A DNA stretch of 64,000 bases from Pseudomonadota bacterium (lineage in GTDB: Bacteria > Pseudomonadota > Alphaproteobacteria > Rhizobiales > Aestuariivirgaceae): the NCBI GenBank assembly GCA_963205315.1, contig CAUJIO010000008.1:62001-126000 (forward strand). The letters are read 5' to 3'. Numbering within the stretch: the stretch's first letter is position 1; each line of letters begins with the position of its first letter. Positions 1 through 64,000 of this stretch are shown one piece after another. The translations under genes were made by a program, and so were the position numbers. Under the pieces are notes generated by a model. It saw only the letters and a program-made list of their open reading frames with translations. It ran no database searches and had not been told where the DNA came from.

Positions 1-483
1 CAATACGCGAAAGCCATGGGCCTGCGCGTCGCCGCCGTCGACGTTTCGGACGAGAAGCTGTCGTTGGCGAAGTCGCTTGGCGCCGAAGTGACCGTCAATG
101 GCGCCGAGACCGATGCCGTTGCGGCTGTGCAGGAAAAGATTGGTGGCTCTCACGCCGCCGTCGTCACGGCCGTTGCCAGCAAGGCCTTTGAACAGGCAAT
201 CCTGATGCTGCGTCCCGGCGGCACCGTCGCCTATATCGGACTGCCCGGCGGCAAGGCGGATGAGATCCGTACATCCATTTCCGCCATCACCAACTGGGAA
301 TTGTCGGTGCGCGGGTCCAACGTCGGCACGCGCCAGGATCTGAACGAGGCTATCGCCTTCGCCACCAACGGCCTTGTGAAAGCAACCATCCGCACCGTGA
401 AACTGGATGAGATCAACACCGTGCTCGATGACATGCGCAAGGGCAAGATCGTTGGCCGCGTCGTGATTGACATGAAGGACTGA
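1..483 (+). CDS. Zinc-dependent alcohol dehydrogenase, C-terminal part (5' truncated by window edge)
   Basis: The reading frame is open from base 1 (QYAKAMGLRVAAVDVSDEKL), so the start lies outside the window. The visible 160 residues are the end of the Rossmann NAD(P)-binding domain and the C-terminal part of a medium-chain dehydrogenase. The QYAKAMG stretch, the acidic residue after the second beta strand (AVDVSD, usual for NAD preference) and GGTVAYIGLPGG are typical of AdhP-type alcohol dehydrogenases. The N-terminal catalytic zinc ligands are not visible, so substrate cannot be judged. It ends 38 bp before the convergent FAD-GcvT gene. Confidence 0.85.
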   Translation, partial: QYAKAMGLRVAAVDVSDEKLSLAKSLGAEVTVNGAETDAVAAVQEKIGGSHAAVVTAVASKAFEQAILMLRPGGTVAYIGLPGGKADEIRTSISAITNWELSVRGSNVGTRQDLNEAIAFATNGLVKATIRTVKLDEINTVLDDMRKGKIVGRVVIDMKD

Positions 484-489
484 GCGTAT

Positions 490-504
490 CGGCCTGCAAG
501 GCCG
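490..504. terminator. Short GC hairpin between convergent genes
   Basis: A perfect 6-bp stem (CGGCCT / AGGCCG) with a 3-base loop lies between the stop of the alcohol dehydrogenase and the stop of the convergent FAD-GcvT gene. There is no T-run on either side, so a terminator role is only suggested by position. Confidence 0.3.
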
Positions 505-521
505 GGGTCCCCACTCTGACA

Positions 522-2939
522 TCAATTCCGCAGTCTCACGCCCTCCGGATCGAAAGGAGGAGCGGAGAGTACGCGCGCAGTGTGGGCCCTGCCGAGAATG
601 GCAACCTGCAGTTCCGTTCCGGCGGCAGCAAGTCCCGCCTTGAGGTAGGCGATGGCCAGTGACTTGCCGACGAAGTAGCCGTAGGCGCCGGAACTCACCT
701 GACCTGCCGGAGTGCCATCGGTCAGGAAGACCGGTTCTCCGCCCGTGGCATCGGCTTCACGCGCATCGATCTCGAGCATCACCATGACATCGCGTGGCGG
801 CTTGCCGGCGATGGCTTGCCAGGCCGTCTTGTTGAGAAAATCCTTGTCGGCCTTGACGAGTTTGCCAAGCCCGCATTCCTGCGGCCAGTATTCGGGGCTG
901 TAGTCGCGACCCCAGCTGCCATAGCCTTTCTCGACTCGCAGGCTCATCAGCGCGCGTGAGCCGACGGGACCCGCGCCCAGTTCGCGGCCCTGGTTGAGTA
1001 AGGCCGTGTAGAGCTTCACCTGATCGGCTTCAGCGCAGTGAAGTTCCCAGCCGAGATCGCCAGTGAAGGACACGCGGATGGCAACGACATCGACGCCCGC
1101 CACGGTGATGCGCTGCGATCGCATGAACGGGAAAGATGTGTTTGAAAGATCGGTGTTGGTTAGGCGTTGCAGGATCTCGCGCGATTTCGGACCCGCCACG
1201 TTGAAGCCGCACATTGACTCCGTCAGCGAACGGAACACGGTTGAGGCAGGCAGGGGAACGGCGCGGAAAAAGCGCTGATGAAAGCGCTCGGCCATGCCGG
1301 AGCCGACGATCATGAACTCGTCCGGCCCGAGCCGCGTCACGGTGAAATCACCGGCAATGCCGCCGCGTTTGCCGATGAGCGGCGTGAGGCAGGAACGGCC
1401 AACTTCGCGCGGCATGCGATTGGCAAAGACGGCGTTGAGCCAGTCTTCCGCGCCGGGGCCTTTCGCTTCGTATTTCGCAAAGTTCGAAATGTCGATGATG
1501 CCGGCGTGCTCGCGCAGCATCAGCGCCTCGCGGCCCACCGGCGCCCACCAGTTCTGCCGGGTGAAGCCAACGGTCTCTTCCCTGGGTTCGCCGTCGGCCG
1601 AGAACCACAGCGGATGTTCCCATCCAAAATTCAGGCCGAAGATGGCGCCCATCTGCCTCTGCAGGTCATAGGCGGGACGGGTGCGCACCGGCCGGCCGGC
1701 CGCGCGTTCTTCAGTCGGAAAATGGATCTTGAACCGGTTCGCATATTGGTCGCGCACCCGCGCCTTGGTGAAGTCGCGGGTGGCCCAATGGCCGAAACGC
1801 GCGAGGTCCCAGCCGAACATGTCGAGCGACGGCTCGCCCTCGATCATCCATTCCGCCGCGAGCTTTCCAAGTCCGCCTGATTGCGAGAAGCCGGGGATGA
1901 TGCCGCAGCAGCAGAAGTAGTTCTTCAGTTCCGGCACTGGCCCGAAGAGCGCCGCACTGTCAGGTGACCAGATCATCGGGCCATTGATGACGCGCTTGAT
2001 GCCGGCCGTTGCCGCAACGGGAATGCGCGTCATGGCGCGCGACACGTTCTCTTCTATGCGCGATAGGTCGTCGGGAAACAGCTCGTGGCCGAAGTCCGCG
2101 GGCGTTCCGTCCTCGGCCCAGAATTTCATGTCTTTCTCATAGGCGCCGATCAGCAGACCCAGCCCTTCCTGGCGGAGATAGTATTCGCCGTCGCGGTCGC
2201 CGATCGACGGCAGGCGGCGGCCGATGGCGGCGATCTCCGGTATCGTCTCGGTAACGAAATACTGGTGCTCGGTGGGGATCAGCGGCAGCGTCAGCCCGGC
2301 CATGGCCGCCACTTCGCGCGCCCAGAGGCCTGCCGCGTTGATGACCCATTGCGTGTGGATGTCGCCTTTGGCCGTGCGGACGATCCAGCTCCCATCGGGC
2401 TGGGCTTCGGTGGCCGTCACCGGCGTGAAGCGGTGGATCTCGGCGCCGCGTTGCCGGGCACCCGCCGCATAGGCCATGGTGACACCGGACGGATCGACAT
2501 TGCCGCCGTCCGGCTCGTACATGATGCAGCGGATGCCATCGAAGTCGGCCAGCGGATGCAGCCGTTCTGCCTCGGCACGGCTCACCTCGTGGAAGTTCAT
2601 GCCGTAGCGCTTCGCCTTGGCGGCCTGCAGCCGCAGCTGATGTTCGCGGGCTTCCGTTTGAGCCAGATAGAGCGAACCGGGCTGGAACACGCCGCAGCCC
2701 TGGCCGGTCTCTTTCTCGAGCTCCTTGTAGAGCGTCATCGTATAGTGCTGCAGCCGGCTGATGTTGGTTGAATCATGCAGGCCGTGGATGCCGGCGGCGG
2801 CATGCCATGTCGAACCGCTGGTGAGTTCGCTGCGCTCCAGCAACACGGCGTCCGTCCAAGCGTGTTTGGCGAGATGATAGAGGATGGAGCAGCCGATGAG
2901 GCCACCGCCGATGACGACGGCCTGGGCATGGGTTCGCAT
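522..2939 (-). CDS. FAD-dependent oxidoreductase fused to GcvT-like domain (dimethylglycine/sarcosine dehydrogenase type)
   Basis: This 805-aa protein has the two-part layout of dimethylglycine and sarcosine dehydrogenases. An N-terminal DAO-type FAD domain opens with a dinucleotide motif (VVIGGGLIGCSILYHLAK, about residues 8-25). It is followed by an FAO-M-like linker and a C-terminal GcvT/aminomethyltransferase half (from about residue 430; note GPKSREILQRLT and SFTGDLGWELH). The family oxidatively demethylates N-methyl amino acids and passes the C1 unit to tetrahydrofolate. The start ATG overlaps the TGA of the upstream MttB-family gene (TGATG), indicating translational coupling. A paralogue lies at 61695-64000. 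The exact substrate (dimethylglycine, sarcosine or another N-methyl amine) cannot be read from sequence. Confidence 0.88.
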   Translation of the reverse strand: MRTHAQAVVIGGGLIGCSILYHLAKHAWTDAVLLERSELTSGSTWHAAAGIHGLHDSTNISRLQHYTMTLYKELEKETGQGCGVFQPGSLYLAQTEAREHQLRLQAAKAKRYGMNFHEVSRAEAERLHPLADFDGIRCIMYEPDGGNVDPSGVTMAYAAGARQRGAEIHRFTPVTATEAQPDGSWIVRTAKGDIHTQWVINAAGLWAREVAAMAGLTLPLIPTEHQYFVTETIPEIAAIGRRLPSIGDRDGEYYLRQEGLGLLIGAYEKDMKFWAEDGTPADFGHELFPDDLSRIEENVSRAMTRIPVAATAGIKRVINGPMIWSPDSAALFGPVPELKNYFCCCGIIPGFSQSGGLGKLAAEWMIEGEPSLDMFGWDLARFGHWATRDFTKARVRDQYANRFKIHFPTEERAAGRPVRTRPAYDLQRQMGAIFGLNFGWEHPLWFSADGEPREETVGFTRQNWWAPVGREALMLREHAGIIDISNFAKYEAKGPGAEDWLNAVFANRMPREVGRSCLTPLIGKRGGIAGDFTVTRLGPDEFMIVGSGMAERFHQRFFRAVPLPASTVFRSLTESMCGFNVAGPKSREILQRLTNTDLSNTSFPFMRSQRITVAGVDVVAIRVSFTGDLGWELHCAEADQVKLYTALLNQGRELGAGPVGSRALMSLRVEKGYGSWGRDYSPEYWPQECGLGKLVKADKDFLNKTAWQAIAGKPPRDVMVMLEIDAREADATGGEPVFLTDGTPAGQVSSGAYGYFVGKSLAIAYLKAGLAAAGTELQVAILGRAHTARVLSAPPFDPEGVRLRN

Positions 2940-4477
2940 CAGGGTTCTCCTCCTCCGATTTCGGCGCGCCGGCGCGCGACATAGTCATCAAGTTCCTCGC
3001 GAATGGCGGGGTCCGTGGCCGGCTCCTCGTATTCTTTCAGTGCCTGTTGCCACAGGGAGGTGGCGCGCTCCAGGGCGTCGCGCGAGCCCGAGGCTTCCCA
3101 CGCCCCGTGATTCTGCCAGTCTGACAGCATGGGCCGGTAGAACGCCGACTCGTAGCGCGACATGGTGTGTTCGGCCCCGAAGAAGTGCCCGCCCGCCGGA
3201 ACCGACTTGATGGCCTCGAACCCGAGGTCGTCCTCGCTGAAGGACAGGGGTTGCAGGAACTCCATCATGTTCTGCAGGATCTCAACGTCGAGGATCAGCT
3301 TTTCGTAGGACGCGGTCAGGCCGCCCTCGAGCCAGCCCGCCGCGTGATAGATCATGTTGGCGCCGCCCAGCACCGCGCCCCAGGTCGCCATGCCGGTTTC
3401 ATAGGTCGCCTGAAGGTCGACGGCATTCGACGCATTGGAATTCGAACTGCGATAGGGCAGGCCATAGCGCCTGGCCAGTTGGCCGCCGATGACGTTGGCC
3501 TTGGTGTTTTCCGGCGTGCCGAAGGCGGGAGCGCCTGAGCGCATGTCGACATTCGAAGTGAAGCCGCCATACATGACGGGCGTTCCAGGATTGATCAGCT
3601 GGGTGAGCGCCACGCCGAACAGGGCTTCGGCATTTTGCTGCGCCAGTGCGGCGGCGAGCGTCACGGGCGTCATCGCGCCCATCAACGTGAAGGGCGTGAC
3701 GGTCACCGGCTGGCCGTGCTCCGCCATCACGGTCAGGCCGTCGGTCATGGCGTCGTCGAGCAGGCGCGGCGAGTTGACCGAGATGATGGTGATGACGCCG
3801 GGGGAAGCCCGCATCTGTTCGAGCGTGTGGCCACGCGCAATAGCCATCATCTTGATTCCATCAAGTGCCCGGCCCCGGCCGATGGCCGTGCAGTGAAAAC
3901 AGCGGTCACTCAGTGTGAGATTGGCGCGATAGGTGTCGAGGTGGCGTGAATTGGCGGGAAGCTCCATCGGTGCCACAACCTGGTTGCCGATGATGTGAAT
4001 GGCATTGAAGTGATGCGCCAGCCGGATGAAGTTCTGATAGTCGGTGAGATTGCCCGGCCTTCGGCCGTTGACGCGGTCATGCACATTGGGCGGGCCCGCG
4101 ACAAGTCCAAAGGTGAGCGCCTTGCCACCAAGTGTGAGCACTTTCGCCGGATTGCGGCTGGTCAGCGTGAACGACGCCGGCGCCTGCTTGATGGCCTGCA
4201 TGATCAGGCTCTCATCCGCGCGGATGATGCGTTCGCCCCGGTCAACGATGGCGCCCGCCTGTTCGAACAGGTCCATCACCTTCTCGCTCATCACCTTGAT
4301 GCCGAGTTCCGACAGGATGCGCATCGACGTGCGGTGCAACGATTGAAGCTGCTCGCCGTTCAGGATTTCGAGAGGCGCGTAGGCGTTGATGACGCCACGC
4401 CACGGAAGTTGCGGAATTGCACCGCTGCTGCGGCCGGCGCGTGCCTTGCGTCCTCCGCCCCGTCCTTCATTGCTCAT
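2939..4477 (-). CDS. Trimethylamine methyltransferase (MttB) family protein, non-pyrrolysine type
   Basis: A 512-aa member of the MttB superfamily (COG5598), recognisable by HAAGWLEGGLTASYEKLILD and the NVIGGQLARRYGLPYRSS block, which recur in the paralogue at 49500-51077. True trimethylamine methyltransferases carry an in-frame amber codon read as pyrrolysine. This gene is uninterrupted, so it belongs to the non-Pyl group, of which MtgB is a glycine betaine:corrinoid methyltransferase. An Arg/Gly-rich N-terminal stretch (GRGGGRKARAGRSSG) precedes the conserved domain. It is the first gene of a two-gene unit with the FAD-GcvT enzyme (1-bp overlap). No corrinoid protein gene is nearby. Substrate and methyl acceptor are unknown; a quaternary amine is my inference. 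Confidence 0.88.
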   Translation of the reverse strand: MSNEGRGGGRKARAGRSSGAIPQLPWRGVINAYAPLEILNGEQLQSLHRTSMRILSELGIKVMSEKVMDLFEQAGAIVDRGERIIRADESLIMQAIKQAPASFTLTSRNPAKVLTLGGKALTFGLVAGPPNVHDRVNGRRPGNLTDYQNFIRLAHHFNAIHIIGNQVVAPMELPANSRHLDTYRANLTLSDRCFHCTAIGRGRALDGIKMMAIARGHTLEQMRASPGVITIISVNSPRLLDDAMTDGLTVMAEHGQPVTVTPFTLMGAMTPVTLAAALAQQNAEALFGVALTQLINPGTPVMYGGFTSNVDMRSGAPAFGTPENTKANVIGGQLARRYGLPYRSSNSNASNAVDLQATYETGMATWGAVLGGANMIYHAAGWLEGGLTASYEKLILDVEILQNMMEFLQPLSFSEDDLGFEAIKSVPAGGHFFGAEHTMSRYESAFYRPMLSDWQNHGAWEASGSRDALERATSLWQQALKEYEEPATDPAIREELDDYVARRRAEIGGGEP

Positions 4478-4675
4478 GCCGCCGGTCCTGTGAAATGGAT
4501 GGTCAAGCTTAGCGCAACCCGCCGCGATCGGAACCGGAATCTGCCAACCCGTCTCGGAATGCGGTTGCGTTCGGCATGGGCCATGACGTGCAGTTCTAGA
4601 AGGAGTGTTTTCCGCGCAGCGGCCAGCGCAAGGACGTTGTCCCGCTGCAGAACGCTCAAGCCAGGCGGAACGGCT
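4478..4675. other. Intergenic region upstream of the mttB-like gene
   Basis: About 198 bp separate the mttB-like start from the end of the M20 amidohydrolase on the same strand. It should carry the promoter of the mttB/FAD-GcvT unit. A short palindrome TTCTAGAA occurs near 4594. I see no convincing RNA gene or riboswitch. A short minus-strand frame running across it looks accidental. Confidence 0.4.
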
Positions 4676-5824
4676 TCACGCAACAGGCAGCCGCCGCCGC
4701 GCAATGGCAACGTGAACATTCATGCCGTGGAGCAGGGCGTCATCGTTGAAGTCGTAGGACGGATTGTGCAGAGGTGCCGAGGCTTCCCCGTTGCCGATAA
4801 ACAGGAAGCAGCCCGGCACATGGCTGAGGAACTGCGCAAAGTCCTCAGATCCCGTCATGGGCTCGCAGTCGTTTCCCACGCGGGCGGACAAGGGGGCACA
4901 GGCCGACAAGGCGTCTCGCGTGAGTTCGGGATCGTTGAGCAGAGGCACAAATTCGCGGGTGTAGGTCACGTCGCTTTCGATGGCATGCTGAAGCGCGTTT
5001 CCGGCCACGATCCGGCGCATTTCCTTCTCGATCATGGCGGAGACTTCAGGGCGGAAGCTGCGGGCGTCTCCCTTGATTCGCGCTTCACCGGGAAGCGCAT
5101 TTCGCGTGCCGTCGGTCAGTAATTCGGTCACCGACACGACGGCCACATCGGCGGGGCTGAGGCGACGGGCGACGATGGTTTGCAGGTCCATGACGAGGGC
5201 GCACGCCGGAACCAATACTTCGCGCCCCCACTGGGGGCGTGCGGCATGTCCACCCTGGCCTTTCAGGACGATCTCGAAATTGTCTTCTGCCGCCATAACG
5301 GCGCCGGGGCGTGATTCAACATGGCCGATGGGGAGGCCAGGCATGTTATGCAGGCCGTAAATCTCTTCAAATGGAAAACGGGTGAGAAGGCCGTCGTTGA
5401 GCATGGCAAGTGCGCCGCGGCCCCATTCCTCGGCCGGCTGGAAGATGAAGCGAATGGTGCCATCAAATCCGCCGTCTTCTGCCAGGGTCCGGGCTGCGCC
5501 AAGCAACATCGTGGTATGCCCGTCATGTCCACAGGCATGCATGGTTCCAGGAGTGCGCGACTTCCACTCCGTGTTGCCAGTTTCCGCAATGCGCAAGGCG
5601 TCCATGTCGGCACGAAGCGCGATGGCCCGGTTCGACTTGCCTGCCTTCAATGTGCCGACGACGCCCGTACCTCCGATACCTTCTGCGACGTCCAGCCCGA
5701 AGCTGCGCAATGTCTCCGCCACGAAAGCCGCCGTGCGCTTTTCTTCAAATCCGAATTCCGGATGCTGGTGCAAGTCGCGCCGCCATGCCACCAACTGCTG
5801 CTGCAAGTCTGAATGAGACGTCAT
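4676..5824 (-). CDS. M20D family amidohydrolase (hippurate hydrolase-like)
   Basis: A 382-aa metal-dependent amidohydrolase of the M20D/HipO type (hippurate, N-acyl- or N-carbamoyl-amino acid hydrolases). Metal-site and catalytic motifs are intact: LRADMDAL, HACGHDGHTTMLLGAA, the Glu-Glu pair in FQPAEEWGRGA, GLHNMPGLP and the C-terminal MTGSEDFAQFL. The interior lid/dimerisation domain contains GGHAARPQWG. Its ATG overlaps the 3' end of the upstream diaminopropionate ammonia-lyase gene by 4 bp, so the pair is probably translated together. The E. coli yge cluster also places an M20 hydrolase (ygeY) beside ygeX/dpaL. Soluble cytoplasmic enzyme; the physiological substrate is unknown, but an N-acylated diamino acid would suit the partner. 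Confidence 0.87.
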   Translation of the reverse strand: MTSHSDLQQQLVAWRRDLHQHPEFGFEEKRTAAFVAETLRSFGLDVAEGIGGTGVVGTLKAGKSNRAIALRADMDALRIAETGNTEWKSRTPGTMHACGHDGHTTMLLGAARTLAEDGGFDGTIRFIFQPAEEWGRGALAMLNDGLLTRFPFEEIYGLHNMPGLPIGHVESRPGAVMAAEDNFEIVLKGQGGHAARPQWGREVLVPACALVMDLQTIVARRLSPADVAVVSVTELLTDGTRNALPGEARIKGDARSFRPEVSAMIEKEMRRIVAGNALQHAIESDVTYTREFVPLLNDPELTRDALSACAPLSARVGNDCEPMTGSEDFAQFLSHVPGCFLFIGNGEASAPLHNPSYDFNDDALLHGMNVHVAIARRRLPVA

Positions 5825-7020
5825 GTTGATTGCCCCTCCATCACCTCGGGGGCTGTCGCCCCGACAATGTCGTGATACATGCCCGGGTCAGTCGCACCCT
5901 CGGTGTTGATGACGAGGACGCGCGATTGTTTTCCGAGCCCGATGTTTTGTGCGGTCTCCCGATCGTTCACTGCGGCTAGCAACCCTGCGAGTCCGGCGCC
6001 GCCGCTTTCGCCGGCCACGATGGCGGGGTCGCCGTTTTCGGGCCGGGCGAGCAGGCGCATCACTGCGATGGCCTCATCGTCCTCTATGGTCATGAATCCA
6101 TCCGAAACGCGTTCCAGAATTCGGAAAGCCACCATTGATGGTTCGTAGCATTCCAGCATGGCCATTACTGTCGGGAATGATTCCGCGATCTTGTGGGCTT
6201 GACCTGTTTGCGCGCTCTCGAACAGGCAGGCCGCACGGGAGGGCTCGACGATAGTGACATGCGGACGCCTGTTCCCCAGCTGAGTGAACATATGGCCTGC
6301 CACGCCTGCAGCAAATCCGCCAACGCCGGCCTGCAGGAACACGTGGGTCGGAGGCTGGTCCAGCGCGTTCAGGGCTTCGCGCACTAGAAGGGTGTAGCCT
6401 TGCATGACAAGCGAGGGGATGCGTTCATAGCCGTGCCACGATGTGTCGGACAGGACTGTCCAGTTTTCACGTGCTGCAACGCGTGCGGCCTCCGCGACGG
6501 AATCGTCATAGTTACCGGATACGCGCACCATCTGTGCGCCGAACTTCGCTATGGCCGCAATGCGGGCATCGCTCACCCCCGCATGCACGAAGATCACGGC
6601 CCTTGCTCCCATCATCTGCGCGCCTTGCGCCACCGAACGGCCGTGATTGCCATCGGTGGCGCAAGCGAAGGTCAGGCTGGATGCAATGCCGCGCACGGCA
6701 GGCGATGAAAGTTCGGACACCGGTACAGCCCGGCCTAGTCTGCGCGTGGCCTCTTCCTTCACAAGCTTCATCAGCGCGAATGCGCCGCCCAAGGCCTTGA
6801 AGCTGCCGAGGCCAAGGCGGAAGCCTTCGTCCTTCACGTGCAGCGCCGCAAGGCCAAGACGATTCGCCAGCGCAGGCAGGCTGTGCAGCGGCGTTGTATC
6901 ATTGCCGGCACGCACCGCATGGAAGCAGGCAACCTCGTCGGCGGCTGCCGTGTCGAGGTACACGGCATCCTGGGGCAACAGCGCATCACCGTGGCGGGGG
7001 AGGGTATTTTTCAGGTACAT
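5821..7020 (-). CDS. dpaL: Diaminopropionate ammonia-lyase
   Basis: A PLP enzyme of fold type II that converts 2,3-diaminopropionate to pyruvate and ammonia. The chosen ATG at 7020 (MYLKNTLPRHGD) gives 399 aa, close to the family length of about 400; the frame stays open to 7122 but the extra residues lack family character. The PLP lysine lies in GLGSFKALGG (Lys75 by this start) and the catalytic Asp in CATDGNHGRS. A glycine-rich phosphate loop is present (GESGGAGLAG). It overlaps the following M20 gene by 4 bp and is divergent from an AsnC-family regulator 71 bp away, which is the obvious candidate controller. Confidence 0.9.
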   Translation of the reverse strand: MYLKNTLPRHGDALLPQDAVYLDTAAADEVACFHAVRAGNDTTPLHSLPALANRLGLAALHVKDEGFRLGLGSFKALGGAFALMKLVKEEATRRLGRAVPVSELSSPAVRGIASSLTFACATDGNHGRSVAQGAQMMGARAVIFVHAGVSDARIAAIAKFGAQMVRVSGNYDDSVAEAARVAARENWTVLSDTSWHGYERIPSLVMQGYTLLVREALNALDQPPTHVFLQAGVGGFAAGVAGHMFTQLGNRRPHVTIVEPSRAACLFESAQTGQAHKIAESFPTVMAMLECYEPSMVAFRILERVSDGFMTIEDDEAIAVMRLLARPENGDPAIVAGESGGAGLAGLLAAVNDRETAQNIGLGKQSRVLVINTEGATDPGMYHDIVGATAPEVMEGQST

Positions 7021-7071
7021 TGGACAGCAATAGTCAATACGAGGCGAGAAAGGCGCTGTATTTTGATACCC

Positions 7072-7081
7072 ATTATGTAAT
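7072..7081. promoter_or_regulatory. AT-rich dyad in the dpaL / AsnC-regulator divergent region
   Basis: The sequence ATTATGTAAT (ATTA / TAAT arms) sits in the 71-bp divergent spacer, 10 bp before the regulator start. Lrp/AsnC proteins bind AT-rich imperfect dyads, so it may be an autoregulatory site. It could equally be part of a -10 region. The evidence is position and symmetry only. Confidence 0.35.
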
Positions 7082-7091
7082 TTTGTTGCGT

Positions 7092-7553
7092 ATGGCTGAC
7101 ATCGACGATTTCGACCGGGCAATTCTGCGCATCCTGCAAGTGGACGCCCGTACGCCGCAACGGGAAATTGGCAAGGCCGTGAACCTGTCGGCCCCCGCGG
7201 TGCAACGGCGTATCAAGCGCATGGAAGAGCAAGGTGTGATCGCCGCCACCGTGGCACAGGTCGCGCCCGAGGCCGTCGGCCTGCCCGTGACGATTGTTGT
7301 CGAGGTGGAGCTTGTGAGCGAAACGCTGCAAGACATCGACGAAATGAAACACCGCTTCAGATCCGCCCCGGAAGTGCAGCAATCTTACTACGTTACCGGA
7401 GATGCGGATTTTGTCCTGGTGCTCGTCGTGGAAAACATGACCGCCTACGAGGATTTCACCCGCCGGCATTTCTTTCAGCACGGCAACGTCAAGAAGTTCC
7501 GGACATTTGTTTCGATGGATACCGTCAAGCGGGGAACTCTGGTCAAACTCTGA
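7092..7553 (+). CDS. Lrp/AsnC family transcriptional regulator
   Basis: This 153-aa protein starts at MADIDDFDRAILRILQ, the standard Lrp N-terminus; the upstream in-frame extension is antisense to dpaL and was discarded. An N-terminal helix-turn-helix (about residues 5-60, with REIGKAVNLSAPAVQRRIKRME) is followed by the RAM ligand-binding and oligomerisation domain (about 65-150, YYVTGDADFVLVLVV). It is transcribed divergently from dpaL and the coupled M20 amidohydrolase, which suggests amino-acid-responsive control of that operon. The effector is unknown. Confidence 0.92.
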   Translation: MADIDDFDRAILRILQVDARTPQREIGKAVNLSAPAVQRRIKRMEEQGVIAATVAQVAPEAVGLPVTIVVEVELVSETLQDIDEMKHRFRSAPEVQQSYYVTGDADFVLVLVVENMTAYEDFTRRHFFQHGNVKKFRTFVSMDTVKRGTLVKL

Positions 7554-7658
7554 ACTCTTGGACGTCTCGCGATGACGCCATCATTCAAGAAGCGTCACGC
7601 CCGCAATGTCGTGCCTTTCCCAATTGAGTGGCCGCGCAGCCTGCGCTAAACCCTGGCC

Positions 7659-8684
7659 ATGACCAACAACTCGCCGCGCTCCGTGGCGCGCGGCAAAGTC
7701 TTCGCCGTTGCGCCCATGATGGACTGGACCGACCGGCATTGCCGGATGTTCCACCGTCAGATCACGCGCCATGCGCTGCTTTACACGGAAATGGTAACGG
7801 CGATGGCCATCCGCCATGGCGACCGTCAGCGGCTGCTGGGGTTCGACCAGCGCGAACAGCCCCTGGCCCTGCAGATTGGCGGCAGCGAACCTGCAAGCCT
7901 GGCGGAAGCGTCGAGATGGGGTGAGGATTTCGGTTACGGCGAAATCAACCTCAATGTGGGCTGTCCGTCGGACCGTGTGCAGGAGGGGCGGTTCGGCGCC
8001 TGCCTGATGGCCGAGCCTGCACTGGTGCGCGATTGTATCGGCGCCATGCGCGATGCGGTGTCTGTTCCCGTCACCGTCAAGTGCCGCATCGGCATCGACG
8101 ATCAGGATGACGAAGAGGATTTCGACCGCTTTATCGAAACCGTGAGCCAGTCGGGCTGCACCACATTCATCGTCCATGCCCGCAAGGCCTGGCTGAAGGG
8201 GCTGTCACCGAAGGAAAACCGGGACATTCCGCCCCTCAATTATCATCGAGTATACCGGCTGAAGCAGAACCGGCCTGGACTCAACATCATCATCAATGGC
8301 GGCATCAATACGCTGGACGAGGCGGAGGCGCACCTCCCCCATGTTGACGGCGTGATGCTCGGCCGGGCGGCCTATCACACACCCTGGATCCTCAATGAGG
8401 TCGATCGCCGTATCTACGGCTGCACGGATGAACCCGCCGCATCGCCGCTGGAGATCGTCGAGCGGATGAAGCCCTATATTTCCGAACAGCTGGCACGCGG
8501 TGTCTGGCTTCAGCACATCACGCGGCACATGATGGGCCTGTTTTCCGGTCTTCCCGGCGGCCGGCTGTGGCGGCGGGTGCTGTCGGAGCAGGCCTGCCGG
8601 CCCGGAGCCGGGCTCGACGTGCTGGAGCGGGCGGCAGCCGAAATCGCCTCGCGTCTGCAAGCACCGGCCCTGGCGGCGGAATAG
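7659..8684 (+). CDS. dusA: tRNA-dihydrouridine(20/20a) synthase DusA
   Basis: A 341-aa FMN- and NADPH-dependent enzyme that reduces uridine to dihydrouridine in the tRNA D-loop. The N-terminal TIM barrel starts with VAPMMDWTDRHCRMFHRQIT, the DusA signature. The catalytic Cys lies in NVGCPSDRVQEGRFGACLM. FMN-phosphate contacts are suggested by IINGGINTLDEA and GVMLGRAAYHTPW. A C-terminal helical tRNA-binding domain completes the protein, and the length matches DusA rather than DusB or DusC. It is monocistronic in appearance, with a GC-rich dyad after its stop. Confidence 0.95.
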   Translation: MTNNSPRSVARGKVFAVAPMMDWTDRHCRMFHRQITRHALLYTEMVTAMAIRHGDRQRLLGFDQREQPLALQIGGSEPASLAEASRWGEDFGYGEINLNVGCPSDRVQEGRFGACLMAEPALVRDCIGAMRDAVSVPVTVKCRIGIDDQDDEEDFDRFIETVSQSGCTTFIVHARKAWLKGLSPKENRDIPPLNYHRVYRLKQNRPGLNIIINGGINTLDEAEAHLPHVDGVMLGRAAYHTPWILNEVDRRIYGCTDEPAASPLEIVERMKPYISEQLARGVWLQHITRHMMGLFSGLPGGRLWRRVLSEQACRPGAGLDVLERAAAEIASRLQAPALAAE

Positions 8685-8697
8685 TGACTTGCCGTCA

Positions 8698-8729
8698 GCC
8701 CCCGGTCTGGTGTTAAACGGGCCGGGGCC
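8698..8729 (+). terminator. GC-rich imperfect dyad after dusA
   Basis: An imperfect inverted repeat (GCCCCCGG ... CCGGGGCC with an AT-containing loop) lies just after the dusA stop and ends about 20 bp before the outer-membrane protein gene. It lacks a downstream T-run, so it may be a weak terminator or a 5' leader structure for the next gene. Confidence 0.35.
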
Positions 8730-8748
8730 TTGAAACGGGCGGATCAGG

Positions 8749-9849
8749 ATGAAACCGAGTCGATGGAGTGTATTGGGACTGCTGCTGACGGCTGCCGGAG
8801 CAAGTGGCGCCTCGGCCCAGGTTGTGGGGCCGGTGGACTCCTGCAATGTCATCGTCAGCGGCGAACAGTCCACAAGTGGTTACTATAATACCTGCGCGGC
8901 GGGAGACCTCGCCCGGCTGGATACGATTTACATTCCCTATGTCGTGGCCCGCGCCGTCTACAACAGCTTCGGCATTGGCCCGCCTGTTGTGGAACCGACG
9001 GGCCTCGACCACATCATTGCCGGTGAGGCGGATCAGCGGCTGCAGCCGTCGGTCATGTCCATCGTGCCCGCCGCCGATGTGTCCGCTCCAGCGGCTGCTC
9101 CGGCAGTCCTGTGGAACGGCTGGGTCAACGGCCGTGGCCTCTACAGCGACTACACCGCGGCCGGCGGCGGACTTGATGGTCCGACGGCCACCGGTATTGC
9201 CGGGCTTGATTACAAGCTCACCAGCAAGCTGACGCTTGGCCTGCTGACCACGGTGGAGAGGTCGCGCCTCGACAGTCCGCTCAACGACTACAACAGCAAC
9301 AATTTCGGCATCGGGCCCTATCTCGGATGGGTCATGACCGACAATCTGGTGTTCTCAGCCAATGCCCAGCGCAGCTGGATCGACTCTGACTCGACTGCCG
9401 GCCTCCTCAATTTCGAGACTGACCGTGTGCAGGCCTCCGCCGCCATCAACGGCTATTGGTATAAGGACAATTGGCGCTTCAATCCGTCATTGACCCTCAC
9501 CTGGTCAAAAGACTGGGAGACCGAAACGAACGGCCTGTTCCCGGATCGCGAGATCGAGATCGGAATTCTTGTGCCGGCCGTCCAGCTTGGCAAGACGTTC
9601 CGCCTGTCGGATACGACGACGGTCGAGCCGTGGGCCGGTGCGGCGATGGACGTGACCTTCCTCAACGATGTTCGCGTAACGGGCGCTGGCACCACCAGCG
9701 ATCCCAATACCGATCTCCGCATCCAGACCGGCCTGAACTTCGGTATCGGCAACAATGCGCAGCTGGCGATTACCGGTGAAATGGCGGGGGTGCTGCTCAA
9801 TACGTTTGACAGCTATTCGATTGAAGCCAACCTGGCGGTGCAATTCTAG
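8749..9849 (+). CDS. Outer-membrane beta-barrel (autotransporter-barrel-like) protein
   Basis: This 366-aa exported protein has a signal peptide (residues 1-23, cut after ASA before QVVGP) and a short N-terminal segment with two Cys residues (C33 and C49). From about residue 118 ([11 protein letters not shown]) to the end it consists of alternating hydrophobic and aromatic strands characteristic of an autotransporter-type barrel. It ends in Phe ([10 protein letters not shown]), the usual C-terminal signal for BAM insertion. There is no large passenger domain, so it is either a barrel-only member or carries a very short passenger. It overlaps the convergent DUF1289 gene by 4 bp. The specific function is unknown. 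Confidence 0.8.
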
Positions 9850-10115
9850 CTCAGGCCGCTGGAGCGGGCCTGAATCCGGCCGGCACGGCCTCCGCGGCGG
9901 CTTTTGCGCTGGGTGAGTGTCGCGACCCGCTCCGGCAACCCGTCCATGATGGTGCGGCGCTGTTCCGCGCTGTAGGACAGCCAGCCGCCGATTTCGCCCC
10001 GCGTGCGGCCACAGCCGATGCAGAACCCCGTTTCGGGATCGACAACGCAGATCTTGACGCAGGGCGTCTCGATGGGGGGCAGGGCGTTCGCGTTCATGGG
10101 AACAAGAATAGTCAT
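9846..10115 (-). CDS. DUF1289 small cysteine-motif protein
   Basis: An 89-aa protein with the DUF1289 signature: [28 protein letters not shown], where four Cys residues could bind a metal or Fe-S centre. A basic C-terminal tail follows. The family is widespread in Proteobacteria, has no assigned biochemical role and is often found near housekeeping genes. Two in-frame ATGs are possible: 10115 ([14 protein letters not shown]) and 10097 (MNANALPP). The 3' end overlaps the outer-membrane protein gene in convergent orientation. Confidence 0.85.
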
Positions 10116-10165
10116 CCGCCGGCAACGCCACAGACCGGAAGCGCCGCTCGGCGTTTCAAAAGCGT

Positions 10166-10600
10166 CTAGTTTCTGAGAATGAGCACGCCGTCTTCAACCT
10201 TGAAACTGTCGAGCCGCGACAGGAAGCTCATTCCAAGAAGGGTTCCCTGCAGCGCCCCCTCGGGCAGCACAAGACCTTCGACATCCTCGACCTCGACGCC
10301 ATCAATCGAGATCTGGTCGATCTTGACGCGTGCCGCATTGGCAATGCCGTTGGCGGTTGAGACCGGAACGTCATAGTCGAGACTGCCGGGACGCAGGCCG
10401 ATTGAACTGGCATCCTCGTAGCTCAGCGCCACCGCCGTGGCGCCGGTATCGACCAGCACCGTCACCGATGATCCGTTGATATCGGCAGACGTGATGAAGT
10501 GGCCGCCCTGGACGGCCTTCAGTTCGGTCATCGCCGCCTGTGCCGGCATTGTTGCCGCAACAAGCAGGACTGCAAGCAATATCCGGCGCATTTTGACCAT
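10166..10600 (-). CDS. Secreted clan AA (retropepsin-like) aspartic protease, TIGR02281-like
   Basis: A 144-aa protein with an N-terminal signal peptide or anchor ([22 protein letters not shown]) and one retropepsin fold domain. The catalytic triad is [13 protein letters not shown] (Asp-Thr-Gly), followed by the flap region [11 protein letters not shown] and a C-terminal hydrophobic [12 protein letters not shown]. Single-domain members would act as homodimers in the periplasm. Bacterial members are poorly characterised. It is flanked by DUF1289 and cobS on the same strand but separated by gaps, so operon membership is uncertain. Confidence 0.85.
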
Positions 10601-10674
10601 CCCTGTTGACCGCGATGGGAGCAGTCTAGGTCAACTGCCTGAAGGCAGCATCAACTGGCATCGAGGTTTCGCCC

Positions 10675-11493
10675 TCAAGGTAAAGAAATGGTTGCGGCGT
10701 AAACCGCCAGCATGGCGGTCTCGGAGAGAACCTGGCCGGCACCGCAGACATCGCCCGTCTGTCCGCCAATCTTGCGCATGGCCAGCGCCCGCAACAGCGC
10801 CAGCGTCAATCCGGCAGCTACGAGGGCCACGACGCCGGCCTGCAGCGACAACAGGATGCTGCCTGATGCGCCAGCGCCAAGTCCACCGATGGCCAGCGCG
10901 GCAAGCGTGGTGCTGCGGCTGGGCTGTCCGGCCAAAGCCGAAAGACCGGTACTGCGCGCCGGCCGCGTTGCCCACATGAGATCGACCATCAGGGCCCGCG
11001 AAAACGCAGCGGCTCCGGCCATCAGCCCGACCACGGCAAGCGGCGGCAGGTCGAGCAGCGCAGTATAGAGCGAGCACCGCGCCAGCAAAATCAGGAACAA
11101 TGTCAGCGTGCCATAGGTGCCGATTCGGCTGTCTTTCATGATTTCCAGCCGGTCCTCGCGGGTGTGTCCGCCACCGAACCCGTCGGCCACGTCGGCCAGT
11201 CCGTCCTCGTGGAAGGCGCCGGTGATGGCGGCGCCTACGGCCAGCGCGAATACACCGCAGAACAGATCGGGAAGGGCAGCGAAATTGGCGAGGAGCAGGG
11301 CAGCAGCCGAGATGGCGCCCGCAACCGCTCCGACAACGGGAAACATCGCCATCGAGTCGCGCAACGGTGGCGGATCGAGGGTGCGCACAAACGGTACGGG
11401 CAGGCGTGTGAGAAACCTCAAGGCCACGAGAAAGGATGCAAAGGGCCGCACCCGCCTCCGGTATTCGCTGCGAGGCTCAAACCCGTCGTTCAT
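10675..11493 (-). CDS. cobS: Adenosylcobinamide-GDP ribazoletransferase (cobalamin synthase)
   Basis: A 272-aa integral membrane enzyme that joins adenosylcobinamide-GDP and alpha-ribazole(-5'-P) in the last step of the cobalamin nucleotide loop. Recognisable are FLVALRFLTRLPVP, the acidic AFHEDGLADVADGFGGGHTREDRLEIMKDSRIGTYG block (read in parts), and a series of hydrophobic segments. The ATG at 11493 (MNDGFEPRSEYR) was preferred because the upstream frame runs into the divergent cobT gene. The two cob genes share a 61-bp divergent spacer, too short for a cobalamin riboswitch. Partner enzymes cobU and cobC are not in the window. Confidence 0.93.
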   Translation of the reverse strand: MNDGFEPRSEYRRRVRPFASFLVALRFLTRLPVPFVRTLDPPPLRDSMAMFPVVGAVAGAISAAALLLANFAALPDLFCGVFALAVGAAITGAFHEDGLADVADGFGGGHTREDRLEIMKDSRIGTYGTLTLFLILLARCSLYTALLDLPPLAVVGLMAGAAAFSRALMVDLMWATRPARSTGLSALAGQPSRSTTLAALAIGGLGAGASGSILLSLQAGVVALVAAGLTLALLRALAMRKIGGQTGDVCGAGQVLSETAMLAVYAATISLP

Positions 11494-11554
11494 GTTGCGC
11501 GTTGGCCCCGAATCTTGTGTTGAGTGGTTGAGAAAATAGGAGCCTTCCGCGAAA

Positions 11555-12580
11555 ATGACAAATCTGCCGACTGGCATGCCCTTCGATGACATCCGCAATC
11601 TCGTGCGCGACTTGCCCGGACCCGACTCCGAGGCCGTCGCCGCCTGCCGCGCCCGGGAGTCGCAATTGACGAAGCCGCCGGGTGCGCTCGGCCGCCTGGA
11701 AGGCATTGCGGAATGGCTTTGCGCCTGGCAGGGCCAGCACCCGCCGAAGGCCGAGCGCGTGGTGGTCGCGGTGTTTGCCGGTAACCATGGCGTCGTCGCC
11801 CAGGGGGTGGCCGCCTATCCGCAGGCGGTCACCGCGCAGATGGTCGCCAATTTCCAGAACGACGGCGCCGCAGTGAACCAGATCTGCAAGACATTCGGTC
11901 TTGGCCTCAAGGTCTTCGAACTGGCGCTTGAGAAGCCGACCGGCGACATCACCGCGGCCGCAGCCATGGACGAGGCCGAATGTGCCGCGACGATTGCCTA
12001 TGGCATGGAGGCGATCGAGGGGGCCGAATTGCTGTGCATCGGCGAAATGGGAATAGGCAACACCACGATTGCCGCAGCAATCTCGCACGCATTGCATGGC
12101 GGCAAGGCGGAGGACTGGGTGGGGCCGGGGACGGGGGTCGATGCCGCAGGAATGATACGCAAGGCCGATGCCGTGCGCCGCGCCGTGGCCCTGCACGCAA
12201 GCCATTTGGCAGACCCTCTGGAAGTTCTGCGCCGGCTGGGCGGCCGTGAACTGGCAGCCATGGTCGGCGCCATTCTCGCCGCCCGTCTCCAGCATATTCC
12301 TGTCGTGGTCGATGGCTATGTCGCGACCGCGGCTGCGGCCATCCTCCATGCCATGCGGCCCGATGCGCTGGACCACTGCATCGCCGGTCACAAGTCGGCC
12401 GAACCCGCTCATGCGCAGTTGCTGGCGAAGCTTGGAATGGCTCCTGTCCTTGATCTCGGCATGCGTCTCGGAGAGGCATCTGGTGCGGCAATGGCGGCGG
12501 GACTGATCAAGGCCGCCGCTGACCTGCACAACGGCATGGCGACGTTCGCTTCAGCCGGTGTCAGCGGCAAGGAGGCCTGA
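11555..12580 (+). CDS. cobT: Nicotinate-nucleotide--dimethylbenzimidazole phosphoribosyltransferase
   Basis: A 341-aa cytoplasmic enzyme that makes alpha-ribazole-5'-phosphate from nicotinate mononucleotide and DMB, supplying the substrate of the adjacent CobS. Diagnostic stretches are QLTKPPGALGRLEGIAEWL, VFAGNHGVVAQGV, EMGIGNTTIAAAIS, WVGPGTG and the catalytic-Glu region LGMRLGEASGAAMAAG. Length and motifs are normal. It is divergent from cobS. Cobalamin made with these enzymes could serve MttB-type methyl transfer, though other B12 enzymes elsewhere in the genome are an equally good reason for their presence. Confidence 0.95.
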   Translation: MTNLPTGMPFDDIRNLVRDLPGPDSEAVAACRARESQLTKPPGALGRLEGIAEWLCAWQGQHPPKAERVVVAVFAGNHGVVAQGVAAYPQAVTAQMVANFQNDGAAVNQICKTFGLGLKVFELALEKPTGDITAAAAMDEAECAATIAYGMEAIEGAELLCIGEMGIGNTTIAAAISHALHGGKAEDWVGPGTGVDAAGMIRKADAVRRAVALHASHLADPLEVLRRLGGRELAAMVGAILAARLQHIPVVVDGYVATAAAAILHAMRPDALDHCIAGHKSAEPAHAQLLAKLGMAPVLDLGMRLGEASGAAMAAGLIKAAADLHNGMATFASAGVSGKEA

Positions 12581-12704
12581 AACCCCTCGCACTGATGCGC
12601 TTTTTATGCCGGCGGTGCTTCATTTGAACGCGGCTTTGATGATGGATTGACGCGGCAGTGGTCCACTCACCTTGTCGACTGATCAATCAACAAGGAGGCG
12701 TGAC

Positions 12705-12959
12705 ATGCGCTCTTTCATCATCACAATGGGCTTCTGCGTCCTTTCGGTTCCGGCCCAGGCGGCAGACACCGCCTCGGTCTCAAACCATCAACTTCAGGAT
12801 CAGAGCGATGCAAGCTACATTGCGCTCGTCTTCAGCGATGGTCATCCTGTTCACTATTCGCCGGGCGAGATTGTCAGCGGCCTCAAACGCCACCGCCAGG
12901 AATGGCGTGCGCGGATGATCGATGCCGGCTTCGCCGTGGAACAGGGCCAAGGCTCCTGA
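12705..12959 (+). CDS. Small secreted hypothetical protein
   Basis: An 84-aa protein starting at the ATG of MRSFIITMGFCVLSVPAQA, which has a strong ribosome site (AAGGAGG, 7 bp upstream). The first 19 residues are a signal peptide with cleavage after AQA. The mature part is short and polar, with SDGHPVHYSPGEIVSGLKRHRQEWRARM at its core. I recognise no domain. It lies 36 bp before the SARP-like regulator on the same strand, so the two may be co-transcribed. Confidence 0.7.
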   Translation: MRSFIITMGFCVLSVPAQAADTASVSNHQLQDQSDASYIALVFSDGHPVHYSPGEIVSGLKRHRQEWRARMIDAGFAVEQGQGS

Positions 12960-12995
12960 TGTGATCTGCGCCAGAATAAGGTAGAATGCCTTGCC

Positions 12996-14948
12996 ATGCT
13001 GCAGGTGAAGGCGCTGGGCCGCTTTGCGGTCTTGAACGGGACTTGTCCGCTTCTGATCCCGGGAGTGCGCGACCGTGCGCTCCTGGCTTATCTTGCCATC
13101 ACCGGAACGTCGCAGAGCCGACAAAAGCTGGCGAGTCTGATCTGGCCTAGCAGGGGCGAAGAACAGGCCCGCCAAAGCCTTCGCCAATCATTGACCACGT
13201 TGCGCAAGATGGGCATCCCGATCCTCAGTGACGGCCGGGAGCGCGTCGGCCTGGGCTCAGGCATCGCCTGTGACACTCAGGCGTTCGTCGCCCACTGCCA
13301 GTCCGGAGTCTGGGCTTCGCTGCGTTCGGCGGTCGAGATCTACGAAGGCGAACTCCTTGCAGACTGGCCTGCCGATCTCGAAGAATTCGAGCAATGGCTG
13401 GTGCCGCAACGCGCCCATTTTTCCGCTATCGCTGTCCAGCTGTTGATGCGCCTGCTGAACTGGTCTGCCCCTCGGCCCGAACCGGCAGATCAACTGTTTC
13501 TGGCGAGAAAGGCGCTTGCCGTAGATCCCTACCTGGAAGCTGCGCACCGCGAGGAAATGCTGGCCCTGATCCGAATGGGCCTTCGAAGTGAGGCCCTTGT
13601 TGCACATCAGGATTTCAGCGGCTTGCTGTTGAAGGATCTTGGAATTGCGCCAGACGAACTCACGTGTGAGGTCGCTGCGCGCGCGCGCGTTTCCCCGGCA
13701 GCAGCAAATTCCGATGAGCCCGCGCAAAGAACACCGAAGCTGAGACCAAGGCTTGCTGTCTTTCCATTGCGAGTTGAGGCGGGATCCGAAGAACTGCACT
13801 ATCTCGCGCGTGGCATCATGTCGGAAATCGCCACTGTGCTCTCGCTCTTCCCCGGCATACAGGTCATTGCGCCGCAGTCTTCCTTCCGGCTGGCCGATGA
13901 TGAAGACAGGCTGGAGATCGCGGCGCGATCTTTGCGCGCGACGTTTGTCGCCGAGGGCACACTGAGTGCGACTGGCGATGTTCTGTTGGTGAAGTTCGAG
14001 TTGATCGATCTGAGCTCTGGCAGCATCGTGATGACGGAACTGCGGCAAGGTACGGCCATCGACTATCCGGCACTCATGCAGCATCTGGCTCATGCGATTG
14101 CCAACAAGATCGACAATCGCATTACTCACCTGCGGCGTTCGCTGTTCGAAGCGACGGAACCCGAGCGGCTTGCGGCCTGGGATATCTGGGTAAGGGGGCA
14201 GTTCATAACTGAACAGTGGACGGCCGCCGTGGAATCTCAGGCGGAAGCCCTGTTTCGCAAGGCCATCGCTGCGGATCCGACATTGGCACGGGCGCATTCA
14301 TCGCTGGCAATGCTGTACAACGGCCGAATTCTCGTCATGCCCGGACTTGCCAATGAGTCCGAACTCCGCACGCTGGCACTCGACCACGCCCGGCGCGCCA
14401 TCGAACTGGATCCCGTCGATCCGCGAAGTCATCTCGCGATGGCGTGGGTCAGCATATTTCTCTGCGACCTGCACCGGGCCAAGCGCCATGCGCAGCTCGC
14501 ATATGAATCAAATCCTCACTCGGCCGATGCGCTGATCCACGTCGGGCTGTTGAAGGCCTATCTCGGCGACGCCGCCAGTGGCCTCCGTCTTGCCGGCGAG
14601 GCCTTCGATCTCAATCCGCTGTTTCCGGATTGGTATCTTTACATGAAGTCCCAGATTCACATTCTTGCAGGTCAGCCACATGAGGCGTTGGAGATTGCGT
14701 CCGGCATCGCGGGCCGCTTTCTCGAGCTACCCGGCTGGCTCGTCGTTGCTGCCGCTGTGATAGACGATGATGCCGTCATGCATCAGATGGCCAGTTTGTT
14801 TCTCACTCAAACGTCTGAATCCTGGTCCGGGACGGTTCAATGGAGCCCGCTTCTTTCCGTGGAGTGGTTCCTGTCGGTCAACCGCTGGCTGGCGGACCGG
14901 GATCGGGAACTCCTGGTGCGAGGGCTGAAGAAAGCCGGACTGCTCTGA
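12996..14948 (+). CDS. SARP-like transcriptional regulator with BTAD, TolB-N-like and TPR regions
   Basis: A 650-aa multidomain protein. Residues 1-90 form an OmpR/SARP-type winged-helix region (RALLAYLAITGT, QSLRQSLTTLRK). About 95-230 is a bacterial transcriptional activation domain of TPR-like helices (YEGELLADWP, ARKALAVDPYLEAAHREEMLALIRMG). About 245-370 resembles the TolB N-terminal/adenylate-cyclase-associated domain (LAVFPLRV, YLARGIMSEIATVLS, FVAEGTLSATGDVLLVKFELID). From about 390 onward are TPR-type repeats (LFRKAIAADPTLARAHSSLAMLY, RAIELDPVDPRSHLAMAWVS). Such proteins are predicted cytoplasmic regulators. No ligand or target is indicated; the small secreted protein just upstream may be linked. 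Confidence 0.82.
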   Translation: MLQVKALGRFAVLNGTCPLLIPGVRDRALLAYLAITGTSQSRQKLASLIWPSRGEEQARQSLRQSLTTLRKMGIPILSDGRERVGLGSGIACDTQAFVAHCQSGVWASLRSAVEIYEGELLADWPADLEEFEQWLVPQRAHFSAIAVQLLMRLLNWSAPRPEPADQLFLARKALAVDPYLEAAHREEMLALIRMGLRSEALVAHQDFSGLLLKDLGIAPDELTCEVAARARVSPAAANSDEPAQRTPKLRPRLAVFPLRVEAGSEELHYLARGIMSEIATVLSLFPGIQVIAPQSSFRLADDEDRLEIAARSLRATFVAEGTLSATGDVLLVKFELIDLSSGSIVMTELRQGTAIDYPALMQHLAHAIANKIDNRITHLRRSLFEATEPERLAAWDIWVRGQFITEQWTAAVESQAEALFRKAIAADPTLARAHSSLAMLYNGRILVMPGLANESELRTLALDHARRAIELDPVDPRSHLAMAWVSIFLCDLHRAKRHAQLAYESNPHSADALIHVGLLKAYLGDAASGLRLAGEAFDLNPLFPDWYLYMKSQIHILAGQPHEALEIASGIAGRFLELPGWLVVAAAVIDDDAVMHQMASLFLTQTSESWSGTVQWSPLLSVEWFLSVNRWLADRDRELLVRGLKKAGLL

Positions 14949-14976
14949 AGTCTGCTGCCTGCGATCTCGGCAAACC

Positions 14977-17142
14977 CTAGCTTGCCAGTGCGACGGGACC
15001 ATTTGCGAGATAGGTGGTGATCTCGTGGGCTTCCACAGGCCTTGAGAACAAGAAGCCCTGGAACTGGCTGCAACCGGCGAGCCTCAACACCGAGACTTGG
15101 TTTTCGTCTTCGATGCCTTCGGCCACCACCGTCAGCCCCAGGGCATCAGCCATGGCAATGGTGCCCTGGACGAGCCGCAGGGCAGACGGCTGGCGCAGGA
15201 TGTCCATCACCATTGAACGGTCGAGTTTGAGCTTGTCGAACTTGAAGCGGCGGAGATGGCCGATGGACGAGAAGCCCGTTCCGAAATCATCGAGGGCGAC
15301 ACGCACATGCATGTCGTGCAGGCGGTTGATGATGGCGTTGGCGCGCGCCGCGTTGTCGATGATGAAGCCTTCGGTGACTTCGATCTCAAGCCGCTTGGCC
15401 TCCAGCCCGGTGCTGGTCAGCGTGATGGCGACGAGTTCGGCAAAGGCCGGATTCATGAATTGGATCGGCGAGACATTTACAGAGACGAAAATGTCCGGCC
15501 ACTGTGCGGCCTGGCGGCAGGCCTCCGTGAGAACGAACAGGCCGAGATCCTCGATTAACCCGAATTCTTCCGCAACCGGTATGAAGATATCGGGCGTATA
15601 ATGTGAAGTGCAATCCTTGGGCCAGCGCACCAGGGCTTCCACGCCCTTGGTCTTGCGCGTACGCGCATCGACGATGGGCTGATATACCACGGTCAGGCTG
15701 CGCGCCGCGATGTGCCGGCGCAACTGCTCGGCAATCGTGCGGTTTTCGTCACGCTTGAAGTCGAGGGATTTCTGGTAGACGACGCAGCAATTGCGGCCCT
15801 GTTCCTTGGCAGCGTACATTGCAACGTCGGCGCGGCGGATGATTTCCTTCACATCCGCCTCATCGCTTTCGAGATCGACAATGCCGACGCTGACCGAGAC
15901 TGAGGCGATGCGTCCATCGAAGATCATCGGTTCTTCGAGGAAGTCGATCATCAGTTGCGCCATCCGGCGGGCGCGTCCGCCTGAATCGTCGCCTGTCATG
16001 ATGATGGCGAACTCATCGCCACCCAGGCGCGCAACAACATCGGCATCGCGTGCAAGATAGGCAAACCCGGCGGCAGCCGCCTTCAGCAGCATATCGCCGA
16101 CTTCGTGCCCGTAGGAGTCGTTGACCTCCTTGAATCCGTCGAGATCTGCATAGATGACCGATAGGCCCCGGCTGTCGGAGCGGGCCAGCGTCAGCTGCCG
16201 GGTGAGGGCGGCCAGCATTTCCCGGCGGTTGGCAAGGCCCGTGAGATCGTCACGCAGGGACGCGGCCACGGCCTCTGTCTGGCTGGCGCGTGCTTCCTTG
16301 AAGCCTTTCCAGCTCATGTAGAGCAGAACCGAAATCATGAACAGGAACATCATGACAATCATCGACACGACATTGCTGTACTTATCGCGGATGACATCGC
16401 CCGGACTGCGGCTTTTCCAGGTGAGGCTGCCGATATCCTCTCCCGAGGGCGAAACGATACCCACTGAATCGTGTGGGTTCGGAGATCCTGGCGAAATGAA
16501 TTGCAGTTCTTCCATTGCATAGCGCCTGGCCAGCGCGGACAGGATCTTGTCGTCGATGCGCTTCATGAAGATCAGGCTGTTGGCTGTGCCACTCGGACGC
16601 CCTGCCTCTTCGGACGTCCACATGATCCGGGCAACGGCGGCCGTGGACAGGTCCTCCCCGATGCGGATTGTCCCCGACCGCATGGGCTTCATCGAGTTCT
16701 CCGAGTAAACGCGTGTGCGGAGCAGTTCCAAATCCTTGCCCAGGGGTGCTTCGCTGGAAATGTCCTGCCGTTTCCCGTCTCTGGCCGCATAAAGGATCTC
16801 GCCTGCGGGTCCAACCACGTAAACGGCGTCGTATATGCCGAGGCCGCTGGCAGAGCCCCATGTGTCATCGACCCAGGCCGAATTGATGTCCGCATTTCCG
16901 GCATTCTGCGCCGCATCGTCCCATACGGCGTTGTCGTAGAGGACCGTTTCCAGATTGTCGCGCAAAGAGCCGAGTGCGGCGAGTGTCAGCCTCTCGGAAA
17001 ACGCCGTGTCGAGCTTGTTGGTTTCCTGGAAGATTCCGTTGACGATATACAGAAGCAGCAACGCAATGCTTCCCACCGCGAGCAAGCTGGGGGTGACCAC
17101 CTTGATCGCAAAGGAGGGGGTTATTGACCTAACTGATGCCAT
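14977..17142 (-). CDS. CHASE4-GGDEF-EAL bifunctional cyclic-di-GMP enzyme
   Basis: A 721-aa inner-membrane signalling protein. One membrane segment (about residues 12-34) is followed by a periplasmic CHASE4-type sensor (about 40-255, LYDNAVWDDAAQNA) and a second membrane segment (about 265-287). A GGDEF domain has an intact RLGGDEF active site and an RDAD inhibitory site five residues before it. The EAL domain keeps its key residues: VEALVRW, SVNVSPIQF, EIEVTEGF, LDDFGTGFSS, KLDRSM, VVAEGIED and QFQGFLFSRP. Both synthesis and hydrolysis of c-di-GMP are therefore possible. It is followed on the same strand by a histidine kinase. Confidence 0.92.
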   Translation of the reverse strand: MASVRSITPSFAIKVVTPSLLAVGSIALLLLYIVNGIFQETNKLDTAFSERLTLAALGSLRDNLETVLYDNAVWDDAAQNAGNADINSAWVDDTWGSASGLGIYDAVYVVGPAGEILYAARDGKRQDISSEAPLGKDLELLRTRVYSENSMKPMRSGTIRIGEDLSTAAVARIMWTSEEAGRPSGTANSLIFMKRIDDKILSALARRYAMEELQFISPGSPNPHDSVGIVSPSGEDIGSLTWKSRSPGDVIRDKYSNVVSMIVMMFLFMISVLLYMSWKGFKEARASQTEAVAASLRDDLTGLANRREMLAALTRQLTLARSDSRGLSVIYADLDGFKEVNDSYGHEVGDMLLKAAAAGFAYLARDADVVARLGGDEFAIIMTGDDSGGRARRMAQLMIDFLEEPMIFDGRIASVSVSVGIVDLESDEADVKEIIRRADVAMYAAKEQGRNCCVVYQKSLDFKRDENRTIAEQLRRHIAARSLTVVYQPIVDARTRKTKGVEALVRWPKDCTSHYTPDIFIPVAEEFGLIEDLGLFVLTEACRQAAQWPDIFVSVNVSPIQFMNPAFAELVAITLTSTGLEAKRLEIEVTEGFIIDNAARANAIINRLHDMHVRVALDDFGTGFSSIGHLRRFKFDKLKLDRSMVMDILRQPSALRLVQGTIAMADALGLTVVAEGIEDENQVSVLRLAGCSQFQGFLFSRPVEAHEITTYLANGPVALAS

Positions 17143-17241
17143 GTCTCGTTCGGACTGCTGCTAGAAGTCCCGACACTAGGTTGAAAAGATTAATGTAGTC
17201 TGGCTTCGGGAGCGGTCCGGAGCGGGCAATCCGGCTATATT

Positions 17242-18771
17242 TCAGCCGGTGATGGCGATCAGCTTGCGTTGGCTTTCCGATGCGATCGTCGGCGCGGCAA
17301 GAACCTCGCCGCGCGGTCCCCCGAGCACCCGGCGTTCGGGGAACGTCACCGTGACTTCCGTGCCCGTACCGACGCCACTCTGGATGTTGACCGTGCCGCC
17401 ATGGACTTCCATGAGCCCCTTGACGATCGAGAGACCGAGGCCCGCTCCGTCGATGGCTTTCTTCGTGGCGAAGCTGCCGCGGGCAAACGCGCTGAGGGCC
17501 GCCTCGATCTCGTGCGCCGGGATGCCCGGGCCGTTGTCGCGGAACGTGATGAACAGCCCGCCTTCGCTGGTCCGGCCGCTGCTGATGTGAATATTTCCAC
17601 CTGCCGGCGTAAACTTGATGGCGTTGGACAGGATATTGATGATGACCTGGTTGAGGGCCCGCTTGTCGGCCATCAGCTTTGGCAGATTGTCAGGAACCTT
17701 GACCGCGACTTCGATGTTCTTCTCTGCCGCCTTCAGCAGCAGCAGGTGATTTACTTCCTCGACCGCGACGAGCACGCTGAGCGGTTCGTCGTTGATCTCG
17801 CGGCGGCCCGCTTCGATGCGCGACAGATCAAGAATGTCGTTGATGAGCGCCAGCAGGTAATGTCCCGAGTGATGGATATCGTCGGCATAGTTCTTGTAGA
17901 CCGGCACCGTCATCGGTCCGAACATTTCGCGCTTGATGACTTCGGAGAATCCCATGATCGCATTGAGCGGTGTGCGCAATTCATGGCTCATCGTGGCAAG
18001 GAAGGCTGACTTCGCCAGATTGGCTTCTTCCGCGCGCTGCTTCTCTTCCTCGGCCTTCGCCTTCTCGCGCCGGAGATCGGCGATGAGACTGTCCTTCTGG
18101 GCACGGAAAATCAGCATGTCGCGCGCCGTCTCCTGGAGATTTCTCGCCACCAGAAGGAAGAAGGCTTCGAGCGCAACGATGGTGCCGCCAAGCGCCAGAT
18201 AGACCGGTTCAGCTTCATACACGCAGCGCAGGGCAACGCCGATGGTGAGCACTCCCGTTCCGGCCACAAGCACCGGCATGAAGCTGTTGACGATGAGCAG
18301 GCGCACGGCAATGACGGCCATGATCGAGGCAATGAGATAGACATGCTGCATTGCCGTGGCGCCGTTCCAGAACAGGAACAGCGGCAGGCACCAGCACATG
18401 CCGATCAGCAGCTCGGAAGCCGACAGCATACCGATCCAGTCGCGCTGCTCGTCCTGGGACCGCTCGCGCTTGAAATAAGCCTGGCACAGGTAGAATTGGA
18501 TGCCGAGGCAGCAAATGGCCGCGACGAACCACCCGAAGGCCACCAGAAGCGATGTCCACTGCAGGCTGGTGAGCATCAGCAACACGGCTAGCACCGGCAT
18601 GGCCGGAGACACGCGGATCTGGTTCTTCAGAAACATCACGAGCAACTGGTGCTGCCAGTGGCCATCGGCGGCAGGCGCCTTGGACGGCAGCGGCTCGGAA
18701 GGTTCCTTGCTTGGATCGCCCAGGAAGTTGTAGCGATCGACTGGCGGCGCCATATCGTTATCGGTTCCCAT
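17242..18771 (-). CDS. Membrane histidine kinase (HisKA + HATPase_c)
   Basis: A 509-aa sensor kinase. The ATG at 18771 (MGTDNDMAPPVDRYNFLGD) is preceded by GGGGAG at good spacing; an in-frame GTG at 18819 would add 16 residues. The N-terminal half has about six hydrophobic segments and no obvious periplasmic domain. A coiled coil (REKAKAEEEKQRAEEANLAK) leads to the phosphoacceptor H-box FLATMSHELRTPLNAIMGFS. N (NILSNAIKFTP), G1 (DNGPGIP), F and G2 (GAGLGLSIVKGLMEVHGG) boxes are intact. The H-box resembles alphaproteobacterial PleC/PdhS kinases. No response regulator is adjacent, so its partner is unknown. Confidence 0.9.
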   Translation of the reverse strand: MGTDNDMAPPVDRYNFLGDPSKEPSEPLPSKAPAADGHWQHQLLVMFLKNQIRVSPAMPVLAVLLMLTSLQWTSLLVAFGWFVAAICCLGIQFYLCQAYFKRERSQDEQRDWIGMLSASELLIGMCWCLPLFLFWNGATAMQHVYLIASIMAVIAVRLLIVNSFMPVLVAGTGVLTIGVALRCVYEAEPVYLALGGTIVALEAFFLLVARNLQETARDMLIFRAQKDSLIADLRREKAKAEEEKQRAEEANLAKSAFLATMSHELRTPLNAIMGFSEVIKREMFGPMTVPVYKNYADDIHHSGHYLLALINDILDLSRIEAGRREINDEPLSVLVAVEEVNHLLLLKAAEKNIEVAVKVPDNLPKLMADKRALNQVIINILSNAIKFTPAGGNIHISSGRTSEGGLFITFRDNGPGIPAHEIEAALSAFARGSFATKKAIDGAGLGLSIVKGLMEVHGGTVNIQSGVGTGTEVTVTFPERRVLGGPRGEVLAAPTIASESQRKLIAITG

Positions 18772-18869
18772 GATTCCAGGCTCCCCACCCGATGGAATTT
18801 CACCGGGCAGAATAGGCACAAGCCCGCTAAAACACCGTTGTGGGGAACGCTAAATTTTGAAGGATACCG

Positions 18870-19511
18870 TTGACCAAAGGTTGCGATGACATTCTGGCCC
18901 GGATCAGGGCCTGCCGCATCTGCCGCGATACACCGCGCGGCAAACCCTTGCCACATGAGCCTCGTCCGGTGCTGCAGGCGGGCGGCGGAGCGCGCATTCT
19001 GATTGCCGGGCAAGCGCCGGGCACACGCGTCCACGCCTCCGGCCGGCCCTTCACGGATCCCTCGGGCGAGCGCCTGCGCGCCTGGCTGGGCGTCGATGCC
19101 GGGCAATTCTACGACCCCGAGAATTTCGCAGTGATTCCAATGGGATTTTGCTTTCCAGGACTATCGCCGTCAGGCAGCGATTTGCCGCCGCGAGGCGAAT
19201 GTGCTCCGGCGTGGCGCGCCCAGTTGATGGCGGCCTTGCCGGAAATGCAACTGGTGATCTGTCTCGGCGCCCACGCCATGCGCTGGCACATGGGCGAACA
19301 GTTCGGGGGCTCGGTGGATGCCGCCGTCCGCAACTGGCGCGCCTCTTATCAACTGACGCCACGTGTGCTGCCCTTGCCGCATCCGTCATGGAGAAACACG
19401 GGTTGGCTCAACCGGAACCCGTGGTTTGCCGAGGAACTTCTTCCGGTGTTGCGCCGCGATGTTGCAGACTTGCTGGCGGTACGGCTTGCCGCGCCGGACA
19501 GCCCGGTTTAA
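18870..19511 (+). CDS. Uracil-DNA glycosylase superfamily protein
   Basis: A 213-aa protein of the UDG superfamily (COG1573-like), which excises uracil or other damaged bases from DNA. Motif 1 is GQAPGTRVHASGRPFTDPSG (residues 47-66) and motif 2 is LPHPSWRN. An N-terminal CxxC (CRIC, residues 15-18) recalls the Fe-S ligands of family 4 enzymes, but I cannot assign the second Cys pair with confidence. The start codon appears to be TTG at 18870, since no ATG lies in frame near the conserved N-terminus. It is divergent from the histidine kinase and 36 bp before apbC. Confidence 0.83.
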   Translation: MTKGCDDILARIRACRICRDTPRGKPLPHEPRPVLQAGGGARILIAGQAPGTRVHASGRPFTDPSGERLRAWLGVDAGQFYDPENFAVIPMGFCFPGLSPSGSDLPPRGECAPAWRAQLMAALPEMQLVICLGAHAMRWHMGEQFGGSVDAAVRNWRASYQLTPRVLPLPHPSWRNTGWLNRNPWFAEELLPVLRRDVADLLAVRLAAPDSPV

Positions 19512-19547
19512 ACGCCCGGTTCAAGTGATCGCCGAGAAGGAACCCCA

Positions 19548-20666
19548 ATGCCAACGACCAAGCTGTCACAGGACGACGTTCTGCAGGTTCTGAAGCGTAT
19601 TGCCGCCCCCGATGGCCGCGGCAATGTAGTGTCGGCCGGGCTGGTGTCCGACATCGCCATCCAGGGCAGCACCGTGATGTTCGCCCTGCTGACCACGCCG
19701 CAGCACATAAAGACTATGGAGATCTTGCGTGGGGCCGTCGAGAAGGCGGTGCTCGGCATTCCGGGCGTCGAGAAGGCAATGGTGGCGTTGACGGCCGAGC
19801 GGGCCGCTCCTCCGACAGGGGCATCAACTCCGGCCCAGCCGCGCGGCAACGCCGTTCCGGGCATCAGGTATCTGGTTGCCGTCGCATCAGGCAAGGGGGG
19901 CGTCGGAAAGTCCACCACCGCCATCAATCTGGCACTGGGGCTTCATAGCCTTGGACTGAGGGTGGCCGTTCTGGACGCCGACGTCTATGGCCCCTCGATG
20001 CCGAAACTGTTTGGCCTCACCGGCAAGCCGGAGTCCTCCGATGCCGAGGGCAAGAAGATGAAGCCGATGTCGCGCTATGGCGTTGAACTCATGTCCATCG
20101 GCTTTCTGGTGGCCGAGGATACACCGATGATCTGGCGCGGACCGATGGTGATGTCAGCCCTGACCCAGCTGTTGCGGGAAACCGAATGGGGTGAGACGGA
20201 TGTCATGATCATCGACATGCCGCCCGGCACCGGCGATGCGCAACTGACGCTGGCCCAGCAGACGCCGCTCGCAGGCGCCGTCATCGTCTCGACGCCGCAG
20301 GACCTGGCGCTCATAGACGCCCGCAAGGGCCTCAACATGTTCCGCAAGGTAAATGTGCCTGTCATCGGCATCGTCGAGAACATGAGCTACTTTGTTTGCA
20401 CCAAGTGCGGCGAGCGCCACGAGATTTTCGGGCATGGCGGAGCCAAGGAGGAGGCAGAGCGGCTGGGAGTGCCCTTCCTCGGCGAGGTGCCCCTTGATCA
20501 GGATGTGCGCTTGCGCTCCGACCGGGGCGAACCTGTCGTGGCCACGGCTCCCGACAGCAAGCACGCAGCAATCTACCGTGACATCGCCCGGCAGGTTTGG
20601 GCCAGCCTGCAGTCGGGCGGTCTTTCCCGTCCGGCGCCGCGAATAGTGCTGGAAAACGAACTGTAA
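19548..20666 (+). CDS. apbC: Mrp/ApbC/NBP35-type P-loop iron-sulfur cluster carrier
   Basis: A 372-aa P-loop ATPase that binds and transfers Fe-S clusters. An N-terminal MIP18/DUF59 domain (about residues 5-85, DDVLQVLKRIAAPDGRGN) is followed by the deviant Walker A ASGKGGVGKSTTAINLA and MIDMPPGTGDAQLTL. The Cys pair for the bridging cluster is in CTKCGERHEIFGHGG. A start at MPTTKLSQDDVLQ is supported by an AAGGA sequence just upstream. It is a housekeeping gene in the family's usual form. Confidence 0.95.
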   Translation: MPTTKLSQDDVLQVLKRIAAPDGRGNVVSAGLVSDIAIQGSTVMFALLTTPQHIKTMEILRGAVEKAVLGIPGVEKAMVALTAERAAPPTGASTPAQPRGNAVPGIRYLVAVASGKGGVGKSTTAINLALGLHSLGLRVAVLDADVYGPSMPKLFGLTGKPESSDAEGKKMKPMSRYGVELMSIGFLVAEDTPMIWRGPMVMSALTQLLRETEWGETDVMIIDMPPGTGDAQLTLAQQTPLAGAVIVSTPQDLALIDARKGLNMFRKVNVPVIGIVENMSYFVCTKCGERHEIFGHGGAKEEAERLGVPFLGEVPLDQDVRLRSDRGEPVVATAPDSKHAAIYRDIARQVWASLQSGGLSRPAPRIVLENEL

Positions 20667-20761
20667 CCGTTCTAGCTGCATTGATGGAATATTAACCACA
20701 CATGCAGTCTTTAGGGGTTTGAAGTACTGCGGGTGAATTTCTCGTGCCCAAGGGGGTTGTG

Positions 20762-21442
20762 ATGTCAAAGCTCATGTGGATCGCCGGGATCCTGATGATA
20801 GCCGTTGGGGTGGCGCTGGGCCTTATGGTCTTCGTCTCGACCGCCTCGGTTGTTGGATGGGGAATCGATCTTCACGTCGCAATCTCGCTGATCGTCGGTG
20901 GCTTCTTGTCGCTGGGCCTCGGAAGCGTGATCTCAGGGTTAGAAATCTTGCGCCTCAGCCCCGCACAGGCCCGCTACAACCCGGAGCCGGCATCGCCCGC
21001 CGAAATTCCGGAATTCGGCCGCCGCACCGCTGAACCAGCCGTTCAGGCTGCTGCCGCGATTGCCGCCGTTGAGGCGATTGAAGTCTCCGAGCCGGTCAAG
21101 GAAACCATCGAAGCTCTGGAAGAGGCCCGCCAGAAGATCGAGCAGGCCTTTGATCCGAAGCCCGCGCCAGTGGCCGAAGCAGCCGACGAGACGCCCGTTG
21201 CCGAGGAGACTCCTGCCGCTGAAAGCATCGAACCAGAACCTGTCGAGGAAGAGGCCGCCGAGACCGAGGTGATCGCCGAAGGTCAACTCTATGTCGTCGA
21301 GGAACGTCTGATCCGGGCCCGGCCGGCACGTATCCTCTCGGACGGCACCGTCGAAGCCGAAACCGAAGAGGGCTGGATGCGGTTCGAAAATCTCGAGCAC
21401 CTCGACGAATACCTGGACGCGATGTCGCCGTCGACGCTTTGA
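20762..21442 (+). CDS. Two-helix membrane protein with long Glu/Pro/Ala-rich tail
   Basis: A 226-aa protein starting at MSKLMWIAGILM, with AAGGGGG 7 bp upstream. Two hydrophobic segments (about residues 5-27 and 33-58) anchor a cytoplasmic tail. The tail is extremely acidic and proline-rich (about 80-170, with EETPAAESIEPEPVEEEAAE), then a conserved-looking C-terminal block GQLYVVEERLIRARPARIL and GWMRFENLEHLDEYLD. No family is recognised. The layout (membrane anchor, disordered acidic linker, C-terminal binding patch) suggests a scaffold or recruitment role, which is inference only. Confidence 0.72.
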   Translation: MSKLMWIAGILMIAVGVALGLMVFVSTASVVGWGIDLHVAISLIVGGFLSLGLGSVISGLEILRLSPAQARYNPEPASPAEIPEFGRRTAEPAVQAAAAIAAVEAIEVSEPVKETIEALEEARQKIEQAFDPKPAPVAEAADETPVAEETPAAESIEPEPVEEEAAETEVIAEGQLYVVEERLIRARPARILSDGTVEAETEEGWMRFENLEHLDEYLDAMSPSTL

Positions 21443-21451
21443 ACTGATCGA

Positions 21452-22078
21452 CTAGGCCGGATTGCTGCGCGGCATCAGGTCGTAGGGATGCTTCCAGCCG
21501 GGCAAGGACTTTATGCGGTCCAGCCATTTCAAGACATGCACGTGAGTCTCGAGCGGAACCGTCAACTCGTCTCCGTAAAAGAGATAGCCGCATAGGGAAA
21601 AGTCGGCGATCGTCGCGCGCTTGCCAATCATGAAGGGCATGTCGGCGAGATGCTTGTCGACGATCTTCAGGGCATTGATCGCACGTCCCCGCAAAAATTC
21701 TGTGACTGGTGTTTCACCGGTTTTCGCAAATTGCATGAGAAATCGAAGCGAAGCCAGATTGGCCGTGAGCTTGTGATTGTCGAAAAGCGTCCAGCGCAAA
21801 ACTTCGCGGCGCTCGTCGTCACTCTTGGGTCCGAACTTTCGAGTGACTTCGGCGAGATAATCCAGAATGACGCCGGATTGCGAGAACTTCTTCTCGCCAT
21901 GCTCCAGCACCGGCACCTCGCCCATCTCGTTGATCGTCGCGCGATACTCCGGCGAGCGTGTTGCGCCATTGAAGAAATCAACCCACACCGGTTGCCACTT
22001 CAGACGGCAGAGTTCCAGCATCAACGCCGCCTTGTACGCGTTTCCAGATTCCCCAAAACAATGAAGCTTGAAGTTCAT
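21452..22078 (-). CDS. Glutathione S-transferase family protein
   Basis: A 208-aa GST. The start at MNFKLHCFGESGNAYKAALMLE fits the family; an upstream in-frame extension to 22195 has no GST character. The N-terminal thioredoxin-fold domain (1-80) has GEVPVLEHGEKKFSQSGVILDYLAE, with the glutathione gamma-Glu contact Gln-Ser. A helical C-terminal domain contains MIGKRATIADFSLCGYLFY. Catalytic Ser is plausible in GESGNAYK. Cytoplasmic detoxification or isomerisation; the substrate is unknown. Confidence 0.88.
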   Translation of the reverse strand: MNFKLHCFGESGNAYKAALMLELCRLKWQPVWVDFFNGATRSPEYRATINEMGEVPVLEHGEKKFSQSGVILDYLAEVTRKFGPKSDDERREVLRWTLFDNHKLTANLASLRFLMQFAKTGETPVTEFLRGRAINALKIVDKHLADMPFMIGKRATIADFSLCGYLFYGDELTVPLETHVHVLKWLDRIKSLPGWKHPYDLMPRSNPA

Positions 22079-22207
22079 TCTCAGCCGTTCCCCATCAGAT
22101 TCCCTTAGGCTTGCAACCTGTAATGGCTTTTGGTGCTTTTCATGGCAGAGAAAGAAGGCGCTGAAGATTGCTGACACACATGCAGGCCAGGTCACAAATT
22201 CCGGTGG

Positions 22208-23215
22208 CTATCTCACGTCGAGAACGCTTGTGCGGGCCTTGCGTACCACATCCGTTGCCGTCGACCCGCGGATCAGCCGCTGCAACCGCGAACGGCCCTC
22301 ATCAGTGACCACGATGACGCGATAGAGTGATCCGGATTCAACGATCTCCTCCGCCGCATCGCCAATCGCCACCCGGGTGTCGGCCACGTCGATCTGCATG
22401 GCCGTGAGCAATGCCTTGGCATTCGCAACCGCTTCGTCCGCCGCGGGTTTGCCAGCCAGATTGACGGCCGCGGAGAACAGCGTGATGGGTTGACCGATGA
22501 CCTGTGCCAACACGGCGGACCGGCGCACGGCATGCATGGAGCGCGAGGATCCATCCGTGCAAATGAAGAAGCCTGACCGGTCGAGACTCTGTCGTGCCAC
22601 CAGTACCGAACAGGGAGCCAGCGTAGTAACTGTCTGCACGACGCCCGACCCGAAGAATGCCCCGAACTCGCCGCGCCAGCGCGACGGCTCGCCGAGGATG
22701 ATGAGATTGTACGGGCCAAGCTCGTACTGGTCGAGGATGCCGTTGGCGACGTCGGGTGCGGTCTTGAGTTTCAGGACAACGGCGCGGCCTTCCGGGCTGC
22801 GGTATTCGACCTTGTTGTCGCCGGCCGGATCGCCCCAGGCATCCTGGTGTGCCGCTTCCTGCGGCCAGGATTCGGCGTCGATGCCTTCCTCGCGCAAGAC
22901 TTCGAGTGCGCGCTTGAGATGGCGGACGCCTGGAAGGTCGAACCCGGCATCCATCATGTTCTGCCGCGCCAGCCTCACTTGCAGTCCGCCCGAGTGGAGG
23001 CCGCTGTCGATGGGCCTGACGAACAGGACGATCAGGTCGCAATTGTTCTGCACGGAGAATTGCGCCGCAAAGCGGACGGTGACGAAGGCTTCGTCGGAGC
23101 CATCGATGCACGCGAGAATACGGAAGCGATTACGCCGTTGCTGGCGCAGGTTCTGCAAGGTCTTCTGAACGGCTGCTTCCTGCCGGTCTGACAATATGGA
23201 GCGCTTGAATGCCAT
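22208..23215 (-). CDS. Universal stress protein with two UspA domains
   Basis: A 335-aa protein with two UspA-like halves. The first (about residues 35-200) begins NRFRILACIDGSDEAFVTVRFAAQ. The second (about 210-335) begins SGFFICTDGSSRSMHAVRRSAVLA and ends RLIRGSTATDVVRKARTSVLDV. The G-2x-G-9x-G/S ATP signature is imperfect (ILGEPSRWRGEF in the first half, RGSTATDVV in the second), so ATP binding is uncertain. It lies 13 bp downstream of the SLC13 transporter on the same strand and is likely its operon partner. Confidence 0.88.
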   Translation of the reverse strand: MAFKRSILSDRQEAAVQKTLQNLRQQRRNRFRILACIDGSDEAFVTVRFAAQFSVQNNCDLIVLFVRPIDSGLHSGGLQVRLARQNMMDAGFDLPGVRHLKRALEVLREEGIDAESWPQEAAHQDAWGDPAGDNKVEYRSPEGRAVVLKLKTAPDVANGILDQYELGPYNLIILGEPSRWRGEFGAFFGSGVVQTVTTLAPCSVLVARQSLDRSGFFICTDGSSRSMHAVRRSAVLAQVIGQPITLFSAAVNLAGKPAADEAVANAKALLTAMQIDVADTRVAIGDAAEEIVESGSLYRVIVVTDEGRSRLQRLIRGSTATDVVRKARTSVLDVR

Positions 23216-23228
23216 CTGATCACCGAGC

Positions 23229-24779
23229 CTATGGCGCCAGCAGCGGCCAGTACAACACAGAGATGGCCAGCAGAACCACCAGCGACAATGCCATCATGCG
23301 GATGCCGATCTTGAAGAAGTCCGACCCCTTGAGATAGCCCGAAGCATAGATGATTGTGAAAGCGGGCTGTGCGGCAGGCGTGAGGTAACCGAAGGCCGAC
23401 GAGATCGCCGTGATGAAACCGGCGCTGATTGGATCCTGGCCGGCGGCCACGGCCGTCTTCAGCACGATGGGCGCCAGCACGGCGACAGCCGCACCCGCCG
23501 TCATGGTGTTCGAGACGACGATGGTCAGGACCGAGATGACCGAATTGAAGCCGAGCGTATTGCCGACACCGACCTGTTCCATGGTGTGGAAGACGCTGGC
23601 CGCAACCCATTCCGCCGCCCCCGTCGATTTCATTTCGACACCGAGCGAGATCGCCGCCGCATAGAGCAGTACAACGCCCCAGTTGACGCCGCCGTTGATG
23701 TCCTCCCAGCGGACCAGCCCCATGATGAGAAATGCCGCAACTCCGGCAATCGCCACCGTGCCAAGGCCAAGCGTGCTGGAGAAGGCAACCCAGCCGACGA
23801 TTGTCAAACCGAAGATCAGGATGGTGAGCCAGTCCGAAGCACGCATCGGGCCTTGCATGGAGACCTGTGTCCGCAACCTTGAGACGGCGCGGGACATATC
23901 GGTGATCTCGGGTTTGAACGTATAGATCAGCAGTGCGGCGACGATCGGCAGGCGCAACAGGAACATCGGAAAGGCGTAGGTCGCCCAGTGCACATAATCC
24001 ATCAGGAAGCGGTACGTGGCGGGGTCCGTCGGGTTGTAGAAGAAGTCCTTCCAGTAACTGATGATGATGGCATTGCGCGCGCCGCCCGAAGGCGTGGCAA
24101 CACCGGCGATGGAACAGCCATAGGAAATCGAGAACAGGATCACCGCAGCCAGATTGTGGACTTTCTTCGGCTCGTTCGAAGTCAGGCTGATGAGCGTAAC
24201 GCCGACCGGCAGCATCATGGCGGCCACCGTGTGCTCGCCGATGAAGGCGGCAAGCGATCCGCAGACAGCGGTGATGCCGAAGCTGATCCAATAGACATTG
24301 GTTCCGGTCATCCGCACGATCCACCAGGCGATGCGCTTGTCCAGCCGTTGCTTGACAATGGCGACGGCGAGCATCAGCGAGCCCATGATGACGAGGACCG
24401 AATCCGTCATCAGGCTGCGCGCCACATCGGTCGGGTCGACTTTGAGCAGCACGACCTCGCCGACGATGATCAGCAACGGCACCGTGGGCAGCGGAATGGC
24501 CTCGGTGATGAACAGCATGGTCGCCATCAGCGACATGACGAGGACGATCTGCCCCTGATGCGTCAAGCCATCCGGCGTCGGCGCTGCCATCAGCACGAAA
24601 CCGACGATCATGGTGATGAAGAACCACCGGCGCTTCCACAGGAAGGCCAGGTCCATATCCGCCATGAACGCCAGGAACCGCTGATAGCCGCGGCGCCGGA
24701 AACGGATGAGCCCCGGCGAAGGTTCGTGCGCCTGCAGGCTGTCGCGCGCCAGTTGGAAGGGCGAGGCTGTTGAACTCAT
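23229..24779 (-). CDS. SLC13/DASS family anion symporter
   Basis: A 516-aa integral membrane protein of the divalent anion:sodium symporter family, which takes up dicarboxylates, sulfate or related anions with sodium. It has about 11-12 hydrophobic segments. Family features include SYGCSIAGVATPSGGARN (the SNT-type substrate/sodium motif variant in the first half), the second-half counterpart VVSNTMTAGAAVAVLAP, and FGYLTPAAQPAFTIIYASGYLKGSDF near the end. The substrate cannot be told from sequence. The universal stress protein gene follows directly. Confidence 0.88.
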   Translation of the reverse strand: MSSTASPFQLARDSLQAHEPSPGLIRFRRRGYQRFLAFMADMDLAFLWKRRWFFITMIVGFVLMAAPTPDGLTHQGQIVLVMSLMATMLFITEAIPLPTVPLLIIVGEVVLLKVDPTDVARSLMTDSVLVIMGSLMLAVAIVKQRLDKRIAWWIVRMTGTNVYWISFGITAVCGSLAAFIGEHTVAAMMLPVGVTLISLTSNEPKKVHNLAAVILFSISYGCSIAGVATPSGGARNAIIISYWKDFFYNPTDPATYRFLMDYVHWATYAFPMFLLRLPIVAALLIYTFKPEITDMSRAVSRLRTQVSMQGPMRASDWLTILIFGLTIVGWVAFSSTLGLGTVAIAGVAAFLIMGLVRWEDINGGVNWGVVLLYAAAISLGVEMKSTGAAEWVAASVFHTMEQVGVGNTLGFNSVISVLTIVVSNTMTAGAAVAVLAPIVLKTAVAAGQDPISAGFITAISSAFGYLTPAAQPAFTIIYASGYLKGSDFFKIGIRMMALSLVVLLAISVLYWPLLAP

Positions 24780-24868
24780 GCCGGACCCCCGGTCCAGACC
24801 CTTGCAGCCGCCCCTTGCGCCGTGACAAGGTGCAGGCGATTCAGGCTCCGGATTTCACTGGTGGTAAA

Positions 24869-26263
24869 TTGCTTCATCCCGATTCAGTTCTCGCGCAAAT
24901 AGATCAACAATTCCCTCAAAGTCTTGACCGCCTGTTCGAATTGTTGCGTTTTCCCAGCGTTGCCACCGATCCCGCTCACGCAGCCGATTGTGCCAGAACC
25001 GCGGATTGGCTGTTGCGCCAATTGACCGCTATTGGCTTCGAAACCGACCTCCGCCAGACCAGCGGCCAGCCTTTGGTCATCGGTGCTTACCGGCCACCCG
25101 GCGGCGGTGCCCGGCTTCCGCACATTCTCTTCTATGGTCATTATGACGTTCAACCGGCGGATCCCGTGGACCTGTGGACGTCTCCGCCCTTCGAGCCGCA
25201 GATCAGGACGAGCAGGACAGGCAAGGACAGCATTTTTGCCCGCGGTGCCTGTGACGACAAGGGCCAGTTGATGACCTTCATCGAAGCCAGCCGCGCCTGG
25301 CTTGCCGTTCACGGCGTATTGCCGTTCCGCCTCACGGTGATGCTCGAAGGTGACGAGGAGGGCGATGCGAGCCATCTTGACCGTTACCTCGCGGCCCATG
25401 CGGCAGACTTCCCCGTCGATGCCGTCTTCATCTGCGATACCGGCATGTGGGGCGGAAATACGCCCGCCATTGAAACCCGGCTTAGAGGGTGCATTGGGGA
25501 AGAGGTGACCATCACCGGCCCGCGCATTGACTTGCATTCGGGCTACTATGGCGGACCGGCCGTCAATCCGATCAAGGTTTTGTCGCGCATTCTCGCCGCC
25601 ATGCATGATGCCAAAGGCAAGGTCACAATTCCGGGTTTCTACGACGGCGTGAAGCCCATTCCACCTTCTCTACGGAAGCAATGGGAGAAGTTGAAATTTC
25701 CGGCAAAGGAATACCTGGCCGACGTCGGCCTCTCCATTCCCGCAGGCGAAAGTAATTATTCCGTACTCGAACAAATATGGGCAAGGCCGACGGCGGAAGT
25801 GAACGGCATCTTCGGCGGATATCGCGGGCCCGGATCCAAGACCGTGCTTCCCGCCGAGGCAACCGCCAAGCTCACCTTCCGTCTGGTCGAAGGGCAGAAG
25901 CCGAAGAACGTCCGCAAGGCCTTCCGCGATTTCGTCAAGGCGCGGCTTCCGGCCGACTGCAAGGCGGCGTTTGATGGCTCGGGCGGCGAGTCGACCGGCA
26001 TCGCCGTATCGGAGGACACACCGTGGATTAAAGCGGCATCGCGCGCGCTGAAAGCGGAATGGGGCGAGCCCCCCGTGCTGATTGGCGGCGGTGGTTCGAT
26101 CCCCGTGGTCGAATCCTTCAAGAAGCATCTGAAGACCGACAGCCTTCTGGTGGGTTTTGCCCGCGACGACGACAACGTCCACTCACCCGACGAGAAATAC
26201 GACGTCGAGTGCTATCACAAGGGCATCCGCAGCTGGGCCCGCATCATATCCGAACTATCCTGA
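24869..26263 (+). CDS. M20 family dipeptidase (first of a tandem pair)
   Basis: A metallodipeptidase of the M20 (CNDP/DapE-like) group, about 464 aa. Metal-binding and catalytic regions include ILFYGHYDVQPADPVDLW, RGACDDKGQLMTF and MLEGDEEGDASHL; DLHSGYYGGPAVNP lies in the lid domain and DNVHSPDEKYDVECYHKG at the end. The start is uncertain: the frame is open to an ATG at 24770, but that overlaps the divergent transporter start. A TTG at 24869 with GGTGG upstream aligns with the N-terminus of the next gene. It is followed 12 bp later by a close paralogue, so the two are a tandem duplication. Confidence 0.85.
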   Translation: MLHPDSVLAQIDQQFPQSLDRLFELLRFPSVATDPAHAADCARTADWLLRQLTAIGFETDLRQTSGQPLVIGAYRPPGGGARLPHILFYGHYDVQPADPVDLWTSPPFEPQIRTSRTGKDSIFARGACDDKGQLMTFIEASRAWLAVHGVLPFRLTVMLEGDEEGDASHLDRYLAAHAADFPVDAVFICDTGMWGGNTPAIETRLRGCIGEEVTITGPRIDLHSGYYGGPAVNPIKVLSRILAAMHDAKGKVTIPGFYDGVKPIPPSLRKQWEKLKFPAKEYLADVGLSIPAGESNYSVLEQIWARPTAEVNGIFGGYRGPGSKTVLPAEATAKLTFRLVEGQKPKNVRKAFRDFVKARLPADCKAAFDGSGGESTGIAVSEDTPWIKAASRALKAEWGEPPVLIGGGGSIPVVESFKKHLKTDSLLVGFARDDDNVHSPDEKYDVECYHKGIRSWARIISELS

Positions 26264-26275
26264 CAGAGAGTGATC

Positions 26276-27673
26276 ATGACTGACCTGAATGCCGTTCTCA
26301 CCAATGCCGACGGCGACTTCGACAACAGCCTCGGCCGCCTGTTCCAACTGGTGCGCATCCCATCGATCTCCACCGATCCCGCCCACAATGCCGATTGCGA
26401 AACGGCCGCCCGCACCATCGTTGCCGATCTCAAATCGCTGGGGTTCGAGGCGGAATTGCGTGAGACGCCAGGGCGCCCCATGGTCGTGGCGCACTACACG
26501 CCGAAGACGGCGACGAAGTCCACGCCGCATCTGCTCTTCTACGGTCACTATGACGTGCAGCCCGCCGATCCGCTGGACCTGTGGAACACCCCGCCCTTCG
26601 AGCCCGTCCGCAAAAAGGATCCTGATGGTGTCGAGCGCATGTATGGCCGCGGCACGGCCGACGACAAGGGGCAGTTCATGACCTTCGTCGAGGCCGCCCG
26701 GGCCTGGATCACCACCACGGGTTCATTGCCGATCAAGGCGACCTTCCTCATCGAGGGCGAGGAAGAATCCGGTTCGCCGTCCCTGGTTCCCTTCCTCAAG
26801 GCCAACAAGGCTGAACTATCCTGCGATGCGGCCTTCGTTTGCGACACCAACATGTGGGACGCCAGGACGCCGGCGATCACCACCAGGCTTCGCGGCCTGG
26901 TGCATGAAGAAATCACCATCACCGGACCCAGCATCGATCTTCACTCCGGCCTCTACGGCGGCCCGGCCATGAATCCGATCCGTGTACTGACGAAAGTCAT
27001 CGCAGCCCTGCATGACAAGAACGGCAAGGTCACCATACCTGGCTTCTATGACGGTGTCGCCGATCTGCCGAAGGCAACGATGAAGCAATGGCAGTCGCTG
27101 AAGTTCTCGGAGGCGAAGTTTCTGAAGGAAGTGGGCTTGAAGCAGCCTGCCGGCGAGAAGGGCAAGAGCGTCCTTGAGCAGGTATGGGCTCGCCCCACGG
27201 CAGAAGTGAACGGCATCTGGGGCGGCTACACCGGCGCTGGCACCAAGACGGTGCTGCCGTCCAAGGCCCACGCCAAACTCACCTTCCGTCTGGTCGGCAA
27301 GCAGAATCCGCAGAAAATCCTGAAGGCTTTCCAGAACATGGTGAAGGGCCTGATTCCCAAGGACTGCAAGGTTGAATTCTCGGGCCGCGGTGGTGGCAGC
27401 CCTGCCACCGAGATTCCGGAGGACAATCCATGGATCGCCCGGTCGGCCAAGGCGCTGAAGGACGAATGGCGCCGTGACGCGGTGCTGATGGGCTCTGGTG
27501 GATCGATCCCGATCTGTCGCTTCTTCAAGGATATTCTCGGCATGGACAGCGTGTTGGTGGGCTTCGGCCTCAACGACGATGCGATCCATTCGCCCAACGA
27601 AAAGTACAATCTTTCGAGCTATCAGCGCGGCATTCGCAGTTGGGTGCGCATCATGGATGAACTCGGAAAGTAG
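26276..27673 (+). CDS. M20 family dipeptidase (second of a tandem pair)
   Basis: A 465-aa M20 metallopeptidase starting at MTDLNAVLTNADGD. It shares long matching blocks with the preceding gene: LLFYGHYDVQPADPLDLW, YGRGTADDKGQFMTF, IEGEEESGSPSL, DLHSGLYGGPAMNP and HSPNEKYNLSSYQRG. His, Asp and Glu-Glu metal and catalytic residues are intact. Such enzymes cleave dipeptides in the cytoplasm with zinc or manganese. It is followed 2 bp later by a SnoaL-like gene, suggesting one transcript from 24869 to 28439. Confidence 0.9.
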   Translation: MTDLNAVLTNADGDFDNSLGRLFQLVRIPSISTDPAHNADCETAARTIVADLKSLGFEAELRETPGRPMVVAHYTPKTATKSTPHLLFYGHYDVQPADPLDLWNTPPFEPVRKKDPDGVERMYGRGTADDKGQFMTFVEAARAWITTTGSLPIKATFLIEGEEESGSPSLVPFLKANKAELSCDAAFVCDTNMWDARTPAITTRLRGLVHEEITITGPSIDLHSGLYGGPAMNPIRVLTKVIAALHDKNGKVTIPGFYDGVADLPKATMKQWQSLKFSEAKFLKEVGLKQPAGEKGKSVLEQVWARPTAEVNGIWGGYTGAGTKTVLPSKAHAKLTFRLVGKQNPQKILKAFQNMVKGLIPKDCKVEFSGRGGGSPATEIPEDNPWIARSAKALKDEWRRDAVLMGSGGSIPICRFFKDILGMDSVLVGFGLNDDAIHSPNEKYNLSSYQRGIRSWVRIMDELGK

Positions 27674-27675
27674 TT

Positions 27676-28032
27676 GTGCCCATTGATCCCGTTGCTCTGG
27701 TCAGGCGCTATCACGCTGCGCTCAACCGCTATACTGCGGCAGAAGTGGCGGCGATGTTTGCAGCCGATGCCATCTATCAATCGCCAGGTGTTGGCGCATT
27801 GCGGGGCCGCGAGGCCATTATCGCCGCCTTTACGGCGTACTTCGCGGAACACCCGGATCAGCACGCCCTGGACGAGAAGATCACTCGGGAGGGAGACATG
27901 GCAGCGGCGTCGCAATGGCGATTGACCGCTACGTCGAGATCCACAGGCGAACCATATCATCGTCAGGGCGCGGAAACGGTTTCTTTCAACGGCGACGGTC
28001 TGATTGTCCGCGTCGATGTTGAAGACCAATGA
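27676..28032 (+). CDS. SnoaL/NTF2-like small protein (YybH/DUF4440 type)
   Basis: A 118-aa single-domain protein with the NTF2-like cone fold. It begins with a GTG at 27676 immediately after the dipeptidase stop. Typical features are the N-terminal helix VALVRRYHAALNRYTAAEVAAMFAADAIYQSP, GREAIIAAFTAYF and the C-terminal strand VSFNGDGLIVRVDVED. Family members are enzymes, polyketide cyclases or binding proteins, and the function here is unknown. Its stop overlaps the start of the channel gene (ATGA). Confidence 0.85.
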   Translation: MPIDPVALVRRYHAALNRYTAAEVAAMFAADAIYQSPGVGALRGREAIIAAFTAYFAEHPDQHALDEKITREGDMAAASQWRLTATSRSTGEPYHRQGAETVSFNGDGLIVRVDVEDQ

Positions 28033-28439
28033 TCCATCAGCTTCTCATCGGCTCGGCTGTGATTGCGGTGACGGTGGCGGTGCAAGCCGAGATGTACAAT
28101 CTTTTCTGGCACCGTTTCGAGTCGGTGGTCCTCGGCTGCCGGCGCCTGCTCAAGCGCTTTGCCAACACCGGTGCCATCATCATCGGCGTGCTTTACATAC
28201 TGCTCATCCACACACTCAATGTCTGGATCTGGGCCAGCGTTTTCTACTTCCTTGGCGCTTTCAGCACCTTCGAGCCGTCTTTGTATTTTTCGCTCGTCTC
28301 GTTCACGACGGTTGGCTTCGGCGACATCACGCTGGGGCCAGACTGGCGCCTGCTCTCCGGACTCACCGCCGCCAACGGCTTCCTGTCCTTCGGTTGGTCG
28401 ACCGCCTACATGGTCGAACTGCTGCGCCGCACGGCCTAG
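28029..28439 (+). CDS. Two-transmembrane ion channel domain protein
   Basis: A 136-aa membrane protein with a pore-loop module. A first hydrophobic stretch (residues 3-20) and a TM helix (about 50-75) are followed by the pore region SLVSFTTVGFGDITLGPDW, whose filter TVGFGD is a variant of the potassium-channel TVGYGD. The last helix is LLSGLTAANGFLSFGWSTAYMVELL. It should form a tetrameric cation channel in the inner membrane. There is no RCK or voltage-sensor domain. The 4-bp overlap with the SnoaL-like gene suggests linked expression. Confidence 0.85.
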   Translation: MIHQLLIGSAVIAVTVAVQAEMYNLFWHRFESVVLGCRRLLKRFANTGAIIIGVLYILLIHTLNVWIWASVFYFLGAFSTFEPSLYFSLVSFTTVGFGDITLGPDWRLLSGLTAANGFLSFGWSTAYMVELLRRTA

Positions 28440-28440
28440 A

Positions 28441-28474
28441 GCAACCGGCGCTCCGTTGAGCGCCGATAAGTTGC
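28441..28474. repeat. 34-bp palindromic repeat, copy 1
   Basis: The sequence has nested dyad symmetry: outer arms GCAAC/GTTGC and inner arms CGGCGCTC/GAGCGCCG. It matches the copy at 28546-28579 at 30 of 34 positions, in the same orientation. It begins two bases after the channel gene stop. It resembles REP-type intergenic palindromes and could also act in transcription termination. Confidence 0.7.
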
Positions 28475-28477
28475 TCG

Positions 28478-28519
28478 ATCACTTTAAATCTTGCGCATTT
28501 TTTTTGCATCGCAAGTGAT
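28478..28519. terminator. Imperfect dyad with an eight-T tract between the two repeats
   Basis: Between the palindromes, ATCACTT (28478-28484) pairs with AAGTGAT (28513-28519), with further complementarity inside (TTGCGCA / TGC...GCAA). The loop carries an uninterrupted run of eight T at about 28498-28505. This may form a terminator for the plus-strand unit that ends with the channel gene. Confidence 0.4.
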
Positions 28520-28545
28520 TCCACTTGCTCGCCCAATGCGCGAGA

Positions 28546-28579
28546 GCAACCGGCGCTCGATTGAGCGCCGGCAAGTTGC
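28546..28579. repeat. 34-bp palindromic repeat, copy 2
   Basis: This copy is more symmetrical than the first: inner arms CGGCGCTC / GAGCGCCG with a four-base loop, outer arms GCAAC / GTTGC. It ends 12 bp before the stop of the minus-strand flavin-binding gene. Together with copy 1 it brackets the spacer between two convergent transcription units. Confidence 0.7.
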
Positions 28580-28591
28580 TTGCCCAAATCG

Positions 28592-29236
28592 CTAGCCGAT
28601 CTTGAACTCCGTAACGTGCTTTGGCGGTGTGAAGCCCGGCAGCAGGCGCGGATCGTCCACCGGAGTGAGCAACTGCTGCTTCACCGGAATGACACCGGCC
28701 CACACCGGGATATTGTAGTCTTCCTCGTCGTCACCGGGCGGGCCAGTGCGCACCTTTGCGGACGCCTCATCGAGCGACAGCGACAGGACAGTGGTGGCCT
28801 TCAACTCTTTCTCGGTGAGCTGCCGCAGCAACTCCCAGCGGCCCGGCCAAAGTCCTTCCGTGAAGTTCTTCAGCCGCATCTCCTTCTCGGCGGAATCGAC
28901 AATCTTCACCGCCGTGCCGAACACCATCACCGAGCGATAGTTGCAGCTATGGTTGAAGGCCGAACGCGCCATGACGAAACCGTCAATGATCGACACGTTG
29001 ACGCAAACCTGTGCGTTCTCGCTGGCTTCCAGCATGCGGCTGGCCGATGATCCATGCCAGTAGATCCTGTCGCCTTCGCGCCACTGCAGTGTCGGCGTGA
29101 CGAAGGGTGCGCCATCGAACACATAGCCAACCGTACAGATCGGCATGGCATCGAGAATGCCATGCACCGTCTCGGCATCATATTTTGCGCGCTTGTTCAT
29201 TCGCTTCAAACGCGTGCGTTCGCTCGGGGCATCCAT
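28592..29236 (-). CDS. Pyridoxamine 5'-phosphate oxidase-fold (flavin-binding) protein
   Basis: A 214-aa protein with the split-barrel PNPOx fold, similar to the flavin-nucleotide-binding Nim/HugZ-like group. The chosen start is MDAPSERTRLKRMNKRAKYD. Key stretches are MPICTVGYVFDGAPFVTPTLQWREGDRIYWHGS (strands that would bind FMN), SRMLEASENAQVCVNVSIIDG and HSCNYRSVMVFGTAVKI. It is transcribed divergently from a MocR-type regulator (73-bp spacer) and may be its target. A true PdxH activity is unlikely because the usual pyridoxine-phosphate-binding C-terminus is not evident. Confidence 0.83.
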   Translation of the reverse strand: MDAPSERTRLKRMNKRAKYDAETVHGILDAMPICTVGYVFDGAPFVTPTLQWREGDRIYWHGSSASRMLEASENAQVCVNVSIIDGFVMARSAFNHSCNYRSVMVFGTAVKIVDSAEKEMRLKNFTEGLWPGRWELLRQLTEKELKATTVLSLSLDEASAKVRTGPPGDDEEDYNIPVWAGVIPVKQQLLTPVDDPRLLPGFTPPKHVTEFKIG

Positions 29237-29309
29237 GGCCAAAAACTCCAAATTGCGCGCTCTCATTGCCCGCGATATGGTCTATCCGAAAGGACCAAGT
29301 TTCACCGCG

Positions 29310-30740
29310 ATGAACAGACCACTTTTGGGCACGTCGGCCAGCGAGATCGGTATTGACCGCAGTGACCGCGAGCCGATCCAGTCGCAGATCGCCCGGCAAT
29401 TGCGGGCCCTCGTCTTGAGCGGCCGGCTCAAGCCGCAGACGAAGCTGCCGTCGACGCGCGCGCTTTCCGAGGAACTCAGCGTGGCGCGGGCAACCGTGGT
29501 AGAGGCCTATGAGCAGCTGTTGAGCGAGGGCTATCTTGAAACCCGCTCCGGCTCGGGCACACGCGTGGCCGCTGAACTGCCGGAGTCGCTCCTGACGTCG
29601 TTGCCGGCCAAGTCGGCCAAGCCCGCAAGCCCGCGCCTGACCGTGAGACGCGAGCCGGCGCGGCCCTTCCGCTCTGGCCTCGTCGACTGGGAGAACTTTC
29701 CGCATGACGAGTGGGGGCGGATGCTGGGCCGCTTTTGGCGCAATCCGCCCGTGACGCTGCTCGAGCACAATGATCCCTTTGGCTGGATGCCGCTGCGCGA
29801 GGCCATTTCACGGCATCTTTATGAATGGCGGGGAATCACCTGCCCCGAGGAACAGGTGATTGTCACGGCCGGCGGACTTGACGCGTTCGACCTGATCGGC
29901 CGTGCAATCCTCGAACCGGGCAACAAGGTTTGGTTCGAGGAGCCGGGCTATCCCACTGCGCGGCGCATCTTCTCGCTCGGCGGCGTTACTGTTGCACCGG
30001 TGCCGGTCGATGAAGAAGGGCTGGTGGTGGCGCGAGGGATAGAGAAATCGCCCGACGCGCGCGCTGCCTTCGTGACGCCCGCACGGCAATATCCCACCGG
30101 CGTGACCATGCCCCTGGCGCGCCGTTTGGAACTGCTTGACTGGGCGGCGGAGGCCGACGCCATTGTCATAGAGGATGATTACGACAGCGAATACCGTTAT
30201 GTCGGCCGGCCGCTGCCTGCCCTGATGAGTCTCGATAAGCGTGCCCGCGTCATTTACACGGGCACCTTCTCCAAGGTATTTTCGCCGATCATCCGGCTCG
30301 GTTACATCGTGGTGCCCAAGTCGTTGGTGGAGCGCTTTCGCGATGAACGCCTGTCGCATGGCGCACCGCCGTCGCTCATGGCGCAGCCCGCACTTGCTGA
30401 ATTCATGGCCTCCGGCGCCTTCGCCATTCACATCCGCCGCATGCGCCGCATCTATGCCACGCGCCGCCGCGTGCTGATCGAGGCGCTGAAACCCGGCGAC
30501 GGCAGGCTCTACCATATCGATGCTTCGCCTGCGGGCCTCATGCTGCTGTTGCGATTGCCGGCTGACCGGAGCGATGAGGAACTTGTGGCGCAGTTGCTGG
30601 CGGAAGGTATCGACGTGCAGTCGCTATCCAGTCACTACGCTGGCCGCAAGCGTACGCAAGGATTGCTGTTGAGCTTCGCCGGCTTCAGCGAATCCGACTT
30701 GAAGAAAGCCGCCGCCAGATTGATCGGAGTCATGTCATGA
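29310..30740 (+). CDS. MocR/PdxR-type GntR regulator with aminotransferase-like domain
   Basis: A 476-aa chimeric regulator. The N-terminal GntR winged helix (REPIQSQIARQLRALVLSGRLKPQTKLPSTRALSEELSVARATVVEAYEQL, read in parts) joins by a linker to a fold-type I aminotransferase-like domain (about residues 115-470). That domain keeps DDYDSEYRY and the PLP-lysine region TGTFSKVFSPIIRLGYIV. Such proteins sense PLP or amino compounds. The start at MNRPLLGTSASEIGID leaves 73 bp to the divergent PNPOx-fold gene; an upstream ATG at 29235 is less likely. Its stop overlaps the start of the AbgB-like gene by 4 bp. Confidence 0.88.
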   Translation: MNRPLLGTSASEIGIDRSDREPIQSQIARQLRALVLSGRLKPQTKLPSTRALSEELSVARATVVEAYEQLLSEGYLETRSGSGTRVAAELPESLLTSLPAKSAKPASPRLTVRREPARPFRSGLVDWENFPHDEWGRMLGRFWRNPPVTLLEHNDPFGWMPLREAISRHLYEWRGITCPEEQVIVTAGGLDAFDLIGRAILEPGNKVWFEEPGYPTARRIFSLGGVTVAPVPVDEEGLVVARGIEKSPDARAAFVTPARQYPTGVTMPLARRLELLDWAAEADAIVIEDDYDSEYRYVGRPLPALMSLDKRARVIYTGTFSKVFSPIIRLGYIVVPKSLVERFRDERLSHGAPPSLMAQPALAEFMASGAFAIHIRRMRRIYATRRRVLIEALKPGDGRLYHIDASPAGLMLLLRLPADRSDEELVAQLLAEGIDVQSLSSHYAGRKRTQGLLLSFAGFSESDLKKAAARLIGVMS

Positions 30741-32335
30741 ACGATGCAGCCAAATCCACCGCCTTCACTTGGGTGGAGCAGAAGCAACCTGAATGGTCTG
30801 CCTGGAATTCCCACATCTGGCATCTGGCCGAAACCGCATGGCGCGAATACCGCTCTGCTGCCTGGTATGTCGAGCGCCTGCGTGCCGAAGGCTTTGAAGT
30901 TGAAGAGGGGTCAGGCGGCATGCCCACCGCCTTTGCCGCGAACTGGAGCAACGGCCCCGGACCCACCATCATGGCCTATGCGGAATATGACGCGGTACCC
31001 GGCAATTGCCAGGCCGCGGATACCTATCGCAGTCCGCGCAAGGGCCTGTCGCGCTTTGCCGGCGGACACACCGATCCGCATTCGGCCCTCGGCATGGGCT
31101 CACTCGTCGGTGCGCTCGCAGCGAAGGCGGCCATGCAGCAGCACGGCATTACCGGCACGATCCGCTTCATGGGAGAGCCCGCCGAGAAGGTACGCGGTTC
31201 AAAGCCGATCCATGCGGCGAAGGGCTACTATGATGGACTTGACGCTATCCTGTCCTTTCATCCCTTCTACATGCTGCCGCTGTGCAACACGGCGCGCTGG
31301 GATACGCATTGTGGTCCTTACTACGCGGCGATCTATGAATTTCTTTGCGAAGAGCCGGAGAGCTGGCTGAAGGATGCGGTCACCGATGCGGCGGGCGCTC
31401 CCATTCCCGCGGCTCACACCTCGGCCCGCGCACCCGGCGCCAACGACGCCGTCGTCGCCATGTATACCCTGTCGAAGATGATGCGCGACAATATGTTGCC
31501 GCATACCGGCACATGGACATTGAATGAAACCATTCTCGCCAGCGGTCAGGCCACTGCCGACAATCTCGCGGCCCAGATGGCGATGATCATGTTTGCGGCG
31601 CGCGCCCCCGATGTGGCGATGCTGAAGAAGATCTACGCGGTGCTGGATCGCAATGCGGAAGCCGCTGCCGCGGCCGCGCATTGCACGGTGAAGCGCCACT
31701 GGGTGTCGAAATCCAGGCCCGGCCTCGCCAATCACGCGATGGCCGAACTCACCTACCGCAATCTTGAAAGGGCCGGTGCGCCGCGCTACGGAGCTGCGGC
31801 GGTGGCCAAGGCGCAAGCCCTTCAGAAGGAGCTGGGATTGGAGCCGATGGCGAAACCCTTTGCCGATGAATTGGGCGAACTGGTGCCGCCGCAGGAAGCC
31901 GAGCGCCGGCTGCGCCGCGACCTGCCGTCCTGGCAGACTCACTATACGTCCGACGACTATACCGACATGACGTGGTTTGCCCCCACGGTGCGATTCTACA
32001 TCGGACGCGCCGTGCTGAAGGCGCCGCCGGGTTTCGCCTATCCGGAGTGGGCGTTGAATGCGCTGGGAGGCATCCCCGCCTGCATCGATCCGACAGTCGA
32101 GACGGCAGCCAAGACCATTGCCGCCACCATCATCGACCTGATGACTGACAAGGCGGCATTGGCGCAAGCCCGGGAAGAGTTCCGTACACGGATGGCTGCG
32201 GCGGCTGACACAACTCCATGGTGTGACTATCCGGCTCCCATCGACTTCCCTTGGCCGGAATATGTCGAGACGCCGCGCGGACGCGAATGGTGGATTCCGG
32301 CCACCGCTGTGGACCGCGCCATGCAGCGCGATTGA
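30737..32335 (+). CDS. AbgB-like M20 family amidohydrolase with altered metal-site motifs
   Basis: A 532-aa protein related to the p-aminobenzoyl-glutamate hydrolase subunit B / M20D family. The N-terminal catalytic domain is recognisable (HIWHLAETAWREYRSA, AEYDAVPGN at 82-90, GEPAEKVRGSKPIHAAKGYYDGLDA in parts). The usual CGH motif is DPH (GHTDPHSALGMGS, about 110-122), and the usual Glu-Glu pair is Glu-Lys (PAEK, 148-151). These changes could alter metal use or abolish hydrolysis. An insertion-rich C-terminal half extends the length well past the usual 400-480 aa. It is coupled to the MocR regulator by a 4-bp overlap. Confidence 0.8.
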   Translation: MNDAAKSTAFTWVEQKQPEWSAWNSHIWHLAETAWREYRSAAWYVERLRAEGFEVEEGSGGMPTAFAANWSNGPGPTIMAYAEYDAVPGNCQAADTYRSPRKGLSRFAGGHTDPHSALGMGSLVGALAAKAAMQQHGITGTIRFMGEPAEKVRGSKPIHAAKGYYDGLDAILSFHPFYMLPLCNTARWDTHCGPYYAAIYEFLCEEPESWLKDAVTDAAGAPIPAAHTSARAPGANDAVVAMYTLSKMMRDNMLPHTGTWTLNETILASGQATADNLAAQMAMIMFAARAPDVAMLKKIYAVLDRNAEAAAAAAHCTVKRHWVSKSRPGLANHAMAELTYRNLERAGAPRYGAAAVAKAQALQKELGLEPMAKPFADELGELVPPQEAERRLRRDLPSWQTHYTSDDYTDMTWFAPTVRFYIGRAVLKAPPGFAYPEWALNALGGIPACIDPTVETAAKTIAATIIDLMTDKAALAQAREEFRTRMAAAADTTPWCDYPAPIDFPWPEYVETPRGREWWIPATAVDRAMQRD

Positions 32336-32344
32336 GCGATCGGT

Positions 32345-33016
32345 TCATGACGCCAGTGGCCGCAGTTCCTTCAGCAGTTTTTCGCGGATGGCGCGCACAT
32401 AGTCTTCGAAATCGCGGGCTGGCTGAATGAAGGCATCTGGGCCGATGATGACACGGTCGCGATAGTAGATGTCGAGGTCCTGCTGGTCGGCCATGATTGG
32501 CAAGCCGTTGATCGTGATGCCAGCCGCCCGGGCGCGCTGGCGGGAAGCCTGAAGGTCGACGCCAGAATTGTCCGGTCCGTCCCCCGACACATCGATGATA
32601 CGGCGGTCGCCGTCGAAATCGTTGCCTTCGATCAGTAAGCGGCTGTCATCGATTGCGGTGCCGATGGAGGTCGAGCTGGCCCGCAGCCACCGGCGCACAA
32701 GCCCGATGCGGAAGCCGAACGCCTTGGCATCGCGCGCCGATTCGAGATGAATGAAGGGCAGGACGATGCGGGTTTCTCCCGGCGCACCCCATTGCAGCAC
32801 CGCGATCGCAACGCCCATCGGCTGGAGATTCTCCACCGCCTGGAGCACGTCCGGGTCGCGGAAGGCCAGCGACAGGCCGTCGAGTTGCTGTTGAAACTCC
32901 AGGCGGTCGACACTCGCCGAACTGTCGAGCGCCAGGACCAGTTCGATGGCAACGCGCGTCTGCTGCGCCATCGCAGGCTGAGACAATACCAGAACGATGC
33001 AAAGGCGCGACGCCAT
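32345..33016 (-). CDS. DUF1194 secreted VWA-like protein (copy 1)
   Basis: A 223-aa exported protein with a von Willebrand A-like fold. From the ATG at 33016 it has a compact signal peptide (MASRLCIVLVLSQPAMAQQ). The frame is open to 33163, but the longer forms collide with the divergent PCu(A)C start. The MIDAS-type DxSxS is present in LVLALDSSASVDRLEF. Later blocks include RIIDVSGDGPDNSG and, at the end, FIQPARDFEDYVRAIREKLL. DUF1194 proteins are common in alphaproteobacteria and have no established function. A paralogue lies at 43419-44135. Confidence 0.83.
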   Translation of the reverse strand: MASRLCIVLVLSQPAMAQQTRVAIELVLALDSSASVDRLEFQQQLDGLSLAFRDPDVLQAVENLQPMGVAIAVLQWGAPGETRIVLPFIHLESARDAKAFGFRIGLVRRWLRASSTSIGTAIDDSRLLIEGNDFDGDRRIIDVSGDGPDNSGVDLQASRQRARAAGITINGLPIMADQQDLDIYYRDRVIIGPDAFIQPARDFEDYVRAIREKLLKELRPLAS

Positions 33017-33068
33017 GCCGCGCACAATGTGCCGCGCGCCCGCCCGAAATTGGAGGCAGAAGGCTAGC

Positions 33069-33560
33069 ATGCGACGCATCCTTCTCGAACTCTCATTCAC
33101 GATCGCTCTGACCCTGGCCGCCATCTTCTCCTCGGCCGCCGGGGCAAGTGCCAGCGACATCATGGTGACGGGGGCTTTTGCCCGCGCCTCCGCGACACCC
33201 GTGGCGAAATCCGGTGCGGCCTATGTTTCCATCATGAACCACGGCATCATCACCGACCGGCTGTTGGCGATCACGACGGCCGCCGCTCGTAGCGCTGAAC
33301 TGCACAGCACGGTCATGGACGGCGACATGATGAAAATGGAACCGGTGGAGCATGTGGACCTGCCGCCCGGCGGAACGCTGGAGATGAAGCCCGGCGGCCT
33401 GCATATCATGCTGATCGGGCTCGTTGCGCCGCTGAAGCAGGATGGCGAGATTCAACTCACCTTGCGCTTCGAAAAGGCAGGCGATGTCACCGTCAAGGTC
33501 CCCGTCGGCGAAGTTGCCGCGGGAAGCCATGATCACACGCCGGACACGTCGTCGGACTGA
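33069..33560 (+). CDS. PCu(A)C family copper chaperone
   Basis: A 163-aa periplasmic copper-binding protein that delivers Cu(I) to cytochrome oxidase. A signal peptide (MRRILLELSFTIALTLAAIFSSAAGASA) precedes the PCu(A)C domain (FARASATPVAKSGAAYVSIMNHG). The metal motif appears as AELHSTVMDGDMMKMEP followed by the GGLHIMLIGL pair, matching the H(M)X10MX21HXM pattern. A His/Asp-rich tail (GSHDHTPDTSSD) may add low-affinity metal binding. The 3' end overlaps the convergent ICMT-like gene by 28 bp. Confidence 0.92.
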   Translation: MRRILLELSFTIALTLAAIFSSAAGASASDIMVTGAFARASATPVAKSGAAYVSIMNHGIITDRLLAITTAAARSAELHSTVMDGDMMKMEPVEHVDLPPGGTLEMKPGGLHIMLIGLVAPLKQDGEIQLTLRFEKAGDVTVKVPVGEVAAGSHDHTPDTSSD

Positions 33561-34063
33561 TCGGGCACGCGCAACGGCTTCAGCGCTTCATCTTCCGAGC
33601 GGATGCGCCAGTACAACATCGCAGCGTTGAGAGCGGCGAACAGGATCGCATACCACCACAACCCGAACGCCATCGGCAGAATGAAGATTTCGCCCGCCAC
33701 AACCATGTAATTGGGGTGGCGGAAGAACTTGTAGGGGCCTTCATCGACCAGCGTTTCTCCCGGCACCACGATGATGCGCGTCGTCCAGCGGCTTCCGAGA
33801 GCCGCAATGATCCAGCCGCGCGCGGCTTCGAGCACCAGATAGGCGAAGATCCACGGCATGGATACCGCGGGGTTCTGGTAGATCACCAGATACCAGAGTC
33901 CGCCCAGCCAGATCGCATGCAGCAAGACGACGAGAGGATAATGGTTCGATCCAACCTCGAAGCCACCTTTGGCCAGCAGCCGCTTGGTATTGCGGTGCGC
34001 GATGTAAAGCTCGGCGAGCCGTTGCAGCGTGACGAGCGACAGGATGATGATATTGGTCCACAT
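33533..34063 (-). CDS. Isoprenylcysteine carboxyl methyltransferase-like membrane methyltransferase (BpsB-like)
   Basis: A 176-aa integral membrane methyltransferase with about four hydrophobic segments. It carries the SAM-binding C-terminal signature GPYKFFRHPNYMVVAGEIF. It starts 4 bp after the type III polyketide synthase stop, so the two are one transcript. In Bacillus subtilis the same pairing (BpsA-BpsB) makes alkylpyrones and O-methylates them. By that analogy this enzyme would methylate the polyketide product rather than prenylated proteins. The function is inferred from family and context. Confidence 0.85.
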   Translation of the reverse strand: MWTNIIILSLVTLQRLAELYIAHRNTKRLLAKGGFEVGSNHYPLVVLLHAIWLGGLWYLVIYQNPAVSMPWIFAYLVLEAARGWIIAALGSRWTTRIIVVPGETLVDEGPYKFFRHPNYMVVAGEIFILPMAFGLWWYAILFAALNAAMLYWRIRSEDEALKPLRVPDQSDDVSGV

Positions 34064-34067
34064 GGCG

Positions 34068-35111
34068 TCAGTGTAGCATGGTTATGAAGCTGGCGGTAAA
34101 GCCCGGTCCCAGCGCTGATATGAAGCGGCGGCCGGGTACCTTGGGCCGGGCGAGTTCGCGCTCCAGCACGAACAGCACGGTCGGGGCCGACATGTTGCCG
34201 AAGCCTTCCAGAACCTTGCGTTCGGTCTCGAGCCGCCCATCGCCGGTCTCGAAGGCCTGTTCCAGGGCTGACACCACCTTGGCGCCGCCCGGGTGAAAGC
34301 AGAAACTGTCCATGTCTGCCCTCGTTAACCCATGTCGCTTGAGGAACAGGTCGGCGGCGGGCCGCAGTTCCGTTGTCGCGAGGTCCGGAATGCTGCGTGA
34401 AAAGATGGCGCCGAAGCCCTGATCGTCCAGCCTCCAGCCCATGACATCTGTCGTGCCGGGCCAGGTATGTTCGCCTGAATGCTCAATGTGACCCAAAGCG
34501 GGGCCTTCGGTTGAGAGCACGGCAGCGGCCGCTCCGTCGCCGAACAGTGCGGTGGCGATGATGTTGGATTTAGACATCTCATCCGGCCGGAAGGCCAGCG
34601 TGCAGAGTTCGATGACCACCAGCAGGACCCTGGAGCCAGGATTGGCTCTCGCCATGCTGGCCGCCAGCGACAGGCCCGATACGCCACCCGCACAGCCCAG
34701 ACCAAAGACCGGTATGCGCCGGGTGTCGTCGGGAAACCCCATGCCGCTCATGACCCGGGCCTCGATCGACGGCGTGGCGACCCCGGTTGAGGATACCGTG
34801 ATGATCGTATCGATGTCGGCCGGTTTCAATCCGGCCTGAGCCAATGCCTTGGCGGCGACCTCGCGGAACAGGGCGCTGGCGCCTTCGATGAAGGCTTCAG
34901 TGCGCTCGGGCCAGCCCTGGTCTTGCCGGAACCACGAATAGGGCCGCACCGAATAGCGCATGGCAATGCCGGAATTGCCGAATACCGGCATAAGCCGCTC
35001 GAAATCCATGTGGCGGCCGCTGAAGATCGTCGTGGCTTCGCGGATCACGTCTTCCGTCCGCATTTCATGCGGGGGAACCGCCGTCGCAAGGCTCAGTAAG
35101 GCTGGGTTCAC
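34068..35111 (-). CDS. Type III polyketide synthase (chalcone/stilbene synthase family)
   Basis: A 347-aa homodimeric ketosynthase that extends a CoA-bound starter with malonyl-CoA. The GTG at 35111 is favoured because AAAGGAG sits 8 bp upstream. The catalytic triad is visible: Cys140 in VFGLGCAGGVSGLS, His in FCFHPGGAKV and Asn in GFGNMSAPTVLF. Residues before the Cys resemble alkylpyrone/alkylresorcinol synthases of bacteria. It forms a tight operon with the ICMT-like methyltransferase. A lipid-like alkylpyrone product is the likely outcome, but chain length cannot be predicted. Confidence 0.92.
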   Translation of the reverse strand: MNPALLSLATAVPPHEMRTEDVIREATTIFSGRHMDFERLMPVFGNSGIAMRYSVRPYSWFRQDQGWPERTEAFIEGASALFREVAAKALAQAGLKPADIDTIITVSSTGVATPSIEARVMSGMGFPDDTRRIPVFGLGCAGGVSGLSLAASMARANPGSRVLLVVIELCTLAFRPDEMSKSNIIATALFGDGAAAAVLSTEGPALGHIEHSGEHTWPGTTDVMGWRLDDQGFGAIFSRSIPDLATTELRPAADLFLKRHGLTRADMDSFCFHPGGAKVVSALEQAFETGDGRLETERKVLEGFGNMSAPTVLFVLERELARPKVPGRRFISALGPGFTASFITMLH

Positions 35112-35192
35112 TGCATGTCTCCTTTGTCTCACTTACGCTTGCCGCGGCCAATCGATCGCCTGCATAAGGATCACGTTTACGCGAGTCCTTCC

Positions 35193-35954
35193 GTGGAAAT
35201 CACTGAAATCCTTTTGCTGTTCGCCGGAGGCCTTCTGGCGGGCTTTATCAACGTCATGGCGGGCGGCGCCGGGTTCATGACTTTTCCGCTCCTGATGGCT
35301 GCCGGCATGAGTGAAATCGAAGCCAATGCCTCGAATTTCGTCGCCGTGCTTCCGGCCAATGTCGTGGGAAGCTTCGTATACCGGAAGCAGCTTGCGTCGG
35401 TTCGCAAGCACTTGTGGTTCCGCATGGTGCTGGCGGCAGTGGGCGGCGTTCTGGGCTCGTGGATACTGATCCGCACCGGTCAGGAGTCGTTCCGGCAGGT
35501 CATCCCGTGGCTGCTGCTGTTTGCGACCTTGTCCTTCGCCTTCGGCCCCTGGATCAAGGACAGGCTTGAGCGGGACTTCGCATTCGACGGCAGCCGCTGG
35601 CTCTGGCTATCCTTCTTGCTGGAGTTCATCGTCTATGTCTATGGCGGTTATTTCGGCCTCGGCATGGGCATCGTGATGTTTGCGATCCATGCGATCTTCT
35701 CGCAGATGACGATCCATCAGGCGAATGCCCTCCGGAATATCACAATCACCCTGATGACGGTCATCAGCATCGTCATCTTCGCACAAGCCGGCGTCATCCG
35801 GTGGCTGCCTTCGCTCATCATGATGACCGGCGCGATGATCGGCGGATACTTCACCGCGCATATTGCCATGCGCGTGCCGCCCGCACTTGTCCGCAATGGT
35901 ATCCTGATCTGGGCGGCGTGCCTTACGCTGCTTGCCTTCTGGCGCTATCACTGA
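35193..35954 (+). CDS. TauE/SafE family sulfite/anion exporter
   Basis: An integral membrane protein of about 253 aa with eight predicted hydrophobic segments in two halves. The family motif appears as LLAGFINVMAGGAGFMTFPLLMAAGM and again as YGGYFGLGMGIVMFAI. Members export sulfite, sulfoacetate and related C2 anions. The GTG at 35193 is taken as start because the upstream in-frame residues are hydrophilic and overlap the divergent PKS promoter; an ATG at 35115 is the alternative. It overlaps the convergent EamA gene by 32 bp. Confidence 0.85.
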   Translation: MEITEILLLFAGGLLAGFINVMAGGAGFMTFPLLMAAGMSEIEANASNFVAVLPANVVGSFVYRKQLASVRKHLWFRMVLAAVGGVLGSWILIRTGQESFRQVIPWLLLFATLSFAFGPWIKDRLERDFAFDGSRWLWLSFLLEFIVYVYGGYFGLGMGIVMFAIHAIFSQMTIHQANALRNITITLMTVISIVIFAQAGVIRWLPSLIMMTGAMIGGYFTAHIAMRVPPALVRNGILIWAACLTLLAFWRYH

Positions 35955-36819
35955 GCCGTGCCTCGCGGTGCGCGGCAAACAGGCCCGTGCCGACGATCAG
36001 CACCATGCCGAGCATCGAGACCCAGTCGGGGAACTCGTGGAACACCACGATGCCCGAGACGATGGCGAAGACCATGATCGAATAGCGGAAGGGAGCCGTG
36101 CCCGAGAGGTCGCCGAGCCGCAGCGTCGCCACCATGAAGAGATAGCCGGATGACAGGAAGATCGCCGCCAGCGCCAGCAGGCCGAATTGCCACAGTTCCG
36201 GCCACTGCATGCCCTGGAACAGGCACAGCACGGCGCCGCCGATGGTGACGAACCCTGCATTGCCAAGCGCGATGACGAAAGTCGGGATGCGGGCGGGAAT
36301 GCGTTTGGTGACGATATCGCGCAACGCCACGCCGAAGACGATGACGAGGGCCAAAGCCTCGTAGACATTGAACGTCGACACCGACGGTTTGACAATCATG
36401 AGGACGCCGATGAAGCCCAGGATGATTGCCGTCATGCGGCCGGCTCCCACTCTCTCCCGCAGGAAGATCATCGACAACAGGGCGACGGCCAGCGGCACCG
36501 CCTGCATGACCGCCGTCAGATTTGCGATCTGCATGTGCATCAGCGCCGTGACGAAGGAAATCGTGGACAACAGATCGAGGCTATTGCGTGCGAACACCAC
36601 GCGCGACGACAGATGAGTGATGCCGGACAACGCGCCCTGCTGCACGCAGATGGCGCCGATGAGCAGGAAGGCCATGAAGCCGCGCACCATGATGATCTCG
36701 CCCACTGGCAGGCTCTGCCCGACGACCTTGATCAGCGTGTCATTGGTGACAAAGGACCCCATGGCAAGAACCATGTAGAGCCCGGCGCGCAACGCCTGAT
36801 TTTCCGGCAGTTTGAACAT
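35923..36819 (-). CDS. EamA/DMT family transporter
   Basis: A 298-aa inner-membrane protein with ten hydrophobic segments arranged as two EamA repeats. It begins NQALRAGLYMVLAMGSFVTNDTLIK. The second repeat includes GDLSGTAPFRYSIMVFAIVSGIVVFHEFPDW. Drug/metabolite transporters of this type export amino acids, nucleosides or other small metabolites; the substrate is unknown. The last residues are basic. A second, unrelated EamA protein lies at 48465-49391. Confidence 0.88.
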   Translation of the reverse strand: MFKLPENQALRAGLYMVLAMGSFVTNDTLIKVVGQSLPVGEIIMVRGFMAFLLIGAICVQQGALSGITHLSSRVVFARNSLDLLSTISFVTALMHMQIANLTAVMQAVPLAVALLSMIFLRERVGAGRMTAIILGFIGVLMIVKPSVSTFNVYEALALVIVFGVALRDIVTKRIPARIPTFVIALGNAGFVTIGGAVLCLFQGMQWPELWQFGLLALAAIFLSSGYLFMVATLRLGDLSGTAPFRYSIMVFAIVSGIVVFHEFPDWVSMLGMVLIVGTGLFAAHREARLSDSARRQAA

Positions 36820-36881
36820 CGCTCAGAACTAGCCCGGAATCGCTGCCGTTCCCAATGCGCGCGGCGCGGGCTTGCCCTGCG

Positions 36882-37886
36882 TTAGCCGCCCGTGACGCTC
36901 ATGTGGCGAGAGACGGCGGGTTTGTTGTGGCGGCGGTCGATGATGAAGTCATGGCCCTTGGGCTTGCGGCCGATCGCCTCGTCGATGGCGGCGCTGACCA
37001 GTTCATTGCCTTCCGACGCCCTCAGAGGTGCGCGCAGGTCGGCGGCGTCTTCTTGTCCCAAGCACATGTAGAGCGTGCCGGTGCAGGTGAGTCGCACCCG
37101 GTTGCAGCTCTCGCAGAAATTATGCGTCATCGGGGTGATGAACCCGAGCCGTCCGCCGGTCTCCTTCACCGTCACGTAACGTGCCGGCCCCCCGGTCTTG
37201 TAAGGAATGTCCTCCAGCGTGAACTGGTCCATCAGGCTGGCCCGGACCACCGACAGCGGCAGGTACTGGTCGGTCCGGTCGCCCTCGATATCGCCCAGCG
37301 GCATGGTCTCGATGAGGGTCAGATCCATGCCTTGTCCGTGTGTCCATCGGATCATCTCGGGAATCTCGGCGTCGTTGACGCCCTTCAGCGCCACCGCATT
37401 GATCTTGATCTGAAGGCCTGCCGCCTGCGCCGCCGCGATGCCCTCTTTCACCTTGGCGAGATCGCCCCAGCGGGTGATGGCCTTGAACTTGGCATCGTCC
37501 AGCGTATCGGCCGAGACGTTGATGCGGCGGACGCCATGGGCGGCAAGCTCGGAGGCGTACCTGGCCAGCTGGCTGCCATTGGTGGTGAGGGTGAGTTCTT
37601 CCAGCGCACCCGACCGCAGATGCCGCCCCAGGCTCTCGACCAGCGTCATGATGCCCTTTCGGACCAGCGGCTCGCCGCCCGTCAGGCGCAGCTTCCGCAC
37701 ACCCTTGTCGATGAAGGCCGTGCAAAGACGGTCCAGTTCCTCCAGCGACAGCAGGTCCTTTTTCGGCAGGAAGGTCATGTCTTCCGCCATGCAATAGACA
37801 CAACGGAAGTCGCAGCGGTCCGTGACCGAGACCCGCAGGTAGGAGACATGCCGTCCAAACGGATCGATGAGGTTGGGCTGCTTCAT
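36882..37886 (-). CDS. moaA: GTP 3',8-cyclase MoaA
   Basis: A 334-aa radical SAM enzyme that converts GTP to 3',8-cyclo-7,8-dihydro-GTP, the first step of molybdenum cofactor synthesis. The N-terminal cluster is CDFRCVYC (Cys25, 29, 32) and the C-terminal cluster is in [29 protein letters not shown] binds SAM, and the C-terminus ends in the required Gly-Gly. Other moa genes are not adjacent. It is 34 bp downstream of the MFS transporter on the same strand. Confidence 0.96.
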
Positions 37887-37920
37887 GATGCGCTATATTT
37901 GGGCGTATACATCGTCGCCG

Positions 37921-39138
37921 TCAACCCGCTGTCCGCTGTTGCGCAAGCTCGCGGTTGCTGGGCAGGAACATCGTCAGGATTCCGATGGCCGGCAGGAACG
38001 AGCACAGGTGGTAAACGAAGTCGATCGACGTGCGGTCGGCCAATGCACCCAGAGCCGCAGCCCCCATGCCGCCAAACCCGAACGCCAGGCCGAAGAACAG
38101 GCCCGAGACAAGCCCGACGCGTCCGGGCAGCAATTCCTGCGCATAGACCAGCATGGCTGAGAAGGCCGAGGCCAGGATGAAGCCGATGGGCAGGGACAGC
38201 ACCACCGTCCAGAAATGGTTGGCGTAGGGTAGTGCCAGCGTGAACGGCAGCGCGCCCAGAACCGAGAACCAGATGACGGCCTTGCGGCCGATGCGGTCGC
38301 CGATGGGTCCGCCGAGGAGGGTTCCTGTGGCAAACGCGGCGAGATAGATGAACAGGTCGACCTGCGCTTCTTCCGGGGACAGTTTGAAGCTCTCGATCAG
38401 ATAGAAGGTGTAGAAGCTGCTCATGCTCGCCGTGTAAACGAATTTCGAGAACATCAGGAAGAGCAGGATCACCAGCGAGAAGATCACCGTGTTGCGCGGG
38501 AGCAAGCCTGTTTGCGGGGCGGCGCGGCGTCCGCCTCCCGAAGGCGATAGATGATGCGCATACCAGCGTCCGGCGTAGCTCAGGATGCCGACCGAGACCA
38601 ACGCCATGGCGGCAAGCCAGGCAACGCTCGATTGGCCGTAGCGGACGACAATCACGGCGGCGAGCAACGGGCCGAGCGCAGTGCCGAAATTGCCTCCAAC
38701 CTGGAAGGTCGATTGCGCGAAACCATAGCGGCCGCCGGACGACAGCCGCGCCAGCCGGGATGCTTCGGGATGAAAGATCGACGACCCGATGCCGATCAGC
38801 GCCGCCGCCGCAAGCAGCATCGGATAGCTGCTCGCAAAACCCAGCGTCACCAGGCCGATGAAAGTCATGACCGGCGCCAGGGGCAGCGACATGGGCATCG
38901 GCTTGCGATCGGTATAGAGGCCCACCACCGGCTGCAGGATCGACGCCGTGACCTGAAAGATCAGCGTGATGAATCCTACCTGTGTGAACGTCAGGCCGTG
39001 CAGTTCGCGCAACAGGGGATAGATCGAAAGCAGGAGTGCCTGCATTGTATCATTGATGAAATGCCCGCCGGTAACGGCGAACAGGACTCCGTAGGTCGTC
39101 GCCTGGACACGGGCCGGTGTGGCAATGGCAGAGGGCAT
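37921..39138 (-). CDS. MFS transporter of the fosmidomycin-resistance (Fsr) type
   Basis: A 405-aa, twelve-helix transporter. The N-terminus (GGHFINDTMQALLLSIYPLL) and FHPEASRLARLSSGGRYGFAQS are hallmarks of the Fsr family; G-GDRIGRK after helix 8 is the MFS loop motif. Fsr in E. coli exports fosmidomycin; the natural substrate is unknown. It precedes moaA with a 34-bp gap and could be co-transcribed, though a functional link is not obvious. Confidence 0.88.
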   Translation of the reverse strand: MPSAIATPARVQATTYGVLFAVTGGHFINDTMQALLLSIYPLLRELHGLTFTQVGFITLIFQVTASILQPVVGLYTDRKPMPMSLPLAPVMTFIGLVTLGFASSYPMLLAAAALIGIGSSIFHPEASRLARLSSGGRYGFAQSTFQVGGNFGTALGPLLAAVIVVRYGQSSVAWLAAMALVSVGILSYAGRWYAHHLSPSGGGRRAAPQTGLLPRNTVIFSLVILLFLMFSKFVYTASMSSFYTFYLIESFKLSPEEAQVDLFIYLAAFATGTLLGGPIGDRIGRKAVIWFSVLGALPFTLALPYANHFWTVVLSLPIGFILASAFSAMLVYAQELLPGRVGLVSGLFFGLAFGFGGMGAAALGALADRTSIDFVYHLCSFLPAIGILTMFLPSNRELAQQRTAG

Positions 39139-39340
39139 GGGTTTCCACGATCTGATGATCCAAACCGAATAGTCTCAACTCCCGGCACTGGCCAGTGCGC
39201 TCTCCGCAAGCAAGCCATGCGCGGCGGCGGCACTCGAAACCCGTTCTGCGGCGCTTGCACATGTGTTGGGGATCACAGCAAGACCGGGCCGTGACCGCTA
39301 AGCAGCGCTTCGACAATATCGGAATTTGGGAAGATTTCAC

Positions 39341-39799
39341 ATGCGCCACCTGATTGCCGCCGCCGTTCTTTTTGTCTCATGCATCGGCCCGGCAAACGCG
39401 TCCGGCGGACTGTGGTGCACGATCGATGATGCCAATATGAAGATGACGGTCGAGAGCGGCGTCGGCCACGGCATGGGCGGCCCGATTTTCAATATGCGCG
39501 CAACCGCCGAACTGATGGTCAAGGACGCGAAGGATGATTTCCGCAAACTGACTCTCGATGACAAGCTTGTGCACAGCTGGATCGACGGCGATGAAACCCG
39601 GCTGCTGTTTTACACGGAAAGGCAAGGTGACCAGCCATTCGGTTCAATCGAGATCACCATTGAGACCTCGGGTGATCGCGAAGAAACCGTCGATCTCAAA
39701 GGCAAATATGAGGTCAGCTATTTTGAGGCCGAACGGCAGACAGGCGACGCTGATGGCTTCGTCAGGTTCACCGGCGATGTCTCCTGCGGCGGCGAGTGA
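39341..39799 (+). CDS. Secreted hypothetical protein
   Basis: A 152-aa protein starting at MRHLIAAAVLFVSCIGPANASGG, a clear signal peptide with cleavage after ANA or NAS. The mature part contains two Cys residues (WCTIDD near its start and VSCGGE at the very end) that could form a terminal disulfide. Charged beta-like segments such as DETRLLFYTERQGD lie between. I recognise no family. It is preceded by a 200-bp intergenic region and stops 2 bp from the convergent LysR gene. Confidence 0.72.
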   Translation: MRHLIAAAVLFVSCIGPANASGGLWCTIDDANMKMTVESGVGHGMGGPIFNMRATAELMVKDAKDDFRKLTLDDKLVHSWIDGDETRLLFYTERQGDQPFGSIEITIETSGDREETVDLKGKYEVSYFEAERQTGDADGFVRFTGDVSCGGE

Positions 39800-39801
39800 T
39801 G

Positions 39802-40701
39802 TTACGGCTTGGCCGATCTTAGCAGCCAGTCCTTGAACTGAATGATGGCGTCCGTCCGCCGGCTGTTGCCGTCAGCGGGTTCTATGATGCAGTAGGCATA
39901 GTCAAGCTTGATTGCGGTCTCGAACAGTTGCACCAGGCGGCCGCTTGCAAGGTCGTCCGCTATCAGCGAGCGCGGGCAAAGGGCAATGCCCTGACCGGCA
40001 AGCGCAGCCGCACGCAACAGGTTGAAGTCCTGGAAGATCGGACCCGGTGAAGGTCCCGCATGCTTGACGCCGGCATGCCGCATCCAGTTCTGCCAGTCGA
40101 GACGGTCGGTGTCATGTAGCAGGGGTTTCGTTAGAATGACCTGCGGCTGGTCGAAGGGGCCTTCCTTCTCGAGATAGTTCGGATTGCAGACCGCCACCGT
40201 GTTGCCGTCGAGAAGCCTGGTGCTGCGGCAGCCTTCCCACTCGCCAGGCCCCCACAGGATGGCAATGTCGCACTCGTCGAAGTCGATCTTGTGGCCCGTA
40301 AAGGCATAGATCACCTTGATCGAGATCTCGGGATAATCGGTAATGAACTGGGAGAGGCGAGGTATGAGCCAGATTGTTGCAATGGATGGCAAGGCGGCGA
40401 TTGTCAGCGATGGCCCGGCCTCGCTTTGTGCCAGCCGGCGGCAGGCCGCGCCCATGATGTCGAAGGCCTCCGCCAAGGAACGGGCCAGCTCCTGGCCCTT
40501 CGGCGTCGGAATCGTCTGGCGGCCCTGCCGGTCGAAAAGCGTCAGGCTAAACCATTGCTCAAGCTGCCGCACCTGATGGCTGACGGCGGACTGCGTGACG
40601 TTCAGTTCCTCTGCCGCGCGCGAAAAACTTCCCGATCGGGCAGCAGCCTCGAAGCAGCGCAGCGCATTGAGGGAGGGCAGGCGGGCCACAGGAAACTCCA
40701 T
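39802..40701 (-). CDS. LysR family regulator (GcvA-like)
   Basis: A 299-aa LysR protein of the GcvA/AmpR type. The N-terminal HTH is LPSLNALRCFEAAARSGSFSRAAEELNVTQSAVSHQVRQLE (read in parts). The effector domain (about 95-295) contains the GcvA-type DIAILWGPGEWEG and GIALCPRSLIADDL. It is divergent from creatinase with an 87-bp spacer carrying a dyad, so it very probably controls creatine use. GcvA itself senses glycine, the end product of creatine and sarcosine breakdown, which makes a related effector plausible (inference). Confidence 0.92.
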   Translation of the reverse strand: MEFPVARLPSLNALRCFEAAARSGSFSRAAEELNVTQSAVSHQVRQLEQWFSLTLFDRQGRQTIPTPKGQELARSLAEAFDIMGAACRRLAQSEAGPSLTIAALPSIATIWLIPRLSQFITDYPEISIKVIYAFTGHKIDFDECDIAILWGPGEWEGCRSTRLLDGNTVAVCNPNYLEKEGPFDQPQVILTKPLLHDTDRLDWQNWMRHAGVKHAGPSPGPIFQDFNLLRAAALAGQGIALCPRSLIADDLASGRLVQLFETAIKLDYAYCIIEPADGNSRRTDAIIQFKDWLLRSAKP

Positions 40702-40709
40702 GAGATATT

Positions 40710-40726
40710 TTCATATATTATGTGAG
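40710..40726. promoter_or_regulatory. Candidate LysR operator in the lysR/creatinase spacer
   Basis: TTCATATATTATGTGAG is an AT-rich imperfect dyad (TCA...TGA) fitting the T-N11-A LysR-box form. It lies 9 bp from the lysR start and about 60 bp before the creatinase start, inside an otherwise GC-rich region. This is a pattern-based assignment. Confidence 0.5.
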
Positions 40727-40788
40727 TGAACGTCTTTTGACACAAGCCCCATTCCGGCCGCAGAAATCCTCCCTGTCCGGAACATCTC

Positions 40789-42099
40789 ATGGAGCCCGAA
40801 GCGATGTCCTCCCTTGAACGCCCCAGCCTCGTCGACTACCGCAACAACGGCAAGAAACCGAAGCCGACGTTCTCGGCGCCGGAGATGCAGCGCCGGCAGG
40901 ATGCCATCCGGGGATGGATGGCCCGCAGCAATGTCGATGCCTGCCTGTTCACCAGTTATCACAACATCTGCTACCTCTCCGACTTCCTCTATTGCTACTT
41001 CGGCCGCAAATATGGGCTGGTCATCACCCAGAAGGAGGCGACGTCCGTCACCGCCGCGATCGATGGCGGCCAACCGGCGCGCCGCACGTTTGGCGATAAC
41101 GTCACCTACACGGACTGGTCGAAGGACAATTACTTCACCGCCGTGAAGGGGCTGACCAAGGGTGCAAAGCGTATCGGCATCGAGTTCGATCACGTCAATC
41201 TCGATTTCCGCAAGGCACTGCAAGACGCGATGCCGGGTGTCGAATTCGTTGACGTTGCCGCTCCGTCGATGCGCTTCCGCATGATCAAGTCCGCGGAGGA
41301 AATCAGGCACATCACCAAGATGACGCGAATCGCCGATATCGGCGGTGCGGCTGTCGTCGAGGCGACGGCCGTTGGCGTGCCCGAGCATGAAGTGGCATTG
41401 CACGCCACCCAAACCATGATCCGCGAGATCGCCAGGGTATGGCCCAATGGCGAGTTGATGGACACCTGGACGTGGTTCCAGTCAGGGGTCAACACCGATG
41501 GCGCTCATAATCCGGTGACCAGCCGCAAGATCCGGCGCGGCGACATCCTCAGCCTCAACTGCTTCCCCATGGTGGCTGGCTATTATGTGGCCCTCGAGCG
41601 CACCCTGTTCGCGGAAACCGCTTCCAAGGAACACACGCGCCTGTGGGAAATCAACTGCCATGTCCATGACGAGGGCAAGAAGCTGCTTGTGCCGGGCGCC
41701 AGGTGCTCTGACGTCGCCAAGGCCCTGAATGAGATCTACGCCAGCCACGACCTGTTGAAGTATCGCACCTTCGGCTACGGTCATTCCTTCGGCGTGCTCT
41801 GCCACTATTATGGCCGGGAAGGTGGGCTTGAGCTTCGTGAGGATTGCGACACCGTGCTGGAGCCCGGCATGGTTGTTTCAATGGAACCGATGATCATGAT
41901 CCCGGAAGGCCAGAAGGGTGCCGGTGGCTATCGCGAACACGATATTCTGGTCATCACCGAGAAGGGCAACAAGAACATCACAGCCTTTCCTTATGGTCCG
42001 GAACACCTGATCGTCGGTTCGGCCACGTCGGGCCGAAAGCCTGTAAAAAAGGCAGCAAGGAAGAAAGTGGTGAAAAAATCAGCTGGCAAAAAGCGCTGA
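40789..42099 (+). CDS. Creatinase (creatine amidinohydrolase)
   Basis: A 436-aa pita-bread-fold enzyme (M24 family, metal-free) that hydrolyses creatine to sarcosine and urea. It matches known creatinases across its length: FTSYHNICYLSDFLYCYFGR, IDGGQPARRT, YTDWSKDNYF, LMDTWTWFQSGVNTDGAHNP, ALERTLF, FGYGHSFGVLCHYYGREGG and VVSMEPMIM. The catalytic His is expected in the AHNP/GHSFG region. Unusually, it ends with a Lys/Arg-rich tail of about 20 residues (KKAARKKVVKK and further KK pairs) absent from typical ~404-aa creatinases. An in-frame ATG at 40804 is an alternative start. The product sarcosine would feed soxBDAG at 55620-60595. Confidence 0.92.
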   Translation: MEPEAMSSLERPSLVDYRNNGKKPKPTFSAPEMQRRQDAIRGWMARSNVDACLFTSYHNICYLSDFLYCYFGRKYGLVITQKEATSVTAAIDGGQPARRTFGDNVTYTDWSKDNYFTAVKGLTKGAKRIGIEFDHVNLDFRKALQDAMPGVEFVDVAAPSMRFRMIKSAEEIRHITKMTRIADIGGAAVVEATAVGVPEHEVALHATQTMIREIARVWPNGELMDTWTWFQSGVNTDGAHNPVTSRKIRRGDILSLNCFPMVAGYYVALERTLFAETASKEHTRLWEINCHVHDEGKKLLVPGARCSDVAKALNEIYASHDLLKYRTFGYGHSFGVLCHYYGREGGLELREDCDTVLEPGMVVSMEPMIMIPEGQKGAGGYREHDILVITEKGNKNITAFPYGPEHLIVGSATSGRKPVKKAARKKVVKKSAGKKR

Positions 42100-42289
42100 T
42101 GCCCGGCGCGTTGGTCGAGCAAGTTGAATCGTTCGCGAAGCGACAATCTGGAGCCCATTTTGGCGCCGGTTGATCTAATGCCGTCTGGATGACAGGCCGT
42201 GCCGCAGAGGGGACTTTCCATCCCTTGCAGCGCGGCCTATGGTCCTTCCAGAAACCAAAAGAACACTGCGAGGGTGAGGAACCAGGGGA
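42100..42289. other. Intergenic region before the ABC ATPase gene
   Basis: A 190-bp gap with a short hairpin-like TCGTTCGCGAAGCGA near 42127-42141 just after the creatinase gene, and a GAGGAACCAGGGG ribosome-site region just before the next ATG. A promoter for the 42290-46894 genes probably lies here. I find no RNA gene. Confidence 0.35.
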
Positions 42290-43408
42290 ATGGCCAAGGA
42301 CGTTTCGGCAAGCGATGCAATGGTGCGTTTTGTCAATGTGCAGAAGAGTTATGATGGCGAGACGCTTGTCGTCAAAAATCTGAATCTCGACATCGCCAAG
42401 GGCGAGTTCCTCACCATGCTTGGGCCGTCCGGCTCGGGCAAGACGACGACGCTGATGATGCTGGCCGGCTTCGAGCCCGCCACGCATGGCGAGATCTTCC
42501 TCAAGAACCAGCCGATCAACAATGTGCCGCCGCACAAGCGCGGCATCGGCATGGTGTTCCAGAACTACGCGCTGTTTCCGCACATGACGATCAACGAGAA
42601 TCTCGCCTTCCCGCTGCAGGTGCGCAACGTGGCGAAGGCCGAAGTTGAAGACCGCGTTGCGAAGATCCTGAAACTCGTCGAGCTGCCGCAGATGGGCAAT
42701 CGCCGCCCCGGCCAGCTGTCGGGCGGCCAGCAGCAACGTATCGCGGTCGCCCGGGCGCTGGTGTTCGAGCCCGATCTGGTGCTGATGGATGAACCGCTGG
42801 GAGCCCTCGACAAGCAACTGCGCGAGCAGATGCAGTATGAGATCAAGCACATTCACGAGCGCCTCGGCGTCACCATCGTCTATGTGACGCATGACCAGTC
42901 CGAAGCCCTCACCATGTCGAACCGCATTGCCGTGTTCAATGATGGTGTGGTGCAGCAGCTGTCCACGCCCGCCGAGCTTTACGAGCGTCCGGTCAACTCT
43001 TTCGTCGCCCAGTTCATCGGCGAGAACAACAAGCTGAAGGGGACGGTTGCCGAGATCGGGGACGGCAATGTCGCCACCGTCAAGCTCGAGACCGGCGAGA
43101 TGGTGAAAGCCCTTGCCATCAACGCCAAGGAAAAGGGCGGCCGCACATTGCTGTCGATCCGGCCCGAGCGCGTCGAGATCAATCCGACCGCAAAATCGGC
43201 AGACGTCATTCTCAACGGCCGCATCGCCGAACTGATCTATCTTGGCGACCACATCCGGGCCCGCCTCGAAGTGGCCGGGCATACCGACTTCATCGTCAAG
43301 GTGCCCAACAAGGGCGCCAGCGGCGATGTTGCGGAAGGCCGCCAGGTGCAGGTCGGATGGAAGGCCGCCGATTGCCGCGCACTCGATTACGTCGAGTTCC
43401 GCCACTGA
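42290..43408 (+). CDS. ABC transporter ATP-binding protein (PotA/UgpC type)
   Basis: A 372-aa ATPase of the spermidine/putrescine (PotA) class. It has Walker A GPSGSGKTT, Q-loop FQNYALFPHM, signature LSGGQQQR, Walker B LVLMDEPLGALD and H-loop VTHD. A C-terminal TOBE domain (about 285-370, LSIRPERVEINP) is present. Such ATPases energise import of polyamines, betaines or sugars, but no permease or binding protein is encoded nearby. The next gene, 10 bp on, is a DUF1194 protein. Confidence 0.92.
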   Translation: MAKDVSASDAMVRFVNVQKSYDGETLVVKNLNLDIAKGEFLTMLGPSGSGKTTTLMMLAGFEPATHGEIFLKNQPINNVPPHKRGIGMVFQNYALFPHMTINENLAFPLQVRNVAKAEVEDRVAKILKLVELPQMGNRRPGQLSGGQQQRIAVARALVFEPDLVLMDEPLGALDKQLREQMQYEIKHIHERLGVTIVYVTHDQSEALTMSNRIAVFNDGVVQQLSTPAELYERPVNSFVAQFIGENNKLKGTVAEIGDGNVATVKLETGEMVKALAINAKEKGGRTLLSIRPERVEINPTAKSADVILNGRIAELIYLGDHIRARLEVAGHTDFIVKVPNKGASGDVAEGRQVQVGWKAADCRALDYVEFRH

Positions 43409-43418
43409 GGAGATGCCC

Positions 43419-44135
43419 ATGCTGGCCAGCCGCGGGTTTAGACGCTGCGCGCGCTGGCTGGCGGCATTGGTGCTTGGCGCGGTACTTGTTGGGCCGCTGC
43501 CGGCGGGCCGCGCAGACGACTTCGAAGTCGATCTGGCATTGATCCTCGCGGTCGATTGCTCCTTCAGCGTCGATTCACGTGAATTTGCCTTGCAGATGCA
43601 AGGCCTGGCCAGGGCCTTCATGCGTGATGAGGTGAAGCGCGCCATCGTGCAAGGCCACCGTCAGCGTATCGCCGTATCGGTTGTTCAGTGGTCGGACGAA
43701 ATGAACCAGAAGGTGGTGTTGCCATGGACCATCGTGGCTGGCCCCGCTGACGCCGACGAACTGGGGCAGGTCCTGTTCAACACCGGACGGCAACTGGCAG
43801 AAGGCGGTACCTCGATCTCGACGGCGCTTGTCTATTCCGCCGCCCTGTTTGCCGCAGCACCCAGTGCCGAGCGCCGCGTCATCGACATGTCGTCCGATGG
43901 CCGCAACAATTCCGGTCCCCCGGTAAAGCCGGCGCGCGACCATCTGGTCGCCAAGGGCATCACCATCAACGGCCTGACGATTCTCAACGAGTGGCCAACG
44001 CTCGATTCCTATTTTGAGAACAATGTGGTCGGCGGCCCTGACAATTTTGTCATGCCGGCCAATGATTATGAAGATTACGAGAATGCCATCTACCGCAAGC
44101 TGTTGCGCGAGATCACCGGCCCGGGAATATCGTAA
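43419..44135 (+). CDS. DUF1194 secreted VWA-like protein (copy 2)
   Basis: A 238-aa exported protein. The ATG at 43419 has GAGGAG 6 bp upstream; an ATG two codons earlier is too close to it. A signal peptide with twin Arg (MLASRGFRRCARWLAALVLG and following) precedes the VWA-like domain. The MIDAS motif is in LILAVDCSFSVDSREF, then RVIDMSSDGRNNSG, and the end FVMPANDYEDYENAIYRKLL parallels the copy at 32345-33016. It sits 10 bp after an ABC ATPase gene, so they are likely co-transcribed. Function unknown. Confidence 0.85.
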   Translation: MLASRGFRRCARWLAALVLGAVLVGPLPAGRADDFEVDLALILAVDCSFSVDSREFALQMQGLARAFMRDEVKRAIVQGHRQRIAVSVVQWSDEMNQKVVLPWTIVAGPADADELGQVLFNTGRQLAEGGTSISTALVYSAALFAAAPSAERRVIDMSSDGRNNSGPPVKPARDHLVAKGITINGLTILNEWPTLDSYFENNVVGGPDNFVMPANDYEDYENAIYRKLLREITGPGIS

Positions 44136-44224
44136 CGCTGCCGCACAGGTGAGATTCCCTCACGGCTTGACCGTCCGTCCCGGGCCACATATCGGGTGTG
44201 CGACTTCATGCAGCGGATGCCCGA

Positions 44225-45364
44225 ATGACCAGCTTTGTCCTCAGCTTCATCCCCGAAATCCTGTTTGGCCCCGGCCGGCTGGCGGATCTCGCCGGTAAGG
44301 TGCAATCCCTGGGCGGACCGGGGGCGAATGTTCTGATGGTCGCCGATCCGGCCCTCAGGGCCTTGGGCATCACTGGCCGCGCCATCGACATTCTCGAGAA
44401 GGCCGGCTTTGAAACCGAGGTCTATGATGGCCTGATTGGCGAACCGAAGCAGAGCGACATCGACGCCGCCGCAGCGATTGCCCGCAAGGTGGGCTCGAAA
44501 GTGGTCGTGGGCCTTGGCGGGGGGTCGGCGCTTGATACCGCAAAGCTCGTCGCCTGTTGCGCCGTCTCCGGCCTGGACGCCACGGCCTATGCGCTCTGCG
44601 CCAGCCCGCTGCCGAAGAACCGCCTGCCGATCATCGCCATCCCGACGACTGCAGGCACAGGTTCGGAGGTGACGCGTGTTTCGGTCTATGCCAACGCCGA
44701 CAAGGCGAAAGTCTGGGCCTGGGGCGAAGAGTTGAAACCCAACGTGGCCATCCTCGATCCGGAACTCACGGTCGGCGTTCCGCCGCACATCACGGCTGCC
44801 ACTGGGCTTGATGCCCTGGTCCACGCCATCGAGGCCTGCACCAACAAGCATCGCCATGACGGCAACGACCTCTATTGCCACCAGGCCATCCGCCTGATCT
44901 CCGGCAATCTCGAAAAGGCAGTGAAGTCGCCGGGAGATATCGCGGCGCGCGGCGCCATGCTGCTTGGCTCCTGCTATGGCGGCATCGGCATCGACAATTG
45001 CGGCACGGCACTCGCCCACAATATTTCTCATGCCGTGGCTGACCTGGCTCCCATACCGCATGGCCGGGCGACGGGTCTCGCCATGCTCGCCACCATGGAC
45101 TGGGTGGCCGAGGGCAACCCGGCCTTTGCCAAGGTGGCCGAAGCCATGGGCGCATCCGATGCCGTCAAGGCCTACGACCGGCTGGTGCGCGCCACCGGCA
45201 TCAAGATCTCGCTCGCTGGCGATGGCCTCGATCTGTCCAATCCGGAATTGCTGGCCGAGCACATGGCGTCGCCCGCCAATAACCCGATGCGCAAATCGAC
45301 GGCGCGATATCCAGATGCAACGGAACTCGTGATGCTGGCGGAGCGCTTTCTGTCCCTGGCTTAA
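44225..45364 (+). CDS. Iron-containing alcohol dehydrogenase
   Basis: A 379-aa group III alcohol dehydrogenase. NAD binding is shown by VVVGLGGGSALDTAKLVA (glycine-rich loop) and AIPTTAGTGSEVT. Metal ligands are expected in ATGLDALVHAIEA, NISHAVADLAPIPHG and the preceding Asp region. The start at MTSFVLSFIPEILFGPG fits the family. It lies 88 bp before a DddQ-like DMSP lyase gene. In DMSP catabolism the 3-hydroxypropionate dehydrogenase DddB is also an iron-containing alcohol dehydrogenase, so a matching role here is plausible but unproved. Confidence 0.88.
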   Translation: MTSFVLSFIPEILFGPGRLADLAGKVQSLGGPGANVLMVADPALRALGITGRAIDILEKAGFETEVYDGLIGEPKQSDIDAAAAIARKVGSKVVVGLGGGSALDTAKLVACCAVSGLDATAYALCASPLPKNRLPIIAIPTTAGTGSEVTRVSVYANADKAKVWAWGEELKPNVAILDPELTVGVPPHITAATGLDALVHAIEACTNKHRHDGNDLYCHQAIRLISGNLEKAVKSPGDIAARGAMLLGSCYGGIGIDNCGTALAHNISHAVADLAPIPHGRATGLAMLATMDWVAEGNPAFAKVAEAMGASDAVKAYDRLVRATGIKISLAGDGLDLSNPELLAEHMASPANNPMRKSTARYPDATELVMLAERFLSLA

Positions 45365-45412
45365 TGCGGTGACCCGCGGGGTGGTGGGGGACAATTAACA
45401 CTCTTGCTAAAA

Positions 45413-45444
45413 CTGTAACGATCGGCCCGAACACCATGTTACAG
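45413..45444. promoter_or_regulatory. Perfect inverted repeat before the DMSP lyase-like gene
   Basis: Arms CTGTAAC (45413-45419) and GTTACAG (45438-45444) are separated by 18 bp, and the right arm ends 8 bp before the GTG start. It resembles a repressor operator with half-sites about two and a half helical turns apart. No regulator gene is adjacent. Confidence 0.5.
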
Positions 45445-45452
45445 AAAACCCC

Positions 45453-46070
45453 GTGAACACTGACCTTTATGAGAACGCCCGCTGGCTGATCGGTGCCATT
45501 GCGCGCGGACTGAATGCGCGGCAGGGCGAGGGCATCCGCCTGGTTCTCGAACGCATGGCCGAGCAGTCGCTCGGTGAGGCCGATTTCCGTCAGCCCGAGC
45601 CGTCAACGCTTCCGGTACTCCGCCACCTGCCGCAGTGCATCGGCGAGGTGATGCTGATCGAGCCTGATCTTGCCGCCGCCATTGCCGCCATCGAGGACGA
45701 CCTGCAATGGCGCCAGTCTTCTTCATATACGGATGAGCTGCTGGGCGAAGGCTTCACCGCCAATTACGGCTGGAGCGAAATCATCGGGCCGCGCGGCTTT
45801 TTCCCGGGCGATGATTTTCTGCTGGGTGTCCTGATGCTTGGGCCGGGTCATCATTATCGCGATCATTATCATCCCGCTCCCGAACTCTATTGGCCACTGA
45901 CGTCGGGCAGTCTGTGGAGCCGCGGCGGTGGGGCCTTCGAGGAAAAGCGACCTGGCGCCACGATCTGGCATCCGCCGATGATCCTGCACGCCACAAAGAC
46001 GATTGATACACCGCTCCTCACCGTGTGGAGCTGGACGCGCGATACGATGACACCGGCGAAACTGGCGTGA
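45453..46070 (+). CDS. Probable DMSP lyase, DddQ-like cupin
   Basis: A 205-aa cupin. The C-terminal metal motif is HYRDHYHPAPELYWPL (134-149): His140, Glu144, Tyr146, with a distal His179 in PPMILHATKT. This spacing agrees with the His-Glu-Tyr-His site I recall for DddQ. The N-terminal helical region and total length also fit the DMSP lyase family, which cleaves dimethylsulfoniopropionate to acrylate and dimethyl sulfide. The start is GTG at 45453. The 3' end overlaps the hydrolase gene by 4 bp (GTGA). Other cupins with this layout but different substrates cannot be excluded. Confidence 0.68.
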   Translation: MNTDLYENARWLIGAIARGLNARQGEGIRLVLERMAEQSLGEADFRQPEPSTLPVLRHLPQCIGEVMLIEPDLAAAIAAIEDDLQWRQSSSYTDELLGEGFTANYGWSEIIGPRGFFPGDDFLLGVLMLGPGHHYRDHYHPAPELYWPLTSGSLWSRGGGAFEEKRPGATIWHPPMILHATKTIDTPLLTVWSWTRDTMTPAKLA

Positions 46071-46894
46071 TTGCAACGTTGCGCTTTGTGGCCCTTGCTG
46101 CGGCGGCAATCTACGTCGCAATTTGCATCTTCATGTATCTGCAGCAGCGAAGCCTGCAGTATTTTCCGGCCAACAGGGGATTGACGCCCTTGGGCGCCGG
46201 ATTGCAGGACGTCAGCGAGGAAACCCTGACGACATCCGACGGCGAGGCAATCGTCGCATGGTTCTCCGAGGCGAAACCCGGCATGCCGACGGTTCTGTTC
46301 TTTCATGGCAATGGCGGTGAGATCGGCGACCGCGCGCAGCGCATGGCCTATTACATGTCGCAGGGCTTTGGCGCGCTCTTCGTGTCCTATCGCGGATACG
46401 GCAAAAGCAGCGGAACCGTCTCCGAGACGGGATTTGTCACCGATGCCGTAACGGCGCATGACTGGCTGGTGAAGCGGGGCGTGATTCCTGAGCAGATCGT
46501 CGTGGTCGGCGAGTCGCTCGGAACCGGAGTGAGCGTTCAACTCGCAGCAAAGAAGCAAATCTCGGCGCTGGCCCTTGAGGCCCCCTATACGTCAGCCGCA
46601 GACGTGGCTGCCGGCATCTACTGGTGGCTGCCGGTGCGCCTGCTGATGAAGGATACTTACGAATCCAAGGCCTTCATCGCCAGCATCAAGGCCCCGCTGC
46701 TCGTTCAGCACGGCGACGCCGACCGCATCATCCCCGTTGAACAGGGCCGCAGTCTCTTTGCCATGGCCAATGAGCCGAAGGAACTGATCATCATCCCGAA
46801 TGAGGGCCATGACGTCATCCACGAGCCTGCCATCTGGGCGCGCGAGATTGCGTTTTTCGTCAAGCAACTTGGTTTGAAGCGTCCCGCTCAATAG
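46067..46894 (+). CDS. Membrane-anchored alpha/beta hydrolase (ABHD13/17-like)
   Basis: A 275-aa hydrolase with an N-terminal membrane anchor (LRFVALAAAAIYVAICIFMYL). The oxyanion region is LFFHGNGGEIGDR, the nucleophile elbow GESLGTG (Ser), and the acid and His are in QHGDADRIIP and NEGHDVIHEP. The start GTG at 46067 overlaps the stop of the DddQ-like gene, indicating translational coupling; a longer frame from 46025 is less likely. Substrate unknown, perhaps a thioester or ester. It overlaps the convergent amidase by 7 bp. Confidence 0.87.
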   Translation: MIATLRFVALAAAAIYVAICIFMYLQQRSLQYFPANRGLTPLGAGLQDVSEETLTTSDGEAIVAWFSEAKPGMPTVLFFHGNGGEIGDRAQRMAYYMSQGFGALFVSYRGYGKSSGTVSETGFVTDAVTAHDWLVKRGVIPEQIVVVGESLGTGVSVQLAAKKQISALALEAPYTSAADVAAGIYWWLPVRLLMKDTYESKAFIASIKAPLLVQHGDADRIIPVEQGRSLFAMANEPKELIIIPNEGHDVIHEPAIWAREIAFFVKQLGLKRPAQ

Positions 46895-48345
46895 GCTGGT
46901 GGTGACGTGAAGCCGGCAAATTCATTTTCTAGCAACTCGGCGAAACGGATCGACGTGTAGTCATCATATTGCCGCGTGATGATTTGAATTCCGGCCGGCA
47001 GTCCCTGCGCCGTCAACCCCATGGGCGCGACGGTCGATGGCAGGAGATAGCCGCCGGAATAGCCGGCCCAAAACAATTGATCCGTCGTCGGAACATGCTT
47101 GCCGTTGACCGGAATGGTGCGTTCGTGCCGCTCGCCCTTCTGGTCATGCGGGAAGGCAGCTGAGGCCGCGGCAGGACACAGCATGACGTCCCAGTCGTCG
47201 AAGAACTGGTCCCACAGGAGCCGCATCTGGTGCCGGCGCTCATTGTATCGCAGCCAGTCGCGATGCGGCAGGACATAGGCGCGCAGCATCTTGGTGAGAT
47301 AGCTGTCGTCCAGCGGATCGGATGCTGCCACCTTTGCGGAATTGATGCGGAAGTCCTCATCTGTCTGGCGGCGGCTTGTGGCCGAACGCAACAGCGCGAT
47401 ATAGACGTCCATCGCTTCCTTTGTCGTGAAGTTGGGCCGCGCAGACGTCGAAAGTTTCTTCACGCGCTTGCCCAGAAATGCCGTCAACTTTCCGATCAGA
47501 TCCTGCACCGGCAGATCGACTTCGCTCTCCGGGTCAGTCACCATCACGGCAACGCGAAAGTCCTTGAGGGACTTGTGTTTCGCCGGCGGTAGAGACAAGC
47601 GATATCCGCGCGCCTCGGTGCTGTCAGGGCCTGCAAGGATTTTCAGCATCGCCGCCAGATCGCGTGCCGATCGCGCCAATGGACCCGCCACCGTGATGTC
47701 GCCTGGCTGGACCACGCCCGGCAGCAGGTGGCCACGATAGGGCACGATTCCATAGGTCGGCTTGTGGCCATAGACGCCGCAGTAGTGCGCCGGATTGCGG
47801 ATCGACGCGCCAATGTCGGAGCCAATTTCGAGGGCCGACATGCCGGTGGCGAGCGCAACGGCCGACCCGCCCGACGATCCGCCCGGCGAGCGCGTTATGT
47901 CCCATGGATTGTTGGTGGTGCCGTAAATGGCATTGAAACTCTGCCAGTCGGCCAGCATCAGCGGCACGTTGGTCTTGCCATAGATCACCGCGCCAGCACC
48001 CGTCAGCCGCGCAATGGCAACCGCATCGCTGGAGGCAATATTATCCCGGAAGCGAGGATCGCCCCAGGTGGACGGCGTTCCCGTCCAGTCGAAGCTCTCC
48101 TTCGCCGTCATCGGCACGCCGTCGAAGGGACCGATGGGCTTGCCCGCCTTCAGCCGCCGGTCAGCCGCCCGCGCCGCTTTTTTCGCCCTGTCGATATCCG
48201 TCACCACGACAGCATTGAGAACCCCGTTGTGCTTGGCAAATTGATCGAGGCACTGTTCGAGCAGCGCCACGGCCGAGACCTTGCGATTGCGCAGCAGGCG
48301 GCCAAGCTCGGTGGCGGAACGGTAGTGAAGCGGTGCTTTCGGCAT
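46888..48345 (-). CDS. Amidase signature family amidase
   Basis: A 485-aa Ser-cisSer-Lys amidohydrolase. The signature is SPGGSSGGSAVALATGMSALEIGSDIGASIRNPA (read in parts), with the catalytic Lys in GVPMTAKESF. Members hydrolyse fatty, aryl or short-chain amides to acid plus ammonia, in the cytoplasm. The start MPKAPLHYRSATELGRLL fits the family. It is a single gene, convergent with the alpha/beta hydrolase and divergent from an EamA transporter. Not GatA: there are no gatB/C neighbours. Confidence 0.92.
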   Translation of the reverse strand: MPKAPLHYRSATELGRLLRNRKVSAVALLEQCLDQFAKHNGVLNAVVVTDIDRAKKAARAADRRLKAGKPIGPFDGVPMTAKESFDWTGTPSTWGDPRFRDNIASSDAVAIARLTGAGAVIYGKTNVPLMLADWQSFNAIYGTTNNPWDITRSPGGSSGGSAVALATGMSALEIGSDIGASIRNPAHYCGVYGHKPTYGIVPYRGHLLPGVVQPGDITVAGPLARSARDLAAMLKILAGPDSTEARGYRLSLPPAKHKSLKDFRVAVMVTDPESEVDLPVQDLIGKLTAFLGKRVKKLSTSARPNFTTKEAMDVYIALLRSATSRRQTDEDFRINSAKVAASDPLDDSYLTKMLRAYVLPHRDWLRYNERRHQMRLLWDQFFDDWDVMLCPAAASAAFPHDQKGERHERTIPVNGKHVPTTDQLFWAGYSGGYLLPSTVAPMGLTAQGLPAGIQIITRQYDDYTSIRFAELLENEFAGFTSPPAY

Positions 48346-48464
48346 GGTGATCTCCCCAGGCCACCAGCCTAGCCCAGCGCGATGATGTGCAAAAGCCGTT
48401 ATGCATGTCAGAACTGCAATGCCGTGTGCTGACGGCGCGAGTGCTCTTCTATAGATGGTGGCGC

Positions 48465-49391
48465 ATGGAACGCCGCAGCCTCATCATCGGATATCTGCTT
48501 GTCGCAGCCGGCTCGGCGCTGTTTTCCTCAAAAGCCATTTTCATCAAGCTCGCCTACGTGGAACGTGCCGACTCGCTGTTGTTCCTCGCCTGGCGCATGG
48601 CCTTTGCTCTGCCGGTCTTTGTGGTTGTCGGCGCATTCGCCCTGGTCAGGCGCAAGCATGAGGGCCAGCCGCTGCCGGATACCTCTTCCATCCTTGGCGC
48701 TATCGGCATTGGCCTCATCGGCTACTACCTTGCCATGGTGCTGGATTTTGCTGGCCTGCTCTATGTGACGGCCCAGCTTGAACGTTTGGCACTGTTCACT
48801 TATCCGATCTTCCTGATTTTCATTGGCGCCGCGTTTTTCGGCATGCGGCTGACACGCTCGGGCGTCGCGGCGGCCGCCATCACCTATGCCGGTCTGGCCT
48901 TCGTTTTCGTCTCGGATTTCTCCTCGGGCGGTGCAAACATCACCTTGGGAACCGCGCTGGTGCTGGCCTCTGCCATATGCTTTGCCGTCTATCAGCTGTT
49001 GGCAAAACGGCTGATCGCACAGATGGGCGCGGCCATGTTCACGTCCTTTGCGCTCTCGGGCGCGGCGATCACGACGCTGGCGCATGCCTTCATTATGCGC
49101 GGTGGTCTCGATACCGCATTATCGGCGAACTACTTCTTGTTGGCTGCTGCCACCGGGCTTTTGGCAACGGTCGTGCCGTCCTTTTTCGTCAACGCCGGCA
49201 TGGCAAGGATCGGCGCGGCCTCAACCGCGATGATCTCCAATGTCTCACCGCTGATGACCATCTATTTCGCGGTCGTCCTGTTGAATGAGGAGTTCACCCT
49301 CGCTCACTTCATCGGAACCGCCCTGGTGGTCGGCGGCGTCGGCCTCCACACCTGGCGTGATTTGCGACGGCCAGCGGCGGAAGAAGTGTAA
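48465..49391 (+). CDS. EamA/DMT family transporter
   Basis: A 308-aa, ten-helix protein of two EamA repeats. The ATG at 48465 (MERRSLIIGYLLVAAGSALFSSKAIFIKLAY) starts directly at the first helix; upstream in-frame ATGs at 48387 and 48405 would add a hydrophilic stretch. The second repeat ends VVLLNEEFTLAHFIGTALVVGGVGLHTW. It is predicted to export small metabolites; the substrate is unknown. It is followed by a convergent mttB-like gene with a hairpin between them. Confidence 0.86.
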   Translation: MERRSLIIGYLLVAAGSALFSSKAIFIKLAYVERADSLLFLAWRMAFALPVFVVVGAFALVRRKHEGQPLPDTSSILGAIGIGLIGYYLAMVLDFAGLLYVTAQLERLALFTYPIFLIFIGAAFFGMRLTRSGVAAAAITYAGLAFVFVSDFSSGGANITLGTALVLASAICFAVYQLLAKRLIAQMGAAMFTSFALSGAAITTLAHAFIMRGGLDTALSANYFLLAAATGLLATVVPSFFVNAGMARIGAASTAMISNVSPLMTIYFAVVLLNEEFTLAHFIGTALVVGGVGLHTWRDLRRPAAEEV

Positions 49392-49449
49392 CCACTTCCA
49401 CTTTTGTCCTGCGCGGACTTGCCCTGCGCATTCGCTCAATCCAAACAAA

Positions 49450-49473
49450 ATGGCCGGGACGATGCCCGGCCAT
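49450..49473 (-). terminator. Rho-independent terminator of the second mttB-like gene
   Basis: A perfect 9-bp stem (ATGGCCGGG / CCCGGCCAT) with a 6-base loop lies 27 bp past the stop of the minus-strand mttB-like gene. On that strand it is followed by TTTTGTTTGG, a reasonable U-rich tail. Confidence 0.75.
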
Positions 49474-49499
49474 GATGAAAGGTTCTGTGGATTGCGGCG

Positions 49500-51077
49500 T
49501 CAGCTCACATTGTCCGGCAGCACTTCCTTGCGCTTGGCCATGAAGGCCAGCAGCTGCTCGTCGATGCCCGGATCCAGAGCCGGGGCCTCATAGTCGTTGA
49601 GCATCTTCTTCCACGTCGCATTGGCGCGGACGACGATGTCCTTCTCGCCATCGTCGCGCCATTGCTCGTAGCTGTTGTTGTCGGCCAGCCCTGAGCGCCA
49701 GAATGCCGTTTCGAAATTGGCCTGCGTGTGGGCACAGCCGAGGTAGTGGGATCCGGGGCCAACCTCGCGGATGGCGTCCATTGCCTGGCCATTTTCCGAG
49801 AAGTCGACACCTTCGGCGAGTTTCTGGAACATCGTGAGCTGGTCGGCGTCCATGATCAGCTTTTCATAACCGGAGGCGAGCCCGCCTTCCAGCCAGCCTG
49901 CCGCGTGCAGACAGAAATTCACGCCCGACATCAGCGTTGGCCACATGGTGTTCGCGCTTTCATAGGCGGCTTGCGCATCGGCCACCTTGGAGCCGCACAG
50001 GCTGCCGCCGGAGCGGAAGGGCACACCCAGGCGCCGCGCCAGCTGGGCCGCGCCGAACGTCACCATTGCGGGCTCCGGCGAGCCGAACGTCGGCGCACCC
50101 GATTGCATGGACATCGATGCGGCGAAGGTGCCGAACACCACTGGCGCACCGGGGCGGCACAGCTGCGTGAAGGCGATGCCGACGGAAGCCTCTGCCAGAA
50201 TCTGCGTCAGCGTTCCGACGGTGGTGACCGGAGACATGGCGCCAGCCACGATGAAGGGCGAGATTACGCAGGCCTGATTGGCGCGTGCCAGAACCTTCAG
50301 CGCGCCCAGCATGACGCCATCCCAGACCATGGGTGAATTGGCGTTGATCAGCGAGGTCATGACGCAATTCTGGTCCACGAACTCCTTGCCGAACACCATT
50401 TCCGCCATGGCGACGGAATCAGCCGACCTTTCGCCCGCCGTGACCGAGGCCATGAAGGGTTTGTCGGAGTACTTGATGTGGGTGTAGATCATGTCGAGAT
50501 GGCGCTTGGCCACCGGAATATCCACCGGCTCACACAACGTGCCGCCGGCATGATGCAAGCTCGGCAGCATGTAGACGAGTTTTGCGAAATTGCGGAAATC
50601 CTCGATGGTCGCGTAGCGGCGGCCTTCATCGAGATTGCGGATGAAGGGCGGTCCATAGACCGGCGCGAACACCATGTTGTTGCCGCCGATCGTGACGCTG
50701 TTGGCGGGGTTGCGCGCATGCTGCACGTATTCACGCGGCGCCGTCTTGATCAGCGATCGCACCAGTCCCTTCGGGAAACGGACGCGGAAGCGCTTGGGAT
50801 CGGCCGCCGATGCCTTTACATCGGCCCCGGCGTCCTTCCACATGCGGACCGCTTCTTCGTCTTCGTAGAAGTCGATGCCGGTTTCCTGCAACACGGTTTC
50901 CGCATTGCGCTCGATCAGTTCGAGCTGCTCGTCGCTGAACGGCTCGTAAGGCTTGACCGCGCGGCGGATGAAGCCTGCCTGCTTCACCGTGGTCGAGGTG
51001 CGGGCCGTACGGCGGGCATCGGCGCCACCGCGGCCACGGCGGCCGGTGGGGGCAGTTGCGGGCTGGACATCGGTCAT
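49500..51077 (-). CDS. Trimethylamine methyltransferase (MttB) family protein, second copy
   Basis: A 525-aa non-pyrrolysine MttB homologue with no in-frame amber. It shares HAAGWLEGGLASGYEKLIMD, GAAQLARRLGVPFRSGGS, SPMVWDGVMLGALKVLARAN and YEAPALDPGIDEQLLAFMAKRKE with the general family pattern seen at 2939-4477. It too has an Arg/Gly-rich N-terminus (GRRGRGGADARRTART). The ATG at 51077 is preferred over a GTG at 51107. Unlike the first copy it is monocistronic with its own terminator. A corrinoid partner is missing here too. The substrate is unknown, probably a quaternary amine. Confidence 0.88.
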   Translation of the reverse strand: MTDVQPATAPTGRRGRGGADARRTARTSTTVKQAGFIRRAVKPYEPFSDEQLELIERNAETVLQETGIDFYEDEEAVRMWKDAGADVKASAADPKRFRVRFPKGLVRSLIKTAPREYVQHARNPANSVTIGGNNMVFAPVYGPPFIRNLDEGRRYATIEDFRNFAKLVYMLPSLHHAGGTLCEPVDIPVAKRHLDMIYTHIKYSDKPFMASVTAGERSADSVAMAEMVFGKEFVDQNCVMTSLINANSPMVWDGVMLGALKVLARANQACVISPFIVAGAMSPVTTVGTLTQILAEASVGIAFTQLCRPGAPVVFGTFAASMSMQSGAPTFGSPEPAMVTFGAAQLARRLGVPFRSGGSLCGSKVADAQAAYESANTMWPTLMSGVNFCLHAAGWLEGGLASGYEKLIMDADQLTMFQKLAEGVDFSENGQAMDAIREVGPGSHYLGCAHTQANFETAFWRSGLADNNSYEQWRDDGEKDIVVRANATWKKMLNDYEAPALDPGIDEQLLAFMAKRKEVLPDNVS

Positions 51078-51199
51078 GGGGGTACAAGCCTGTTGAGAAG
51101 TTTTCACGTGACCATTGCTTTACGCTCACCAGACCGGGCCGGCGCGGGAAGAAACGTCAGGGGATGGCCGGGAAACGACCTTGCCAATGTCCGAAGGCG

Positions 51200-52318
51200 T
51201 CAGCGGAACAGGCGTTTGCGCAGCTGGCGCATGCTGATGGCGGCGCCGAACAGCGCATTGGCGCCGCGCAGCCAGGTGCTGCCGCTTCCCACCCGCCGCA
51301 GGGCCTGGTCCATCAGTTTGCGGACGTCCGGATTCTGCCGCAGGGCTTCGGCATCGTAGTGCACCCAACTGGCCTGTTCCTTCTCGAACAGGCGCCCGGC
51401 CTGTGGCGGCTGAGGAAACAGCAGGTGGCCGGCCTCACGCAGGATCAGTTTCTCGATGCTGATCAGTCCGCTTCCGGCACGCTGAACCTCCAGCTCCCGG
51501 CGGGACTCCGGCGCTTTTGAGCGTATCACGTCGACGACCTGTTGCTTGAAGCCTTCGGTCAGCAGGTGGTCGATGGCACTGCCGAACTGGATTTTCGTCT
51601 TGTCCGCAACCGGATTGGCCAACGGCGCCAGGGCCCGCATGAATTCCGTCAGTTCGATGGGAAACCGCTGGTTCCTTGCGTCCTGCGTGGCGGGGACAAT
51701 TCCAGTCACGCCGAGCGCCCGCTCCAGAAATACCGAAAAGATGTCGAGCTTCTGCTTTACGATCTCGTCGTAGAGCAACAGCGTCACCCTGGCGCCCGTG
51801 TGCTTCAGTGTTGGCGTAAGTTGCAGCATGGGATTGAGAGCCGATGATTCCAGGGGATCGGCAAAGTGCTTCGCATGATACTCTGGCAGTGACTCGGTAT
51901 TGCCGGTTTTCGTCCGCTGGGCCCATTTCGCGTAAAGCAGGTCAAGCGGATCTCGAATGGCGTAGACCACATGGAACTCGTCGAGCCCGACCAGTTCCTT
52001 CAGCCGGTTGAGAGGACGTGGCCGCCAGTGTTCAAAACCCTCCGATGACAGCAGCACATTGAGGCCCCGGGCCCTGGCATCCTCGCCAATGGCGCGGAGT
52101 TCAAGCGCCATGCGGTTGCCATCATCGAGGATGTTCTTTCGCTGGTCCGAAATGTCGTGATGGGCCGTCCGTACGCGCTCGCCGGTGACCGGGTAGAGCC
52201 AGCCTTTCTGCAGCAGTTCCGCCCGGCTGTGGTGGAAGTTATACTGCAAGTAACTGGTGGCCGTCTTGTGCGGCCCCATGTGCAGCACCAGCTGCAATGG
52301 CTTTCCCTCTCCGCTCAC
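51200..52318 (-). CDS. Sulfotransferase family protein
   Basis: A 372-aa P-loop protein resembling PAPS-dependent sulfotransferases. The 5'-phosphosulfate loop is LHMGPHKTATSYLQ (residues 12-25). The 3'-phosphate region follows in VVYAIRDPLDLLYAKWAQ, where Arg and Ser-like residues contact PAPS in known enzymes. The C-terminal third is divergent and ends strongly basic (RQLRKRLFR). The start overlaps the stop of the cytochrome P450 gene by 4 bp, so the two are probably made together. Acceptor unknown. Confidence 0.78.
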   Translation of the reverse strand: MSGEGKPLQLVLHMGPHKTATSYLQYNFHHSRAELLQKGWLYPVTGERVRTAHHDISDQRKNILDDGNRMALELRAIGEDARARGLNVLLSSEGFEHWRPRPLNRLKELVGLDEFHVVYAIRDPLDLLYAKWAQRTKTGNTESLPEYHAKHFADPLESSALNPMLQLTPTLKHTGARVTLLLYDEIVKQKLDIFSVFLERALGVTGIVPATQDARNQRFPIELTEFMRALAPLANPVADKTKIQFGSAIDHLLTEGFKQQVVDVIRSKAPESRRELEVQRAGSGLISIEKLILREAGHLLFPQPPQAGRLFEKEQASWVHYDAEALRQNPDVRKLMDQALRRVGSGSTWLRGANALFGAAISMRQLRKRLFR

Positions 52319-53529
52319 AATGTCACACTCAGATGTTCCAGGCCGTGGAAGTGGTAGGCATTGCGATACTGCGGCGGCGCGGCCAGCGCCAGCCTGGGAA
52401 AGCGCTGGAACAGCAAGGGAAGCGCCACCTGGAGCTCAAGCCGGGCCAGCGGCGCTCCGATGCAGAAATGGATGCCGGCTCCGAAACTCACGTGCGGATT
52501 GGGATCGCGCCCGGGATCGAACCTGTCGGGTTCGGCAAAGCGTTCGGGATCGCGATTGGCTGCTCCCAGCATAAGTCCGACGGTTTCCCCCTTCTTCAGC
52601 CTGATTCCCGCAAACTCGAGATCCTCCAGCGCATAGCGCGTGAAGAGATGCAGCGGCGCATCGTAACGTAATGCCTCTTCAACATGGCCTTCGCCAATGC
52701 CGTCGCGGATATTGTGCTCGAGCAGGCACTTGATGGCATTGCCGATGGCATGCACTGTGGCCTCGTGTCCGGCGTTGAGCAGCAGGATGGCTGTGGTGAC
52801 GAGTTCATCCTCGCTGAGCTTGGCGCCTTGCTCTTCCGCACGGATGAGTTCCGACAGCAGATCCTCGCGCGGCGCCTTGCGGCGCTCCGCAATGTAGGTC
52901 CGCATGAAATCGCTGAACGCGATCGTCGCCCTGACGGCCGCTTCCTCGATGGCCGCGTCCCGCCGCGCCTGATACATCGCCACCATGTCATGCGACCATG
53001 TGAGAAGCTGCTGCGCCATATCCGCTGGAACGCCAAGCAGATCGCAAATGACGATGACCGGAATGGGTGTTGCGAATTCGGTCAGCAGATCGGCTTCACC
53101 CTTTGCTTCAATACGATCCAGCAAGCCATTGGAAAGACTCGTGATTGCAGGGCGCAAACGCTCGACTTGCCTGGACAGGAACGAGCGGTTGACGAGACTG
53201 CGGAGTCGCGTGTGGACAGGCGGTTCGAGCTCCAGCAGCGAATGTTGTTCGAAGGCGTAGAAGGGTTTCAGATGCCCGGGCGTCTCGGCCCAGCCCAATT
53301 CCTCGCGCGTTGCCACATGCAGGATCTGCCGCCCGAAGCGCCGGTCGCGCAACAGCGCGTTCACGTCGTCGTGGCGGGCGAAACACCAGTAGCCATACTC
53401 TTCCCACTTGAACACCGGCGCTGCGGCGCGGATTTCGTGATAGGCGGGATAGGGATTGTTGAAGAACGCAGGTTCGCAAGGATCGAGCGTTACAGTTCGG
53501 CTGGCGGCATCAATTCGCATGGCTGCCAT
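52315..53529 (-). CDS. Cytochrome P450
   Basis: A 404-aa soluble bacterial P450. The heme-binding loop FGAGIHFCIGAPLAR carries the thiolate Cys356. The I-helix oxygen-activation motif is NAGHEATVHAIGN (around 252-264), the K-helix ExxR is EEALR (Glu285, Arg288), and RDPERFAEPDRFDPGR is the following meander. No ferredoxin or reductase is adjacent, so electron donors must come from elsewhere. It is translationally coupled to a sulfotransferase, suggesting hydroxylation then sulfation of one substrate. Starts at 53529 or 53520 are both possible. Confidence 0.92.
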   Translation of the reverse strand: MAAMRIDAASRTVTLDPCEPAFFNNPYPAYHEIRAAAPVFKWEEYGYWCFARHDDVNALLRDRRFGRQILHVATREELGWAETPGHLKPFYAFEQHSLLELEPPVHTRLRSLVNRSFLSRQVERLRPAITSLSNGLLDRIEAKGEADLLTEFATPIPVIVICDLLGVPADMAQQLLTWSHDMVAMYQARRDAAIEEAAVRATIAFSDFMRTYIAERRKAPREDLLSELIRAEEQGAKLSEDELVTTAILLLNAGHEATVHAIGNAIKCLLEHNIRDGIGEGHVEEALRYDAPLHLFTRYALEDLEFAGIRLKKGETVGLMLGAANRDPERFAEPDRFDPGRDPNPHVSFGAGIHFCIGAPLARLELQVALPLLFQRFPRLALAAPPQYRNAYHFHGLEHLSVTL

Positions 53530-53577
53530 CTTCTATCGAACTCGCATCCGCAGGCAAGAGCCGCTAAGGGGGGTGGC

Positions 53578-54375
53578 ATGAAAGTCTTTATCAGTGTCGA
53601 CATTGAAGGTTGCGCCGGCATCACACACTGGGATGAAGCCAGCAAGACGCACGCCGATTATCCGGAATTCCGCGAACAGATGACGCGCGAGGCCATTGCT
53701 GCCATCGAAGGTGCGGAAAGCGCCGGCGGCAAAGAGATTTGGGTCAAGGATGCACATTCTTCCGGCCGCAATCTGATCACGTCAATGCTTCCGGAGAACA
53801 TCCGGCTGGTCCGCTCCTGGGCAGGCCATCCGCTCTGCATGGTGCAAGAGCTCGACGAGAGCTTCGATGCCGTGATGATGATCGGCTATCACAGCGCAGC
53901 GGGATCGGAGGCAAACAGCCTCGCTCATACCCTTTCCCTCGATGCCGCCGAAATCCGCATCAACGGCAAACCGGCCTCGGAGTTTACGGTTCATGCGCTG
54001 GCCTCGTCCATGCTCGGCGTCCCCACCGTATTCGTGAGCGGCGACAAGGGCCTGATGGATGATGTCGAGGCGGCCAACCCGCACATTGGGCGTTGTGCTC
54101 TCAAGGAGGGCAGGGGCCAGTCCACGGTCTCGATGACACCCGCCGCGGCCGTGAAGGCCATCCGCAAGGGGGCAGCCGCCTCTCTAGCTGGCGATCTCAA
54201 GCGCTGCCTCTTGTCTCTGCCGGAACGCTTCAACGTCGAAATCACCTACGCTGATCCGAACCTCGCCTGCCGCCATCAGCACTATCCCGGAATGGAGCAT
54301 ATCGGCCGGCGCACGATCAGGTTCGAGACAGCGCACTACCTCGATGTCCTGCGGATGCTGAATTACGTGACATGA
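53578..54375 (+). CDS. M55 family D-aminopeptidase (DppA-like)
   Basis: A 265-aa zinc D-aminopeptidase related to Bacillus DppA. Residues recalled as zinc ligands are in register: Asp8 and Glu10 in SVDIEGCAGITHWDE, His60 in VKDAHSSGRN, His105 in GYHSAAGSEANS. A nearby His117 corresponds to the proposed catalytic His. The ATG at 53578 has AAGGGGGG upstream; the longer open frame is antisense to the P450 gene. It is divergent from the P450 and overlaps the following MFS gene by 4 bp. It would release D-amino acids from short peptides. Confidence 0.9.
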   Translation: MKVFISVDIEGCAGITHWDEASKTHADYPEFREQMTREAIAAIEGAESAGGKEIWVKDAHSSGRNLITSMLPENIRLVRSWAGHPLCMVQELDESFDAVMMIGYHSAAGSEANSLAHTLSLDAAEIRINGKPASEFTVHALASSMLGVPTVFVSGDKGLMDDVEAANPHIGRCALKEGRGQSTVSMTPAAAVKAIRKGAAASLAGDLKRCLLSLPERFNVEITYADPNLACRHQHYPGMEHIGRRTIRFETAHYLDVLRMLNYVT

Positions 54376-55568
54376 GCGGGGCCCGCCTCACGACTGTCGA
54401 ATTCGTGGTTCTGGTGGCGTTGCTCAACGCCATGGTTGCGATGTCGATCGACACCATGCTGCCGGCAATTGGTTCGATTGCCACGGAACTGGGGGCCACC
54501 GATCCGAATAGCCGCCAGTACATCATCACCAGTTTCTTCGCAGGCATGACGCTCGGCACGCTGATTTATGGTCCGTGGTCTGATTCCATTGGACGCAAGC
54601 CGGCGATTTTTGCGGGTTTGGTGCTCTATGCCCTGGGTTCGCTGCTCTGTCTGTTCTCCACAAATTTCGAGATGATGCTTGCCGGACGCGCCATCCAGGG
54701 CTTCGGCGCCGCGTCGCCCCGCATCGTGTCGATCGCCATGGTGCGTGATGGCAGCGCTGGAGCCGCCATGGCGCGTGTCATGTCCTTTGTGATGACTGTG
54801 TTCATGCTGGTGCCGATCCTTGCGCCGTCGGTTGGCCAGCTCGTGCTCTTTGTCGCGAGCTGGCGTTTCATCTTCGCGGGCTTTCTCGGCATGGGTCTGA
54901 TCGCCGCGCTGTGGCTCTGGCTGCGCCAGCCCGAAACCCTGCCGCGCGAACGGCGCAGTCCGCTCTCTGTCTCGGCCCTGATGTCGGCGGCCGTCGAGGT
55001 TCTCCGCCATCCTGTCGCCATGGGCTATACGCTGGCCACCGGATGCATCTTCGGCAGCTTCATCTGCTATCTGGGAACATCGCAGCAGATTTTCGCTGTG
55101 CAGTATGACCAGGGCGAGTATTTTGCGCTGTGGTTCGGCGTCTTCGCGATTGCCATCGCCATTGCCATGGTGCTGAACGGCAAGCTGGTGATGCAATATG
55201 GCATGCGGAGTCTTTCGAAATGGGCCCTGCGTGGCAACATTGTCCTTTCGGCAGGTTTTCTGGTTGCGGCACTGGCAATGGCCGGCCATCCGCCATTGTG
55301 GCTGCTGGGCATCTATCTGTTCGGCAATTTCTTCTGCTGCGGCATCCTGTTCGGCAACTACAACGCCATCGCGCTGGAACCGATGGGCCGCATCGCGGGC
55401 ATGGCGGCGGCAATTTCTGGCGCGCTGTCATCGCTCATTGCCATCGTGTTCGGCTCCTGGATTGGCCAGCAATATGACGGCACCGTTCTGCCGCTCGCCA
55501 CGGGATTCACTGTTCTTGGAATTCTGGCACTTTTCGTGACGGAATGGGCGGAACGCCGCAGGGCGTGA
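54372..55568 (+). CDS. MFS transporter, Bcr/CflA multidrug-resistance type
   Basis: A 398-aa, twelve-helix exporter. The drug:H+ antiporter-1 pattern is seen in MVAMSIDTMLPAIGSIATEL, the loop motif GPWSDSIGRKPAI, the motif C-like RAIQGFGAASPRIVSIAMVRD and VGQLVLFVASWRFIF. The ATG overlaps the D-aminopeptidase stop (ATGA). This could be an efflux partner for products of the peptidase, but Bcr-type proteins have broad substrates, so the link is only positional. Confidence 0.88.
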   Translation: MSGARLTTVEFVVLVALLNAMVAMSIDTMLPAIGSIATELGATDPNSRQYIITSFFAGMTLGTLIYGPWSDSIGRKPAIFAGLVLYALGSLLCLFSTNFEMMLAGRAIQGFGAASPRIVSIAMVRDGSAGAAMARVMSFVMTVFMLVPILAPSVGQLVLFVASWRFIFAGFLGMGLIAALWLWLRQPETLPRERRSPLSVSALMSAAVEVLRHPVAMGYTLATGCIFGSFICYLGTSQQIFAVQYDQGEYFALWFGVFAIAIAIAMVLNGKLVMQYGMRSLSKWALRGNIVLSAGFLVAALAMAGHPPLWLLGIYLFGNFFCCGILFGNYNAIALEPMGRIAGMAAAISGALSSLIAIVFGSWIGQQYDGTVLPLATGFTVLGILALFVTEWAERRRA

Positions 55569-55619
55569 ATTATCCGCACCTTGCTTGAGAGAGCGGAATT
55601 CTGATAGCAACGAGTCATC

Positions 55620-56879
55620 GTGTCCAAACATTATTCAGCTTTCACCCTCGCCCGCCATGCGCTCCAGCCGGACTTGCCCTGGGAGCGCGCCTGGGCTTCA
55701 CCCGAGCCGAAGAAATCCTACGATGTCGTCATCGTCGGAGGCGGCGGCCATGGCCTCGCGACCGCCTATTACCTCGCGCGCAACCACGGAATCCGCAACG
55801 TCGCCGTCATTGAGCGCAACTACATCGGCTCCGGCAATGTCGGCCGTAACACCACGCTCATCCGTTCGAATTACATGATTGGCGGCAACACAGCCTTTTT
55901 CGAACATTCGCTGAAGCTGTGGGAAGGCCTCAGCCATGAACTGAACTTCAACTGCATGGTCTCGCAGCGGGGGCAGATCGTGCTGGCGGCAAATCCGGTG
56001 CAGATGGATGTCTTCGCGCGGCGTGGCAACATCATGCGGCTGAACGGCATTGACGCCGAACTGCTTGACTGTGGCGACGTCATGAAACTGCTCCCTTATC
56101 TCGACTATTCGAAGGACGCGCGCTGGCCCGTCTGCGGCGCCATCATGCAGCCGCGCGCGGGCACCGTGCGCCACGATGCGGTCGCCTGGGGCTATGCCCG
56201 CGCCGCCAGCGATCTCGGCGTCGACATCATCGAGAATTGCGAAGTGACAGGTTTCGTCATTGATGAGGGCAAGGTCTCGGGCATTGAAACGTCGCGCGGC
56301 CGCATCAACGCAGGCAAGGTCGGAATCGCGGTTGCGGGCCACACCTCGCATGTGGCGAAGATGGCTGGCCTACGGTTGCCGGTGGAAAGCCACATCCTGC
56401 AGGCTTTCGTCACTGAGCCGATCAAGCCCATCGTGCATCATGTGGTGAGCTGGGGTGCGGAACTGTTCTATCTTTCGCAGTCCGACAAGGGCGGCCTCGT
56501 CTTCGGCGCGCATATCGACGGCTTCAACACCTATACGCAGCGCGGCCAGTTCCCGCGTATCCAGACGGTCGCGGAATGTGCCGTGTCGTTGATGCCGTTT
56601 ATCTCGAGGCTCAGATTGCTGCGTCACTGGGGTGGCATTCAGGACATGACGCCGGACGGCAGTCCCTTCATCTGCCGAACCGATGTCCGCAACCTCTATC
56701 TCAATGGCGGCTGGTGCTATCAGGGGTTCAAGGCGACGCCTGCTTCGGGCTGGACCTATGCCCACACCATCGCTCACGACGAGGAGCATGAACTCAATCG
56801 CTGCTTCTCGCTCGACCGCTTCGCGAAAGGCCGCGAACTCGATGAGTTCGGCCTCGGCAACTGGACCTACAAGCAATGA
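55620..56879 (+). CDS. soxB: Sarcosine oxidase subunit beta
   Basis: A 419-aa flavoprotein subunit of heterotetrameric sarcosine oxidase, which oxidises sarcosine to glycine. The FAD motif is DVVIVGGGGHGLATAYYLARN (about 36-56). ERNYIGSGNVGRNTTLIRSNY and the HSLKLWEGLSHELNFN region are characteristic of SoxB, and a covalent FMN is expected at the interface with SoxA. The start is GTG at 55620. It is the first gene of soxBDAG with 4-8 bp overlaps throughout. Confidence 0.95.
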   Translation: MSKHYSAFTLARHALQPDLPWERAWASPEPKKSYDVVIVGGGGHGLATAYYLARNHGIRNVAVIERNYIGSGNVGRNTTLIRSNYMIGGNTAFFEHSLKLWEGLSHELNFNCMVSQRGQIVLAANPVQMDVFARRGNIMRLNGIDAELLDCGDVMKLLPYLDYSKDARWPVCGAIMQPRAGTVRHDAVAWGYARAASDLGVDIIENCEVTGFVIDEGKVSGIETSRGRINAGKVGIAVAGHTSHVAKMAGLRLPVESHILQAFVTEPIKPIVHHVVSWGAELFYLSQSDKGGLVFGAHIDGFNTYTQRGQFPRIQTVAECAVSLMPFISRLRLLRHWGGIQDMTPDGSPFICRTDVRNLYLNGGWCYQGFKATPASGWTYAHTIAHDEEHELNRCFSLDRFAKGRELDEFGLGNWTYKQ

Positions 56880-57118
56880 TCATTCCCTGTCCCTATTGCG
56901 GCGACCGCGACCATTCCGAGTTCCGCTACGGCGGCGACGCCTCCAAGCAACGCCCGCAGCACGGCACCGGCGACCTTCGGGCGTGGCACGACTATGTCTT
57001 CGTCTTTGATAACCCCAAAGGTCCGCATACGGAGTATTGGCAGCATGTTCTGGGCTGCCGCCGCTGGTTCAGGCTGAACCGCAACACCGCCACCAACGAG
57101 ACGGGAGTTCTGGCATGA
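56876..57118 (+). CDS. soxD: Sarcosine oxidase subunit delta
   Basis: An 80-aa zinc-binding small subunit. The zinc motif starts IPCPYCGDRDHSEF, with further Cys/His ligands later (HVLGCRRWF). WHDYVFVFDNPKGPHTEYWQH is typical of the family. It overlaps soxB and soxA by 4 bp each (ATGA), fixing the operon order B-D-A-G. Confidence 0.95.
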   Translation: MIIPCPYCGDRDHSEFRYGGDASKQRPQHGTGDLRAWHDYVFVFDNPKGPHTEYWQHVLGCRRWFRLNRNTATNETGVLA

Positions 57119-60069
57119 GCACCTTTCGCCGTCTCGCCGCCGGTGGCCGCATCGACCGCTCGAAGCCGGTCAGCGCCCGCTTCGATGGCAAGCTGCTGCA
57201 AGGCTTCACCGGCGATACGCTGGCATCTGCACTGCTGGCCGCCGATCAGGTGCTTGTGGCGCGCAGTTTCAAGTATCACCGCCCGCGTGGGTTGATGTCG
57301 GCTGGAATCGAGGAGGCGAACGGCCTTTTCACGTTGGGGGAGGGCGCGACCACCGAGCCGAATGTCCCTGCCACCATGACGGATTTCATCGACGGTCTTG
57401 TCGCCCGTTCGCAGAATGCCTGGCCATCGACGGGCTTCGATGTGATGGCGGTGAATTCGCTGCTGGCGCCGATGTTCCAGTCGGGTTTCTACTACAAGAC
57501 ATTCATGGGCCCCTTCAAAGGCTCGTGGATGTTTTACGAACCATTCATCCGCAAGGCGGCGGGCCTCGGCACATCGACCGCGCTGCCCGATCCTGATCGC
57601 TATGAGACCCGTTATGAATTCTGCGACGTGCTGGTCGTGGGCTCTGGTCCCGCTGGTCTCGCTGCCGCTTTGACGGCCGGCCGCAGTGGCGCGCGTGTCG
57701 TTCTGGCCGAACAGGACAGCGAACCGGGCGGCAGTCTGCTATCGTCGAGCGATGCCGAATATGAAGCCTGGCGTGCCGCAACTGTGGACGAGATGCTGGG
57801 TCTGACCAATGTAAAGATCCGCACACGGACGACAGTTCAGGGGCTATACGACGCCAATCTTGCCGTGCTGGTCGAGCGCCGTGATCATCTGAAGCCGGAG
57901 GCAAGGAAGGGCCAGTCCCGCCAGGTTCTGACGTCGCTTCGTGCGAAGACCATTGTGATGGCCACCGGCGCCATCGAGCGGCCGATGGTGTTCTCCAACA
58001 ACGATACGCCTGGCGTCATGCTGGCCTCGGCGATCAGAACCTACGCCAACCGCTTTGCAGTGGTACCCGCGAAGCGCGCCGTCATCGCCGCCAACAATGA
58101 CACCGCCTATGAGGCGGCTTCAGATCTGGCGCGCGCCGGTGTGGCCGTGACGGTTGCGGATCATCGGACGTCAATTGCACCGGACATCATGGCGCGCGTA
58201 GGCGCGCTGGGCGTCGCCATCTTCCCCGGCACCGGCATCGCCGATGTCGAAGGCGGTAAATCGGTTTCGCGCGTCAGGCTTTCAGGAGCCCATGCGGTGT
58301 CGATCGACTGCGACGTGCTCGGCATGGCGGGTGGCTGGTCGCCTGCAGTGCATCTCTCGTCGCATGGCGGCATCAAGCCGAAGTATGACGAAACAATCGC
58401 CGGCTTTGTGCCGGGTGGATTTGCGGCCTCGCATTTCGGTGCGGGCGCCATGATGGGAACGTTCGGCCTCGCCAGCGCCATCGCCGAGGGCTCCAATGCC
58501 GGCGCCAGGGCCGCCGCCTTCTCAGGCTTCGGCAAGACCAGGCCTGTCTATCCCCCCGAGCATGCGACCGACCGCACTTATGCGATCCTCGCCGCATGGG
58601 CGCCATCCGAGAAGCCCAGGGGCAAGGCGTTCGTCGATTTTCAGAGCGACGTCACCATCAAGGACGTGAAGAACGCGCATCAGGAAGGCTACCAGTCGGT
58701 CGAGCATCTGAAGCGCTACACCACGCTCGGCATGGGTACCGATCAGGGCAAGACGTCGAACATCAATGCGCTGGCGCTCATGGCGGAGCATCGCGGCATC
58801 GCCATCCCCGAGGCCGGCACCACCACCTTCCGCCCGCCCTACGCGCCGCTCACCATGGGGGCCATTGCCGGGCGGACCGTCGGCCGTCATTTCCGCCCGA
58901 CGCGTCTCTCGCCACTTCATGACTGGCATCAGAAGAACGGTGCCACCTTCATCGAGGCCGGCCTGTGGCAGCGTGCCTGGTATTACGCGTGGGCGGGGAA
59001 CTCGCCCGAGACAGCCTATGTCAAGGAGATGGAACTTGTCCGCCGCAATGTCGGCCTCGCCGATGTCTCGACGCTCGGCAAGATCGACATCCAGGGACCG
59101 GATGCGGCGGAGTTCCTGAATCGGGTCTATGTCAACGGCTTCGCCAAACTGCCGGTCGGCAAGGTGCGTTATGGCGTAATGCTGAATGACGATGGCATCG
59201 TTCTCGACGACGGCACCACGGCGCGCATCTCCGAGACGCAGTTCTACATGACGACGACGACGGCGCAGGCCGGCGAGGTCATGTCATGGCTCGAATACCT
59301 GCTACAATGCCACTGGACCGACTTGAACGTGCAAGTGGCCTCGCTCACCGATGAATGGGCCGGCATGGCGGTATCGGGACCAAAGGCCCGCGAGGCTTTG
59401 CAGCTCGCTTTCCCGCAGGCCGATGTCTCGAATGAGGCGCTGCCCTACATGGGTTGCAGGGATATCTCTTTCGACGGTGTCACCGTGCGGCTGCTGCGCA
59501 TGTCCTTCTCCGGCGAACTGGCTTACGAAGTCCACGTCGGGGCCGATCATGCGATCCCTCTCTGGGAACATATCCTGAAGGCGGCGGCACCACTCGGCAT
59601 CAGGCCCTATGGACTTGAGGCCTTGGCGAGCCTGCGCATCGAGAAGGGACACGTTGCCGGACTTGAACTCGATCACCGCAATACGCTCGATGATCTGGGC
59701 CTCGGCAAGATGGCAGGCAAGGACAAGGCCTATGTCGGCAAGGAACTGCGCTTCCGTGAGGACTGCCAGTCGCCGGACCGCTGGAGCCTCGTCGGCCTCG
59801 AACTGCTGGAGCCCGACAAGAAGCTGCGCGGCGGATCGATCCTGTTCGCAGCCTCCGACGAGATCAAGGGCCATGGCCGCGGCTACATCACCTCGGTGAC
59901 CTGGTCGACCGAACTCAACAAGTTCATTGCTCTTGGTCTTTACCAGGGTGGCTTGAAACACGAGGGCGAGGAGATCATCGCCGCCTTCCCGCTCAAGAAC
60001 GAACAGGTGAGGCTGAAGCTGGTGTCACCGCATTTCATCGATCACGAGGGAGCCCGCCTCCATGCTTGA
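57115..60069 (+). CDS. soxA: Sarcosine oxidase subunit alpha
   Basis: A 984-aa subunit. An N-terminal 2Fe-2S-ferredoxin-like fold region (about 15-100, FKYHRPRGLMSAG) is followed by the NAD-binding Rossmann domain (DVLVVGSGPAGLAAALTAGRS) and a second dinucleotide fold. The C-terminal GcvT-like tetrahydrofolate domain (from about 600, VGLADVSTLGKIDIQGPDA, SFSGELAYEVHVG) turns the released methyl carbon into 5,10-methylene-THF. The ATG at 57115 overlaps the soxD stop; an earlier in-frame start is inside soxD. Confidence 0.95.
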   Translation: MSTFRRLAAGGRIDRSKPVSARFDGKLLQGFTGDTLASALLAADQVLVARSFKYHRPRGLMSAGIEEANGLFTLGEGATTEPNVPATMTDFIDGLVARSQNAWPSTGFDVMAVNSLLAPMFQSGFYYKTFMGPFKGSWMFYEPFIRKAAGLGTSTALPDPDRYETRYEFCDVLVVGSGPAGLAAALTAGRSGARVVLAEQDSEPGGSLLSSSDAEYEAWRAATVDEMLGLTNVKIRTRTTVQGLYDANLAVLVERRDHLKPEARKGQSRQVLTSLRAKTIVMATGAIERPMVFSNNDTPGVMLASAIRTYANRFAVVPAKRAVIAANNDTAYEAASDLARAGVAVTVADHRTSIAPDIMARVGALGVAIFPGTGIADVEGGKSVSRVRLSGAHAVSIDCDVLGMAGGWSPAVHLSSHGGIKPKYDETIAGFVPGGFAASHFGAGAMMGTFGLASAIAEGSNAGARAAAFSGFGKTRPVYPPEHATDRTYAILAAWAPSEKPRGKAFVDFQSDVTIKDVKNAHQEGYQSVEHLKRYTTLGMGTDQGKTSNINALALMAEHRGIAIPEAGTTTFRPPYAPLTMGAIAGRTVGRHFRPTRLSPLHDWHQKNGATFIEAGLWQRAWYYAWAGNSPETAYVKEMELVRRNVGLADVSTLGKIDIQGPDAAEFLNRVYVNGFAKLPVGKVRYGVMLNDDGIVLDDGTTARISETQFYMTTTTAQAGEVMSWLEYLLQCHWTDLNVQVASLTDEWAGMAVSGPKAREALQLAFPQADVSNEALPYMGCRDISFDGVTVRLLRMSFSGELAYEVHVGADHAIPLWEHILKAAAPLGIRPYGLEALASLRIEKGHVAGLELDHRNTLDDLGLGKMAGKDKAYVGKELRFREDCQSPDRWSLVGLELLEPDKKLRGGSILFAASDEIKGHGRGYITSVTWSTELNKFIALGLYQGGLKHEGEEIIAAFPLKNEQVRLKLVSPHFIDHEGARLHA

Positions 60070-60595
60070 CCGCGTCTCGGCCCTGGCATCGGCCAGGCCC
60101 TACACGAGCAGCTCGCTCAAAATCGAGGAGGCGCGTGGCTTCTCGCTCATCCAGGTGGCAGGCCTCGATGCTGGCTTTGAAGCGGGGTTGTCTGCTCTGG
60201 CCGGAGACTTGCCAGCCAAGGTCGGTGTTGCCGCGAACCATGCAGACCGCATAGTAATGCGCATCGGCCCGGCGCAATTCTGGATCATTGCTCCGGAGAC
60301 GGACGATCTCGCCGCAAAGCTCGTTGGAACCTGCGCGGTGACTTCACTCAGCAACAGCCGGGTGCGCATCCGCCTCGACGGTGCCCCGGCCCGCGATGTG
60401 TTGTCGAAGCTGATGCCGGTGGATTTTCATCCCACGGTCTTCACGCCCGGCACCTTCGCCATGACTGGCGTGCACCATACGCCGGTGACGGTTCATTGTG
60501 TGGCGGACAGCGTTTTTGATCTCTACGTGCTGCGCACCTTTGCGCTGAACGTCTGGGAGGTCATCTCCGACGCCGCGCTGGAATACGGGGTGTGA
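60062..60595 (+). CDS. soxG: Sarcosine oxidase subunit gamma
   Basis: A 177-aa subunit that stabilises the heterotetramer. Family features include HADRIVMRIGPAQFWIIAP, SLSNSRVRIRLDGAPARDVLSKL and the ending DSVFDLYVLRTFALNVWEVI. It overlaps soxA by 8 bp and is the last gene of the operon; the next gene, 23 bp on, has different base composition and is probably not part of it. Confidence 0.93.
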   Translation: MLDRVSALASARPYTSSSLKIEEARGFSLIQVAGLDAGFEAGLSALAGDLPAKVGVAANHADRIVMRIGPAQFWIIAPETDDLAAKLVGTCAVTSLSNSRVRIRLDGAPARDVLSKLMPVDFHPTVFTPGTFAMTGVHHTPVTVHCVADSVFDLYVLRTFALNVWEVISDAALEYGV

Positions 60596-60617
60596 GAGTC
60601 AGAAGACGAGTCCAAGC

Positions 60618-61211
60618 ATGACGTACTTGTTGGGTATCGATCCAGGAGGAAAAAGAAAGTTCGGTTTGGCCAAACTGTTCATGGATGGCACGATAGAAAC
60701 TTCGACAGTCTCCAGTGTTAGGGAGGCGATCTCAAGAGTAAATGAAATGCCACTCGGTGTGGGTATTGATTGCCCCTTGTGGTGGAGTGATGGCGTAGGC
60801 GGTACTCGGAACGCCGACAAATGGATTAGAGATACCTACAAGCTTCCCTCAAGAAATGTTCAAAGTGTCAATAGCATGTGGGGAGCCGTGCTGGTTCAAG
60901 GTGTACTCTTCGCCATGAAAATTAGAGAAAAATATCCAGAGGTCAACGTCACGGAGAGTCACCCAAAGGCACTGATGAAGGCTCTTTCTTTGGATTCCGA
61001 CATCGCAATTTCGCGTATGTTCGGCTTGCGGGGACGATGGGCGAATGAAGACGAGCGCGATGCCGTGATCGCCGCTACATGTGCAAGGATGGGTTTTACT
61101 TTGCAGTGGACAGTCGACCTAGCAGCCGAGAGAGAGGAGCATGAGCTAAACCCCAAGAAAATGTGGTTTGGACCAGTGAATTATTGGTGGCCTAACATAG
61201 CTAATTCGTGA
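60618..61211 (+). CDS. DUF429-like RNase H-fold protein, atypical composition
   Basis: A 197-aa protein resembling DUF429 (predicted RNase H-fold nuclease). It has the N-terminal LLGIDPGGKRKFGLAK (first Asp), VGIDCPLWW (second acidic motif), ESHPKALMKAL (Glu) and DERDAVIAATCARMG (last Asp). These acidic residues fit a two-metal nuclease site. Codon use is much richer in A/T third positions than its neighbours (AAA AGA AAG; ATT AGA GAA AAA TAT), which points to recent transfer. It lies between soxG and the convergent ybaK gene without obvious mobility genes. DUF429 function is not established. Confidence 0.72.
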   Translation: MTYLLGIDPGGKRKFGLAKLFMDGTIETSTVSSVREAISRVNEMPLGVGIDCPLWWSDGVGGTRNADKWIRDTYKLPSRNVQSVNSMWGAVLVQGVLFAMKIREKYPEVNVTESHPKALMKALSLDSDIAISRMFGLRGRWANEDERDAVIAATCARMGFTLQWTVDLAAEREEHELNPKKMWFGPVNYWWPNIANS

Positions 61212-61212
61212 A

Positions 61213-61689
61213 TCAGTTTTTCTTCACGTCTCTCACCATTGCACCCGAGGCTGTGACAAGCTCGTCGAAACCGATCTCGAAAACAGCGTTGCCTGTGCCC
61301 CCGGCCGCCCAGACGGTTGGAAACGCCCGCAAGTCTTGATCGATGAACACGGTACACGGATGGGCATGAGCGACCGGCGGCACACCGCCCACCTCGAAGC
61401 CGGTCATCTCCTTGACGAACTCCGCTGATGCCCGCTCGATCTTCTCACCCAGCAGCGCCCGAATCTTCTTGTCGTCGACCCGGTTCCGGCCGGACGTGAT
61501 CACCAGCACGGCGCGGCCTGTTTGCGCCGTGCGGAACAGGATCGACTTGGCGATCTGCGCCACGTCGCAGCCAATCGCGTTGGCTGCGTCCTGTGCGGTA
61601 TGCGTGCTCTCGTCGAATTCAACAACTGTGTAAGAGGGCCCCAGCGCCGCTTGGACGCGGAGCGCCTGAGGATGCGATGAGGCCCGCAT
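61213..61689 (-). CDS. YbaK/EbsC-type aminoacyl-tRNA deacylase
   Basis: A 158-aa single-domain protein of the YbaK/ProX editing family, which hydrolyses mischarged tRNAs such as Cys- or Ala-tRNA(Pro). Motifs: AQIAKSILFRTAQTGRAVLVITSG with the conserved Lys, GFEVGGVPPVAH and the ending TVWAAGGTGNAVFEIGFDEL. It is 1 bp from the convergent DUF429 stop and 5 bp downstream of the FAD-GcvT gene on the same strand, so it may share that transcript. Confidence 0.92.
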   Translation of the reverse strand: MRASSHPQALRVQAALGPSYTVVEFDESTHTAQDAANAIGCDVAQIAKSILFRTAQTGRAVLVITSGRNRVDDKKIRALLGEKIERASAEFVKEMTGFEVGGVPPVAHAHPCTVFIDQDLRAFPTVWAAGGTGNAVFEIGFDELVTASGAMVRDVKKN

Positions 61690-61694
61690 CGGCT

Positions 61695-64000
61695 TTAGCC
61701 GCGCATCCGCTTGCCTTCGGGATCGAACGGCGGCTCGGTGATGATCGTTGCCTTGCGGTTCTCGCCGATGATCTCGATCTCGAAAGCGCCGGTTGACGTA
61801 TCCCCCGCCAGCTCTTTCGGCACATAGCCCTGTGCCATCGACTTGTCGACGTAATGCGCGAAACCACCCGACGTGACCCAGCCGACCACCTTGCCCTTGT
61901 GCCAGATCGGCTCGTCGCCCAGCACGTCGGCATCACCGGCCTCGACGATCATCGACACGCGCCGCAAGGTGCCGCCGTTGCGCTTCTCTTCCATCGCCGC
62001 CTCGCGGCCGATGAAGTCATTCTTGGTGAGGTCGATGAAGCGGTCCATGCCGGCTTCGAAGCCGCCGTAGATCGGGCGCAACTCGCGATACCAGGTCGGG
62101 AAGTTCTTTTCGAGACGCATCGCGAGCAGCGCCCGCATGCCGAAGTTGACGATGCCATGGGCAGCACCCACCTTCATGATCTCCTGATAGAGACGCCGCT
62201 GATAGTCGGGCGCCACCCAGATTTCATAGCCGAGATCGCCGGTATAGGTGACGCGGTTGATGAGCGCCGGACAATGGGCGATGTCCATGGCGCGATGGTC
62301 CATGAAGCGGAAGGCGGCGTTCGACACGTCTTCATCGGTGAGCTGCGCCAGCACGTCGCGGGACTTCGGCCCGGCGATCGACAGGCCGACGAGGCCCATG
62401 TCATAGCGGTGGATCTTCACCGAACCATCGGCGGGCAGATTCTGTTCGAACCAGCGCATATGATATTTCTGCGCCTGTGAAGAGCCCCACATGTAGAAGC
62501 AGTCGTCCGACGCCTTGGCGATGGTGAAGTCGCCGATCAGCTTTCCTTGTGGATTGAGCATCGGCGTGAGGATGAGGCGTCCGGTCTTCGGCATCTTGTT
62601 GGTCATCAGCCGCGACAGATAGGCTTCCGCGCCCAAACCGGTGAAGCGGTACTTGGCGAAGTTGGCGATCTCGGTGACGCCAACGCCATTGCGCGTGCCG
62701 AGGACTTCCGCCTTCACATGCGCGAAGTCATTGGAGCGGCGGAACGATACGATGTCCTTGGGTTCGACGCCCTTGGGTGCAAACCACAAGGGTGTTTCGA
62801 GACCCCACGAGTCGCCCATCACCGCGCCTTGCGACAGCATGATGTCGTAGAGGGCGGTGGTTTGCTGCGGCCGTGCGGCGGGAAGTTCCTCATTGGGGAA
62901 GCGGATCGAGAAGCGCCGCGAATAGTTCTCGCGCACCTTCTCGTTGGTATAGGTGCGCGTTGCCCATTCGCCGAAGCGGGCGCAATCCATCGCCCACACA
63001 TCGAAGCCTGGATCGCCGTTCACCATCCATTGCGACAGGGCAAGGCCTACACCGCCGCCCTGGCTGAAGCCCGCCATCACGCCGCACGCAAGCCAGAAAT
63101 TGCGCACACCCTGAACCGGACCGACGATCGGGTTGCCGTCCGGCGTGAACGTGAACGGCCCATTGATGACGCGCTTGATGCCGGCATTGGCCAGCGCCGG
63201 GAAATGCTTGTAACCGAGCTCCAGATTCGGCGCGATCCGGTCGAGATCGGGCTGCAGCAGCTCGCGGCCGAACTGCCAGGGCGTGTTCTTGGGGCTCCAC
63301 GGCACGCAGGCCTGCTCATAAGTCCCGAGCACCATGCCTGAGCGTTCCTGCCGCATGTAGATCTCGGACTTGAAGTCGATGATATGCGGCAGTTCGTGGC
63401 CGCGCTCCTTGTTGTAGGCCACGACCTCCGGCATCTCGTCGGTGACGAGATACATGTGTTCCATTGCCAGCACCGGCAGCTCGATGCCCACCATGCGGCC
63501 TACTTCGCGCGCCCACAGGCCGCCGCAGTTCACCACATGCTCGGCGTGGATGTTGCCCTTGGCGGTGATCACGTCCCACGTGCCATCGGCCCGCTGCTTC
63601 AGGCCTTCCACCTTGCAGTCCTGATAGATCTCGGCCCCGCCGATGCGCGCCGACTTTGCATAGGCATGCGTCGTGCCTTCCGGATCGAGATTGCCGTCGG
63701 CCTTGTCGATCATTGCGCCGACGAAGAATTTCTCTTCCAGCAGCGGATGCATCTTCTTGGCTTCCGCCATCGAGATGATCTCGGTCTCGAGGCCCAAGTA
63801 GCGGGCGCGGGCATGCGCCATCTTCAGCCATTCCATGCGCTGCGGCGTGTCTGCGAGGATCAGCCCGCCCGAACGGTGAAGCCCGCAGGCCTGGCCGGAA
63901 ATCTTTTCCAGCTCATTGTAGAGGGCAATGGTGTAGCCCTGCAGCTTCGCGACATTCGGATCACCGTTCAGGGTATGGAAGCCGCCGGCCGCATGCCATG
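61695..64000 (-). CDS. FAD-dependent oxidoreductase fused to GcvT-like domain, second copy (5' end beyond window)
   Basis: The frame is open to the window edge and reads upstream of residue MEWLKMAH into HAAGGFHTLNGD, matching the region HAAAGIHGLHDS of the paralogue at 522-2939. The visible ~768 residues contain the end of the FAD domain (VVNCGGLWAREVGRMVGIELP, GIKRVINGPFTFTPDGNPIVGP in parts) and the GcvT half (VTEIANFAKYRFTGLGAEAYLSRL, GPKSRDVLAQLT, VTYTGDLGYEIW). It is a dimethylglycine/sarcosine dehydrogenase-type enzyme that would pass a C1 unit to tetrahydrofolate. The FAD GxGxxG motif lies outside the window. It runs convergently towards soxBDAG across two small genes. Confidence 0.87.
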   Translation of the reverse strand, partial: WHAAGGFHTLNGDPNVAKLQGYTIALYNELEKISGQACGLHRSGGLILADTPQRMEWLKMAHARARYLGLETEIISMAEAKKMHPLLEEKFFVGAMIDKADGNLDPEGTTHAYAKSARIGGAEIYQDCKVEGLKQRADGTWDVITAKGNIHAEHVVNCGGLWAREVGRMVGIELPVLAMEHMYLVTDEMPEVVAYNKERGHELPHIIDFKSEIYMRQERSGMVLGTYEQACVPWSPKNTPWQFGRELLQPDLDRIAPNLELGYKHFPALANAGIKRVINGPFTFTPDGNPIVGPVQGVRNFWLACGVMAGFSQGGGVGLALSQWMVNGDPGFDVWAMDCARFGEWATRTYTNEKVRENYSRRFSIRFPNEELPAARPQQTTALYDIMLSQGAVMGDSWGLETPLWFAPKGVEPKDIVSFRRSNDFAHVKAEVLGTRNGVGVTEIANFAKYRFTGLGAEAYLSRLMTNKMPKTGRLILTPMLNPQGKLIGDFTIAKASDDCFYMWGSSQAQKYHMRWFEQNLPADGSVKIHRYDMGLVGLSIAGPKSRDVLAQLTDEDVSNAAFRFMDHRAMDIAHCPALINRVTYTGDLGYEIWVAPDYQRRLYQEIMKVGAAHGIVNFGMRALLAMRLEKNFPTWYRELRPIYGGFEAGMDRFIDLTKNDFIGREAAMEEKRNGGTLRRVSMIVEAGDADVLGDEPIWHKGKVVGWVTSGGFAHYVDKSMAQGYVPKELAGDTSTGAFEIEIIGENRKATIITEPPFDPEGKRMRG

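Follow-up and report, generated by a model that had tools for sequence, protein, structure and literature searches.

An overlapping MttB-family methyltransferase and FAD-GcvT gene pair as a probable two-step betaine demethylation module with a shared corrinoid protein in a bacterium of the Aestuariivirgaceae

Introduction

The closest described counterpart of the locus considered here is the aerobic MtgBCD(E) system of Ruegeria pomeroyi, a glycine betaine demethylase and split methionine synthase described in 2025 (PMC12478193). To judge from the available part of that paper, the system combines pfam06253 methyltransferases, several of them per genome (up to seven), with an MtgC-type protein, a pterin-binding MtgD, a homocysteine MtgE, RamA/RACo and DUF1638, and genes for the later demethylation are often nearby. 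The genome analysed here shares these traits and has eight pfam06253 paralogues; it differs in that the gene pair discussed below lies on another contig than mtgC, and in that the pocket of its MttB lacks two of the four residues predicted to bind glycine betaine.

As to the single enzymes, MtgB of Desulfitobacterium hafniense (PDB 2qne, 9yce) comes from an anaerobe, belongs to the same family as our MttB (about 318 bits), likewise has no pyrrolysine and shares the conserved Arg and His of the pocket; its glycine betaine contacts (Y94, N199, R309 and H345) were predicted by docking and not by experiment, according to the available part of the source (PMC6855144). The pyrrolysine MttB of Methanosarcina (7xcm) is a further member of the superfamily (151.1 bits). 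The described counterparts of the FAD-GcvT protein are dimethylglycine dehydrogenase (human 5l46, rat 4pab) and dimethylglycine oxidase (1pj5).

The window, i.e., the whole analysed stretch of 64,000 nucleotides, belongs to contig CAUJIO010000008.1 (C8 below). A preliminary description had read from it an MttB homologue fused to an FAD-GcvT demethylase and an undescribed, corrinoid-free route of demethylation. We consider it likely that the pair instead demethylates a carboxylated quaternary amine (betaine) in two steps, as a module that uses the MtgC protein shared within the genome. In this case the pair looks like another instance of the recently described aerobic pathway and not like new chemistry, because the B12 partner protein missing from the window is encoded elsewhere in the genome; the claim of an undescribed route falls, as far as the available part of PMC12478193 goes, with the publication of the MtgBCD(E) system.

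Results and Discussion

The gene pair and its junction

The pair and its junction comprise the following features:

2939..4477, minus strand: mttB, for a 512-aa methyltransferase of the MttB family (PF06253) that lacks pyrrolysine; probably the first demethylase, with a quaternary amine as donor and the corrinoid protein as acceptor
522..2939, minus strand: gene for an 805-aa FAD-GcvT protein of dimethylglycine dehydrogenase type; probably the second demethylase, with a tertiary amine as donor and methylene-tetrahydrofolate as product
2937..2941, minus strand: TGATG, in which base 2939 is common to the mttB stop and the FAD-GcvT start
2947..2956, minus strand: GGAGGAGGAG, Shine-Dalgarno-like motif within the 3' end of mttB, 7 nt 5' of the FAD-GcvT ATG

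Both open reading frames and the one-base overlap were confirmed. The supposed translational fusion was not, since there are two separate frames and the second has a ribosome-binding motif of its own; judging from the sequence, the genes overlap and are probably translationally coupled. A one-base overlap inside an operon is unremarkable in itself. When the nearest in-frame start was taken in eight orthologous pairs, FAD-GcvT overlapped mttB by 14, 14 and 4 nt in three, began 1 nt past mttB (or, alternatively, overlapped it by 14 nt) in one, and began 24-123 nt past it in the remaining four, so that a tight junction is common and the one-base overlap is not fixed. A candidate fusion in another genome (G106), a 1412-aa open frame covering an MttB, was rejected as a high-GC open-frame artefact, because its translation reads as MttB in the last part alone and does not resemble FAD-GcvT in the upstream part; the tblastn match of FAD-GcvT over this frame must sit in another frame. 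A scan of positions 400-7700 for promoter-like and terminator-like sites returned none of the former and six of the latter, against 6.0 expected.

The two proteins

MttB matches PF06253 over its full length (positions 1-500 of 500; 681.6 bits, cut-off 25), and its gene is an uninterrupted frame of 512 codons with no in-frame stop or pyrrolysine codon. In this it differs from the Methanosarcina enzyme, as it does in its score of 291.8 bits against TIGR02369, the model of pyrrolysine trimethylamine methyltransferase, which is under the cut-off of 525. The best PDB match, at 354.8 bits, is 4yyc, a putative trimethylamine methyltransferase according to its deposition; glycine betaine methyltransferase 9yce comes third (317.7 bits). 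Two of the four predicted contacts are kept, R343 (R309 of MtgB) and H378 (H345), both conserved in 12 of 12 orthologous proteins compared; A127 and S233 stand in place of Y94 and N199, and F353 of MtgB is replaced by Gly. Since two of the four residues predicted for glycine betaine are absent, the substrate is probably another betaine. No description of the substrate of this MttB subgroup was found in the open-access literature searched (one library).

The FAD-GcvT protein unites DAO, FAO_M, GCV_T and GCV_T_C domains in one chain, each over its cut-off, and stays under the cut-off in each of the 24 NCBIfam families listed. Its closest PDB match is dimethylglycine dehydrogenase; the alignment with the dehydrogenase and the oxidase extends over nearly the whole chain, although the similarity is moderate (615.8 and 307.2 bits, respectively). 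The covalent-FAD histidine motif is retained (H46 of GSTWHAA), and so is D531, at the position of the Asp for which 3gsi has Ala. The folate-domain Asp is common to dimethylglycine oxidase, while human dimethylglycine dehydrogenase has Glu at this position. We take H46 and D531 to match the reference residues of dimethylglycine oxidase, the numbering of which is in part presumed.

These matches might also be explained by a redundant glycine betaine module, with MttB acting as another MtgB and FAD-GcvT as another dimethylglycine dehydrogenase. The top match of FAD-GcvT (615.8 bits) and the 9yce match of MttB, albeit behind 4yyc, agree with this, and some orthologues adjoin putative betaine-type ABC transporters, as read from sequence starts. 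Nevertheless, we regard it as unlikely: of the docking-predicted contacts in the available part of PMC6855144, Tyr and Asn are replaced by Ala and Ser, and all four are kept in two other paralogues of the same genome, one in the window (49500-51107) and one on contig C85.

The corrinoid system

The reported absence of a corrinoid protein holds for the window, where no B12-binding protein was found (PF02607 and PF02310, E up to 0.001), and fails for the genome. The only matches to these two families lie on contigs C103, C78 and C82, and C103 (63380-64078) encodes a single MtgC-type corrinoid protein (B12-binding_2 and B12-binding) beside three other MttB genes, with DUF1638 and S-methyl_trans genes near it. 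Contig C110 carries a RACo-type reactivase of 684 aa, over the cut-off of PF14574, and an MtgD-like Pterin_bind protein of 319 aa (11673-12632), over the cut-off of NF005719; these are the candidates for the reductive activase and for the methylcorrinoid:tetrahydrofolate methyltransferase. The closest named NCBIfam models give 207 bits for MtgC (cut-off 370), 396.6 for RACo (cut-off 800; the AcsV and RamA models are likewise under their cut-offs) and 145.3 for the MtgE-like homocysteine methyltransferase (cut-off 453), so that these three names rest on Pfam domain only. The genome, with its eight MttB paralogues including the one discussed, carries a candidate for each component of the aerobic corrinoid system. 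It thus encodes a corrinoid protein and a reactivase outside the window, one half of what the preliminary description had named as refuting its reading. The location of MtgC and of the reactivase on contigs other than C8 counts against the two-step module favoured here.

The co-occurrence of MttB and MtgC speaks for that module. Among 121 genomes of the order, 53 had an MttB match; counting as MtgC a close relative of at least 69% identity, 51 genomes have both, 2 MttB only, 4 MtgC only and 64 neither (Fisher p ~1e-26). One of the two exceptions is a 67%-complete genome (G026), and the other (G096) has a weak MttB match only (E 3.7e-26). Wherever an orthologue of this MttB occurs (12 of 12 genomes), MtgC and RACo are present as well; among 14 genomes chosen from 80 named loci, MtgC is full-length in 12 and represented by fragments only in 2. 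In three genomes (G013, G098 and G071) an MttB/FAD-GcvT pair, MtgC and RACo lie on one contig, within about 22, 19 and 29 kb, respectively.

Recurrence of the pairing

Among the MttB matches listed, 27 of 150 have an FAD-GcvT gene within 1 kb on the same strand and none on the opposite strand, against about 0.14 expected for 4.5-Mb genomes and random placement, at most 12 MttB and 8 FAD-GcvT candidates being scored per genome; both gene orders are found among these matches. The pairing recurs far above chance, and the handover of the demethylated amine from MttB to FAD-GcvT, a part of the preliminary description, is the most likely link between the two.

Orthologues of this FAD-GcvT, at 67% identity or more, occur in 6 of the 121 genomes, five of which also have the MttB orthologue (p 2e-5), and only 5 of the 12 genomes with the MttB orthologue have this FAD-GcvT type. 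Among the matches listed, the two are adjacent in the genome under study and in G039 only; G105 has about 11.5 kb between them, G044 carries them far from each other and G024 on different contigs. In two searched genomes of the same genus (G068 and G104) the MttB orthologue was not found among the matches listed. At 92 loci of MttB orthologues chosen regardless of adjacency, FAD-GcvT is directly downstream in 33 and absent from the stretch examined in 46, sarcosine-oxidase-like neighbours being scored as absence and loci L075-L082, partly chosen for adjacency, being left out; the pairing is thus recurrent and not obligatory. The gaps to the FAD-GcvT type w2 in this count are overstated, because the query stops at the edge of the window. 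The tree takes in five of L075-L082 and omits 17 near-duplicate rows, and its w2 counts lean on the chosen rows.

The recurrence, in both gene orders, would also fit a direct transfer of the methyl group from MttB to FAD-GcvT and on to folate, with no corrinoid protein. The genes overlap or nearly touch here and in about half of the eight orthologous pairs, and there are GcvT-fold enzymes in which folate receives methyl groups from a different donor, e.g., dimethylsulfoniopropionate demethylase; NF009133 gives a sub-threshold match here. Yet MtgC is encoded in this genome together with RACo, MtgD-like, MtgE-like and DUF1638 genes, and has a close relative in 51 of 53 MttB-bearing genomes; close MttB orthologues adjoin other second-step enzymes or none; FAD-GcvT retains residues typical of amine oxidation and of folate use; and the characterized MttB-family enzymes, in the available part of the literature, use a corrinoid. 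Taken at its word, such a delivery of methyl straight to FAD-GcvT is barely credible.

Other genes in the window

The window contains four further genes of interest:

4676..5824, minus strand: M20-family amidohydrolase, on the upstream side of mttB at a distance of 198 nt; it is uncertain whether it belongs to the operon, and the neighbourhood is not conserved
5821..7122, minus strand: diaminopropionate ammonia-lyase (502.2 bits to NF006058, cut-off 276), which shares 4 nt with the M20 gene and is not conserved next to MttB orthologues
49500..51107, minus strand: second MttB-family gene (PF06253, 747.9 bits), with the Y/N/R/H pocket predicted for glycine betaine
61695..64000, minus strand: second FAD-GcvT gene, which runs past the window end (C8:123695-126130 in full)

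The second MttB and the second FAD-GcvT had gone unmentioned in the preliminary description. The amidohydrolase and lyase genes and the pair are co-directional; the first two and the last two of the four overlap, with 198 nt between. This arrangement could point to diaminopropionate with N-methyl and N-acyl groups as the substrate, from which the acyl and then the methyl groups would be removed before cleavage to pyruvate and ammonia. We find this very improbable, as tblastn detected neither gene's relatives at 20 and 80 other MttB loci (E 1e-10 and 1e-8), the M20-family protein at a few of them being a different one; the operon was accordingly dropped as a key to the substrate and kept as a weak rival only.

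Annotation of 20 representative neighbouring proteins placed MmgE/PrpD, LysR, M20/M24, isochorismatase, hydantoinase A/B, carbon-nitrogen hydrolase, amidohydrolase and DHDPS-family genes near close MttB orthologues. The attempt to read a substrate from these neighbourhoods was abandoned, as no single one fits the gene families found. No riboswitch was found in the window and three corrinoid/MttB loci at the Rfam gathering thresholds; the sole Rfam match there is PYLIS_3 in a paralogue.

Proposed pathway and its meaning

In the two-step module that we favour, MttB would move one methyl group from the betaine to Co(I) of the single MtgC-type protein, common to this MttB and to the seven other paralogues. 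The MtgD-like protein would then pass the methyl group from MtgC to tetrahydrofolate, the MtgE-like protein could make methionine with it, and oxidized cobalamin would be reactivated by the RACo-type protein together with DUF1638. At the second step, on the model of dimethylglycine dehydrogenase, the FAD domain of the downstream enzyme would oxidize the tertiary amine product, and the GcvT domain would trap the carbon in the form of methylene-tetrahydrofolate. A more specific version, in which MttB and FAD-GcvT are dedicated to a betaine other than glycine betaine and channel the tertiary amine between partners in physical contact, would be an aerobic corrinoid-plus-flavin route for a substrate new to the MttB family; we mention it as a tentative and rather doubtful option.

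As evidence for new corrinoid-free chemistry, the locus carries little weight. It does suggest that in an aerobe one corrinoid protein may serve many methyltransferases (eight here), as was proposed for Ruegeria and reported for several Eubacterium enzymes. Aerobic alphaproteobacteria have many MttB paralogues. What one of them releases should be accepted by the particular FAD-GcvT enzyme with which it is paired, so that the pairing can help to assign substrates.

Gene pair and junction

The MttB-family and FAD-GcvT genes at the left end of the window are organized as follows.

2939-4477, reverse strand: MttB-family gene (512 aa, full-length PF06253)
522-2939, reverse strand: FAD-GcvT gene (805 aa; domains DAO, FAO_M, GCV_T, GCV_T_C)
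2947-2956: GGAGGAGGAG motif, 7 nt 5' of the FAD-GcvT ATG

The sharing of one base by the two frames (TGATG, base 2939), reported in the preliminary description, was confirmed, and its term "translationally fused" has to be dropped: there are two ORFs, and GGAGGAGGAG provides the second with a ribosome-binding motif of its own, so that the genes overlap and are probably coupled rather than fused. Across eight orthologous pairs, judged by the nearest in-frame start, the overlap of the second gene with mttB is 14 nt in loci L097 and L100 and 4 nt in L102; the gene begins 1 nt past mttB in L101 (an alternative start gives a 14-nt overlap) and 24-123 nt past it in L099, L098, L091 and L068.

The gene pair is real and of a recurrent kind. 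In relatives the pairing recurs without being obligatory: a same-strand FAD-GcvT gene lies within 1 kb, in either order, of 27 of the 150 MttB matches listed (19 genomes), against about 0.14 expected for random placement in 4.5-Mb genomes, and none of these 150 has one on the opposite strand within that distance. This genome encodes eight PF06253 proteins, two of them within the window, which spans C8:62001-126000; pairs with FAD-GcvT involve two of the eight genes, one on C8 and one on C81. Among 92 orthologue loci (12 + 80), selected by MttB similarity alone, FAD-GcvT is directly downstream in 33 (8 of the window type, 25 of a second type, resembling the gene cut by the window's right end), elsewhere in the stretch in 8 and absent from 46, the stretch being too short to tell in 5. 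Some loci lacking it may, on weak matches, carry putative sarcosine oxidase genes. When 88 MttB proteins were placed in a rapid maximum-likelihood tree, its well-supported branches required the paired state to change at least twice for the window type and at least four times for the second.

Of the 121 genomes of the order searched, 6 carry the window FAD-GcvT type (at least 67% identity); five of these have the MttB orthologue (Fisher p 2e-5), and the sixth contains a fragment and is 71% complete. Conversely, only 5 of the 12 MttB-orthologue genomes have this type. The two orthologues lie side by side in this genome and G039; in G105 about 11.5 kb separates them, in G044 they are widely spaced, and G024 has them on different contigs. 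The asymmetry suits an FAD-GcvT acting on the MttB product. MttB orthologues (55-68% identity) were also seen in L103, L105, L107, L117, L120, L136, L154 and L160, whose bins bear the labels Acidimicrobiia/Acidimicrobiales, Thermoleophilia and Mesoflavibacter. This points to horizontal transfer or to contigs assigned to the wrong bin.

Corrinoid system

The reported absence of a corrinoid protein holds for the window and is an effect of it: the genome (4.67 Mb, 112 contigs, rated 99.86% complete) encodes one B12-binding_2 protein (C103:63380-64078), also with a B12-binding domain. Its gene adjoins three MttB genes, with DUF1638 and S-methyl_trans (MtgE-like) genes close by. Contig C110 carries the gene of a RACo-type activase as well as that of a Pterin_bind protein, which, at 376.8 bits, passes the 259-bit cut-off of the NCBIfam model for methyltetrahydrofolate:corrinoid/iron-sulfur protein methyltransferase. 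Named less exactly, with scores below the cut-offs, are the corrinoid protein (207 vs 370 bits for the best MtgC model, NCBIfam; 173.5 vs 215.3 for the general cognate-corrinoid model), RACo (396.6 vs 800 for AcsV, 104.8 vs 500 for RamA; NCBIfam) and the MtgE-like protein (145.3 vs 453, NCBIfam). The genome has no second B12-binding_2 match, and classical MetH was not found by that test, in keeping with a Ruegeria/Phaeobacter-type split methionine synthase. Transfer of the methyl group straight to FAD-GcvT without a corrinoid, as first proposed, is possible in principle; it is unsupported, an MtgC-type protein and RACo being encoded elsewhere in the genome, and we consider it very improbable.

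Among the 121 genomes, an MttB match was found in 53, an MtgC relative (at least 69% identity) in 55 and a RACo match in 57. MttB and MtgC co-occur in 51 genomes, MtgC alone is present in 4 and neither in 64; MttB alone is confined to G026 (67% complete) and G096 (best MttB match only E 3.7e-26). MttB and RACo likewise share 51 genomes, with MttB alone in 2 (G016, G096) and RACo alone in 6. Orthologues of the window MttB (12 matches in 11 other genomes, 57-79% identity) are separated by a gap from paralogues (at most 53%), and all 12 genomes bearing one, ours included, have both MtgC and RACo. In 14 genomes chosen among the 80 named loci, MtgC was full-length in 12 (79-95% identity), a 39-residue fragment only in that of L102 and several fragments in that of L121. 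In G013, G098 and G071 an MttB/FAD-GcvT pair, MtgC and RACo lie on one contig, within about 22, 19 and 29 kb, respectively.

Two further MttB loci of the genome deserve mention. On C103 (L014:7005-18078), three MttB genes and the MtgE-like, DUF1638 and MtgC genes occupy about 11 kb together with genes resembling, by sequence, PsuG, PfkB and an iron-sulfur (QueG-like) protein, the last with no Pfam match; the group is conserved in a same-genus genome (L082, 63-96% identity). One MttB paralogue there (L014:13057-14634) has an extremely long tree branch, lacks the conserved His and matches the Rfam pyrrolysine insertion sequence PYLIS_3 at 14114-14212, in a frame without a stop. On C81 (L017:3920-10566), three genes, two for FAD-GcvT and one for MttB, follow one another at intervals of 2-3 nt and precede a putative ABC transporter ATPase gene; this is a candidate for another two-step module.

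Substrate and proposed function

In Desulfitobacterium hafniense MtgB, Y94, N199, R309 and H345 are predicted contacts of glycine betaine (PMC6855144). The window MttB has the Arg and His in common with it (R343, H378), whereas Y94 and N199 are replaced by A127 and S233; in 12 orthologous MttB proteins the Arg and His are invariant and the other positions are Ala/Ser and Ser/Asn. Since, in addition, the other substrates identified bear a carboxylate that probably guides binding (PMC12155760), the substrate is likely to be a carboxylated quaternary amine, glycine betaine in particular being less likely. All four predicted contacts are kept in the C85 MttB and in the window's second MttB (49500-51107, reverse strand), which is the better MtgB candidate. 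Neighbouring gene families differ between MttB clades and named no substrate.

The best PDB matches of the window FAD-GcvT are mammalian dimethylglycine dehydrogenases (615.8 bits). Its H46, in GSTWHAA, would correspond, allowing for a presumed numbering offset, to the covalent FAD-binding His91 of the human enzyme (PMC5082570), and D531 aligns with the Asp replaced by Ala in 3gsi.

Ruegeria pomeroyi demethylates glycine betaine via such a system, as seen from mtgC and mtgD mutants and from proteomics for pfam06253 proteins; later-step genes are often close to mtgBCD, diverse methylated compounds are suggested to be used via pfam06253 systems, and up to seven such ORFs occur per genome (PMC12478193), compared with eight here. 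By analogy with that system and its nearby later-step genes, the window pair belongs to the same kind. The route is thus less novel than initially supposed, its kind being in print, while in the open-access library searched we recognised no paper on what this MttB subgroup demethylates or on a corrinoid-free MttB/FAD-GcvT route.

At 55620-60595 (forward strand), sarcosine oxidase beta and alpha genes exceed their NCBIfam cut-offs and a gamma gene falls short of its own; the second FAD-GcvT gene (61695-64000, reverse strand, cut by the window end) comes next. These genes probably serve sarcosine/dimethylglycine catabolism, and the sarcosine oxidase genes would fit the aerobic lifestyle presumed for the organism. 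The best-supported and, in our opinion, probable reading is that some betaine would undergo corrinoid-dependent and then flavin-dependent demethylation.
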